NCBI GenBank assembly: GCA_019055375.1 | Contig: JAHQIW010000264.1 | Location: 62,001 to 126,000, forward strand | Reading direction: 5' to 3' | Source of the DNA: Parelaphostrongylus tenuis | Taxonomy: Eukaryota > Nematoda > Chromadorea > Rhabditida > Metastrongylidae | DNA length: 64,000 bases | Shown here: positions 1 through 64,000 of the stretch, in pieces | Numbering within the stretch: position 1 is the first letter of the stretch | How the letters are laid out: the number at the start of each line of letters is the position of its first letter | Notes under the pieces: model-generated | Database searches by the model: none | The model's input: only the letters and a program-made list of their open reading frames with translations | Told to the model about the DNA's origin: nothing | Program-made: the position numbers and the translations under genes

Positions 1-160
1 TAACACAATTGATTTTGACCGGTAATTATTGGCACTAGAGCGCTGAAGAGTACCAGGAGTTGACTTGTAACGCGGCCATTCGTTTTGCTAGGAACTAATG
101 TATGCTCAGCCAGAATACTTCTTATTTAACCGCTCTTAGCGGTGATATGATGTTACGAGG

Positions 161-445
161 CATGTGGCGAAGTGGTTAAAGGTGCTCTACGTCCTATATG
201 AGGTCGATGGTTCGATCTTGCGCTCATGGCTCATGAAGCCATCCATCCCTCGGTCAATTGGTAGCAGACTGGACACAGACTTGTCTGGATAGATAACCTG
301 CGCTAACTCGAACAGCGGTAGGCCAGGCCATCGCGAATTATCGTAAAGTACAGGCATGCATTTAACTGCGGCAAACAGTTTGAAATAGGAGAAGAATGCA
401 TGACGCGTCTCTCAGGGATTGATCAGCGCCGAGAGCTTTATGGCG
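161..445 (+). mobile_element. tRNA-derived SINE-like element, family A
   Basis: A head with polymerase III box-A-like (gtggcgaagtggttaaagg) and box-B-like (ggttcgatct) motifs, then a body shared by other copies and ending near gattgatcagcgccgagag. A second copy begins at 779. Confidence 0.6.
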
Positions 446-1334
446 TTAAAAAATATATCCAATACTGTTGAATGATATGTAAAACTTTCGACGATCCTCA
501 CAGGTGTTGAAGAACAATCTTTTCATCGTCCCAACGTTTTCGTCTTGTTCAGGTCTGGATTGTTTCGGGTCGATGACCTCCAGTTGGTCGCCCTCGTGAT
601 GTATATTCTTTGTTGCATTCTTCACAACTATTGAGCTTTACCATTCATACTTTTTCTAATGTTAACCCAACAAGGAGAAAGACTGAAATTCTTTTAGCGA
701 TTGAAATATTTTTGATATAGCACTTTCATCATATACACATAGATTTTAGTGTATTTCTTATATATCGTAAGCAATATGGTGCGCGTGTGGAGCAGTGATT
801 AAAGGTGCTCTGCAATATCCACGGGATCTGCCATTGGGTCGATCTCACCAAGCATTCCATCCCTCATGTGTTGACAAACGGTGCCGTACTTGCCTGGGAG
901 AATAGCACCATTGAATAGGTGCAACAATGGTCTATGGCAACGCGCTATATAGGCCAGATATTATTTATTCAGTTGAGTCTACGTTACTATTGATGAAGTC
1001 GAATGCACAGTGCATCCCTTATGAATCGTTCAACGTCTGACGATTTATACTTTGTTTATCCAACTGGAAAAAAATTTGACCTATATAAGATATTGTCAAC
1101 ATAATCTACGATCTGTATTCTACGTTATTCATGAAGAAGACGAAATACTCACGCAGCAGTCGAAACAACACGAGAAATTTCAATATGCCAAATATTCATT
1201 TTTGAGCAACACATGTCATGTGGTCTGTCAAAATGGGCTGACTTATAGAGCGCGATACACGTATTTCGACTATGCGGTCTCCTCAGTTGGACAGTTACTA
1301 CGATTCGGGTGCTAGAAGTACGGGGATCCGCACA

Positions 1335-4300
1335 ATAAAATGCGATGACGGGTTGTGAAGAATAAAAAAAGAATTAAGCCTTCATTCCAAAATATATCAT
1401 TCTTGATCACAAGAACAACTGCCTGTCTTCTGAGGCAACCTCGTAATTTTACTTGGCCTACATCAATAAAAGTATATATTTTGAAAATTCAAAAAGAATT
1501 ATGGAATGTCTTCATGACAAGTGATTGTTAAAGGCAAAGTTGTAAGTAGGTGACCGTGGTGCAATATTAATGATGCTGTTCATGATTATGATGATTTTAA
1601 TCTGTCCCCATGCTCACCAAGTCTCTAATTCCTACGAGATCGAGAATTTATTGTGTGAGTTGCTTGGAGCAGTTCACTTGCTGCAATCCAAGTGGGAATA
1701 CTCCAGCAAGGTTATCCAGAGACATTAGGAAAATTCAGCCCAACCAGCGCTCAACGACATCTATAAGAATGACGGCAGTTCTAGAGGAGCTGTCATATCT
1801 ATGCACAAATGTGAAGGCCTTTGTGAGTGGTTCATTCACTGAAATGATTCAATTGGAAAATGCTCTTCGGTTCGCACAGCACATGTGAAGACGGCTTGTG
1901 TAAAAAAATGGTAAGTTTTGGGACTTCTCAGTCTGATGCGCCCACAAATCGTTATAAAAACCATGTATGAACATATTGTTTCGATGTATTTGTAATTTCG
2001 GGACTTCACATGTCGTACTTTGATGAACAAATACTTGATCACTTATCTTGGAAAAGTATGCACTCATTCAGTATCACTTACGGAAAGTTGTATTTGTGAC
2101 CATACTAATGGAGTCCTGAGCTTTATTCCCTTCAAAAAATCTACATTCAAATGAAAATTTGTCCAATTTCTCATTACCTTATGTAAATCACAGAATTCTC
2201 TGCGCAGTTGTTCAGAACTAATAGGCAACACTTAAATGGCATTTCATAGATGAGATACCTCTACAGAACTTGAAATTAATTGCAAGGCAGGTCTACCATC
2301 TGTTAAAATGGCAAAATCGGTGGCGGATTAGTACAAAAAAAGCGCTTCCTCTACGAAGGAAAGGACTAGCCGACGGTTCGTCGAGTTTACGGGCTGCTCA
2401 ATGTTTTAGAGGAAGCTTCTACTAGAGAAAATTTCGACTAGTTTAGCATTGAACTTGTGACCATTGCAACAAAACTTTATTTTTCGACAGCAGTCTCTAA
2501 GATCGATGTTGGTAGCAGTGAGATTCTTTGACGTGGTGGTGCTGCTTACTGGATTCCAACTCCTCGCGGATAGTTTCCAAAGAAGGAGAAAATAGCGTCC
2601 TGGATGCAAGTCGTTTAGTTGGTCCTGGAAATAAATTTATTGAAATTCTTTTTAGCGTGGTATAATACTATACAATCACTATTTAAACTATTTGAACACT
2701 CAAAAGAAAACGATGGATGTTAGAAGGAATAGAAATGACCCACCACGAAATTTGATTAGCCGTGCCGATAATTTCCGTTTAACGTCCTGACATGCAGTGA
2801 CGTATTTTATGCGGTAATTGTTCATCAAACCTATAAAGTCGAGAGAATTTATATTCGTACCAATACTCAGTTACCGAGAAAAAGTGCGAAACGAAGATAT
2901 AAGCAATTTATGAGACGTATTAAGAAAATCTAATCTAGTCAGGCATTTAACGGTTTCAAATATCGTCAATCTTTAAGTCAATCATGAATCTAGTGATTCT
3001 TTGCATTTGGTACCGAACAAATAACCAGTCATGACACTACATTGTTGCGACCAGATTGTCATGTAGTGCCACATCGTTCAGTACTATGCAATGAGCCATG
3101 GTATGGGTCACTGTTAGAAGGGCGTCTCAATTAAAGCCCTTTTATGGAGCGCCGTAATCGTGTGGGAGGGTCGCCCGTATGTGTATTGGAATAACCTTCG
3201 ATCTAATGGGATTACTCAGTGAGCCTTTTTTAAGTTCAGAGTCAATTACTAGACGGTACTGCAATATTAACTGAGTGTTTGAAACATGCTCATTTCAAAA
3301 TCAACTTTTGAAGTGCTCTGGCTAGCTTATCACTTTCAAAATGTTCAGATTTTTACAGGCGTGAATATGCGCTAAGACTACGTCTTATTTTTCTTTTCAC
3401 ATGACGTGTAATTAAATCAACACAAAGTCGACTTTTCCCGACTCTCTACCCAAGAATTGACCACCTCTCCCAGTAGTCCAACTACTAAGGGAAAAGACTG
3501 GTGAAGGTAAGAAGTAAGCTAAAAATCAAATAATAATTTCACTATACTATTTTTAAATGGGTGAACTTCATTGATTTCCTAATCGACTTATGTCTCAAAG
3601 AGTGTGCCAGATGCATTTATGGAAAGGACAGGGCAGTCCAAGATCAGCAGCCAACACTCGCGTATCCTAGAGTTTAAGCCGATGGCAAAACCGAACAGTT
3701 CAAATGGGAAAGGAATAATGATCACTGTGAATGGGAGATCAAAATGTATATCTTTGAAAATATCACACACTCAGCATAGTGAACATGAGATAGTAGAGAT
3801 ATGGAGAATAGACCTTATATACAAACTCTGTCAGGAAGGCTCGCATCAGACAGTTTATGATTGATGGAGGTTCAAAAGAGTGTAGAAGATGTCGATGTAT
3901 TACTTATAAATGTTGTTTTCTGATCAATTCACTTTCTTCACTGGACAGCAAAGAGCTGGAAAGATGTGAAGTAAATGTTTCACACTGAGCTAATAAAGTC
4001 TTTCTATATCAGAGTTGCCATTATATTCACTTAAAAGGGACAGATATCTCTGAAAAGCAAGATCTTATGTGAACTACTGAGCATAGATGATGGTTTATTG
4101 GAATCTGTGTCACTTGTCGGCCCATTGCTCACAAAGTGAATCAAGCGGCCATCCATCCATCCCCTAAGCCTTCATGATTCCCTATGGCGTGCAGCAGTAA
4201 CCCAGTGGATTCTCCTTGTTGTAGATTTGTCGAACATCATATATTTCTACCAGTTTTTCAAATTGAAACTGAACGATAACGATAATGATTGGTATAATGG

Positions 4301-4820
4301 TGATCGCCTCACACCTCGATAAATTTCCGCCCACTGATTGTTGTTGAAAAGCATTAATTGTTAGGCGCACTTAGAATTCAATAACTTGGCGTATAGAGCA
4401 GCATCCTTGATTTTAATAGTTGATTTAGGTCCGATTGTTAATGTTTTTTCTTTACTGTATGAGAAATAATATCAATATCAACCTTGCGACTGGGCGCTCA
4501 ATAAGTCCAGATGATCTATCGCACTGGTTATGTGGCGACTAGGTTGCTGATGCATATGTTGAGGAAGGGAGATTGCTAAGTCGGAATTGTGAGCACGGAG
4601 TCGAGTGGTTCTCTTTCTTTACTAAACCCGCGACGCTCCTAAATGGTCCTCAGGCGGCTCGCTTTCCCTTACTTAACTCTAGTGCTAGATCATCCATCAT
4701 ATTAAATTCCCGATCTGAATAGAGTTAACTGGAGCATCAGAAGACACTCATTCCGTTATGCAGCAATAGGACACTCAAAACTAATCCGAAATCAAAAAGT
4801 TATTGCATGATTTAGTAGTG
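1335..4820. other. Mostly unannotated region
   Basis: No repeat family recognised elsewhere and no phase-consistent exon set was found. Short open stretches at 1600-1720 and 3604-3864 have no splice context or recognisable motif. Confidence 0.4.
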
Positions 4821-4823
4821 AAC

Positions 4824-5113
4824 CATTGTTTGCAGCACTGTCGAAGTCGATCACTTTTCAGCGTACTATGGCTCGCCTTCTCAGAAAACCTCTACCCCAC
4901 GGGCTCTGGAAGTGCATCCAGATGCTGGTAACAGAATCAGACAAGACAATTGGATACGACCGCAACGCCATCGCTTGCAATTTAAGTATGATGGGCTATC
5001 GCAGAGTGATATCTCGATGCACACCACATGATTTGACCGATCACAACCGCGTTGCACACGTAACTACTTGCGAAAGTTTTCGAGTCGATCGCACAGGCAG
5101 AACTTTTATCTAG
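4824..5113 (+). mobile_element. Mariner-type transposase fragment
   Basis: An open frame containing NLSMMGYRRVISRCTPHDLT, resembling the mariner linker (lgyrkv..WvPHeLt) between the second HTH and the DDD domain. The catalytic domain is absent; the frame ends just before a family B fold-back element. Confidence 0.5.
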
Positions 5114-5139
5114 CCGATCATCACTAAAATGGGTATTAT

Positions 5140-5625
5140 ACCTTTCTTTCGAGTGCTTTATTAAGACCACGCTCAAATTTTCAATTAATACTTTCATTAT
5201 TATTTGAGCCAACTTGTCATGTGGTCTGGTAAGGGCTCTTGTACAGCCCGATACACGTGTTTCGTCCCTACAGACTCGTCAGTCGGGCAGAACCCGTCGT
5301 TTTTCGATGGTTTTATAGTCAATTCTCTTGGGAGCTCTGCTCCCTTACAGAGAGTTATCGAAGACGAACGTTTTTACACTCTATGTCCAACGAAATTTTC
5401 ACCTAACACGGTGTTTTCGCACTCTTTCTTTATTTTAAGTAAGTGAAACTTTCTTTATTTTAGGTAAGGAAAAATTTTAAGACTATAAAAATATCGAAAG
5501 ACGACGGGTTCTGCCCGACTGACGAGACTGTAAGGACGAAACAGTGTATCGGGCTGTACAAGAGCCCTCACCAGACCACATGACATGTTGGCTCAAATAA
5601 TAATGAAAGGACTAAAATGAGTCCT
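5140..5625. mobile_element. Family B fold-back element, best copy
   Basis: Arms at about 5189-5323 and 5480-5620 are near-identical inverted copies (for example gtcagtcgggcagaacccgtcg), separated by about 160 nt. No coding capacity. High arm similarity suggests recent activity or hairpin-mediated conversion. Confidence 0.85.
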
Positions 5626-5732
5626 GAGTCTACATGATAACAGCACGAGCCAAATGTACTGATTGTCTCGCGGCGAAGACCTACCAACTCAAACAAAACC
5701 CAAGCTCTAGTCTCCAAAAATTATGCTCTTAA

Positions 5733-6053
5733 TTATGCCTGCTTTTCCGGTATTGACAAGGAATGTTGACCTGATAAGTGCTCGACAACAAGCAGACAAT
5801 CAGTGCCGACGTCTGGAGGTAACAACTTCGGAAGTTGGTCGCAGAAGTGCGAGAGAAGCGTCTCAAACGATTCGTTGTTCTCTTCTCCAGAATAATATTT
5901 GATTTCACTCCCCATATTTTGGGGAAATATATGGATCACGGTTCCACATTCACCGTATAGTCCTGATATTACTCCGTCGGGAAACTCTTCCGTGCCCTGA
6001 GGCAGTATCCGCGGGAGACAAAATTCAAAGGCAGCAACTAACTCAAAAAGACC
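5733..6053 (-). CDS. Unidentified coding-like segment (106 codons, no start)
   Basis: A minus-strand open frame from 6053 to a TAA at 5735-5733. It reads LVAAFEFCLPRILPQGTEEF, then GLYGECGTVIHIFPQ, then SFETLLSHFCDQLPKLLPP. The amino-acid composition looks like a globular protein. Upstream, in-frame stops precede GLFELVAAF, and an adjacent frame reads KLAIKEVDEVF, so a frameshift or an unseen splice may join them. It could be an old transposon or gene fragment; I do not recognise the family. Confidence 0.35.
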   Translation of the reverse strand, partial: GLFELVAAFEFCLPRILPQGTEEFPDGVISGLYGECGTVIHIFPQNMGSEIKYYSGEENNESFETLLSHFCDQLPKLLPPDVGTDCLLVVEHLSGQHSLSIPEKQA

Positions 6054-6703
6054 TCATCAACTTCCTTGATCGCCAGCTTCGTTCTTTTTGGGGAGCATTT
6101 GATCTTTGCCCGGCGGTTGTATATCGTTGATCATGGCCGTCATTACAGTTGTTGATCAATTCTTTTCAATAAATGACTACTGGCTGAATAAAAGTGTGGA
6201 ATCGCGAAGGTATTATCGAGTTGCTAACAGCTTCAATGCGTTATATCGACAAAAAGGTCTAGCAGAGCGATGGCCTCGGTGGTGTACTGGTGGGACTCTT
6301 CCCCCGACATGAGTAAAACGCGAGTTCGACTCTGGCCTGAGGTCGAAAGTTCTTCACGTATTCGAAAATTACACATATCTTTGATGGCAAACGTTTAGTG
6401 CTATTTTCAGTTTCATTATGTACAAAAATGTAAAAAAATAATAGTAATTAATAGAACGTAACGATGTAAAACGTGCAAGGCTTATCACTTTCTTGTGAAT
6501 GGCCTGTGTGCTCGATTTTATTAGTAAAACCAAGGCGGTCATTGAATAAACATATTTTATGGGTCAACGGGAGGAAAGCAACCAGCGTATAAAGCCAGTA
6601 TGGATATCTTTCCATGCAATTCTGGCGCCAATCTTCCGTCTCTAACAATACGGAGGCTATGGTTCGGCCGAGATGGGAGAGCGAATCAAGGAGTAAATGC
6701 GTC

Positions 6704-6726
6704 TCTCTCTCTCTCTCTCTCTCTCT
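6704..6726. repeat. (CT)n microsatellite
   Basis: About eleven CT units in a row. Confidence 0.9.
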
Positions 6727-7201
6727 GACAAGTTGGATACCTGAAGCTATATCTTATTATAGATGTCGGGACCTAATTGTTATTAGAAAAGGCTATTCGT
6801 TATTTGACACGCTCTGTGAAAGATTTACCGCGAAGTGGAATGTCATAGCACTTGATTAATCACGGTGGGAAAGGTCTCGAGATCGATGCATTCATGCCGT
6901 TGGTGAAATTGATGGGCCCTATTTATGGATTGGCCGCCTCATATATTTGACCCTTTTCATTATTCTGCTTTATTTCTATTCATATGATTCAGTGGGACAC
7001 AATGTCACATCATTAAAACATGTTGAACTCAAAATTCTAGTTTTTACGCAGCTTCTCTGATAAGGAAACAAAAATATCTGTTCCAGTACCAAAGATACCG
7101 TATGCTCGAGATCTCCCCTTTGCCATGGGGGTTAAACTTCTCGTATAAAAAGCAATCAAAATGGTTTGTCTCGAGTCTACTAACCATGTTTTACCGGTGA
7201 G

Positions 7202-9627
7202 ATTACCTCTATACTTTCTATCATTTGTGGCACATCTTTGCTACTCTATGTTCGCACGGTCTCTTATGAAGGTGTGTGATTCAGGATTTTAATTTATTCT
7301 CTCTTCATAATCGGCTCATTCTCGTTCCCATTAGAAACAGAGGGCAGCGGTGAAGAGGACAAATGTCCTCCATGTCCAACATCTGAGGCTACGCTTACGG
7401 CCACTGCTCCAGGTAATGCATGTTTGAAATCGAAAATCGCTGTGATTGGATAATAACCTGCACCCAGTTATCTATGTGGTATTGTACTTTGAAATCTCCT
7501 TTGATTCAGCTTCCAATAATTACTGTTGTGAATGAAGATGTCAGAATTGTCTGCCTGAATTTTACATTGTGATACAAAGCCTTCTGATCTCATCGAACTA
7601 TCAAATTTTTCTAATTTCAAAAACTCTCTGTCAGAATCCCTGCATTAATGAAATTGCAGCTACAGCCGCTATCGCTACCACGACAGCTCCCGAACCCTGC
7701 ATATGTGAAGATACAACTACAGCCGCTATCGCTACCACGACAGCTCCTGAACCCTGCATATGTGAAGATACAACTACAGCGGCTATCGCTACCACGACAG
7801 CTCCCGAACCCTGCATATGTGAAGATACAACTACAGCCGCTATCGCTACCACGACAGCTCCTGAACCCTGCATATGTGAAGATACAACTACAGCGGCTAT
7901 CGCTACCACGACAGCTCCCAAGCCCTGCATATGTGAAGATACAACTACAACCGCTATAGCTACCACGACAGCTCCCGAACCCTGCATATGTGAAGATACA
8001 ACTACAACGGCTATCGCTACTACGACAGCTCCCAAACCCTGCATATGTGAAGATACAACTACAACCGCTATCGCTACCACGACAGCTCCCGAACCCTGCA
8101 TATGTGAAGATACAACTACAACGGCTATCGCTACCACGACAACTCCCGAACCCTGCATATGTGAAGATACAACTACAGCCGCTATCGCCACCACGACACC
8201 TCCCAAAAGCAGTAAGCAGTAGTTACACTATTTATTTTTTTCTCTTATCTTAAATAGTTCTGATCTGACTTATTACAAGTAGTAAGTAGCTCAAGCAGAA
8301 GTGAACTCATCTGTCAATCCCAATGCTGTTTTAACTTAATTCCTTGTCCTGAACTCGTCATGCGAGATGTCTTCGTATTTGCCTGTAGGTTCGTGTGCAG
8401 GCACCTGCACCTTCTGATTGTTGGCAAAAAAAATTTGACCTTCGTCAAAGTTTTGTGGAACAGATCACGGAGTAATGGTGCAGCTCTTTAAATACTTAGT
8501 TATCGATTTGTTCTCCTAGCTCGTTGTTGCTGCTGTTGTAAAGAGGAGATCACCACTACCACTACCACAACTACTACAGAGGCTCCTAGTGGGTTTACAT
8601 AGCCTTTTCAATCCATTGAAATTTATCAGACATTGTATGGAATGTTAAGGAAGACCATGCTGCTGCTGCTGCTGTTGTGGATGTGGAAGCAAGTGCAGCA
8701 AACCGAGTGAAGTTCCTGAAGTTTCTGAAGTTTCTGAAGTTCCTGAAGTTCCTGAAGTTCCTAAAGTTCCTGAAGTAAGCTTACACTGTTTGTGATCGAA
8801 CAAACTCAGTAAAGGCGAACTAGTAGCCTTTGATGCTAAAAGTAGATTGATATGACTGATTCCAGGCAATATGTCCAGATGGATGGACTCAATTCCAAGA
8901 GTCTTGTTATTTCGTGGAGGACAGGAAAATGAGCATGATGGACGCACAGAGATCTTGTGGTGAGAAGGGAGGTGGCCTATTTGTCGCCAATACCTTAGAG
9001 GAATTCGTAAGTGAATCAGTTCAAAGCAATGAACTAAAGGTAGCGGAATAGAAGCGTTTTAGAATAGAGTAATGAAGGATACGCCAAAGTACTTCTGGAG
9101 CTGGATAGGGTTAGGACAGAGCGACATGAATTCCAGTCCTAAATGGGGCTTCGTTGAAGAAGTTGATCCGTGAGTTAGAAGACATTGAAAATGTTGAAAT
9201 TTTACAAAGCCGTGAGCAGAACCAATCTCTTGAAGACAGACGTTATTGATTAGACTTTTCAGTTTCACGCTCAAGTGCCTCAAAACAACAGATATGGGGC
9301 GGCCATGATGGATGCGATCCATCACTACTGTGAGATTTCTGCCAATTTTTTAACAGCATGTTCAGTATCTACTCATATAAATTGAGTGGACAGAGTAACA
9401 TAACAAAATGGATTTTAGAGTAATGACTAGATCTTCACTACCCTAGCCTTTATTGCAGAAAATGGCTGATCAATCCATTTTCTTCTATACTGAATGGATG
9501 GTCACCATTGGCTACTTGCGTCGGACACTACAATGGCGGCACCTTCGACTATCTTTACTTTTATCCTTGCTCATATTTGTTCAATTCTGTATGTGAGAAG
9601 AACTTGACAGTAACCCAATCGACCTGA
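7202..9627 (+). CDS. C-type lectin domain protein with Cys/Thr repeat linker (8 exons, 5' end incomplete)
   Basis: Exons read from splice sites with matching phases: 7202-7271 (tentative), 7335-7412, 7660-8211, 8520-8588, 8650-8774, 8866-9006, 9063-9169 and 9459-9627 (stop TGA). The first exon is hydrophobic (SILSIICGTSLLLYV), which fits a signal anchor. An acidic Cys-rich stretch follows, then nine full and one partial copy of a 19-residue Thr/Pro/Cys repeat, runs of five and seven consecutive cysteines, and an EVP repeat. Last comes a single CTLD: CPDGWTQFQESCY, the WSWIGL core, KWLINPFSSILNGWSP and the closing FYPCSYLFNSVCEKN. The canonical EPN/QPD and WND calcium-sugar residues are not visible, so Ca-dependent sugar binding is doubtful. 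Such proteins are usually secreted or surface-exposed. The start codon was not found; the acceptors at 7202 and 8650 are weak. The CTLD assignment is firm. Confidence 0.85.
7640..8211 (+). repeat. 57-bp in-frame coding minisatellite
   Basis: A tandem array with a 57-bp period inside one lectin exon. Nine complete units each encode CICED followed by a Thr/Ala/Ile run and APEP or APKP, and a diverged partial unit precedes them. Third-position changes alternate between neighbouring units (gcc/gcg, gca/aca), which suggests unequal exchange or conversion in blocks. Length is a multiple of three throughout, so copy-number change keeps the reading frame. The repeat extends slightly upstream of the acceptor chosen at 7660. 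A rival acceptor at 7634 breaks phase with the previous exon. Confidence 0.95.
8704..8774 (+). repeat. 9-bp coding repeat (Glu-Val-Pro/Ser)
   Basis: About eight units of gaagttcct or gaagtttct at the end of the exon just before the CTLD, encoding a Glu-Val-Pro/Ser spacer. It follows the seven-cysteine run. Confidence 0.85.
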
Positions 9628-9805
9628 TTTTACCCCCATCCACGGCATGTTTTAACTAATTCTTAATTCACTTATTGGAACAGTGTATTTTGAGGACATA
9701 GGTCCCGTACTTCGTTTAAGTTGTGGAAACTCTTAAGAGTTCATGAATTGTGTGCTTATAATTGTATGCAAACCTACTCTTATCATGGCATATAACCTGC
9801 GACTG

Positions 9806-9811
9806 AATAAA
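9806..9811 (+). promoter_or_regulatory. Poly(A) signal of the lectin gene
   Basis: AATAAA about 180 nt after the lectin stop codon, a plausible 3' UTR length for a nematode. Confidence 0.5.
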
Positions 9812-9829
9812 TAGTGTGCACTGAATCTA

Positions 9830-11150
9830 AACTAGCAGAGAAGTATTATACAGCATTCCTTTTTAGAGTAAGCTTTCATAGAGTCATTCATAGAATGCAC
9901 CCTATGAAAAGAACCTTCTGCGAATCAAAATTAATTCAAGATTCTCTAGAATAAGCTTTTACACATTGATTTATGAAATGTGCCCTATAAAGATAACCAT
10001 AAAGGTTAGAAACTCTTCTGCGACCCAAAACCTATACTGATTGTTATGCATCTGCACAGTATGCTAGCCTACAGCGCAATTACTGGATGTATGCCGCAAC
10101 ATATGTGTTTGGTTCGATCCTACACTCAACTTATCAGGCCCTCCCTTCTCTTTGACTTAGGTGATTTGGTGCAGGACTTTTCTTGGAGGATATGGCATAG
10201 TAGAGAACGATACGCTTGACTGCATGTTAGCCTTTTTACTTAAGCACCAATTCATTCTTTCGTCCTCTTGAACGTCGTAGAATAGTGGTTTATCACGTCT
10301 CCTTGCAATCTCGAAGATGGCCTGAGTGCAGCGTTCCGTAAGGCGTTCGTTGTTCAATGCACGAGAGCGCTGAGGATCTAGCCAGCGAACCGCGACAAGC
10401 ATCACTACCATTCGGCCACTACACCTAACCTTGCGAATAAATCACTACTTTTTACTTTATTTTTAATAGCTCATATCACACGTTTATTTATAAAGCACTC
10501 GGCCGCGGCGCCCTCTTACACAGACCGTCATAACGAATCTTTGTGATTACAGATCATCGTGAATTCGGCTCTTCTTTGAGCATAGTCACGGTTTTCATCC
10601 GTTTGCGTTTTGAACCGGATGACGTGCGAAGGTTTTTGGCCTTTTCCACTTTCTTTGTATACTAACCACGAGTGTTCTTCTCATAACATAAGAACCCGTG
10701 GCAAGTAACGAAATCGTACTAAAACAATCCTGACTTAATATGAATCAGAGTAGCATGCCACTGCGGCGCGTTGAATTATTATTCTGAACTGAACTACTCG
10801 ATCTTTCTGAATCGCGTAAGATAAGAATAGAATGTCACCAAACTACCTGTACAATTAGCTCAACAGTGATGACTACGACAAGAGATACACTCATGTACTC
10901 AACTGTACTTTTTGTTCATCACCTAGAATGAAGTCATAAAATCCGCAGACGGGTAGACACTGATCAGCAAATACCCTAGCCCAGGAAGAGATTGAAGAAA
11001 CCTCTAAAAAACATATACAGAACAAGTTTATTGCCATTTTCGAAACAATTCTACGTTAACGCAAAGAAGCACCATACAACACTCGAATCAAAGGAATAGG
11101 TAATAAAATAGTACAAGAAGTGCAACATGACCGTTTAGATTAACAATTTT
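9830..11150. other. No supported gene
   Basis: Apart from an inverted SINE family F copy (10157-10425), nothing recognisable. Confidence 0.4.
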
Positions 11151-11646
11151 TATATAAAAAAGAACTATTGCACCAGCAACATTAGAGATATGCCGAGGCA
11201 GCATTGGCACCAGAAACCCATTGTACGTCGATGGCAATGCAATATTATTGACTCTTCCGAAGTACGAGTCTGTAATCGAAAAAACTATTTGAAAACATCT
11301 AATCCTTTCGGGAGCGTTGATCCACATCCTCTACTTCCCCAACTAGCAACTCTGCACGGTCTGCCCCTTCCACTGCATCTCAGGTCCAGCTGCCACTGTT
11401 AAACGTACCACGCTGGAGGTTAGTGATGCAGAGGCAATGGGTCTACGGTCTCGAAAGGGTTGATTTTGACATAAGTCTAAAAAGAAATCGAATCCCAACC
11501 TCTTCGGAAGAAAGGGTTGCTTACATGAACGTGTCTTGAACGAATTGCTTGAGCGCTTCTGAAATCAATGACGTCCATAAACATGACATATTTACTAAGC
11601 AACACGGACATATACTCTTCGATGTAGAGTAATGAGCAGAAGTTTC

Positions 11647-11720
11647 GCGTCAGGCGGGACTCGAACCCACATCTCACCCTATCCGAAAGCGCGTGCTAAA
11701 ACCCGTTGCACTACTGACGC
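11647..11720 (-). repeat. tRNA-like cloverleaf at the end of a dispersed repeat
   Basis: The minus strand folds into exactly 74 nt: a 7-bp acceptor (GCGTCAG/CTGACGC, all paired), D stem GTGC/GCAC, an anticodon arm with a TCGGATA loop and wobble pairs, and T arm GTGGG-TTCGAGT-CCCGC. It lacks the invariant U33 and a CCA end, and belongs to a dispersed family (B'), so it is a tRNA-derived repeat head rather than a proven tRNA gene. Confidence 0.6.
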
Positions 11721-13479
11721 CCATTTTGCACATCACTCTTTCTATGCTACGACGCATGTATCTGTCAGCCGCAACCGTCAACGGCCTGACCCGGGTAGTC
11801 GGTATCGACACTGAAGCCAGTCATGCTGACAGATATTGGGTACTGATGATCAAATGGATAGAGTGGGATGTGGGTCCAAGTATCGCCTGGCGCGAGAATT
11901 CTGCACATAACACTACACCAAAGGGTATATTTGAAAATGCATACCACCGCTAGAAGCGTTTAAATATAAAAAACTTCATTTGATAAAACAGACATATTTT
12001 ACCTTTTTGGATTTCCCACTGTTGCTGGCGGCAGAACACATTCTGGATTTTCCATCCTCGTTGGCGACAAGATGTATCACATCTAAAATGACATATAAAG
12101 ATAAAATTCTCTTCCTAAAATATCACATACTTGTATCGCTTCCATTCAATGCAGCTTTTTGCGTAAATTCAATGAATGTGATTTTTTCTTTGTAAAGTAG
12201 TGTAAATCTATTGACCGCAGATGTTGCAAAATCAATGATTAAGTTAAATGAGAACATCAAATAAATTTATTACATAGGTGCCAGATTTGTATCAAGGCGC
12301 GCACCTATTTCAGTATGCCGCAATAAGCCAACACGCGGCACTGCAATTACTGTCCATTCATGGGAACATTTCGCACAGAAAGGGTTAACTTTAACGAGGT
12401 CGTAACGGCAGTTGAGCTCTCGCGTAGCGCGATTTTCGTTTCTTGATTACAACGTTTTTTCTCCATTCGGAGAAAAAACTACAGGTATTTGACGTTGATC
12501 TGATGCTCCTTAATCTTCTCTACACTATGCTCTTATGCTTTGGTCCATATATAGCTCTTATATGTGAAAAAAAAGGCCAATAGCAATCCTTTTCTTACTC
12601 ATACAGCGAACTCTATCTGAGCCCTCCTCTAGGAATATAACTAGTTTTAAGATTATCAGATTTTACGCTATCCAGTAATACTAATGAAGTTCCGCCTACA
12701 GAACCTAGCAGAGCGAAAAATGCTCGGTCAGTGTAAAACGTAATCTTGTTTTCGCTGTTACAGCACAATGAGAAGGTGTTTCCAGAAACAAGCACTGTGC
12801 TGAAATCACTAAGAATTCAGTTTTCAAATAAATACTGAAAGTCTAAAGGAATAGACCAGTCCAGCGAAATGACCTTCAAATAGTCAAGTGATATCTGGAG
12901 AGGTTCACGCCATTCCAGACGGGTTAAACCTTTGAGGACCATAAGAGTCATTTTGATGCTCACTGCGCGACTCTGAATTTCACTTAGCTACAGTAATGAC
13001 GAATGGCGCCTCGCGAGAAAATACTAAGACAAGCAGACACGCATGCACGGATATGCAGAGCCGCTTGTCCGACTGCACAACTGAAGTCTGTGATTACAAC
13101 ATCAGAATATATTGAATTTTTAAAATATGATCAAAGTATTATCAGTAAACTCACCAGGGGAACGCCGCTTTACAGGAGCAGATACAACGTTCTCTGAAGA
13201 GAAGATATCCCTACAAACAGTTCATAATTAAAAACAATTCAAGACGAGACATATATAAAAAGTCTGAAGCTGAAGCGCCCAGCAATGATCTACCGTAATG
13301 GATGCGCCAAGCGTGGAACACGCATTGGCCACGATGCATATAGCAGAATAATGATTGTCACCTTCGAATTTCGACCACTCATCTCTTCATAATCAACATT
13401 ACTAGTTAGATTACAAATCATTAGAATGTGTAAACCTTTGTCTACCAGTAGAAGATGTCCTATTGTAATAACCCCCAAG

Positions 13480-13640
13480 GTTCCGTGGACTCACGATTTC
13501 TCCATCTCTAGGTGGCAACTTTGGACGGTCTGTTCCATTTCCTCTGAGATTCTAACCCCCGGCCTGCCATTGCTATACGCGGCACGCCGGGGATTAGAGA
13601 TGCAGAGCACGTGAGTCCACGGTGCCGATAGAATCAAGGA
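13480..13640. repeat. Short hairpin element
   Basis: ccgtggactcacg is matched by its inverse cgtgagtccacgg 120 nt away. Similar hairpin pieces lie at 11300-11470 and 20520-20640. Confidence 0.55.
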
Positions 13641-14414
13641 AAAGTTTTAATTTCTAAAAGTTCATGACACGTAATTCTTCAATCATTTTCGTCAACAATT
13701 CGAATTCTCGAATACAAAAGTTTTTGAATTCACTAGGCAGAATTTCAACTAAAAGGACACAGCAGTGTTCTCCACTTAACGTTCGTTCTTACCAATATCA
13801 CATTTTCCTGAAAGATTTGAAAAATTCTTCTGCGCTTTTTTCGTCTCAAATAGAATGGGTTTGTAGTTAGACTCGAATCAGTGCTTAACTGTGTATTTCA
13901 ACGGATAAAGGACAAAGCCACCAGCGTTGTTAAATCGATGAGGGAACGTCATGCATTAAATATGATTCGTAGCATCACCGAGGTAATTGTATGCATATCA
14001 GGCCATTATGACAGGCGGTGGCCGTGGTCACCGATTTACCAAGTCAGTGGATCCTCTCAGACAAGTCTTGTATCCATTGAACCATCAGGAACGTGTGTGT
14101 TGCAGAGCGTCCTCTAGATTGCGCCGTGAGCGTAGCACTATACCTAATCATAGTGCTACATTACCTACTGATGTACTGATTCAGAGTCTCACCCTACACA
14201 CGCACTAGTCTAGCAGCGAATTCTCAAAGCAGGAAGAAGGAATAAGGAATAAGTGAGGAAAGGAAAGGGCTGATAGGCTAGTCGGCACAGATTGAACCAG
14301 TGAAGATCTATTTACAGCATTGTAGCACTAACCAGTGCAATACACACATCGTAGCACTAAAACGCTAACGAAGTAACATATCATTTACACAAAAAGACAA
14401 GTATTTCATCAATT

Positions 14415-16576
14415 TTACCTGCAGTCTTCGCACTGCCACTTTTCCTCTTCTCCCTCTCCATCAGGACTGTAAGTGGACCACGGGGCACCGGCACAAATTC
14501 GATGACAGTGTACTCCACAAGACTGAAAAAACACATTGCTCGGTATTGCGCTGCTGTCACGCAAGTGATATGGTAATAACCTTTTGCGGACAGCATTTGT
14601 CGACTTTCGCAAGCAACGAGCAATTTTCGTTATTTTAGAGGAATTTTCTCCCTTCCCTTAGGAGAAAAACTTCAGATTTTTGTGTTACTCTGACACCATC
14701 CTGATTACTTCCGCAAACCCACGATGGGCTTGACCGCGAGCTCCGCTCGACCCCACCTGCCTTGATTAGTCCCGAATACAGGACTACTTCGTAGCAAGAC
14801 CCGCAGCTAAATTTAGGACTATTTCGGGTGCAGTTTTGCAACGAAAAGTACTGTAGTCGAGGACTAATCGGGGCAGAGGAGTTGAAGTCGCTCCATCGCT
14901 AGCAGAGACATCCAGCGTGAATTCGCGGAAATCAAACGGCTATATAATCTTGTTTAAACATCTAAGCCGCACTCACGTTTCGTCAGTGTCCCCCGCTTCA
15001 CATTTCACTTTTACATTTCTACTTAATAGCTACCAGCCGTAATCTCGATTCAAAGAAATGGTGAACACAATATCATGCGCTCTCATCATGAACAACATCT
15101 CCCCAACCCTGTTGTAGAGTAGCGTTCAGTGTGAGACGTGGGCCACTGATGAAGCAGGGGCCACCGGCAAAACGTAAGTATGGCTCTGACGCAACAATCT
15201 CGGTAAGGCTTCAGACCTTCTCATACACTCTACTGAATGTTTATAGCGAGGCCTAAAACAGATGACGAGATGGATTCCTTTACACGCTCTTACACTTTTT
15301 GTGCATATAGAACTCTTATGAGAAAAGAAAAACCCCGAGTGTGAAATCTAATTTTCTTTTTGCTCCTATAGCGCACTATCAAGACTTCTTTGAAAAACCA
15401 AACTTATCTCTAAAATTGTCGACATTTATTATTTTACGGTTTTTTTCGTTGTACTATTGAATAAGTAGAGTCTAACCTAACGAAAACATATCCAAAGACT
15501 CTTAAAGCACTCCGGGAGTGAAACAAAACTTCACTTCAACTGCTACATCCTGCTGATAGGGCCTTTTCAAAAACCAATCACAGTTGAATTTCGAAGACAT
15601 TTAAGCTTTCGAGTATTTATAAAAACTCTAGTAAAAAACTAAAACCAGCAAAGAAAGACCTTAAAAGTGTTAGCGTCGAAAACAACACTCACAGTACGCA
15701 AAGGGTAAAGATAAAGCTTACAATGCAAGCATTAAGAGCTTCGTCTGGATTGAAAACTTGATCATCCAAAGCATCATCATCGTCGTATCTGCACGGACCA
15801 AGAATGCTTGTACACGACCTGTAACTGATTTGTTAAGGCTATCCTAACCCTACCATAGGCAGAGACTAGTTATCCCAGAAATTCAAGACTGGGCACATAC
15901 CGTCCTTTCGCAGAGATATGCAGCATCGAATAGTAACATTTGGATCGATAGCTACCATCCATGCTGTCATCATTATACCCAGTGCTACTGAAATGAAGCA
16001 TGAAGAAGAAATGGAGTCACATGTCCAGTGTAGATCTAATTTATTCCACTTACTACGTTTGAATATATATTCCTTGACGTTTCATCTTCTCCTCAAAATA
16101 TGTTTCCTCGTCCGCTCGATTGCATTTAGGACAACGCACTTCTTGGCCACAAATCAAGGTGGCATTCTAGGAGAGATATTTTGCATCAAAGCTTGAGTGA
16201 TCGGAAGCAAGTCAAGGGAGAAGGAGCTATCTCCAAGACTAGAGAAGCCACAGCTTCAACACTCAAAATTTACAAACAAAAACTTTTCCGGACAAGTTCC
16301 ATGAGCGGTGGATGTGGATTGACAACTGATTGTGCATTCATTTTGAGGGCTATAATGGATGGTAGTTCCACCATGAATATCGGGGTAGAAAATATCGAGA
16401 TAGACACAGCGGTTCCTCTCCATTATTTAGGAGAACAAACGAAGAAAGGAACCCTTTCGCGGCGCAAAGACTTTACAGCAGTATTAGTAATGATTCGGAA
16501 GCTTGAATCTTTGGCTACTGCGCTACGTGAACGTTTTATCAAAAAGCCTTTTTATACGCTGTGATATAATATATAT

Positions 16577-16607
<31 letters not shown>

Positions 16608-19600
16608 CACACGTGTTTCGCAGGATAGAGCTGCTGTTTGGAACTACGAGCAACCACTCGATAGCGAAATTTTCGTTGATTCCAACGCTGGCGCTTGATC
16701 CCTGGAAAGACCGTTTTATTTAAGCGTAGCAAAGAAATTAAGACTGAGTTAACGAGGCCTTTATTTTTCTGCTAATCTACGGGCTAGAAGAGAGGAACTA
16801 GTGGCTGCCAGTGGTTTTAACACGGTGGTCGATCGATTGCGCTCATGCATTGCACATACGACAAAAGATTTCTGTTATCTGAGTAAGTTTTTTTCTCTTC
16901 TTGAGAAGAAACTCCCTATGAAACGAATGACTTTATGCTACAAGATTCCCTCTACACGTTCATATGCTTTTCGGACTTCCAGCGAAGCAACTGTGAAAGC
17001 GCGAAGGTGGTGCAAAATATGATTTTATTTTGAATGCTACAGCGTTATGGAATGATCTTTTCAAAAAAGGAGCACGAAGCGCTGTAGCCAGGGATTGAAA
17101 CTTTGGAATGATTACGAGCACTCTTACAGAAATATCTTGCCCAGCGTAAAGATCGTTTCTTAATTTGTTCTCGGATAACGGTAAAGCTTGACACAGCCTA
17201 AGTTGCCAAATCTTCCAAAAGTTGACGATTGATTTTTATGGTGGATTATCGTAACAAGTGGTAAATCAAATATCACGTATATCATTCACACTCACAGACA
17301 GATAAACCAATCAACCCTACGAAGATTCATAGTGATTTTCAGAATATCCCAACGCAGCCAGGAGATGAATTCGCGTATCACCCATACCGGGTACGCGTGG
17401 TGCCTACCACTACATAGCACCAATATCATCGCACTATACTACTCTTTCTTCAATACCTCTATCGTAGTTGTCAGCAACCAATCTCCAACTGGTTTGATCA
17501 GGTAGGCACATGTTGGTATTGAAATAAGTCATGCCTACAGCGGCAGCAGAGCGGTAGTATAGTTGTAGCACGCACCCCCGCATACGTGGGACACGAGTTC
17601 AACTCCTGCCTTATACTGAATGTTTTGCATACCACTCAGTATTCTTCAATGCGTTTATAACATCATACAACTGCTTAGAAACAGTAAGGACGATTTCATT
17701 TGGATTATAACTTATAAATATTTCTAGCCGTATTGTTAACTTCTTCCACGGCCAACATCCGTCAGAACACCTCTAATGACTGAGCTATTAGTCGTACACA
17801 AAGCGTTCGAGAAAGAAGGCTTTGCACACCAAATAGATCACCGAAAGCGATATGGCTCCTATATAGCTCACATCGTTTGCACTAGGCGCGCTATATACAC
17901 GACGCACACTGCCATTTGCATTCTTGTAATAAAGTTTCCTTTTCGCAACAGCTTGAAATTGATTTATAAATAATACCTTCATGCAATCAAAATGATAGAA
18001 CTGCGGCCCACAACAGTCCGTGTAAATGACGGAGTGCATGGAGATCTCACTGTCGACCCGCTCCATGCAAATACAGCATTCATGAGCTATAGTAACCATC
18101 TTCTGAAAAGGAATTTAGAAGGCAGTACCGTAAATTAAACAGTGAGTGGGCCCATAAGAAAAAGTGGGAGGTTTGAGACCACCTACCGTTTCTCAATTTG
18201 AAATAAGATTACCAACATATCACGTCTTATACTTATGGGAACACATAAGCCAGGATCCATTAATAATCTGACGTCTGACAATCCTTCTATATTCAGAGCT
18301 AGACTCATCATCAACCGTGTGGGCCGACCGACGGATAGGACAATATGGTTTCTAATTCTATTACATCCCAGATGCTAAAACGCATTTCAGCCCGTCTGAC
18401 GAACAGTCAGATATTCCTGGACCGCCTACGTAACACGTATCCAAACATAACGTACGTAATGGAGTCATTCAACTACAATACTTTCTATATAGAAATAGAG
18501 TTTCAAGATCCTCGACAAAAACCATCGACACCTTTCTACATGAAACAGGAAAGAGAAAGTACCCTAAATTTGTAAACAGAATTTTGCCAAAAAAAAAATC
18601 CACTGGAATAAGATACTACGGTTGGAAAGAAAGTTCTGAGGTACTACATTAAGTATGAGACAACTGCTATGCATGTCATAGGAATATTACAGTGTCTTAT
18701 GTGGGATTTTCTCAATGAAGGCGTAGATATTATTCGCCTTTATTTTCACTCTGTTACGAGCCCCCGCCATGCCCAACGATACAATCGAAGTTCGTGTTTT
18801 TAATGCAGCGAGACAACGTCAGACGCCTACTGCTAAGGAACCAAAGAAAAGTCTGATGAATTGGACGGAGACAAGGCTCTGCCGCATTCCGCTTAGGATC
18901 CAGATGGCGTCCAATCCGACTTTGGTCTCTTCCAATCAGTGTAACAGATCGCCGTTTTGAATCGCTTGACGGAGAAGCGTGTCAAGAGTTCTGTAATTCG
19001 AAGTCGAAGGTCGACTTTGGCCAGATCCTAAACTCGGCAAAACGACAGCAGAAAGTCGTAGAAAACGATAGCCCTTAGTTCAAAGAGTAGTTACTATTGC
19101 TTTGTTTGGACTTCATGCATAAATTTTCATTTTCTACAAGTGCCCCAGAACTTTTTTACAGACTGATAGTAAGCAATCCTTTAGCTTGAAATATAACATT
19201 TATTCATGGATCCATTATACATGACCCATTATCACAATTCAGTGCGAAAATCCCAACACTTCGATCATTCTATTTGTTTCCTCCGATTTATCCTCCACAT
19301 ATGTCTTCCACATCTCACGTGGTGTTCTGACTTTGCTTGAGAATATCGTCCTTCATGAACGTCGTAGAATGATAGCCGAAACAATTTCTGTTTCAATTCT
19401 AGAAGTGAGACAAGGTTCTTCCTACGGTTTTTGCTGACTGATTGCAAGAAAGTGCTGGGAATAGGCAATAGCGCCTTGCTTTTATCGTCCTTTCTGGTAC
19501 ACTATCAGCAGATCCACGCTACCTTCTTTGCTATTTCGATCAAATAAGCAGGATTGAAACGCTTGAATTTTTCCTTGTCTAGGCTTGAGTGATGGACATA

Positions 19601-22600
19601 AGATAAAGAGTGTGAAAGTAAATAATATGGTATTCCAAAACCAATCTCATGTGAGTAGGGTAGCGTAGTACTCAGTAATGCAGTGCATGAAGAAGTTAGG
19701 AAATATACAGAGCACTATCCGATATCTCCTTCAACACTTTCATACGACCAATAAACTAACTCCTTGAAGATCGTCTTAGCTCGGCTGCCTCCGGGATTGC
19801 AAGGAGAATCGTCTCGACTGATATTCTACGACATCAATAAAGAGGCAAAAGCTTCAGATAACAGCCGAAGCATCACGTAAAACATTTGAAAACCTTTGTA
19901 GAAAATGACTGCGAGAAAACCGATCAAATGAAAGAAGTGCTCAGAGACTCGCATAGTAAAGTCTGATAATGAGCAATGTGAACTGAACAGGTGCGACTGC
20001 ATGATCAACTAGCCGCGGTAGGAAGGGCCCTTAGATGCGATAGCACATTCGATAACCTTCGCCCGCAATTAAACTTTATGGGGACGAACAAGTAGTGTAA
20101 TCATCCTGGTCAAAATGCGTAGTGGGAGTTTTGGAACCTTCAGTGACACTGGACATAAACGAACACTTTCGGGACCGCGAACCCAACTCCTCTGCATAAC
20201 TCACGCACAGCGTGGCAACTGGACGGCTCTTCGTGCTGTGGTCCATTGGGTCGGAGATCACCGTCTGCATCACTCCTCTCTGCCATTCGGCACAATGGCA
20301 CGCTGCGAGCAGTTCGCAGTGACAAGTGCTTCCTACCCATCACGGGGAAATTTCCGATCCCGTACTGCGACGCTTGGCTTTAGTTCTTTTAGTGCTATCT
20401 TTTTGTTTTAGTTACAATATGCTAGAATCACTGACACACCATATCACACCAGATCTCATATAGTAACACCATAACACAAGACTGCTCGCGCGCGATATTG
20501 TACAGAGTAGCAGAGAGGAGTGAGACAGACAGTTGTTCTCGACCCGATTGACGGCGGCACGAAAAGCTGTCCAGCGTTCCCACACAGGATCAGAGATGCA
20601 GAGAAGATGGATCTACAGCTTTTGAAGGAGTAAACAGTTCAAAATTCACTAAAAAAGAAGCCGGATTTGGTCCACACTAAATGCTTTTATGTTCAACTGA
20701 TTTTAACAAATTCTAACAATCTGAAGTAGGGTTAATGTTGTAAAACCACACACCTGTTTCAATAATTCATAATCCGGAAACGTCCTCGCTTTCATTCTGT
20801 CAAAGGCACATGCCGAATGCTTAGGACAAAAACATCTAAATAAAACTTTGTTGAAATAAGATCATCCATAAGTATAGAGTGTTGCGCAAAAATGCGACCT
20901 CAGAAGAGAGCTGAGCACGCATTTCATTCATACCTGAGGCGAGGAAATATCAAAGTATGAGTGGTACGAAAGCGATAGCCTCGGGCGGTGCAGTTGTAGC
21001 ACATACCACGGGTATGTGTGAAGGGCGGGTTTCACTCTTGTCTAGGTTCTAATTTTTTCGCAGCACTCTATGCTCTTGAAGGAACTTCATAAAATCATAC
21101 TACTCCACAGCAGTAAAAAAGTTATTTTAACCAAATCATTCATTTCTCAGATAGAGAGGGATCCATTAGATCTCCACATTGATGCGGGAACGTCATCAGA
21201 AAGAAACAAAGGATAGAAAAATACGCAACAATGTGATGTACAAAGCCTTTGTGTCAGGCGGAAAGCGAACCCGCATTTCATCCCATTCAGGTGTGCATGC
21301 TCTAACCCGTTGCACTACCGACGCCTACTTGGCACCACTCTTTCTACGCTTGAGACCGCTGACGATTGGTTGCTAACAGATAGAGCGTTGTAGAATAGAA
21401 AGAGTGGGCGTAAAACAGGCGTCGGTAGTGCAACGGGTTAGAGCGCGCGTCCTTGCGCAGGGTGAAATGCGAGATGGAGTTTCGCCTAATAAAATAGTTC
21501 TGCAGATCACTGTATATTATTGGGTATATTTACAACATCATACCACCACTGAAAGTGGTCAAATACACAAAAATTCTATAAAATAATAGATATGTAACCC
21601 ACGTAAAGTCCACGAAGTCCATATAGCATCTGAGACGAGTCGCGCATGGAAAGTGAAACACACTGTGGCATCCTTTGACGGAGCAACCAACAAGTGCTCC
21701 TTTTTCTTTACATACTGTACACGTCTATAATGCATTGTGAAAAAATAAATACTAGATACAAAGACTGATGAACCCGTGTATCATCGCTTCCGGCGGTGTG
21801 TGCTAAGTAGCGCACTAGGGGAGCACCTGCACAGTCATCACTTTTGTTACAACGTACACCGATTTTGTCATCAATCAATCGTCACCGGTTTGACCTGGAA
21901 AGCTCAAAGGCTCCTGTTCTGCCATCACTCCATCTGTGATCCAGGTTCAATTCTCTGGGATCAATGCCCGATATGTGCTTGCCAGGCCGAACCGCTGACG
22001 ACTGACTGATGATAGAATCGGTATCTTACAAAATAAAGTGATAGCGGTACAGGAGACTGCTTAGTACACGCCGTTGGAAAGGATTATACACGGTTCAGCT
22101 CCCGCCCAAGGAGGCTTAGTTTTGATACCATTCCACTTTTTTTAAACATGGCTATGACATCAATTTACAGCTAAAAAAGCGGTTACATAAAGATCTGTCG
22201 ATTAACCACGTTGACTTCAGCAAAATCCAACGCGTGTCCGCCAGCGGGAGAACGACTCTTCTGCCCCGATTGGTCGCCGACTGCAACACTACTTTTCGCT
22301 GCAAAACCGGACACGAACAGGTCAAAGACTCTGCTGCGGTTTTGCAACGAAAAGTAGTATTGTAATCGGCGATCGAGGGAGCAGAGAATGCGCAGTCATT
22401 CCCACGCTGGCGGACACGCCCGGTTTGGACCCGCGAAAGTCAACCGGTTATATAATAAATGACCGCATTGTTTTAATCCTGAGTAAATATTACAGACCTA
22501 GTTTCGCCTTCGAGAAAAGTTGGGAGCGGGGGGTTAAGTCCTAACCCTTCGCGGACTTCAGCATAATCGATATTTCGAGTGGCGCGCTATTTTCATTGTT

Positions 22601-25353
22601 CAACGAAGTTTTTTTTCTTTATTTCGGAGATTACTCCAAGTTTTTCGTACGACTTTGATGGAATATTATTTCCTCTATAAGTCAGCATACTTTCTGTCCA
22701 TATATAACCCCTATGTGCAAAGAAAACTCCGAATGTAAAACAGAATGTCATTTTCACAATTCAAGCACCGAATTCACCAAGGTTTGGACTTTCGAATGAG
22801 TTCACTGCACCAACTAAAAGCGATCCACAGACTTTAGATGACCAAAAAGGCAAACAGAGTGTGAAACGTCTCGCTTTTCTGTCACAGCGTACTACAGAGG
22901 TTTTTTCCGAAACCAAGTAAAGTGCTGGAATTTCTAAGATTCAAGCACACGAATAATTATTCAATTACAGGCAAAAAACTTTGTTTAGCAAATTCGCTTG
23001 CGGTCTTGCAATAAAAAGTGGCCCTGTAGTCGGCGATTAATCAGGGTAAAGGAGTTTGAAGCCCTTCCCACGCTGGCGGATACACCCAGTGGGTCCGCCG
23101 GAGTCGATCGGTTGAATTTCGGCGATTCCAACACTGTGCTTGACTTCTGGCTTTTTGGTGCGCTGTAGCAGGGGAGATAATATTATGTTTCACACTTAAC
23201 GTGCTTTGTTCGCACAGCTAGAAGTTGTGGATGGCTTCTAATTAGACACTACTGATATTTATTCAACAGCACAGATCACGGTGATGCTGGAGTCATTTGA
23301 TTTTCAAAGTCTTCATCGAGTGCTATGAGAGCGAAAAGATGATTACATTTCACACTCGGAGTTGCCTGCCAATATAAGAGCTACATACGCTTAGAAAGTA
23401 TATCAGCTTGTAAAGAAAATCAGGGATTATGTTAGTATTGGAAAAACCTATAATTCTTTCTCCAAAACAAAAAAACGAGATTCTCGAAATGACGAAAATC
23501 GCGCGCCGTTTGAGAAAAAGAACTCAACTGCCGTCTACAAAGGGTTAATGAACGGAGATGACGATTAATTTATGACAGAACGATGCAGGCCTCAAAAGGA
23601 GATAAGGCAGCATTACATAATGAATCTTCAAAATTACCAGTAGCCGTCCTCGTATAAATGATTTATTTATTTGGTCCAAATCCATATCAAAGAGCTCCTT
23701 TCCTAGACGAGTCGGATTGTCAACACTTGTTATATCTGACGCCATAAACTAAAAAAAAAAGGACTGAAAACCCATATAAAGATCATTCCTAAAGTAGACA
23801 GAGATACGACTCACAATGCAAAGCTCATGCACAGCAAAAAACAATGGGAAGTCCGGACACCAGATCAGTCGACCACAAGGAATACTCGAGTCATCCTCCA
23901 AGCAAAAAATGCATAATGGTGGTTTCCTGAAGATAAAAATTTCATTAAAAATGTATAACTTGGAATCTATAAGCAACCTGAAAATTGTACTGAGAAATCG
24001 GCTAGCGATCAAACGTCGAAATATTACACAAAGAAAAACAGTTTCCAGAGGTAAACTCACCAATAAAATATCACTAAGCTATTTTTTAAAATTATATTAC
24101 TAGCTAAATCGGGTGTGACGCAGAGATCAGAGGTGCACTGCGACACATTCGATTCTGCATTAAAGCTCACCATACCTCAATTTCTCCGAGGATTGCGTCG
24201 ATACATTGGTAGGTTACGGCAAGTCATTATGATGGTCACGCAAGCATTCATTGAGCTCAAACGATGCTATAAACGCAGTCGAACGGCTGCAACCCTCTCA
24301 GGGACTGGCCAACGCCAGGACCTCTGTACCTCTTATCATTTACTCTATGTAGAATGGTCAGAAATTAGCTGCAATAGCTGCAACATAGACAGGGCTATCA
24401 TGCGTCGACGATTTTTGGGGTTTTGGCGAGACTGAGGATTAGACGACTTCGGCATTAGAGAAATAAGCATCAAATCCATTGAGAAGTGATTACAACTGCA
24501 TGATTTTCACATCGTTCAATTACGAATTTTTTGAGAACATTTTGGTGTACAACATGCCTATACTTGCTCTAGGAAGGAGATGTCTTGGGAACAGAATCGT
24601 TTGCTATTCATACAAGAATGGCGAGTAGAAGAAAATGCTAGCGAAGCGGACAAAATTGATGGAGTCTCAGGAAATGATATGGTTGTAGGAAGGAGGACCA
24701 GAAAGTGGCTCGTGGTTTATAGGTAGAGAGAACAGTCTGGATGATCGGTCGTATTCACGCCATCCACAGGAAGCTGCATTGAACTTGTGCTCCACTTCAC
24801 TAACATTTTCTCCCATGCGCCATTCGTGTATGAGTAGCGAGATAATTTTTTCCCAAGACAGCTCCATCTCAAAGTACATCTAGGCAAAATTTATACCAAA
24901 TCGTTCACAAGAAAATGCGCAATTGACCGATACCAAAACCGCGCAATTTTAATCACTTCAGGTCAATAGATCTGGTGTTCATTGCTCAAGTGCGAAAACT
25001 TATGGAACAGCCTTATATATTCCAGCACCAAACGGCGCATTTCACCAAAGCATAAATCGCAACCCTTTTTAAAAAGCCTAGTGGCTCACCAGCCGGCAAC
25101 GAGCCACCTTCAGTACTGCGTGTAAAGTGAATTGTAAGAAGACTACAGAGAGAGAAGATTCAAAGACAGAAAGAAAAATTAAAAGAGAAATATTGAGAAC
25201 GTACTTCTTATCCAGGCGAAGAAGCGACAAGCCGACCTTCCGCGGGCGATACGCTCGCTCATTCTTTTTCGCTGTTGGCCTGGGAGTTTTTTGAATCCCG
25301 ATCGGATGACTTCTTCTCCCACCTAGAACAACGACCGTGAAGTTACTGAACAT
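14415..25353 (-). CDS. PHF7/G2E3-like triple-PHD (ePHD + RING-like) protein, 10 exons, 368 aa
   Basis: Minus-strand exons: 25353-25205, 23926-23815, 23748-23638, 21724-21603, 20835-20754, 18102-17977, 16166-16054, 15987-15901, 15818-15722 and 14522-14415 (stop). Every junction has GT..AG and agreeing phase; the total is 1107 nt. Residues 1-50 are basic. An extended PHD spans about 55-171: CIFC at 55-58, HELC at 83-86, CTVC at 126-129, HFPC at 148-151, CFCPKH at 166-171. A RING-like PHD spans 202-249: CIC, CC, H229/C232, then CPKC at 246-249. The third PHD spans 303-367, ending CISCGVHCHRIC and WQCEDC. Order and length match mammalian PHF7 (about 380 aa), a nuclear chromatin reader and ubiquitin ligase; function here is inferred. 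The N-terminal exon/ATG is the least certain part, since an acceptor-like tag lies inside it, and extra exons may hide in the 1-2.6 kb introns. Confidence 0.8.
16480..17170. mobile_element. Family G fold-back element with internal (AT)n
   Basis: Left arm tag ggaagcttgaatctttggct (16500), an alternating AT microsatellite at 16565-16605, the core gaccgttttatttaagcg, and the right arm ending near 17165. It lies between exons 6 and 7 of the PHF7-like gene. Diverged partial copies are at 15370-15610, 38100-38460 and 50740-51110. Confidence 0.6.
21235..21560. mobile_element. Family B' element with two inverted tRNA-like arms
   Basis: A minus-oriented tRNA-like arm (21245-21327, ending taacccgttgcactaccgac) and a plus-oriented arm (21418-21490, gcgtcggtagtgcaacgggt) flank a short centre containing actctttctacgc and its inverse. 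Same layout at 32570-32885, 31415-31790 and 54555-54930. Confidence 0.65.
22190..22460. repeat. Family D palindrome
   Basis: Inverted arms: the ctgccccgattggtcgccga and ttttcgctgcaaaaccg tracts meet their reverse complements about 100 nt later. Related sequence lies at 12400-12830, 14640-14960, 22540-23120, 23270-23540, 26600-26690 and 29160-29440. Confidence 0.6.
24460..25000 (-). mobile_element. Palindromic mariner relic (two inverted 5' ends)
   Basis: 24460-24655 and 24810-25000 are inverted copies. Each holds a start-like ATG or its diverged match and a transposase N-terminus: plus-strand MSWEQNRLLFIQEWR at 24580, and minus-strand SWEKIISLLIHEWRMGEN from 24879, continuing to HEPLSGPPS. 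The HTH-type motif resembles SETMAR/mariner N-termini. It lies in intron 1 of the PHF7-like gene. Confidence 0.55.
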
Positions 25354-25617
25354 GTCGATAATCGACTTATCATTGCAGGCTCTTTAAGATATGAGATGTC
25401 AGAGATTTCACGGAGAATAAGACTAAAATCACAAAAATTGGGGATTAATCATATGGTAAGGTTCCAAAAAACCAAGTATTACGTATGCTAACATAGAAAA
25501 TGATAATGGATGGAAGGATTATGCTCTCAACGTTGATCAATCGAGACAGTGCTGCTTATCATCTGAGACAAGTGTGAGATTAATTCGGCACCAATTTACC
25601 AACCCCATAGTCAGAGA

Positions 25618-26590
25618 GCGCATGTGGCGCAGTGGTTAGAGGTGCTCTGCGTCGCACACGAGGTTAGTGGCTCGATCTCTCAATCATGGCTCACCAAGCC
25701 ATCCATCCCTCCGGACTTGGTAATTTGGTCTCAGACTGGTCTCAAACTTGTCTGGAGGATAACCAGCACTGACTCGGTTCAGCGGGAGCCCTCCGCGAGT
25801 CATTATAAAGGCCAACTATGCATTAAATCATCTCAAACGAAGTCAAAAAATGATGACGAATGCATGGCGCATCGCACAGGGGTTGACCAACGCCGAGAGG
25901 TTCATCCCTTATTCTTTTATGGGAATAGCTGGCTTAGTCAGCCATGAGAGAAAGATAGAACCATCGACCCTGTGTGCGACGCAGCCACCTCTAATCACTG
26001 AGCCACACGCACTCCTTACTTAAAACTGAAAATGAAGTGTAAAAAGATATGACAGTTAAACTAGTCAGATTAGCTGAGAGCTTGACTGCTAGTTCATAAC
26101 GAAGAGTTGTAGTAACGTGGGTATCCTCGGTAGTGTAGTGGTGGCAGTGTCCCCGCTGGGAGGGTAAAACGAGGGTTTGATCGCTTGAGGTTGAATTTCG
26201 GCGTACTACTCAATATCCTTGAATGTATTCACAACATCACAATAATGCTAAAAAACAGTAAAACAAAGATTTCTCATAAATAAAGTCGGCGCATGTGAGG
26301 CAGTAGTCAGAGATGTTCTGCATCGCACACAAGATCGAGATTCGACCTCGCCCTCATGGTTCACCGTGCCATCCATCTTTCCAGGTTTAGTAAATTGGTA
26401 CCAGATTGGCCTAAGGCTTGTCTGGCTGGATAAGCAGCATTAACTCGATACAGCGGGAGGCCACCGCGAGTCATTGTAATGACCAGATATGCATTCAATA
26501 ACCTTAAACAAAGTTGAAAATAGATGGCGAATGTTTGGCGCATCCCTCAGGGACTGACTAAAGCCAAGAGTATTATCCTTCATCCCTTTT
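25618..26590 (+). mobile_element. Cluster of family A SINE-like copies
   Basis: 25618-25925 is a full plus-strand copy (tggcgcagtggttagaggtg head, gttgaccaacgccgagag end). 25935-26013 is an inverted head. 26290-26590 is another full copy. Other copies are at 24112-24320, 36256-36545 and, inverted, 57150-57447. A family B' tRNA-like repeat (26120-26260) sits between the two full copies. Confidence 0.65.
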
Positions 26591-26689
26591 CTGAAGTCAG
26601 GTGGCCAAAGTTGATCGCTTTTTGCTAGCAGCGCGCGATTTTCATTATTTGATAAGGATTTGTTTCTACGTTTCGGAAAAACTTCACTG

Positions 26690-27130
26690 AAGAATGAGTG
26701 GTGGTGAAGCGGTGGCCTCTTAGCTCACGCCCTCAGTATGAGTGAAGCGCGGGTTCAACTTCCGTTTGAGGTCGAATTTTTGCTTCCAACAATATTCGCT
26801 TGAATGCATTCGGGAAAACCATAGCACTAGCAAAAAGCAGTAAAAGCACTAGAAATCTTGAGATTTACATAAACACGATGACTGTCACCTTTTGGCTTCA
26901 TAAAGCGATACGACCGAACCTGTTAAAGCTTGGTGGCTCATAGCCATGACAAGGAAATATTGAAGAATTGAATGGTGGGTGAGCGGTAATCTCAATGGTG
27001 CAGTGATAGCACGCGCCTCCGATATGGGTGAAACGTGGGTTCTACTCTTCATCCAGGTCGAAATTTTGCTTATCACTCAATTCTTAGACGTATTTGCAGC
27101 ACCATGACACTGCGAAAAAGTGTTAAAATG
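26690..27130 (+). mobile_element. Two family B' tRNA-like repeats in tandem
   Basis: 26690-26850 and 26985-27130 each have a ggtg..agcggt/agtgatagc box-A-like head, a gggttc box-B-like motif, and a body ending in a catagcac/catgacac..agcagtaaaa-type tail. Other single copies: 6140-6420, 17430-17690, 20960-21130, 22010-22150, 33350-33520, 40180-40350 and 36000-36190 (inverted). Confidence 0.55.
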
Positions 27131-27229
27131 AAAAAATCCTGGGTAGAACCTAGGAGTTTTTCTACTAATCTGATAATCCATTAATTCCTCGGCACGCTCA
27201 CCAATGTTTTCGTATTTATTGAATTTTCA

Positions 27230-28075
27230 AAATGCAAACAACATTCCAAGCGTGGAAAGTAAATTTGCGTTCCCACAAAAAGCGCATTATGGAGATAGTT
27301 CTAAAAATGGATTTTGGCTTCGTTATCGCTGACACTTGCGCTTTCGAATCAGTAGTGGTATGGCCTACTGAGCGTAAACGTGAATGCCGAAAAAATTCAC
27401 GCTCAACGGAACGAACATCTCCGATTGCTCCAGTCACGTCCATGCAGGTCTTGAAGTGATATGACGAAAGACCTCACTCCAAGGTTGAGCGGATGGAAAC
27501 GAGTGGTTTACAAACGTTTAAGAGCACCGAGGATGTAGTGAAGAAAACGAAGAACATCTAACTTCGCGCTCACCCTTTGCTCTCCACGCTAACCCCTGCC
27601 CTGATGTGAGCAGCAGAAACATAATCGGTACGCAAGTAGAACGAATGATTACTTGGCGTTATTGAAAACGCACTTGAAAGGTCGATGCTAGGAGCATCCC
27701 GTATCTTGCAAATGAGAGAAGGGATCCGAAGTTCCAACTTACGTCAACGATCGAAAATTAAAGACCACGTTTTACACGCCAAGATATCGAAAATAAGGTG
27801 GACCGGACACGTGATGCGCTTCAACGAAAACCGATAGACGAGAGCCGTTACCGACTGGATTCCTCGGGACATCAAGCGCTCTGCAGTAAGACCACTGACC
27901 CGTTGGTCCGATTTCTTCACAAAAGCCAAAGAAGAAAGATAAGATGCTCAGCGAATTTCTAGAGCGAGGAGGACCCACTGGGCTACTCTTGCACGCGATA
28001 GGGAAAAATGCAAGAGTTGCTGGTACCCGCTCGAGTCACTCGACGATCAACGGTACGACAGTTGATACAAGTGGT
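27230..28075 (+). mobile_element. RTE 3' fragment
   Basis: Degenerate RT C-terminus in several frames: EDVVKKTKN near 27530, a DWIP-like stretch near 27850 and a terminal part near 27960, ending at the same gagtcactcgacgatcaacgg 3' tract as the other copies. Confidence 0.7.
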
Positions 28076-28308
28076 AATAATAAGAGCAGAAATACTCCAT
28101 ACAGAGAGAAAAAAGAATTTGGAAAGCTGATGGCCACAATGGTCTTCACCGTCCGTGAAAGAATAATAGTTATTATTGGTGTTGGTGGGCAAATGGGAGG
28201 TTGCGTTGATAGAGTATAGTTTCCATTGCCTTAAGTGGTGCGCGATAGATTCTCCTGTTCAAATCTAAAATCTCCCCGTTAAGAAACCATATAACTACTG
28301 TCCTTTTC

Positions 28309-28314
28309 TTTATT
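28309..28314 (-). promoter_or_regulatory. Poly(A) signal of the unidentified minus-strand gene
   Basis: AATAAA on the minus strand about 70 nt beyond the TAG at 28383. Confidence 0.5.
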
Positions 28315-28382
28315 TTAAATTTGCATCAGTCTTACACAGATGGCCGTAATTGTCGTATAATTAATTGCTTTCTATGTCGAGC

Positions 28383-28989
28383 CTAATCGACATGCCGGTT
28401 CTGGTAGAAATACATTATCAAGCGCTCTGAAAATGGATGAAACTGCAACTTGAAAAATCATACCGCTCGTTTTGAGTGTTTTCTTGAGACCGCGCTCAAA
28501 TTTCGATGTGTATGATGCTTATTTCTGAGCCATGGCATGTGGGCTATTATGGGCAACTTATAGAGCCTAATACACGTGTTTCGGCTCTGACAGCGTGATC
28601 AGTTGGGGTTGGGTTACCCCCATAAGATTGGCTGAGATGAAGGGCAGTGCCCAAGTGATGATGTTATCAAGACCGAAACACGTGTATTGGGCTCCATAAG
28701 TTGCCCATAACAAGCCATGTGCATGGCTCAAAAATGATTATCGAGCATACAAGCTGAAAACGATAAAAATATTGAGATTTGAAGGAAACTGCCATACCTC
28801 CCGCTCCATGGAGGCAGATACGAGCCAATTCTTCTTCGAATGTCCTATTTTTTGTCTGCGACAACTTGTAGAACCACCTTTCCGGATTAGAAATCAGATC
28901 CTTTTCCTTGTCAAGGAGCACATTAGCATAAACTGCGGTGATTGCCATGGTCTGTTGTATGCGTAGAAATCGTTTTCTATCACTGATTG
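28383..28989 (-). CDS. Last two exons of an unidentified gene
   Basis: Exon 28989-28798 and terminal exon 28426-28383 (stop TAG), phase 1 at the junction. The first reads ISDRKRFLRIQQTMAITAV and continues through NPERWFYKLSQ and FEEELARICLHGAG; the second adds ERLIMYFYQNRHVD. The acceptors are TATATTCAG and CCATTTTCAG and the donor is GGGAG|GTATGG. A poly(A) signal is at 28314-28309. The intron (28427-28797) contains a family B fold-back element. The pyrimidine-rich strand of the GA tract at 29008-29095 lies just before the first acceptor. I do not recognise the family. A start at the internal ATG 28948 is possible, but the open frame and acceptor argue for an upstream exon that I could not locate. 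Confidence 0.6.
28470..28765. mobile_element. Family B fold-back element
   Basis: Shares ccgaaacacgtgtattgggct and the gagccatggcatgtgg arms with the other family B copies. It sits in the last intron of the unidentified minus-strand gene. Confidence 0.7.
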
Positions 28990-29007
28990 CTGAATATACG
29001 AGAAGAC

Positions 29008-29095
29008 GAGATAGAAAGACAAAAAGAAGGAGAAAGAAAGAGAGAGAGGGTGAGAGGGATAAAGAAAGAGAGAGACGGAGAGAGAGAATTTCTCG
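29008..29095. repeat. GA-rich low-complexity tract
   Basis: Imperfect gaga/aaag run. On the minus strand it is a polypyrimidine tract just upstream of the acceptor at 28990. Confidence 0.8.
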
Positions 29096-29446
29096 CTTGA
29101 AGATTAATAGCGCTCAAGAGATCCAGACGTTAACCTAGCCGGGAAGGCAGCTGATCGATTGCGTAGAGCGGCTAAGAAGCGGCGCATGGTTTTCGTCATT
29201 TGAATAGATTCTTTTTAGGTTTAGAAACGAAAAAAACTATGAGCTTTAGGTGTTAGTCTAATACTCCGCGGTTTTCTCTGCATATCGATATGCGCTTTGT
29301 GCGTGTAAAACTCTCAAATACGAAGAAAAATGAGAGCAAAATGTGATATTCTTTTCGCTGTTATAGCGTTATATAAGGACTTATCTAAAAACTCAATCTG
29401 AGTTCAGAATCAGGAAGATTCACGCTATCAAGTCATTACCAAAAAT

Positions 29447-29677
29447 TTGTTGAAAATTCATCGACAAAACCCAGACAAGCCAAGAAAAACGTACGCGCCA
29501 TGTGTGAGAGCTCCCAGAAGGATTTCTAAGAAGCGAAGAACAGTGCGTAAATCCCCGAGATTTAGGCTTTGCAATAACTACTCAAATTCCAGGAGAGAAA
29601 TTCCACCCAGCAAAAAAAGGCCTTCTGAAGATCGTGCACCCGAAGAAGTGCACATTGTCCTGAACGAGTACCTGTAG
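29447..29677 (+). CDS. Very basic small ORF, 76 aa, doubtful
   Basis: Rich in Arg/Lys/Pro (for example RRISKKRRTVRKSPRFRL), next to a family D relic. No splice context, homologue or matching codon pattern supports it; it is listed only because of the extreme composition. Confidence 0.15.
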   Translation: MLKIHRQNPDKPRKTYAPCVRAPRRISKKRRTVRKSPRFRLCNNYSNSRREIPPSKKRPSEDRAPEEVHIVLNEYL

Positions 29678-29689
29678 ATCGACTCTTAG

Positions 29690-30190
29690 TGCTCAGCCCC
29701 TCCCCAACCTCTGCTGTTGTACTGGTTGAGCACGTCTCCTTTCAATCTCTAGAAAACCCCTGGCTGCAGCGTTCCACAGGGCGTCCGCTGTTGACTGCCG
29801 GAGAGCGTTGGGAGGTGGGATCAGTCCGTGTTGCGCCGCCACGAGCATCACAACCATTAGGCCAAGGCCCTCCCCTTGATATTTGTGACAAGGCACGAAA
29901 ACTCAGAAAAAAAAGAACAAACGACGACAACACAAAGCCCAAGTCGAGCACACAGCACAGATATACTTCCACAATCTGATTAAAAGGATGTGAGTAATCG
30001 AAGCATGAAAAGGTAGTTATATAGTGAGGGGAGGGGAGGGGGGCGGGAGGTGTTGGCCGAGTGGTTGTAGGGCTAATCGTGGCGCGCGCAGGAGCGATCC
30101 CCACGACCTAACACTTCGGCAGTCAACAATGAACGCTCGTGAAACGCCACCACAGCCAGGCTATCCCCTAGATTGAAAGCAGACGTGCTC
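29690..30190. mobile_element. tRNA-Ser/Leu-like SINE family F, two copies
   Basis: An inverted copy ends near 29880 and a plus copy starts at about 30052, with a ggccgagtggttgtagggct head. The body includes ggcagtcaacaa and gaaacgcc. Further copies are at 31793-31990, 44590-44830 and, inverted, 10157-10425. Confidence 0.5.
30027..30050 (+). other. Potential G-quadruplex tract
   Basis: Four or more G runs (gaggggaggggaggggggcg) next to a SINE family F head. Only the sequence pattern supports it. Confidence 0.5.
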
Positions 30191-30199
30191 ATCCCGGAT

Positions 30200-30870
30200 A
30201 CTAGTCCAACAGAAAGCGACAAACAATTACTCGATCCGGTTTTTGAAAGAACCTTTTCCTTTGGCGTTGTTACAGAAGGAGAAACTTTGTGTTTCGCACA
30301 CGCGCATTTTTCCCGCAAAACAGAGCTCTTTCTCTGGACTTTTAGTAATCACTCGATAACGTAGGATTTGAGGAATCCAAGGCTGTGCTTATTTTCTGGA
30401 TATAGCGCTCCTCTGCAATGTAGCAGGGAAAATAGCATGGTTTCACACATTCCACTCACTCGTTCACAGACTAATTCACGAGCGGGGGGTCTGGTGGCCG
30501 CAGATTCGGTGCGGCGGCCGGCCACGATCGATCGATCGACGCTCAGAAGTGCAATTTTTCTCCTTCGATAAGGAATATTTTTTCCGCTTTGGAAGAAATC
30601 TCAAATCGAACGTATAATTCTGATAGACAAGCCTCTCCTCTACATGTTCATGTGCTTTTCGTGCTTCCAACGCAGTAACAGCTGAATTGCTCAGCCGATG
30701 TGAAACATAATCTTATTCTGAATTTTACAGCGTTATGAAAGGGTGCTTCAAAAAATCGATCACGTAGCGCGCTAGCTAGAGATTTAAGCTATCGAATGAT
30801 TACTAACACTGCTACGAAAATTCTTGTCCAACAAATGGGATCGAATATTCATTCGTCGCCTTAGGGACAA
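30200..30870. mobile_element. Family G fold-back element
   Basis: Inverted arms with cagagctctttctctggac and ttctggatatagcgctcctctg, and the matching right arm up to about 30865. Centre with repeated cgatcgatcgatcg. Confidence 0.65.
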
Positions 30871-33584
30871 AAACCTAAAATTATGTAGTGCGGAGAACAT
30901 CATAAGACAAGTCTGAGATGAGAGGAAGAGATGAATGAAAAGCAGACAGCGTCAGGAATGAACAAAAGTGAAAGAATTGGTTGAAAGAATAACAAATTCC
31001 AAACGATTTCCGTAGCAAAAAGAAATGCAAGGGACAGGTGGAGGCCTTGATCGATTTATTGATTTTGATCGTTGATCGACTGACGTATTGATTGGTTGGA
31101 TGGGGTAAACGGATTTAAGAAAATCACTCGACTGAGCGATGAGAAATGTGGTGACTGCGCAAATTGGATTGGCGTCAGTAAGTTTTCAACGTAATTTTTG
31201 GCGCCTTTTGTGTAAAGAGTGCGAATCGCGATTGGAGCGCGTTTTTATACGCTGGATCGGCGCACTGTGACTGGGTCACATTGGTCAGTGAGAAATGTAA
31301 ATTTTTGATGAAGATTGAGCTATATCGTCTTCAATTGCCTCAAACATATATCCTGGGCCTTTTTGGATAGGGGCATATATGCATGTGAAACCATCTGAAT
31401 ACGAAACTTTTAAAATTCGGGAGGGAATCGACCCCTTATCTTACCCTCCCGGCGGCGCGTGACAACCTATTGCGCTACCGGGGCTTGGGTCCTGCTGCTA
31501 CTATTCCTGCGATAGAAAATATAGATTTGTCAGCTGCCAGTCACCAACGATTTGACTTCGGTAGGCGCATATCGGCATCAAACCCAATTACGCGGACAAA
31601 TTCCCAAGCTGTGTAGTGGCTTGTGGTTCTTTTAACTGTATTGCAATATGTAGCAGACCAGGAGCATCGGTAGTGCAGTCGGTTAGCACGCGCCACCGTA
31701 AAGGGTGAGACGTGGAATGATCCCGTCCAAGGTTGAAAGCTCTGCGTACCAGTTCACATCATTTCATTTATAGTTGTAACATCATGCCGGGGACACTTTG
31801 GCCGAGAGACTGTGATGCTCGTCGCGGCTCGTGTGAAGTATCGAGCTCTATTCCCCCTCCCCCGCAACACTCGTCCTATGGAACGCCACAGCCATTCTAT
31901 TCCCGAGATTGCATGGAGACATGCTTGACCAGTATTCTATGTCATTCGAGAAGAAGATGAAAAACGAATCGAGTGCTAGAAGTACTGGGATTTGCACAGT
32001 AAAAATTGTGAAAACGGATCATGTAAATAAGAAAAAATAAAAAGACATCATACCAGCAGGCTAAAAAGCACTTGAATAAAAATCTTGTTGTTAATGAAGA
32101 TTTTCCTACATCTGGCATATTCTTCCATACTTTTCCTGGCTGGAAGTGACGTTGAGATCTCGGAAGCTTCTCCGGACTTGTTTTCAACACTGTCCTATCG
32201 TGGCGAGCTTTTTCAGCGGGAGGGTAGACGGTCGGAATGATGTGGCCCATTTCTTCCAGTGTGAATCTATCTGCTTATCTAAGCTTAATGCCGATATGTG
32301 CCTACGAGACTGGACCCGATTATGGCTGGTTGCTGACAGCTTCGATGTTTTGTATAGCAGGAAGAGTGATAGTAGAACAGGTAGGTCGATAGAGCAATAG
32401 GTTAGCACGCGCCCTGGAAGGGTGAGATGTGGGTACGGATCCCGACAGAGGTCGATAACCTTTCATATCACTCACAGTTCGTCGAATATGTAGTTGCGAC
32501 TTTATCACACTGCTCTGTAAAGCGATAATGATAAAAATACACAATAATGTTAAGAGATGTGGAAAACTTCTGCGTGGGGATTCAAGCCCACATTCATTCC
32601 TAGCCCTGGTCTCACGCTCTAATCCGTTGCACCACCGGCGCCTGTTTTGTCATCACTCTTTCTATTATCGTCTGTAACATATGTATCTAATATCATTCAG
32701 CGTAACTGGCTTCGAGGCCAATATCGTCTACCAGACCAAACCGTTCGCAGTTAGCTGCTGATAGATTGATGCGTCGTAGCGTAGGAAGAGTGGTGGGAAA
32801 ACAGGAGTCGGTAGCACAACGAGTTAGAGCACGCATCCGCGGATAGGATGGAGTGCAGGTTCGAGCCCGCTGGCACATAAGTTTTGCACGTCAAATAACA
32901 TCATCGGGTATATCTGTAATATCGCAGCACCGCCATAAGTGATTGAAATGGAAAAAACTTCTTGTCTTCATGTACTTCGCTATTGTACACCCACTTATAG
33001 TTTGCAGGCTCAAAACTCTTGAATGGTACGTTCTTTTGCAAGTTGGAATACTATAAATGGGTAAGTAATGCGATGATATTGATGAGCACTTGACAACTAA
33101 TGGAGGTTTTATACACATCTGATGCATGGTTCCGGATTTTTTTTAGCTGTAATGGCGTTGAGTTTTCAGCAGCTTCATCAATCTCGTTCTACCCAGTGCC
33201 GTCTCATCATGTGAGCATTGTCAGAGGTCGAGGATAGTGTCGGGGTACTAAGGCTCATTTCTCTTAGCTTCAGTTTGTTGATTATCTGGTTTAGTATCGA
33301 GATCTGTCTGCGAGATCAAACCGATTGACGATTGATTGCTGATAGTTTCAGTACAATGTATAGCAGAAAGAGTGATAGCAAAAGAAGAGCTTTGATGGTG
33401 CAGGGCTTAGCGTGCACCACCGTGAAGGCTGAAACGCGGGTTCAAATCCCTCACCAGAGCTCCAAGTTTTGCATATCACTCAACATTCTTGAATCTTATA
33501 GTTATAACATTATGACAGTGTCTTTGAAGAGTTAAATAAAAACAAATTCTTTTCGGTCATCCGGCGACAATTGAATACTCGATC

Positions 33585-34515
33585 TCGTTTGCTGGAAAGA
33601 AACTTTTTATAGAAGTGTTAGTGATCGTTCAAAAGTGTCTGGCTAGAGCTCTACGTTGCCTGTTTTCGAAAAGATCCTCTCATAAAGCTCTAAAGTTCAA
33701 AGTAAAAGTATGTTTCGCACGCACTTATTTCATGCCAGACAGAACTCTTTTCTCAGAGTATTAGTAATCATTGGATAGCGCAAGGCTTAGTGATTCCAAC
33801 GCTCATGCTTATTTCGTATACCGTTCCTCTGCAGAACTGCAGAGAAAGTAAGTTTGAATTCGCATGCGCGATCACGGCCGCCGGATCAGGCGGCAAGGGT
33901 GTTTGACGAGATGATCGATCGATTTTCGAGCATATGAACGCGTAGAGGAAATGTCATAGTATATAAATGCTACTGAGCCACTGTTGAAAGCAATTAGGAT
34001 GTTGTAACTTTCTAAACTCTATCAAAGTGATTATTTTGATGGTTGATTTATGTGTATTCATGGCAAAATAATAGTATTCAAAGCCTTTTTATAGCAGAAT
34101 CACACGTTTTATTTGAGGTTTTTCTTTCAAAGCGGAGAAACATTTCCTAATTGAGTAACAAAGATCGCACTTTAATAGGACCGGTCGATAATCGATAGGT
34201 GATCGCGCGTTCAGTCTTATTTTCCCTGCTGCATTCGAGAGAGACGGTCTATTCAGGACATGAGCACAGCGTATGAATCACTTGAGCTTGCGCTATCGAA
34301 TGACTACTGACAGTCTAAGAATAGAGCTCTGTCCGGCGAGATGTATATCGTGTAAAACATAATGTTATATTGAATTTTACAGTGTTATAAAAAGATCTTT
34401 TCAAAAACTGGCCAAGTAATGCTCTGGACAGAAACTTAAGCTTTCGAATGATTATGAATACTCCTACGAAAAGTTTCTGCCCAACGATTGAGGTCGAATA
34501 TTCATTTGTCTCCGG
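33585..34515. mobile_element. Family G fold-back element
   Basis: Inverted arms sharing tcgtttgctggaaagaaac / gtttctgcccaacgattga ends and the tctctgcag motif. The centre contains about 150 nt not seen in the 42 kb copy but repeated near 63790-63960. Confidence 0.7.
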
Positions 34516-34705
34516 ATAACCGAGAAGTACCATAAAACATTTGTTGTACCGGTGTGTTTCGATATACCCACCTAGACTTAGCAGGCTCAAAACTCTCGAA
34601 TGATGACTTGTTTGCGATCAAAGTAGTCCGCATTTGATATAATTCTGGGAAAATCACTCGGTATAACCTCATTTTTTACTATTCGCCATACACGAGCGGT
34701 ATTGT

Positions 34706-37643
34706 ATGTCGTTCATTTTAGAGGCTACAAACAATTACGTCATATTCGTAAGTATTCTATGAATAGTAAACAAGTTTTGACTAGCTTTTTTTAAAATTTC
34801 GCAGGACTGCTGATATCGATTTACTGTACTGATTGCAGCACTTCTTGCATACAATTCGTTTCCTCTCATGCACCCTCCATGAAAATTGTCAATTGTAATG
34901 AAAGATAACTTACCATTGTGACAATTACCATAAGTTCGTGGGCTTCCTTAGCTCAGTTGGTAGCGCGTCAGTCTCATAATCTGAAGGTCGTGAATTCCTC
35001 ACCGGGAGCAGTTGTTTTGGACTTCGTCATACTTTCAGTCAAAGTCTCCTTCCGTAGCAACTAATGTACTTTTTTGCACCATCTGTGATCATAATCTGAT
35101 GTGGCGGCCGTAGCACTTCTCGTATTTGATTCGTTTCCTCACATTCGTCTTGACAAAGGTCCTCGAGCATTCGTGTTGTTTCGACTGCTGATTGAAGACT
35201 TCACCTTCTTAGTGGCTGTCGTAGGACGCTATTCAAGACGATTCTAACTGAAATTTGATAATCTTAACATGATAGCAGGTTTTGGGCCTTATATAAGATC
35301 TGGTTCGTCACTTATACAGTACTAGACAGCTCCTGTTTCGCTCTTACAGGCTCATTAGTAGCTCGGTGCGTTTCGGTACTTTTTGAGCCTTTTATAGATC
35401 TGGCACGGCGCTTATACAGCACTAGACAGCTGCTGTTTCGTCCTCGCACGCTTTTGAGCGAGGTCTATATAAAAAGTCGAGAGTAAAGGTAGGATTCACT
35501 TCTACCAGTCATAAGCGCTCGACTGTGGTCACACAATGTCGGGAGATTTTGTCACTCGACATGCGGCGATCTAGTGACTCGGCGTCGATTCCCTTATTAG
35601 TAGGGGTATATCGCCCTGCAAGGAATCGAGTGAACCGAAAGGCAGCATGCTACTGATGAACTTGCAAAGGCGATACATTAGCTGTCTAGTAGTGTACAAG
35701 TGCCGTACCGCATCTCATTAAAGGCTCAAAACATGTTACTTCGTCATCAGATTATTAGTTTGCTACCCACATAAGCAGTCGGGAGTCAAGGTGTGATTCA
35801 TTTTCTTTGTAATTCTGAAGAAGATCGGGCTAAGATGATTAGTTCTAAGAGGAAGGGTAATAGGAGAGGATCAAACCAGTATTTTGCTTTTAATACACTG
35901 TGTCAATAACCACTACGCGACTCCGCACTTATTGATCACATTGCGCTTAGTCATGGGGGTAACTTGTTCTTTGAATATACCCAATATGTGGAGTGCTGTA
36001 GCAAAAACGTTTGCGTCAGCCGGGATTCGAACCCAGATCTCACTCTTTCCGGGAGCGTATGCTAACCGTTGCACTACCGACGCTCGTTTTGCACAGCACT
36101 CTTATTTACGCTATAACGCGATGTCTGCCAACGGCCAACCATCGACTTTCTGGCGGGGCAGCCGCTATCGTCATTGAACCCCTTGTGTTCTTTGAATACT
36201 TTTCATATATTACCCAATATGAGGTGGTATAATTCCTTTAATAAACGCTACTTAGGAGTGCACGTGGCGCAGTGAGTAGAGGTGTCCTGCGTCGTATACA
36301 AGGTATGCTTTGATCGCACTTATGGCTCACCAGGCCACCTATCTCTCCGGAGTCGGTAAACTGGCATCAGCTTTGTCTGGGAGGAAAAGCAGCATTGACT
36401 CGGTAGAGCGGTAGGCTACCGCGACTCATTGTAAAGGCCCGATATGCACCTCAAACGAAGTTGAAAATCAAAAACGTATGTAAAAACGTATCCATGGCAC
36501 ATTCTTCAGGGAATTGGTCAACGCATAGAGCGTTATCCTTCATCCTTTGAGAGCTGCTCTATTGAAAATTCAAGGCGGAACACAATATCACTATCTCCCA
36601 TGTATGTTCCTTAGGTGCTGCATTTACCAGTAATGGTGATTCTGGTTGTCCTTTGTCTACATAGGAGAAACTCACCTACATCAAATGAAAAAGCGGTGAG
36701 AATCTCTTTGTAATATTATTTGCACTGTGTATCTAATCACATACGTTTTAATTAACTATTTGAGATCACGAAATGAGAAGCAATTTTCATTTTTATTATT
36801 ACGAAAAAAGGAGCTACTTTACAGATTTTGTTGACAAAGGATGCACATCGCGGTATCCCGCGTTCCAATACGCGAAACTGTGTTTCACCAAAGTATGATA
36901 TTAGTTAAGATTTTTACACCTGAGTGCCACTATAACATGAGCATGAAGTAGAAATCTAATTATATTTATTCATGCGACCCGTCATCATATTTCACTGTGG
37001 AGACCCCAGCTCTTCTTGCATACAACTCGTTTCTTCGCACCACTAGCAAACGTCTTTGAACATTTCATATATGCGTTGTAGTGCTGGTTCAGTGTATTCG
37101 CTCCTTTTTCTCTAATAAATATCTTGAATGGTGACTGAGTCGATTCTCTCCAAGTCTTAGGATAGCTTGCCAAGCGTTGCTGCATAGATCTGTGGGAGTA
37201 AGTTGGGCCCAGATACGTTTCTAATGCCAAATTCGCGTTCTAGAGGGGTGAGAGGCTTGATAAATTTGGGAGTAGATTGAACAAGTACCGTGCTAATGAT
37301 GAATGGCATCACTGCATCATTACCACTGCGCTACTTGTTTCTAGATTCTAAAAGGATATAGACCACTTATCAATATGTCTATTCTTCAGTTCTATTGATG
37401 AACGGATGAAAAAATAACAGATGTGATAAAAATTTGTTCTCATTTCTTCAGGCCTCCTGACGGCATTCCCGTTGCACCTCCTCCTGAGGATCCTCGTGAT
37501 GATACGCTGTGGTAACTATTTCTGTATTTGAGATGTAATAGCACTTCAAATCTTCTATCTGCTCATATATCATTTTCAGTGGCGTCAAGTCCTTGGATAT
37601 CGAAATCAGTGGGAAAGGTGTTAAAGGCCGCCCAAAAAAATGA
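34706..37643 (+). CDS. Small single-pass membrane protein, 104 aa, 5 exons (intact member of a local family)
   Basis: Exons: 34706-34747, 36615-36695, 36825-36892, 37452-37511 and 37580-37643. Phases agree (0,0,2,2) and the sum is 315 nt including the stop. The protein begins MSFILEATNNYVIF, has one hydrophobic segment at about residues 12-30 (VLHLPVMVILVVLC), then a short basic HRR stretch, a motif LTKDAHRGIPRSNTR, a proline-rich PVAPPPEDP, and a Lys-rich tail ending GRPKK. This suggests a membrane protein with a cytosolic basic/proline-rich tail; I do not recognise the family. A poly(A) signal lies at 37697-37702. Two diverged local copies keep the same exon pattern, which is the best evidence that this is a gene. 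Intron 1 holds a tRNA-Met relic and family C and SINE sequences. Confidence 0.7.
34942..35010 (+). pseudogene. tRNA-Met (CAT) pseudogene
   Basis: Begins gcttccttagctcagttggt, has an intact-looking D arm and a tcagtctcataatctga anticodon arm with anticodon CAT. The T loop has lost about four bases (gtgaattcctcac), and acceptor pair 7-66 is mismatched. At about 69 nt it is short. It lies in intron 1 of the 104-aa membrane protein gene. Confidence 0.65.
35270..35760. mobile_element. Family C fold-back element
   Basis: Ends carry tatacagcactagacagct-type and inverted agctgtctagtagtgtacaag motifs. Related copies are at about 43910-44250 and 62380-62920. The core resembles family B (aag..acgtgtctagcac), so B and C may be one superfamily. 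No ORF. Confidence 0.6.
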
Positions 37644-37696
37644 ACATGATGTTGTTTACTTAAGAATTCAAAAGTCACACAAGCAATGTACTTCCA

Positions 37697-37702
37697 AATA
37701 AA
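37697..37702 (+). promoter_or_regulatory. Poly(A) signal of the 104-aa membrane protein gene
   Basis: AATAAA 53 nt after the stop codon. The equivalent AATAAA is kept in both decayed copies, at 43622-43627 and 51931-51936. Confidence 0.6.
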
Positions 37703-38794
37703 GTTTATTGTTTCGTTGATTCAGTATTTGGAAGAAGTCGTTTGGTAGGGTGCTCTCCATACATCGAATGACTTCCATTTCCACCATAGAACTATCTTCA
37801 ATAAGAACAATCGACATTATTCACAATAATCTTCTTCTGGGTGTTGAGAGAGTTGTTTGATAGGGTACCCGTACGGATGCAGATAGCTGGATTCCCCGAG
37901 TAGGACAGCAAATTTGTAGAAAATACTTCCCTAGATTATATAAGGTCTCCGATCTAAAATTAGATCCTAATAGAGGGAATAGGAAACGGTGGGAAGAGTA
38001 CAGGGCAAATAAATAAGGTGTATAAGCACGTGAAACTAATAGTTGATAAACAAACATTTCCTCATCTTTGATATTACAAATTACGGTGCCTTTCTGTTAG
38101 ACGGTGACAAATAAGTATTCGATAACTTTGCGGTACAAGATTTTTCATAGGAGTGTTTGTAATCATTCGAAAGTTAAAACTCTGGCTAGAGACATGCGCA
38201 GGCGGTTTTCTAATGACCCTTTTACGATGCCGTCAAACCCAAAATAAAATCATGTTTCACACCCGTCGCGCGCCTTCTTTTTATACGCGTATAATTCGCT
38301 GGAAGCACGAAAAGGATATGAGCGTGTAGAGAAGGGACAACGGAATGAGAACGGAGACTCTCTTGTAGAATTTCTGTCGTGCGATATCTCTTCTGGAAAC
38401 TCATTTTTTGAGAATAGAGAAAACTGATGATGGACATGGGTATCTGTCAACGGCACGACTCATGCGGAGAACGATCATGTGATTACAAAAAGAAAATGGT
38501 GTTTTCTTACCTCCTCATTCGTACCTGGCTTCTGTACGGGATCTAATCACTGCTTCTCACGTGCGAAGGTTCGATTCAGTTATGATATAGAAGAGAAATG
38601 TTGTTGTTTCGATTGCCTGTCTTGACCGACCTAATGTTCGTAGTGACCTGAAACTTGGGTAATTTGGCCTTTATCACTTGGGTTATTAGACCTCTATCTA
38701 GATAACATTTTCTAGATAACATTAGTCTTCTCAAGGCTAGTGGCCACAATCTACATGTACTTGTCGCAAGACATATGATATCACACCTTCAGAG

Positions 38795-39370
38795 AGAAAA
38801 AATCCCAGACTAATGGGGGCTTCGCGCACAGTGATCCTACTCAAGAAGGTTGACAAAAGAGATTTTGTCACTACCCCTCAATAAGCCTATCAAGTGTATA
38901 CGAAATTTTTGCAAAAATCATCCTTTTGCGCCTATCGAAGACCTCGGATGAGGCAAGTTGGACCACGTCCAAACCGTATCACGGTTCATGAGAGACTGTA
39001 GGAAATACCTCATGCCCCTTGTTCAAGCCCTTATGACTATGAGAAAGCGTTTGACAGCGTTGAGGCACGGCTTTTCCATCAACTTCTCACCATGTAGTAC
39101 TAAACAATACAACGCCAGTAATGCATGTCAATGATGAGCATATAACTATTAATGAGAATCTTGTACACATCTAATATATGGTTCCAGAGTTCTTCAGGTG
39201 GAATGGCGATAGGATTTCAGCACCTTCTCAATTCTTCTTCTCTCTTTTCTCGTTCTTCTCAACGCCTCCTTATCGTGAGCGGGCGGACTTTTTCAGCTGG
39301 AATGAGGGCCGCAGTAATATAGTCCATTTTTCCCACTATGGTTTAACTGCTTATCTGAGTTTAACTCCTT
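38795..39370 (+). mobile_element. Non-LTR reverse transcriptase fragment, a second lineage
   Basis: Frame-broken RT reading VILLKKVDKRDF, SLSSVYEIFAKIILLRLS and YEKAFDSVEA (about 39028). The YEKAFDSVE form differs from the LKKAFDSVE of the 46 kb RTE, so this is another lineage. Its 3' part (39175-39365) matches 32100-32310 and 33130-33290, probably further fragments of the same element. Confidence 0.6.
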
Positions 39371-40771
39371 GAGTACCAAGTTAATTGTGCACGCGGCTGG
39401 CGACGCGACTGAGAGAGCGCAGCTCGTTTCAATGACATAGTTGTGTTTTTCTTATGAAATTTAGAATTTCATCACCACTAAGAATGGGTCAATTGCCGGT
39501 AAACAGGTAAGTTTGAGAGAAGAGTCTCCAGCAGAGCAGATTTTGATCAAAACGGCATAGGACAGTTACAGGACTATGAAATGCTCGCAAAAATCATAGT
39601 GCCCATTGCCATACGATGCCACTTCATCGAAAACTTTTAAACAATTTTAATTATCAGTGGATTTCAGGCGTTGAAATCTTCATATAGTTGTACTATAGGC
39701 TTTGTTCTTTTGCTTCATGGGTATACTTTTCTATATCCCCACTTATACTTTGCTATGAATATTATTGACTTTCTCATTTTCATTTTCAGAGAATTTTTCA
39801 AAGAGATCAAATAAAACTATGTCGAGGCTTGTTCCGGCCACATACTAAAATATCATTCTGAATAAGTTTCTTCTCAAACTCGTCCATCGTAGAAAAAGGC
39901 GCTTTAGATCTTCATTTATACAACATAGTCTAAAGAAAACGTAAAGAAAGCGTTCAAAATGTATTGCGTTCCCGACTATGTAGCTTTAGCATCAAAAAGT
40001 AAAGAGCTATAAGACAAATTAGGACAAATGGGCGACGTTATTGCTAAAAATACGTCAGTGTAAGTCCCTCCAACACTAATCTATGTTGTCTTGGCGACAG
40101 AGTTTGATTACGGCCAAAATTTAACTAGATACTACCAAAATTGAAGGTCGGTTGCTGATGCTTTCTATACCATTTGTAGAAGAAAGAGTAATAGGTTAAA
40201 AGGTCTCCGGTAGCGCCCTATGTTAGCACTTGCCCCCGGAAGGATGAGACGTGGGTTGAACTCCTGCCGAGATTGATAGCCTTACATATGACTCAGCAAT
40301 CTTGAATTATAGTTATAACAATATAACATTGCTACTGAAGCGAAATAATGAAAACAGTCTATGCTTCACCGTGTTTCGTTCTTCAAGCACACCAATAGAT
40401 TGTTGAGCTCAGAAATCTCAAATGATAGCTGGTTTGTAGTCAAAATAATTTGCACTTGATACGACCATAAAACATCAGTCGGTAAAGCCTTATTTTTTAC
40501 TAGTTATCCTACAAGAGCGGTTTTGTATGTCGCTCACGTTAGATGCTACATACAACTGCGTTATATTCGTAAGTATTTTAACTAATATTAGATTTGACGC
40601 ATTTTCACCAAATTTCTACACGACTCGTCATCACAGAATGTTGTCCATATCCCACCACATCTCGCATTCTATCCATTTCCTCACATGCACCCTCCAAGAA
40701 GGTCTTCGATTGTAGTGAAACGAAAAGTTACCAATTTAGAAATGATCGGGAATTCGTTTGCACTCCCGTGG

Positions 40772-40836
40772 CGTAGTTCATAGCTCGTCACTTTCGCGAT
40801 ATGAAGGTTGAATTCTAGTCCCACGCGGGTAGTTGT
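40772..40836 (+). pseudogene. Second, more decayed copy of the tRNA-Met relic
   Basis: tggcgtagttcatagctcgt and gatatgaaggttgaattcta align with the 34942 relic, and the flanks also align. It was carried in the duplicated intron. The anticodon arm is no longer recognisable. Confidence 0.5.
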
Positions 40837-42184
40837 TGCGAAACTTGGAGTGTTTTTCATTCAAAATTTCCTTCCGTAGTATTGAATGTGTTTTTCTCCA
40901 CCATCACTCATCAAAGCTTGATGTGAGGATCCTAGACTTTTTGCACATTCGATTCTTTTCCTCATTTTGATCTTCACACATAGATCTTCGACATTAACTG
41001 TTTTTTCCACTGCTGACTGAGGATTCTGCCGCCTTTATGATGTTGTCGAACGCTGCTTAGGAGAACTCTCCTTACAGTGTTGGAAATAGCCGAGCTCAAG
41101 ACTCAGGTGCTTTTAGGAAGAGGTTGAACCAAGCCTTGCTTCTGATACGCTGTGTCACTGACCATTGCGGTACACCACCGTGCACCGCATAAGTTTATTC
41201 AGTTCGAGTATTTCGCTTTTTCAAATATATTTATTGTGTTTTATTCAATGGGATTTGGTAGCGTTTCTTCCAATGAGCGCTGATTTGTAGTCACTATTTT
41301 ACATGCATTTTATTTAGGTACTACATCTGTCTGTAGTGTTTGTTCTCGTTGTTCTTTGTCGACGATATTATAACCAATCCACGTCAGATGAACAAGCGGT
41401 TGATAATCTATTCATAATACCAATTCCTATGTATATTCATTTACGTGCATCTTACTAAATCAGTTTCAAATCACAAATGATTTTTGATAACATTATGAGA
41501 AAAAGAAAAAGCTATGTTAAAGATTGTCTTACAAAGGACGCAATCCACGGCATTCCACGTTCCAATACTCGTCATCTCGTTTCATCAAAGTAAGGCATTA
41601 GTAGAATTGCTACAATTAAATGTAGATGTAACGAGAGGTTCAGACGATAGTATTATTAACCAATTATTCATACAACTCGTCATCACAGTTCCTCTTGCGC
41701 ATCCCAGCACCTCTTGCAATTGATGTATTTCCTGTACTCGTCCTCCGCAAAGGTCCTTGAACATTTTACCGCTGCTTCAACTGCTGCTTGAAGATTTCGT
41801 CTTGTTTATGAATGCTGCGAGATGCTGGCTGAAACGATTCGTCGTTTAGTAGCGAAAGTAGACGACCTAAGGTGTTTTAAGGCATTCAGTGATTGGTTAC
41901 GAAAGTGTGTTGGGAGAGGATTAGACTAGGGCATTACTTAAGGCCACGCTTTCTAATATGGTATATTCATCCTCTGGGCTATCTCGCTTCTTGAGATATA
42001 TACACATTTGCGCATATTCTTCTGTAAAGCAGTTTCAAGGTGTTAATAATAGTATTTGTCGAATATCAGTAATGCAGTACAGTAATGCACTGTAATAATG
42101 CAGCACAGACAATGCAATAATTGTACACTGGCTAACATTTCGGTGAGGCTAGCCTTCTTCAAAGCCCGGAAAGGTCGGTTCTTT

Positions 42185-42965
42185 CTGATTAGGAGGGAAA
42201 ATGAAAACCGATGCTCATTTGCTGGAGAGGGAATTTTTATAGGAGTCAAAATCTGAGTCAAAAGCGGCGACTTGAGGCCACAGCCTCACGTCGCCGGTTT
42301 TCGAAAAAGTCCTTTTTAGACATTTGTACTAGGCGAGATTTCTTGGCTCAGACACGCAATTTCTCGCCGGACAGAGCTCTTTCCTTGGACTATTAGTAAT
42401 CACTGGATAGCATAATCGAATTTGATTCCAACGTTGTGCTTATATCCTGCAAAGACCGTTTCTCCAAACGCAGGAGGTAATAATGTACGCAACTGTAGTA
42501 AGTCGATGCCCAAGTGGGAGAAACGGCGTCCCGCGCGAATCACGTGGGCGCTGGCTGCAGTGAGCGGTCCTATGAACACGTAGAGAAGTATTGCGTCAGC
42601 AGTCACATGACCGCCACACCCACCGCGACGTGAACTGACTCTAGATCGTCCATTCTCACACATCTAATTCAACTTATTTTACCTGCTGCTTTGCAGAAAC
42701 AGTCTCTCCAGGATATAAGCACAACATTGGCATCAGGAGGCACTACGCTGTCTTATGATTGCTGATAGTTCAAAGAAAGAGCTCCGTACGACAAGAAATT
42801 TTCGCTGGATTTGTGTGGAGATCACTGCGTTATAAGAGGTGTTTTGAAAAATTGGCGACGCGGGGCTGTAGCCTCAAGTTTCAGTTTTGAATGGCTACTA
42901 ATACTCCTATAAAAAATTCTTCTCCAGCGAATGAGGTCGGTTTTTCACTTGTCCCCTCCTAGTAA
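42185..42965. mobile_element. Family G fold-back element
   Basis: The left arm (42207-42470) and right arm (42690-42951) are inverted copies, for example the gctggag..ttttataggag ends. The centre holds gcggtcctatgaacacgtag. Inserted in intron 3 of the second membrane-protein copy. Confidence 0.75.
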
Positions 42966-45239
42966 GAAAGAACCGAAAAGTCAAATTGATCAGCAATCTG
43001 CTTAGTCAGAACCTCCATTACCTCGTAGAAAGCGCAAGAAACAATTTTGGATCTTATAGTAGAAAGCTTCACTTCAGAACACTCACCGTTTAGGTCTTTT
43101 AGGTCTTTCAATTATTCATTTCAAAACCCGCCGCTTAGAGTCAGTGCGTGAGTGAGACTGTGCCTGCCTTAGACCAGGAATGTCATCCTGAGGCATTATG
43201 CGAGGGTGTTGATTGTCCGAAAAATTGAAAACATCCACACGTGATACTTTTCAAACCTTTTCGATATATAGTAAAGGCCCAAAGATGAACCGTAGAAAGG
43301 AGTGCCTCGTGATAACTCGTGACTTTGAGTAATTACAAACTACTTGTCAACATCTTATCGACGAACAATTGAGAAAAACCATTTCTTCTGCCCACCGGCA
43401 AGCACTCCCATTGCACCTCCTCCTAAGGATCCTTACGATGATACGCTAAAGTAAGTTGTTTATATTTCAAACGTGCTAGCACATTAAATTTTTCTATACA
43501 CTTCATGTATCGTTTTCAGAGGTGTTAAGTCGTTGGAACTAGAAACCAGCGGAAAAGCTGCTGAAAGACATTAAAATGCTGAGCATTTAAATTCAAAATT
43601 CAGACAAGCAATGTACCTCCAAATAAAATATATTGTATCATTGAAACAGTGTATGAATGAAACAGCACGTTCACTGAAAGCGATCTATCCATATCAGTGC
43701 GCTAACCTTCGAGTTGTATAGCTCTCTTCATAACTATTGGATATAAAAAAGAGACTCTTCATATTTTGATAATTTTGATTTCTATCTTTCACTATCTTGA
43801 ATGAAAGCTGTAACCATTATTTTTGACGACATTTTTTTCATATCTGATAGCATATCTTGAGTCCATCATAAGGTTTGCTATGGCACTTATGTCATCAGAT
43901 ATCAAGATATGTTATCAGATCATATATTGTTCTGAGCGAGGTCCATAGAAACAGTCCAATGTGAAATTATGATTCGTTTTATCAACATGAACGATCAGCT
44001 ACTGTTCTCTGCATTGTCGTGGGATTATATCATCTGACATGCGGGAATTTGTTAATTCGGCGTCGGTTCCTTATACAAGAGGAGTATACCACCTGCAATG
44101 GTTTGCTGAAACGAAAGGTACTGTACTACTGATGAGGCTGTAATGACAAAAGACGTGTCTAGCACTGTATAAGTGCCATAACAGGCCACATGAAAGGTTA
44201 AAGATATGTTATCAGATTGCACTTATCATTGTTTAAGCGAGCTACAAGCAGCTGAGTACAAAGACATTTTCTTGGCTACTACGAAGATTGTTTGTAGAAA
44301 TCTGAACGGATGCAAGTATCTAGATCACCAAACAGAACAGCTGTAGTAGATACTTCCATAGAACATGAAGGGCCTGTAATGAACAAGTTGGTTCTAATAG
44401 AAGGATTGTAATAGCAGAATATATAAAGTTTAAAAAGAGAGATAGGTACACGTTAAAAATGTCAGATTGGGTAGAAACTTTTGCAAACATTTTTAACATT
44501 GTTTTGCTAATCTTCGTTTACACGGTCTTTAATCAATGATGAAGTGCAGCACAGAATCTTCTGAAGTTATACGTGTGTGAACAATAAGTATAAGTTGATT
44601 TCTACCTAAATGTAGTCAAAATTGGCAACAGCTGGTCGGTAGTTGTATTGCTCGTCGGTGCGCAGATGGGGCCAAACCCCATTGCTTCGGCAACTTCGGC
44701 AGTCAACAAGCGAATTCCTTAGGGAACGCCACAACCAGAGCTGTCTTAGAGAATGAAAGGAGACATGCTTAACATGCTCAACCAGTATTGTGTGACGTGC
44801 AAGAAGAATAAGATAAACCATCAACTGCTAGGAGTGCTGGTATCAGCACAAGGAAAAAAAAAACTTTGAAGATATAATTGTGTGTCTAGAAAGTATGGCC
44901 GGAAATATCTTCTCATGCAAGCGCTAGCGCAATACCTATATTTCCCCATTCCCTACAGGTCATAACTGAGTTCGTAACATTCGGTTTGCATCACTCTCAC
45001 TCACAAAAAGTGGATACCTCAATTTGCAGGCAAAGCTCACATCACTTCAACATCCAAAAACAAAAGGCTTTAACCACAGTCCTCGTTAAAGAGCACTTGT
45101 CTTCTAAATTATTTTTCCTTTACAAAAGCCAATAAACGTTCGCGGTGCTGGAGTATTTATGTGTGCGCCATTTATTGGTGTCTTTTTGAAGGACTCCCTT
45201 GAGGAGACTAACGGAAACGCTAAAAAATTATTTTTTGCA

Positions 45240-45790
45240 AAGTACTCGCCGCAGACATCAGCATCAAGCATCGAGATGTAGTGAAGAGGACAAAGAACTC
45301 GACTCCGGCCCACTTTTCGACTCAGTATCTGCCCTAGTATGCAGCAGAAACCTGTCGCTAGTAGAGATGAAAGATCACTGGGTTTCGAACCGCAGTCGAA
45401 GGTCGACTAGGAGTATCCCGTATCTCGCAAATGAGAGAAAGGATCCGAAGTCCCGACCTACGTCAACGATCGAAAATCAGAGACGCCGTTCTACACGCCA
45501 GAATGTCGAAAATAAGGTGGGCCGGACACGTGATGCGCTTCAACGGCAACCGATGGACGAGAGCCGTTACCGACTGGATTCCTCGGGACGTCAAGCGCTG
45601 TAAAGGAAGATCACTGACCCGTTGGTCCGATTTCTTCACGAAAGCGATAGAAGAAAGATATGATGCTCAACGAATCCCTAGAGCGAGAAGGACCCACTGG
45701 GCTACTCTTGCACGCGATACGGGAAAAATGGAAGAGTTGCTGGTACCCGCTTGAGTCACTCGACAATCAACGGGAGGACAGAATTACAGA
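45240..45790 (+). mobile_element. RTE 3' fragment
   Basis: The C-terminal end of the same RTE polyprotein: MRERIRSPDLRQRSKIRDA, KIRWAGHVMRFNGNRWTRAV, DWIPRDV and THWATLARD, ending at the shared gagtcactcgac tract. Its nearness to the 46-48.8 kb copy could reflect separate insertions or a rearrangement. Confidence 0.75.
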
Positions 45791-46019
45791 CAGACAGAAC
45801 TGCCGCAAAATACGACTTCTCTGTGGCAATGTGCAGATACAACATCTAGTTCTCGACATGCCGTTCTATAGGGCGCTTAAAGTATGGCAAAAAAGTTTTG
45901 GTAAAGCGAATAGCGTGCAAGGAAGTGAATCATATATGATTATGGACGTGCTGAACAATTTTAAATTGATATAATGTTCCAAATGAGTATTATGCATTAT
46001 TCTCTTACTAACTCCTAAA

Positions 46020-48840
46020 CCCACGAACCTCCCTCTTTGATGGATCCCGCCCGGTAAGTCACTAGGGCACGTGGCGCGTCCCCAGGTGGTGGATAGGGGA
46101 AAAAAACGCGAGCCAGAAGTGACCGTGTGCTTGCCAGAAACGCAGGAGGATTCAGGGGATGAGCTCCGTGCTTCTGCAGCGCTCGACTTGACAAACTCTA
46201 TTTCTACGAGTCAAGTCGGCCAAAATCCTGCAATCAAGCGGCTGGGAAGTGCATGAGAGGCGGTTAAGAGTCTCCTCCAACGAATGAACTCCTTCCGCTC
46301 CTCCGAGAGAGATTGGCAAGCTCTCGTGAGTACCCAGCCCCCACGTCTAGAGCCTGGCAAGCTATACGTTGGGTATCAAAATGCCAAAAACAGTAGCAAA
46401 TATGGGCCTCATTCCCCTCACCCCGAAAGAGCCTCTGGTACGGCAGCATCAGGTAGGACGAGTACGGAGAGGGTGATAAAAATGGTGATCGTCGGAGATT
46501 TTAGTGTAAAATGTGGACCTAGAAGAGCGTCTGAAGAGCGTCACATTGGGACCACGGACTAGAATGAAATGAACAAGGTGAGAGGCTATCTGAGTTTATC
46601 ATGACGACCCGAACCATCCACGGTAACTCACAATTCCAAAAGCCTTACTCTCAGCGACGGGCATGGAAGTCTCCCAATAGAGACTAGCATAACGAAATAG
46701 ACTACATCTCAGTAAATCGAAAGGTTTGCCTGACCGATGTCGCTGTTGTTCCTGAGCTCTACAGGGATCAGACCATCGCCTCCTTCGCGCAGCGCTCCGT
46801 TTTTTGGCGGAGAGGAGAGAAAGCCGCTAAATCAAACAACGAAGTTCCAGAACTACCATAAACTGGGATGTATTCAAATCATTAGTCGGCTCTTGGAAAG
46901 TTACCATTGCCGACAGCATCGATAAAGAATACGATCTGCTCGTTGAATATCTTAACGTTAGTGCTATGAAAGCCGAGAGTCCCAATGTCACGAAGAGACG
47001 CTTGTCTCCGCAGACACTCGAGCTGATACGTCAACGTGGATTCGCACGAGCTACAGTCAACCGAAACCTTGCCTCCGAACTTGCGAAACGCTGCAGAGAA
47101 GCAGTAAGTAAAGACCCAAAGAGAAACGAACAACAGTCATGGCAAAGGCTGCAGAAGCTGGGAAGAGCATTCGCAAAAGCCCAGTGAGGCTTCGCCAATT
47201 ATAAGACCAAGATGATTGCACTCCGATGCCCTGACGAGACACTTACAGCTTACAGAAAGGCTATGGAGAAAATCATCCACCAATACTACTCGGATCTCTT
47301 CGCTAGCCATGTCCTCCTACCGTCCTATAAATTGAAAGAGGATGAATATGTCGTTCCACCGGTCCTCCCTTCCGAAATCCGACATGCTATGTCGTCGGAG
47401 AAGAACAACACCCGGTCCAGACAGGATTAGACCAGAACACCTGAAAAACCTACCGCAAATTCTCACCAACTCCCTGGCTCGGCTCTTCACTCGCTACCTG
47501 TCAGAAGGCAAGGTCCCATTCAACGGAAAACCAGCAAGATCTCATTGTTGTTCAAAAAGGGAGACCTTCACGACATAGGCAATCATCGCCCAATCTGTTT
47601 GCTGTCCGTTGTCTATAAACTCTTTACTCAGGTCATCCTAAACAGGATTGACAGAACAGTGGACGCAGGACAGCCATGCCAACAAGCAGGGTTCGAAAAG
47701 GATTTACTACCATAGGCCACATCCACACGATTACAAGACTCACTAAAGTTTCATGAGATGCAAACAATCACTCCGCCGCTCTTTCGTCAATCTGAAGAAA
47801 GCCTTTGATTCAGTGGAAACAGAAGCGGTTATAGAGGCTCTGGATAACCAGGGCGTCCCTACTCGGTACATAATGATCCTTCGTGAGCTTCATAAAGATT
47901 CACGACCAAAATATCTCCATTCTACAACAATATCACCATTGACGTAAGAAGAGGGGTTCGACAAGGCGATACAATTTCGCCAAAACTATTCACTGCCACC
48001 TACAAAACATCATGCGAACATTAGAATGGACGATATGGGAGTGAAAATCAACGGTTGACATTTAAACCATCTTCGCTTTGCTGACATATCGTCCTCATAA
48101 CACCAAACATCAGACAAGCCCAACGAATGTTGATCGATTTCGATAACGCCAGTGGAAAGATTGGTCTTCAACTAATTCTAACGAAAACGATGTTCATGAG
48201 GGAACGGATGTATTTTGAATGCCCCATTCACGTTCAGCGGAACGACAATCTCCGAATGCTCCAGTTACATCTATCTTGGTCGTAAAACAACATGATGGAC
48301 GACCTACCTCCAGAGTTGAGCAGGAGGAAACGAGCGGCTTGTAGAACGTTAAGAGCATCGAAGATGTAGTGAAGAAGACAAAGAACATCCGACTCCGTGC
48401 CCACCTTTTCGACTCGAGAATTATCCCTGCCTCTAACGTATGCAGCAGAAACCTGGTCTCTACCTAAGCAGGATGAAAGATCAATTGGCGTTATTGAACG
48501 CGCAGCCGAAAGGTCGATGCTAGGAGTATCCCGTATCTCGCAAATGAGAGAAAGGATCTGAAGTTCCAGCCTACGTCAACGATAACCGATGGACGAGAGC
48601 CGTTACCGACTGGATTTCTCGGGACATCAAGCGTTCTACAGGAAGACCGTCTACTCGTTGGTCCAATTTCTTCACGAAAGCTTTAGAAGAAAGATATGAT
48701 GCTCAGCGAGTCTCAGAGAGAGGAGGACCCACTGGGCTACTCTTGCACGGGATAGGGAAAAATGGAAAAGTTGCTGGTACGCGCTCGAGTCACTCGACGA
48801 TCAACGGGACGACAGGTGACAGGTGTACTCCAAACAATTC
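46020..48840 (+). mobile_element. RTE-type non-LTR retrotransposon, inactive
   Basis: The pieces follow the order of an RTE polyprotein. The endonuclease remnant (VIVGDF near 46485) has an N-terminal deletion. An inter-domain region runs 46965-47190. The reverse transcriptase follows, with NHRPICLLSVVYKLF (about 47580), NLKKAFDSVE (about 47790), RRGVRQGDTISPKLF (about 47950) and a ruined FADD box (RFADI at about 48075). The C-terminal region includes TYAAETWS and HWATLARD. Many stops and frameshifts are present, and a segment near 48570 is deleted. Confidence 0.85.
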
Positions 48841-48849
48841 TCTCAAGAA

Positions 48850-51800
48850 ATTGAATACCTAACCCAACAGAAATCAATGGATTTTTTTATGAGTCACTAG
48901 GCATTGTGTAAAATTGTTTCAGTTTCTGCTTGAAGGATAATTTTCTGATGTGATAAAAGTTATCAAAATTTTTGAGCTTTCAAATACGTGCTGCAACTTT
49001 CTTGAGTCGTTGCCCTTAACAACTAGTGATTAGATTGTCGGGATAGTGGTTATTCTCTGTTCCTAATGGAAGTGTTTATCCTTGCAAGCATGAGAGATGA
49101 TTCTATCAGTGTACCCACTGTGTACATCACACTTCGACATCCAGTACGCCTTACTCCAATGTTACGATATTTTGACGAACAGCAGACTGATTTGCAGTTA
49201 TTCAACGGTGTTTGAAAGAACAGACCAGACAAATCGGAAACAATGGTTGAACATCATAGAATACTTTGAAACGCCAGCTAGTTTGCAACCACTTATATGG
49301 CACTACATCTACAGCGCTGGAGTGCATAGTCTGCTTTTACGATAAAGAAGGCATTGCCGCGAATTTAGTTCACCTAGCTCTCTTGTACGGCTTGTCGGCG
49401 GCAAGTACATCGACGGAAAGGGTAGGCAACTTTGTGTCCGTAAAAAAGAAAAATATTCACAATCTCAAAGCTAAAGCAACTATGCGCAGTAGAGTCAAGC
49501 AGGATACAGAGACATAACGGGGAGGAACGCGACATGGCATCAACCTCAAACAAGGACATTAACCCTTAAAGCGTGAAATTTTGAAAGAACTCTGGAAGAA
49601 CCTCGAAATTCCAAGATGTGGCACATAATATACGATTGTTATTTTGATGTGAGATGCCCACTGGCAGTCCATGTGATTTCTGCGCATTTGGTCCACTGGA
49701 CACCTCAATGGTGGATTCATAAAGGGAGACGAATAAGTTGAAAAGTTGACTGATTTCAATGTGACTAGAATCTAGGTTTGTTGATTTATTTTGCTGAAGT
49801 AATGAAAATGCTCGGCTGATTGGGTTGTGGGCACTTTCGTGGTTCAGAAAGCGAACTGCCAAAAAGTCATCTATCAATACAAATTGCAGCATAACATCCC
49901 GCTTTGGGTTTACAAGAAAAAGCTGCAACATAGTGAAAAAACGACATCGGCTTATACATGTAATAATCAAACGTGAGTACCTTGAACCGTTATTAGTACT
50001 AATGATAGAGTAAGTTTTGACTCCAGCTGCGACGCAAGAACGGGACTATCCTCATTGATGCACTAAAAGTTGCTTAAGTCTGACTTTCCACAGCATCCTG
50101 AGATAGTCGAACTACACTATTTTCACGCGCAACCATATGTAATGGTATACCTTTATAGTGAAGTATATAACCTTGCAACTCGATTCCTTCCACGCGAACT
50201 GGGATTCTTATGACGGCTTGTAATCCTGTCAGTCCATCACCCCCTCAACACCTCATACTGCAATCATATTACAAGCAATAAGGTAATGGTTAATAATTCT
50301 TTCAAACCTCCTTCCTTTAAGCTTTGGCATTACAAATCAATAATAGTTTTTCTATATTTGAGCTAATCCTTCGAGTTTGATGAAAAGGCAATTTCATTTG
50401 GTTGCTCGTTTCGACTTCTGTTGCGCTTATTGGTTTCCTTTTAGTTCTCAGTGGCAGTGATGCACGTATTGCGCTGCCTATAAAGAATGTAACTTCAGTT
50501 GCATTGTGACGATGAATCATAATTAGCTTATCAGAAAAAGAAGTTCGCGACGCAGACGTGACACGCCATTCAGAAATTTTCCTTTTCAGAAAACTGATGC
50601 TATGAATATGGTTTACAAAACCAGCACTACTGTTCCGAGTAGATTAAAATTAAATGACAATTGAAATCGGTATTGTACCGTCATTTGGTCTGTTGTTCCA
50701 AGAAAAACCGGCACATTTGGATTGTAATTCAATGTAGTAACGAATATTACTTCTTTTCGGTTATGCGAGACAAATAAAGAAATGACCGATTCCGCTGGAC
50801 AAAATTTCCCATTGCATTCTCAGTAGTCATCCGAAAGCCTATATCTCTGGCTCTTGCGCTACATAACCTTTTTCTAGAAAAAGCTCTTTGCAACGCTGCA
50901 GAGAGAAAGAAAACATTTGTGTTACACATACGCATGATTTCTCGAAAGGTTAAAAATTTTCCTCAAAACGAAAATGACCATTCGATAGTGCAGGTTCCAA
51001 TAATTCCTACTCCGTGCTTATTTTTAGAGAGACCGTCGCACCGCACTGCAGCATGGAAAATAAGATCGACTTCTACATACCCGATGCATTTGTTTGTCAG
51101 CTAGTGCGTGAGCTGGGTGTCAATAAAGTAACAGAGGTGCTCTTATAATAAATTAAATTCTCATTCGTCATACTTCTCTCAAATTCTCATAAGCTTCCAA
51201 TAGTAAAAGATCGCTTCGCAAGCAACTTTCACCTGATAAATTTTTGTGCGCTCCTTAGATCTTTTTTTTTACGTAATTCATCTTCACAAGTATACAAATC
51301 TCTGCGCTTCCGCCATTGGACTCGTCATCTCGGATCCATCATGGAAGGTCTCTGGACATAAGAGTGATTGAGTCAATTTTCTCTTGAGTCTTCGGATAGT
51401 TGTAATCGAGCGTTGTCGAGCAGATTTGTGGAGTGAGGTGAGCCCAGAGAAGTCTCTCGCAGCAAATTTCCGTTTGAGATGAATGGAGGGCGTGGCGATC
51501 CCGCAGGACATTGAACAAGCTCCATTCTTGTCATGAAGAACATCACTGCATCGTCACCACCTCGCTACTCGTTCTCTACACTTTGTGTAGAACACAAATC
51601 ACTTGCCAACTTATCTATGTTGCAGTCTCATTGATGAACAGTTGAGAAAAATCGATGTGATGATAAATCTTTTCATTGACCTAAGCCACTGGTTAGCACT
51701 CCAGTTGCATCGCCTCCTAAAGATCCTCTCGACGATACGCTGAGGTAACTTGTTTTATTATTTGAAGCGAGTTAACGCGTCAAATTCTTTACACACTTCA

Positions 51801-53130
51801 TATGTCGTTTTCAGTGATGTCACGTCGTTAAATACGGAGACCAGTTAAAAAACTGTTAAAGGTCAGCCAAAAAGTTAAAATGATTGTAAGCAATTAGGTA
51901 ATCGAATTGCAGACGAGCAGTGTACTTCCAATAAAGCTAATTGTATCGTTAGAATAGTGTCTGAAGGAAGCCATATGTTTGTCCAAAATAAATGTTCGAT
52001 ATAAGCATTCACTGAATTGTCCAATTTTGTTTACAGCAAATCGTACATAGATAGATGTTCTTCATAAATCAGAAAATTTTAATTTCCATTTTCTAACTAT
52101 CTCAACGAAATCGGTTGACATTCTCCAATCTGTCATTTACTTGTTTGCTAGGGAAATTGTTTGCTGAAGTAGCTGATGAATGCAAACAACAGGATTCAAT
52201 CTAGTAGAGCAGCAAATCTGAAGGAAATACTTCGAGAAAATATGATGGGCCTCTGATCTACAGTTAAATTCATAATAGAAGGATTGCAATGCGCCGGAAA
52301 AATAAATCACATAGAAAATGCGAAATATGTGCACGATAAGATTTTTGGGTTGATCTGGAAGCCTTAAAACACTTTAACTTCGATTTGTTCTTGTTTATTT
52401 GTCTAGTTATATTGAAAGGTTTGTTTATTAGCAGATAAAGCGTATCATGGATTTCTACAAACTTTTGTACCTTGAAAGGACAGCCAGTTTGCACCGATTC
52501 CCACTTATAATTAGCCAAAAATATATGCGTACCTTAAACTCGTTGTTTGTAACAAAGGCGAGTAAACTATGCATCGACAGCGGAATATTTAGTCTGGCCG
52601 AAAATAGAAGAAAAACGGTCTTTCGATTAATCAAAAAGGACGCAGTTTCACTCTCACTAGTGATTTGAACCGTATTATTATCTCTTTAGCCCAGTTTCCC
52701 GCTTTGTAAGCTTCAGCCCATTCTCTTATTGTGAGCACCGTATGGATGAGCTGATTGAACATCAAATCGGAAAGAAATCAATGCCTTTTCGTCAAATGAA
52801 GTGTGTGTAGGATTTTTTCATTAAGATTGTAGGACGCGAATTGCGTACAGTAAAGTCACCGAAACATTGGCCATTGGAAATGTCCGTTGAGAAGCATGTG
52901 CTAGCTCGACAAGAAGACCTCTTTGAAAGCTCAAAGGCACACTTCTTGAAAAACTCAGAGGATTACATCAGAATAAACTGAGGTTTTGAGAGAGGTGCTC
53001 AATCACTTGATTGGAGGTATATTATATGCTTGCTTAACAGCCGTATGCCACAGACAATTAACCACCATAGACCGCAGAATCAAGTAACATTTTTCGCTTC
53101 GTCTCGAGTGGCAATTTTCTGCAACGTTTG
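48850..53130. other. Mostly unannotated region
   Basis: Contains a partial family G element (50740-51110), the third membrane-gene copy (51680-51848) and a shared short motif at 49240-49300 and, in the same orientation, 52440-52510. Overlapping open frames on both strands at 49560-49970 could not be assigned. Confidence 0.35.
51680..51848 (+). pseudogene. Third copy of the membrane protein gene, only the last two exons found
   Basis: Segments 51685-51744 (STPVASPPKDPLDDTL) and 51815-51848 match the last two exons of the 104-aa gene, with a conserved donor GTAACT and acceptor TTTTCAG between them. The tail is shortened by an early TAA, the exon-4 acceptor region has changed, and an AATAAA follows at 51931. 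I could not find the first three exons upstream. Confidence 0.55.
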
Positions 53131-53138
53131 CTAATAGT

Positions 53139-53346
53139 AGCAGAGGTAAGCTGCAGGGTATGTGGATTCAATGAGGCGCGCGAGAATACGCCGAAACGTA
53201 CTTATACCACTCGAGATACCATGGCAGACCATTTGAAATACTCAAAACATTCTATCAGACTATATCACAAAAACGTTTGTGAAAACGAATTCGGTTATTC
53301 ATCGATACCGGAGAAAATAGAAGGTAGATGTTTCAAATGGCATGTG
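53139..53346 (+). CDS. Unassigned zinc-finger-like exon
   Basis: An acceptor (AGTAGCAG) is followed by an open frame reading EVSCRVCGF, later DTMADHLKYSKHS and CENEFGYSSIPEKIEGRCFK, ending at a GTGAGT donor after position 53346. The pattern C-x2-C, about 23 residues, H-x5-H resembles a loose C2H2 finger. No neighbouring exon could be matched on either side, so the gene and its function are unknown. Confidence 0.35.
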
Positions 53347-53539
53347 AGTTCGCAAAGACTGACAATGAATCGACTATGATCGATGTCCGAATCAAATAAT
53401 ACTTCCCGTTGAATACGAAATCGTGCTATGCAGCGTGTATTTTCTCTCTACGATCTTTCCGATTTCAATATTTATCATAAAAACATCATCGCAATATCAT
53501 CAAAATACTAATCAAAGCGCCCTATAAAAAGGATCATCA

Positions 53540-54215
53540 TAATAATAAGATCTTTATTTTCTTCATGAGCGTTCCACGCTGTAGTACACAATAGTGAATC
53601 CCTGCACGTTTGTTCGCCCCTATGTGATGTGATGGGCAAATTCCGTCTTGATACCGATTTGAGAGAGTCGAAAGTGGAACAGAACGATGATGAAGCTGCA
53701 AGTTAGCGAGTTTTGTATAAAACTTAGCTAACAAGCTATGCCTGACTAAACAACAAATCAATTCATCGAACTGATGCAAAAAACACATTGCTAAAACAGA
53801 AAGAGAAGCTGACGAGGCTGTCAAGGCCAAAACATGTGCAATGGTTTCTACAAGTGCCCATAAAAGACCACATGGCATGTTGATTCAAAAATAATTCTCA
53901 GGTACAATGAAATTCTGAGCACAATTTAGAAAAAACTCGGAACGAACGTTATATTATTTCATAAATACCAGCCAAGAGCAATTGAGTGTGCGACACTGGC
54001 AATCCAGTGATCTAGTTCAGTTGACGGCACGTGTAAATTTAACAACGTCGTCCTATTTCATGTAGGAGAGTGGAGCTCTCTCGAAAGGGTTGGCTGAGAC
54101 GAAGGGTAGTGCCCCAGTGACGAGGTTGTCAAGTCCGAAACACGTGTATTGGGCTCTATAAGCGCTTATGAAAGACCACATGACAAGTTAGCTCGAAAAA
54201 TAGTTGTCGGAAGAA
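53540..54215. mobile_element. Two degenerate family B elements
   Basis: 53540-53910 and 54060-54215 end in ccacatggcatgttg- and ccacatgacaagtta-type arms and carry the aaacacgtgtattgggct core. Another partial family B copy lies at about 1160-1330. Confidence 0.6.
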
Positions 54216-54989
54216 AAGCCGTTTTTTTTATCTTTTCCAGACCGACATCGAGAAAAATCAAGTAGACAAAATGTCCGATTTTGTTCATGCCCTACTTAGA
54301 GTGAAATCTCACGGAAAATCTCTATTTTTTGGAACAGTTCCATTGTGATGTCAGTTACACTAATAAAGAACGGCCTTATTCTTTCATGTAATTATTATTA
54401 CTAATGCAAAAGATTGCAAATAGCAGAAGTCTCCAATGTAAGCGATGAAAGTGGTTGGGGTGGCAAAAAGTCACACCAGCCGTTGTACATCGAGATGGGA
54501 ATAACAGGAATTCAGAAGACTTCAGTACTCTGCTCAATAACAGAGAGTAGTGTGTAAAAACATTTGCGTCATCTGGGATACGAACCCATATTTCACCCTT
54601 TCCGGGGGCGCGTGCTGAACCGTTGCACTACCGGCGCGCGTTTTGACACCACTCTTTCTACGCTACAACGCCTTATCTGTCAACAGCCAATCGTCAGCGG
54701 TCTGGCGTGGGTAGTCACTATCGACATTGAACCCATTTAAGCTAAATATAATGGTTATCAATAATTAGTCAAAATTCTTTCTGTTTGACCGCGTTTACTG
54801 GTGATAAGATGTTATATTATACCCAGTGATAAAGAGTGATGTGCAAAGCATTTGCAACGCGGTTCAGCACGCGCCCTCGGATAGGGTGAAATGTGTGTTC
54901 GAATCCCAGCTGGCGCAAAGTTTTTGCACCTCTTCATCATTGGGTATATTATAACATCCTTACCACTTCTAAAGGCGGTCAGATAAAAA

Positions 54990-56370
54990 GAATGCTGATT
55001 GATTATTGATACTTCAGTATTCTTTTTCAAGTATATCCAGATCTGTGCATTTCTAATCTTTCTCATATTGGGATTTCCCATGATTTCAATGCAAGCTTTC
55101 TACCAAATTCACCCATAAAGTGATGCATAAATGAATTATTATTGCACTCACCCATCCAACGCATGACACAAATCCCACTGAATGTTTTCACTGAAGAATA
55201 TGGCCCATTTGCTTTTGACTAGTATTGAATATAATTATCATTAATTGCGTAGTAAAACATTACCGCGTTTTGGCACAGTGCCTGCAATAGACGTGAGGCA
55301 AATCCGTTGACACGGGTTTTGATAATCCTAACCACTTCGATGGTTAGCTGAACATCTTACCTGTTTGAAAAAGCGCATTCATGCGGCGTCTTTTTCGTTC
55401 AGCGGCACTTGAGAAGACACTATCGGGCTTATGAAAGTTATTACATCAAGACACAAAGCTTTTCATTGAACCAAATTTGAGAAACAAACCTTTTCTTGAA
55501 TCGCTAACTCTTATTCTACTTAGGTTAGAAGGAATCTATAGTTCCAGCAAAAAAAAATTATGAATGATTCCTACATATCATAACACTATGTTTCCGTTGG
55601 ATTTGAATTACTAGACTGTCGTCAAACGGAGATGGTATGGTTAGTGTGATTGAGCAAGCGATTATAATTAGATGGATATTATCAAGCGGAAGTGTCCAAC
55701 TCCTCTTCAATCGGTGAACGATATTGTGACAAGAACTGCTTCTCGCATATCGTACATTATAAATTGGTTCTAAAAATAACCCCTTACTACGCTTACTAGG
55801 TTGAGAATCTGCTAAGCACTAAGCTTCCGACGCGTTTCAGCTAGTGTTTAGGTTCAAGAAAGTTTTTTAACTGATCATACAGATGTCGAAGGCATGTCAA
55901 AATCAAATGTGCTGTTACGCTTTGTGCCATTTAACTATGAAGCTGCTCAGTGCGGGTGTCGACGTCACCGAAAAAACCCGAAGATTTTGAATGGCAATAG
56001 ATCAGCATTTGTTCCTCGTAACAGAGCCATGCCTGTTGAGAGGGATTCATTCGAGCGATGATATTCTAGTTTATTGTATTCCACCTTGTTAGACTACGAA
56101 CACCTTCGTTATGAAAACAACCACTTGTAGAATCATCAATGAAACCGGCTCTAACAAAAACGAACGTCGTAAAACCGCAGCTGAATGAAAGTTTTCGTAT
56201 GAAATTCATGTTAGAAAGATTTGTTTATTGATCGATATGTACTTAACGCGAAATCGGTATGTAAATGGTATCAACCAAGGCAGTACAAAATTGCCATTTT
56301 GCAACTAATAAATTTAATGGCAATCCTCATGCAACAATCCATATACGCTGATACTGTCACAATGCACATC
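54990..56370. other. No supported gene
   Basis: One short ORF at about 55899-56068 (beginning MSKSNVLLRFVPFNYE) overlaps another frame starting right after a CATACAG acceptor-like site. Neither could be chosen or identified. Confidence 0.3.
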
Positions 56371-56376
56371 CTGTCC

Positions 56377-56658
56377 CTATCGACATAATTGTTCGTGGTA
56401 GCCGTGAGAAAATGATATCCTCAAGGAGGTGAAAGTGTCTTCATACTCGGAAAACCGACATCCCTTTGATTTGGCATCATATATCACAATCTCATATTTC
56501 TTGTGATCAAGTAAGAGCAGGAAGTTGTTGTAAAACGTTTCGACGAGTCTCGTGTTCTTCAGAGTCCATTGATCCAAGCCGATGCTCCACAGTCGTTCGC
56601 GTTTGTTTGGTGGTTTGTCTTCGTTGCTGTTCAACGCGTATATTTCGTAGAGGAACAT
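56377..56658 (-). CDS. Unassigned 93-aa ORF
   Basis: A minus-strand ORF from ATG 56658 to TAG 56377. Segments such as RERLWSIGLDQWTLKNTRLV, FYNNFLLLLDHKKYEIVIYD and FTSLRISFSHGYHEQ look like a beta-rich protein, with many C/G third positions. An in-frame stop lies just upstream of the ATG. It sits directly after another open frame (56874-56677). I do not recognise it. Confidence 0.4.
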   Translation of the reverse strand: MFLYEIYALNSNEDKPPNKRERLWSIGLDQWTLKNTRLVETFYNNFLLLLDHKKYEIVIYDAKSKGCRFSEYEDTFTSLRISFSHGYHEQLCR

Positions 56659-56676
56659 CGCTCAAATAATAAACTC

Positions 56677-56874
56677 ATTCAGCAGTGTTCTTGGTGTACG
56701 GGACGGTTGTTGATTTCAATGATTGAGTGTTGATATTATTTTGTTTATTAGTAAACAGTCCATACTGCAGAAGTCGGTGTTCGCTGGCACACTGAGTGAT
56801 AATAATGGGAAACCGATTTTTCTTTAACTTTGGCGTTACGAACTGACCACATATTCTTTGGTGATCTGAGCAAA
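56677..56874 (-). CDS. Unassigned coding-like segment upstream of the 93-aa ORF
   Basis: After a good minus-strand acceptor (CTTTTGCTCAG), an open frame reads HQRICGQFVTPKLKKNRF, then PIIITQCASEHRLLQYGLF, and ends in TGA at about 56677, roughly 20 nt before the ATG of the 93-aa ORF. It may be a last exon or a chance open frame. Confidence 0.25.
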
Positions 56875-57514
56875 AGTAAGAACTTAGTTGGATCGATGAG
56901 AACGAAGACGAACATCACGGCGAAGAGGAACGACTACGTATAGAGTTGTTGCGATTTCATGCTGTTCGAAAAGACATACTAAGCAGGGTTTTATAATATT
57001 CATAAATACCACTGCGAATTTTCTTATAAAGAGCCTTCAGCGGTTAAGGCAGAAATGTGGTGGAGAGAAGACACAATTCTTCGAGGTCCTCAATTCAGAT
57101 ATTTTGCAAATACTGGGCAGAGGAGAACTCCTGGTAATGTCACAGTAAGGACAATGGATAAAACTCTCTGGCGTTCTTCAATCCTTGAGGGATGTGCCAT
57201 ACATCTGTCTCTAATTTTTAACTTCATTTGAGGTGATTGAATGCTCATCTGGTCTTTACAATGATTCGCGGTGGTCTCCCTCTGTATCGTGTCAGTGCTA
57301 CCCATAGTCCCAGACAAGTCTAAGACCGGTCTGGTACCAAATACCGACCTGGAGTGATGGATGGCTTGGTGAGCCATGAACGCGAGATTGGACCAACGGC
57401 CTTGTGCGCGACGCAGAGCAGCTCTAATCACTGAACACATGCGTTCAAATTTCGCAGGAAGACTTATGAATTGGATAGGATAAGCAGAGTGAACAAATGT
57501 CTGTGATGGTCATA

Positions 57515-59510
57515 ATTATCATAACATTTATGGTAACTCAATATCCCAAAGCTTTGTTACCAACGCTCGGAAGTTGTTCACCAGTGGGTGCCTTCACGAA
57601 CAGGCTATTTTATGGCAAATCGAAGGTTTTTCCCAACCATAAAATTGCTGTCTTGAAATTTCACATACTACTGGGTCATAGATTTTTGGCGAATGATTTA
57701 CTTTTTGCAAAAGAGAAGAGAAGTCGTTGAGTGTGAAAAAAGATTCCAAATCGACATGAATTTCGCTTCAGCAAGATCAATGGTTTGCTCTTGGAAAGGC
57801 TCCTTTCCTGATAGTATTAACGAGGAAAGTGACCGGGCAACTTAGTATATTCATGCTAACGGAATGAAACTGAGAGTTGAAAGTCAGCACAGAATTTTGC
57901 CTCCAAATTTTCTCGACCTGAAATAACGCCGAGGAATTGCATCAACTCACGTTACACTTACGAAACACATCAGAAGGGCGACAAAAAGATTTTAAGGAAA
58001 GATGAGCAGCAGTTTTGGCCGAATTTGCACAAGCTGGGAAGAATATTAGCAAAGCCCATCGAAATTTTGCCACTTACGAAAACCAAGACGATTGCACCCC
58101 GACGGCAAGGTAAACACTTACAGCATCTAGAGGAACAATCTGTGAAATCGTCCGTGACTAGTTCTTTGCCTACAGCTCTTCAAATCGGACAACGACTGCT
58201 TCGTACATGGCATGCTACATGGCATACGTACTGGCGCTAACAGAGTATTCCAAAGTTTACTAAACATGACTGGCTCTTGGTTACCTGTCAAAAACATGGA
58301 CTTAAAAATGGAAAGCAGTAGCGGCATGTTATTATTTAAAAAGTGGCCACGACAAGCTGTCGCTTAATCTACGCGCTCTTTGTCGTTCTCTTGAAGCATT
58401 TTGAGCAGTATCCGTCGACTACAGGACGACTCGAAATGAGCCACGTAAGAATGATTAGATTCGAAAGGGGTTAGATGTCGCAGATCACGTTATCGCAATA
58501 AAAACTCAGAGTATCATGACAGTTAGATTGAGAAAAATTTGCTACCCTCGCGAAAAATTCAAATTTTACGATTCTTTCCATGCAGTTTCGGTTATTGTAA
58601 ATCCATGGAAACATTTCAAGAATACCTTAACAAACTCCCACGGCACAGCTGTGATCGAGTCTACGATGCTTTGAAGGAAACGTACTCGACACCGCTTCGT
58701 TGAAAGCGCGCGCATGCTTTGGCAGGACAGTGCCAAATCTCAAACCGCAAAGAAAACTAGGGAAAAGTTTGATCAGTAGAGAGAGTCGAGGCCTTACCGC
58801 ACTCAGCAAACAACCCAGATTCAACACCGCCTAATTATGGTCTCTTCCGATAGTGGAACATTTTCTGCGTAAACTCAGATTCTAGACATTTGATCAAGTT
58901 GACGAAGCATGTTAGGAGTTTTTTGATTCAGTGCCCAAAGAATGGCGTGTCTCGAGCAAATACGAAAGCTTTCAAATCGTTGACAGAAAATTGAATAACG
59001 GTCTCTATTTTGAAGGATAATTATTGCTGTTCCAGTAGAATTCAAGTAAGTACTTCAAATTCTCAGCGGTTGTTGAGAAACTTTCCTAGTCTATGCAATC
59101 GCTCTGCCTCACTTCCATCGGTTTGAACAGCCACTTTGATTCAGCTGAAAAGAAGCTGTTATAGAAGACTCCAGAAAGCTATGGTGTCCTCAACGCATTG
59201 CATGGAAATCTTTCGTAAGCTAGCACACGTCACGTGTTAAGAGTAGAATCGGAAGCTTCCGACCTAAGTCGATCAGATATTCACAATGTCGTTTCACAAC
59301 TCAAGATATTATATGAGATGCTCGACGTCGTGGACAACGACCGTTAATGACTGGATTCCTCGTGATGTCGAAAGCACGCAGGATATCACGATTCTGATAG
59401 ATTAGCGTTTTTCGTGGAAGCTCTAGAAAAACAGCAGTACGCTCGGCGAGTCTCTCAAACATGCGAAACGCACATTGCTATTCACGAAGAGGTATGGAAA
59501 GACTGAATTT
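57515..59510 (+). mobile_element. Older, highly diverged RTE copy
   Basis: Nucleotide similarity to the 46.6 kb copy begins near 57515 (catttatggtaactca). Recognisable points are an HRFLANDLLFAKEKRSR endonuclease end (about 57670), an LPVKNM..LLFKKW RT start (58280-58340), an EAVIED stretch near 59150 and the terminal region up to 59510. It lies directly downstream of the last SRX exon piece. Confidence 0.6.
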
Positions 59511-59576
59511 CTTAACTGCGCCTACCCAAATCACTCAGCTGGTACAGAAATTCATTGCCATTTCATTGCCACTAAC

Positions 59577-61381
59577 CTTGCGTTTAATTCTCACGCAGAT
59601 TATCACGGCGCAATCGAGTAGAAAAGTGAGGAATAGAACAGCTAAATTGATGTAGAAGCCGATGACAATGACAATTATATGACCGCATGTTGTGTCGGAG
59701 AAAGTCCATTCCCAATCTATCGTATCAAAGAGCATGAAACAGGTGTTGGCTGAAAGAAAACTGACATGCGATGTTTAGATGAACTTCATGAAAATCTATA
59801 CAGATATTGCGACATATTACTTAACCATTTGTGGAATTTGTAAAATTTATAATGTGTGTTTTGAAAGAGAGAACATGTCTCAAACAATTTCTTGGAGGCT
59901 TTCTTTAATTACATATGGTCTTTTTTGAGCCAAAGTCCTGTCAAGCACTCTTTTACTTTGAGGTCGACAGACTTGATTATAATGATAGAAAGTCCTGATG
60001 TTCGATCGCCTTCGAAAATATATGGCAAGCGAGCATCCGTGCACGATTACTAGAGCTAGATTGACAATGTGTTTCCAATTCATAACAACAGAGGCGGCCA
60101 ATTATTCTCTTATGCTCGCTGTAGAAGCAAATTTGCAGACGGAGTTATGAATATGTTATTCACAGCACTTGCTATTGATCTTTATGTTTACAAGGCTAGT
60201 TGATTCCAGAATAATGAAACTGACTCCAAAAGTACGGCACCATTTGAAAGAAACCCAGAATCCAGCAAAGTAGAACAAGGAATGACGTTTTTCTTCACAG
60301 TAATTAAGTTAACAACTTGTAGAGGAAGCACGATAGTGATGAATTCTGTTGAAAGCAATAGCGAGGATGACAGTAGACGCATACATTCGAGAACATAAGG
60401 AGTACCATACTGAGTAGTTTAGCTGTTAATTCGGTTGATAATTCGGTTTCACTGAAACTTCTAAGCCTTGTTACCACGAAGATTTCTGAATAACTATACT
60501 TTTCACTCATTCTCAATCATTAATCCTGATTTTCTACTCTTGTTTCACATATAATACTAAGCGCTATTGTTTGTAGTATTTTCAATTAAAATCTTGAACG
60601 ACGAAGGCCTTCCATAGTAATGGTTTCAGCCAAATGATGCTCATATTTCATAAATGTTTCGCACTGTTCTAAAGTGTTTTGTCACAAATTTTCAAAATGC
60701 CAGAGGAGAGTTTTTAAACTGATTTTTATTTCCTTTCAAAGTGACTTGAAAAGGAGTCATGTACAGTTGTTAGGTAAAATCGTACACACAGCTACGAAAG
60801 TTAACATCACAGTCAAAAGATACATGAAATTTTTCTAAATGGAATAAGTTTTATTTGGGCATTATTCGTAATGCAGCTGAACTTAAAATAGAATTTAGAT
60901 ACTTCGCCTGAACATTGAACAAATTACGACTTTTTGAAAATAATAAATATGTATGTGAGAGGAAAGTAGTTATTATATCAGACGTATAATCCAATCAGTC
61001 TACGACTCAATAGCTTATCATTCCATCATTCTAAAGCTGCCTCTTCTAAGTTCAGTTATTTTGTGCAATAACGAAGCCATAATACCTTCAACTCTTCTGG
61101 AAAGTAACAGTATGTAATTACAGTTACTCTGTGGGAAATCCGGTAGTCTGACTTCTCAGCTCTCACATTTCGCAAGTAGTTTTCTCAAGATTCCGGAGTC
61201 GGAAGACTATAAAGACTTACAACAATGTAATTGGTGTGATCCAGAAGACGAAGATGCATAGAGCGCCCACATTGGCGATGCTGCGTGAGAGGCACAATAG
61301 CCCAAATGAATTCCACAAGGCTGGGTTGTATCGTACGGCTAGTATAGCAGCACCGTTTGAGACCAGACCAAACATCCCTAC
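59577..61381 (-). pseudogene. SRX-type serpentine chemoreceptor relic
   Basis: Three exon-like pieces on the minus strand. 61381-61221 reads VGMFGLVSNGAAILAV, then NSFGLLCLSRSIANVG and a third hydrophobic run (TM1-TM2). 60422 to about 60220 carries MYASTVILAIAFNR, then FITIVLPLQVV, but these two lie in different frames, and a further frame change is needed for the next hydrophobic run. 59749-59577 reads CFMLFDTIDWEWTFSDTTC and a long hydrophobic segment (TM5) with a GTTAGT donor. The NR-F-IVLP and W-W-F-C motifs are typical of nematode SRX receptors, which act in chemosensory neurons. No start exon or TM6-7 exon was found, and RTE debris (57515-59510) lies immediately downstream. Sequencing error could mimic the frameshifts. 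Confidence 0.6.
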
Positions 61382-63164
61382 CTAAAATTCAGTGATTTTG
61401 ATTTTCGCTGTTGCATGTTGACTTTACAAGCTTTTCACTACATCCTTGCAGGCACTGAGTATTAACATATAGCTCGAGTTATGTCTCAACTTGAGGCAAC
61501 CACACTCAAGTGTGATCTTTTGAAAATTGCACATTTTTTTATGAACTAGAAACAAATTTTACATTTCGGTCTCGCACAACTGCTGAGAGTAGAAAGAGGA
61601 GAAGTTGTTAGAGATATTTTTCGCGGCAGTCGAAGAGTTTCGCTAACACGAAAAATTTACGAATGAGATCAGTGAGATGGGATTTCATAGCTCAGCACTT
61701 GTCATCTTCTATACAGCGTCGGTAAAACAGTGCATGGCTGAGTGTTATGTCTGCGAGAGCACCATTCAAACTGTGAAGCATCCAGCAGTCAAACTTCACT
61801 GACTAACTACTTTTCTCCAGTTGACCCCTAGGCATCATATACTTGTAAATAGATCATATGCAAGACTAAACAGCCGAGAGGGAGAGAATTGTCAAAAATA
61901 AAAAATGTGTTTGATCTATTTGCGCAGAGTGAAAATGTGATTATATCAAAATTTTATTGCGCGAATGTCCAGTATTTCTAGCAATTGATGAGTTTTCTCG
62001 TATCCATCTTTCTAAACAAGTGTTTGAGCGTTCGGCGTTTTGTATCGACTGACGCCTAAGGGCTTCCCTTTTGCGCAAATGTCGGAGAATACTGAAGGAA
62101 TCGAATTTATTTGATCTTGAAGATAGCACGACTAAACCATTACCAAGCGATTACAAGAGGGTTTTGAGCAAAAAGCCAAGATCCTTCTTTTCGATATCTT
62201 TGGAATAACCTGCATCAAGGACCATTTAACCAAATATAACAAATTAATCTCGAAAGATATGCACAGAGAACAAGATTATAAAGTGTGCAATGATTTTTCA
62301 ACATGGGCTAAACCGTAACATATTTTGCTGCAGAAGAATCATCAAGTATTTTTATATTCGACTGTATTTCAAGACCTCGTTGATAACAACGTAATCTGAT
62401 AGCAAATTTTGAGCCTCCTATGAGATCTGTTAAATCACTTGCAATGTCTATACCGTGCAATTGATAAAGCTGAAAAGCCGAAACATGCGTCTACCACTTT
62501 TTAAGTGCCATAACAGATTTAATGAAAGGTTCATAATGCGCCATCAGATTATATTTTTTGAGTGCGGTCTTAGAAACCAGTCGAATATAAAGGGTTTATA
62601 AAACTTGCCAGTCATGAGCATTCGAGTGCTGATCACTACACTGTCGGGGTTCTTCTCACTGCACATGTAGTGATATGTTATCTCTGCAGTGATGAGTGAA
62701 ATTCTCACATTACGCGCACTGTAGCATCTTCGTCGTCGAAACCAATATGTGTGGGGATATATCCTTTTATAAGGGATTGACTCAGACGAAATTCTTCGAG
62801 ATACTGATGAAGCTGAAAGGTAGGTCTAATACCGTATTAGTGCCATAACAGATCTCACGAAGGGCCCAAAATATGCTTACAGACTATATCATCGAGCAAC
62901 ATCCATTTCGTTCAACAACAGTTGAGAAGAGCACAAATTTTACCTTGCGATCTACACAGAGAAGAATTTCTAAGAATACTAACTATTACTTCTATGAGCT
63001 ACATCAACAACAGCTTTAGACTTACCAAGATGATGATCGTCGATATCGCAATATTATCTGTGTGGACATAGAAACGAGTAGACGAGGAGTTCGACATCTG
63101 TAAGACGTGCCGGCTCTTTCAGTGAGAAATAGTGTGATACACGATTCTTTTCGGTAGTAAGGAA

Positions 63165-64000
63165 GATAATGAAGCAATAACTCCTTTCGGTGTCTCGGTG
63201 GACAAAATTTTCATAGGAATGTCAGTAATCATTCAGAAGCTTCAAATCTCTGGCTAGAGCCACATGTGGCCGGTTTTCAAAAAAACCCTTTTGCAACGGT
63301 GTAAAATCCAAATAAATATTACGTTTCAAATGCTCATATTTCTCTTCGCTCATTGCTCGTCTTTGACCCAATAATCATTGATTAACGTAAGTTTCAGTGA
63401 CTCCAACGGTGTGCTTATTTTCTGAAAAGACCGTTTCTCTGCAGTGCAGCACGGAAACCAAGATTGAATTTGCATGGGCGAGCAAGTATTCTTTGCCAGT
63501 TCACAGGCCTCTGAGTGAGGCGGCTAGGTGGGCTGAAGTGATGATCGATTTATTTTCGAACATGCTTGATAGTGATTTTTTGAGCCACGTATGTGGTCTG
63601 TTATGGGCATCTTACAGCGACGGCAGGACTGATGAGACGAAGCACGTGTATCGGACTTTATAAGTTGCCCTGTAAGCGACCACATGCGTCTCTCAAAAAT
63701 CGCTATTAGGCAAATTGAAATTTGAGCGTGGTCTTACAAAAACACTCGAAACGAAGGATCGAACATATGAGCGTGTAACGAAAATCTCGTTGTAAATGTA
63801 ATCATGATGATGATTGATTTATCCGTATTCGTGAAAAAAATGGAACTATCTGAAGTCGTTTTGTAGCAGAGTCATGCGTTTTATCTGAACCTTTTCTTTC
63901 AAAGCAGAGAAACAATTTCCAGTTGAATAACATAGATCGCGCTTTCATAGGACCGGATGAGAATTGATCGATAATCACGTCAGCACCACCTAGGCGCCTC
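63165..64000. mobile_element. Family G fold-back element with a nested family B element, cut by the window end
   Basis: The left arm, with the cattcagaagcttcaaatc and gaccgtttctctgcagtgcagc motifs of family G, runs 63170-63570. A family B element (63575-63755) interrupts it, and G sequence resumes at gaacatatgagcgtgt. The right arm continues beyond the window. Confidence 0.7.

Follow-up and report, generated by a model that had tools for sequence, protein, structure and literature searches.

One open and two decayed copies of a small nematode gene in a tandem cluster of Parelaphostrongylus tenuis

Introduction

Two described systems come closest to the locus analysed here. One is the Pfam family PF06678 (DUF1179), which was described in Caenorhabditis and has no known function. 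The other is the class of small type III single-pass membrane proteins, which have a short N-terminus, a membrane span near the N-terminus and arginines following the span. The locus was found in a 64,000 nt stretch of the Parelaphostrongylus tenuis genome (assembly GCA_019055375.1, contig JAHQIW010000264.1, positions 62,001 to 126,000, forward strand), referred to below as the window, and contains three copies of a small gene.

Compared to DUF1179, the 104-aa protein encoded by copy 1 is of near-equal length and aligns collinearly from the membrane span almost to its C-terminus, but the match (E 0.0094) scores 16.4 bits, which is below the curated cut-off of 25 bits, and it is lost without exon 5 or without the span. 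The features listed for the type III class are all present in the copy 1 protein, which differs in having no Pfam family above its cut-off. With moderate confidence we regard the locus as a tandem cluster shaped by birth and death within a small family of nematode protein-coding genes, probably distantly related to DUF1179, in which copy 1 encodes a single-pass membrane protein.

Gene structure and predicted protein

The spliced frame of copy 1 consists of five exons with a joint length of 315 nt, encoding 104 aa and a stop codon, and all four introns are of the GT-AG type (Table 1). The five-exon gene with first exons of 42, 81 and about 68 nt described in the initial annotation was thereby recovered with an open frame.

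Table 1 Positions of the features of the three gene copies in the window
Feature	Position	Strand	Remarks
Copy 1 exon 1	34706..34747	+	42 nt, ATG; donor gtaagt
Copy 1 exon 2	36615..36695	+	81 nt; carries most of the hydrophobic span
Copy 1 exon 3	36825..36892	+	68 nt; encodes LTKDAHRGIPRSNTR
Copy 1 exon 4	37452..37511	+	60 nt; PVAPPP
Copy 1 exon 5	37580..37643	+	64 nt including stop
Copy 1 poly(A) signal AATAAA	37697..37702	+	starts 54 bases past the final base of the stop codon
Copy 2 exon 1 equivalent	40527..40568	+	42 nt, open
Copy 2 exon 2 equivalent	41318..41398	+	81 nt, open
Copy 2 exon 3 equivalent	41523..41589	+	1 base shorter than in copy 1 (frameshift); ends taken from the sequence
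Copy 2 exon 4 equivalent	43391..43450	+	acceptor AG lost (reads TG), in both contigs
Copy 2 exon 5 equivalent	43520..43574	+	in the frame of copy 1, stop 3 codons earlier; read from the sequence
Copy 2 AATAAA	43622..43627	+	
Copy 3 exon 4 remnant	51686..51744	+	ends approximate
Copy 3 exon 5 remnant	51815..51880	+	in-frame stop; stop at the same codon in the other contig
Copy 3 AATAAA	51930..51935	+	

The best 19-residue hydropathy window of the 104-aa protein spans residues 11–29, with a mean of 2.86. The four top windows all overlap this segment, which leaves a single span of membrane-crossing length. The span is followed by HRR, the tail is proline-rich and its end is basic. Together with the short N-terminus and the presence of only one span, these features point to a type III membrane protein whose tail would be cytosolic. 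The topology of membrane proteins follows the positive-inside rule, and the HRR behind the span would place the C-terminus inside. Under this model, about 10 residues would be extracellular or lumenal, followed by the span (about residues 11–29) and by about 75 residues of tail in the cytosol. With little confidence, and from the anatomy of the protein, we would guess that the tail serves as a membrane-tethered docking peptide for a cytosolic partner, bound via its PxxP-type stretch.

Several tRNA-like sequences were observed in the window. A weaker one is located within intron 1 of copy 1 (34942–35010, plus strand); by eye, a decayed counterpart was seen near position 40770 in copy 2, and the sequence may predate the duplication. 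Three others, at 36012–36083, 54565–54637 and 11646–11720 (all on the minus strand), sit within a more extended repeat. The surroundings of the first of them, in the version of the second contig described below, are 75–81% identical to the other two over about 200 bases. These three look like tRNA-derived dispersed elements, the first one being part of intron 1 of copy 1.

Probable relationship to DUF1179

Residues 12–99 of the protein aligned collinearly with positions 11–101 of the DUF1179 model, which comprises 107 positions. The searches were performed with HMMER, whose filters discard most matches above E 0.1, and with this limit DUF1179 was absent from all ten controls (six tail-shuffled, three with the first 32 residues shuffled and one reversed). 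Three of five truncated versions, namely those with all or most of exon 5, kept the match (E 0.019, 0.022 and 0.06), while it was absent from the two versions without exon 5. It was also absent from three pieces of copy 1 (64, 78 and 40 aa) and from the one copy 2 exon searched. The 78-aa piece holds exon 5 without the span, so that the match seems to need both.

Searching the genome with the DUF1179 model yielded one unrelated spot at E 1.9, and none of 14 control genomes gave a match. This search takes exons one at a time and did not recover copy 1, so that it says little. The spot it yielded, C4672:114609-114686, was discarded, as it holds a stop codon and a tblastn search with the 104-aa protein over the surrounding 10 kb gave nothing better than E 0.83. 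PF17255 (EbsA) was matched at E 0.096–0.29 by the native protein, by one piece and by three truncations, and also by two of the ten controls. This match rests on the hydrophobic N-terminus and was likewise rejected.

Among 5.8 billion proteins, three candidates shared words with the 104-aa protein, none of them at E 10 or better, and the PDB yielded no match at E values up to 10. In titles and abstract openings from literature searches on DUF1179, on hookworm assemblies and gene families and on small nematode membrane proteins, nothing naming this family was found. The protein had been called novel and of no recognised family; this is doubtful in view of the weak full-length match to DUF1179, of which the protein may be a distant relative, although the match stays below the cut-off of that family.

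Duplication and decay of the copies

Copies 1 and 2 share direct repeats in exon 1 and upstream of it, in exon 4 and in the surroundings of the poly(A) signal, and copies 1 and 3 share them in part of intron 3 and in exon 4. Probes made from the copy 1 exons matched copy 2 in all five exons (E 2.6e-15 to 3.1e-8) and copy 3 in exons 4 and 5 (E 5e-10 and 2e-10). Judged by these locus-wide repeats, the E values of the exons and the excess of differences at third codon positions (see below), the similarity among the copies exceeds chance. In the genome, a DNA probe of exon 4 found three places, which are copy 1, its counterpart on the second contig and copy 2, although this is a weak test because the probe skips very common words and missed the remnant of copy 3.

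Copy 2 has equivalents of all five exons. Its exon 3 is one base short when counted from the sole AG at its start, and its exon 4 has lost the acceptor AG, so that both defects previously assigned to this copy were seen. For copy 3, profiles of exons 1, 2 and 3, run over positions 43700–52400 and the matching stretch of the second contig, gave no significant match (best E values of 0.22, 0.56 and 0.47, respectively). The exon 3 profile aligned with about 50948–51003, on the same strand and in a plausible place, but its E value of 0.47 is no evidence of an exon. Copy 3 would thus be, as far as could be found with exon profiles, a two-exon remnant. The initial annotation had reported the five-exon gene three times; this applies to copies 1 and 2, while exons 4 and 5 were found for copy 3. 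The early stop reported for copy 3 is present and lies in exon 5. The AATAAA following exon 5 in all three copies agrees with the proposed conservation of the poly(A) site, and overall the picture of a local family encoding a single-pass membrane protein, one copy being intact and two decayed, is supported. The segment was duplicated at least twice, after which copy 2 and the truncated copy 3 would have lost their function.

Degenerate retroelement remains (repeats D1, D6, D8 and D9), with two related 3' ends, were observed between copies 2 and 3 (45200–48850). A match to reverse transcriptase in these remains (E 0.0058) is below the cut-off.

Coding selection

Copies 1 and 2 were compared by local alignments of the individual exons, since exons 2 and 3 fell out of register in a global alignment (identities of 0.469 and 0.433). 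At the three codon positions, 21 of 103, 14 of 101 and 38 of 102 bases differed, and the third position was the most different one in each of the five exons. Nei-Gojobori counts, from which codons touching indels were dropped, yielded a dS of 0.60 and a dN of 0.21 over 98 codons. The ratio of Ka to Ks between copies had been suggested as a check, and the resulting value of 0.36 (Fisher p = 1.4e-4) is in line with coding selection. Comparison of copy 1 with copy 2 of the other contig gave a dN/dS of 0.45 (p = 0.0036), while values of 0.39 (p = 0.047, one stop codon dropped) and 0.35 (p = 0.024) were obtained with copy 3 of the window and of the other contig, respectively. The third-position excess and the dN/dS of 0.36 indicate that the ancestral gene was protein-coding, and these sequence comparisons make clear that the family was under coding selection in the past. 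The flanks of the exons (up to 20 aligned bases on each side) differed between copies 1 and 2 at 30 of 163 positions, compared to 73 of 306 within the exons. As the flanks differ less than the exons, the exons are marked only by the codon-position pattern and not by conservation alone.

Comparison with a second contig

A second contig of the same assembly (C146) was compared with the contig of the window using matches over 400 bits, with the comparison reaching window position 68000. Positions 14669–47907 of C146 are collinear with positions 67991–35782 in window numbering over 33 kb, apart from an inverted retroelement piece. The identity is mostly 76–87% and is 94% near copy 1. This contig probably represents the second haplotype, a less likely alternative being an old segmental duplicate. 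The divergence within 35782–67991 changes abruptly, from 13–24% over most of the 33 kb to under 6% near copy 1.

In both contigs, copy 2 lacks the acceptor and copy 3 has a stop at the same codon of exon 5, and read errors are therefore an unlikely cause. The frame loss near the start of exon 3 in copy 2 is probably common to both as well. On C146, AATAAA follows two of the three copies and is missing after copy 3. Copy 1 of C146 comprises exons 2–5, exon 1 lying beyond the end of the contig, and its coding exons lack a single base at two sites. These deletions may be genuine or errors of the assembly. The description of copy 1 as intact is therefore valid for the contig of the window and not for the collinear one.

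Between the contigs, four synonymous and four non-synonymous changes were counted in 88 codons of copy 1 (dN/dS 0.33, p = 0.11). The identity is 97.0% in exons (263/271) and 96.7% in introns (1533/1586). Over 2675 nt of this region there are 22 indel events, 18 of them of one base, and two are located in coding exons, which make up 273 nt. In view of the similar identity of exons and introns, the p value of 0.11 and the indels in exons, copy 1 shows no clear current constraint. For the decayed copies, dN/dS values between the contigs, based on small numbers, with indel-touching codons and one stop codon dropped, were 0.49 for copy 2 (p = 0.046), although the acceptor is lost in both contigs, and 0.32 for copy 3 (p = 0.035), although both carry the stop. 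Gene conversion or a late loss is a possible cause of this lower dN.

Interpretation of the cluster

A non-coding origin of the repeats, as parts of a mobile element or as a conserved non-coding segment, is highly improbable. It would fit the tRNA-like repeats in intron 1 of copy 1, the remnants of a retroelement between copies 2 and 3 and the bases next to the exons, whose conservation between copies 1 and 2 equals or exceeds that of the exons themselves. It is at odds with the third-position excess in each of the five exons, with the four GT-AG introns and open spliced frame and, as a weak point, with the exon 4 probe occurring in only three places. A protein-coding family that is lineage-specific and unrelated to DUF1179 is a rather doubtful reading. 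The score below the Pfam cut-off, the separate pieces without a match and the lack of relatives at E 10 or better in 5.8 billion proteins and in the PDB speak for it, but the weight of the result from the 5.8 billion proteins would depend on how many nematode proteins they include. The near-equal length, the near-full-length collinear alignment to a nematode family and the absence of the match from all ten controls argue instead for kinship.

We consider it unlikely that the whole cluster is dying, with copy 1 open in the haplotype of the window by chance and the gene already segregating a null. Two of the three copies are already broken, copy 1 of the second contig carries two one-base deletions in coding exons, indels are no rarer in coding exons than elsewhere (2 of 22 events; 273 of 2675 nt) and exon and intron identities between the contigs are alike, all of which this explanation would account for. 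On the other hand, copy 1 retains every splice site and its open frame, and past coding selection between copies 1 and 2 is clear. Consensus errors of long-read assemblies are often one-base indels, which 18 of the 22 events between the contigs would fit. The chances are likewise small that the cluster represents a small membrane protein family of one worm lineage, too diverged from every described family to be assigned to it, of which even the best copy segregates as intact and null alleles on strongly diverged haplotypes. We retain the birth-and-death cluster with probable distant kinship to DUF1179; the cluster is real, but an ordinary case of its type. If the kinship is true, DUF1179, a Caenorhabditis family with no known function, extends to another worm lineage. 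The cluster itself offers a compact and clearly bounded example of gene copies that decayed after duplication and can be compared between two haplotypes, and opens no large question alone.

Other features of the window

An open frame on the minus strand (59538–59774) matched the chemoreceptor family 7TM_GPCR_Srx of Pfam above the cut-off (E 6.2e-8, 33 bits), which fits a nematode genome. A long open frame on the plus strand (7536–8219) is built from repeats about 20 residues in length (TTAPEPCICEDTTTAAIA-like) and is open on both strands.
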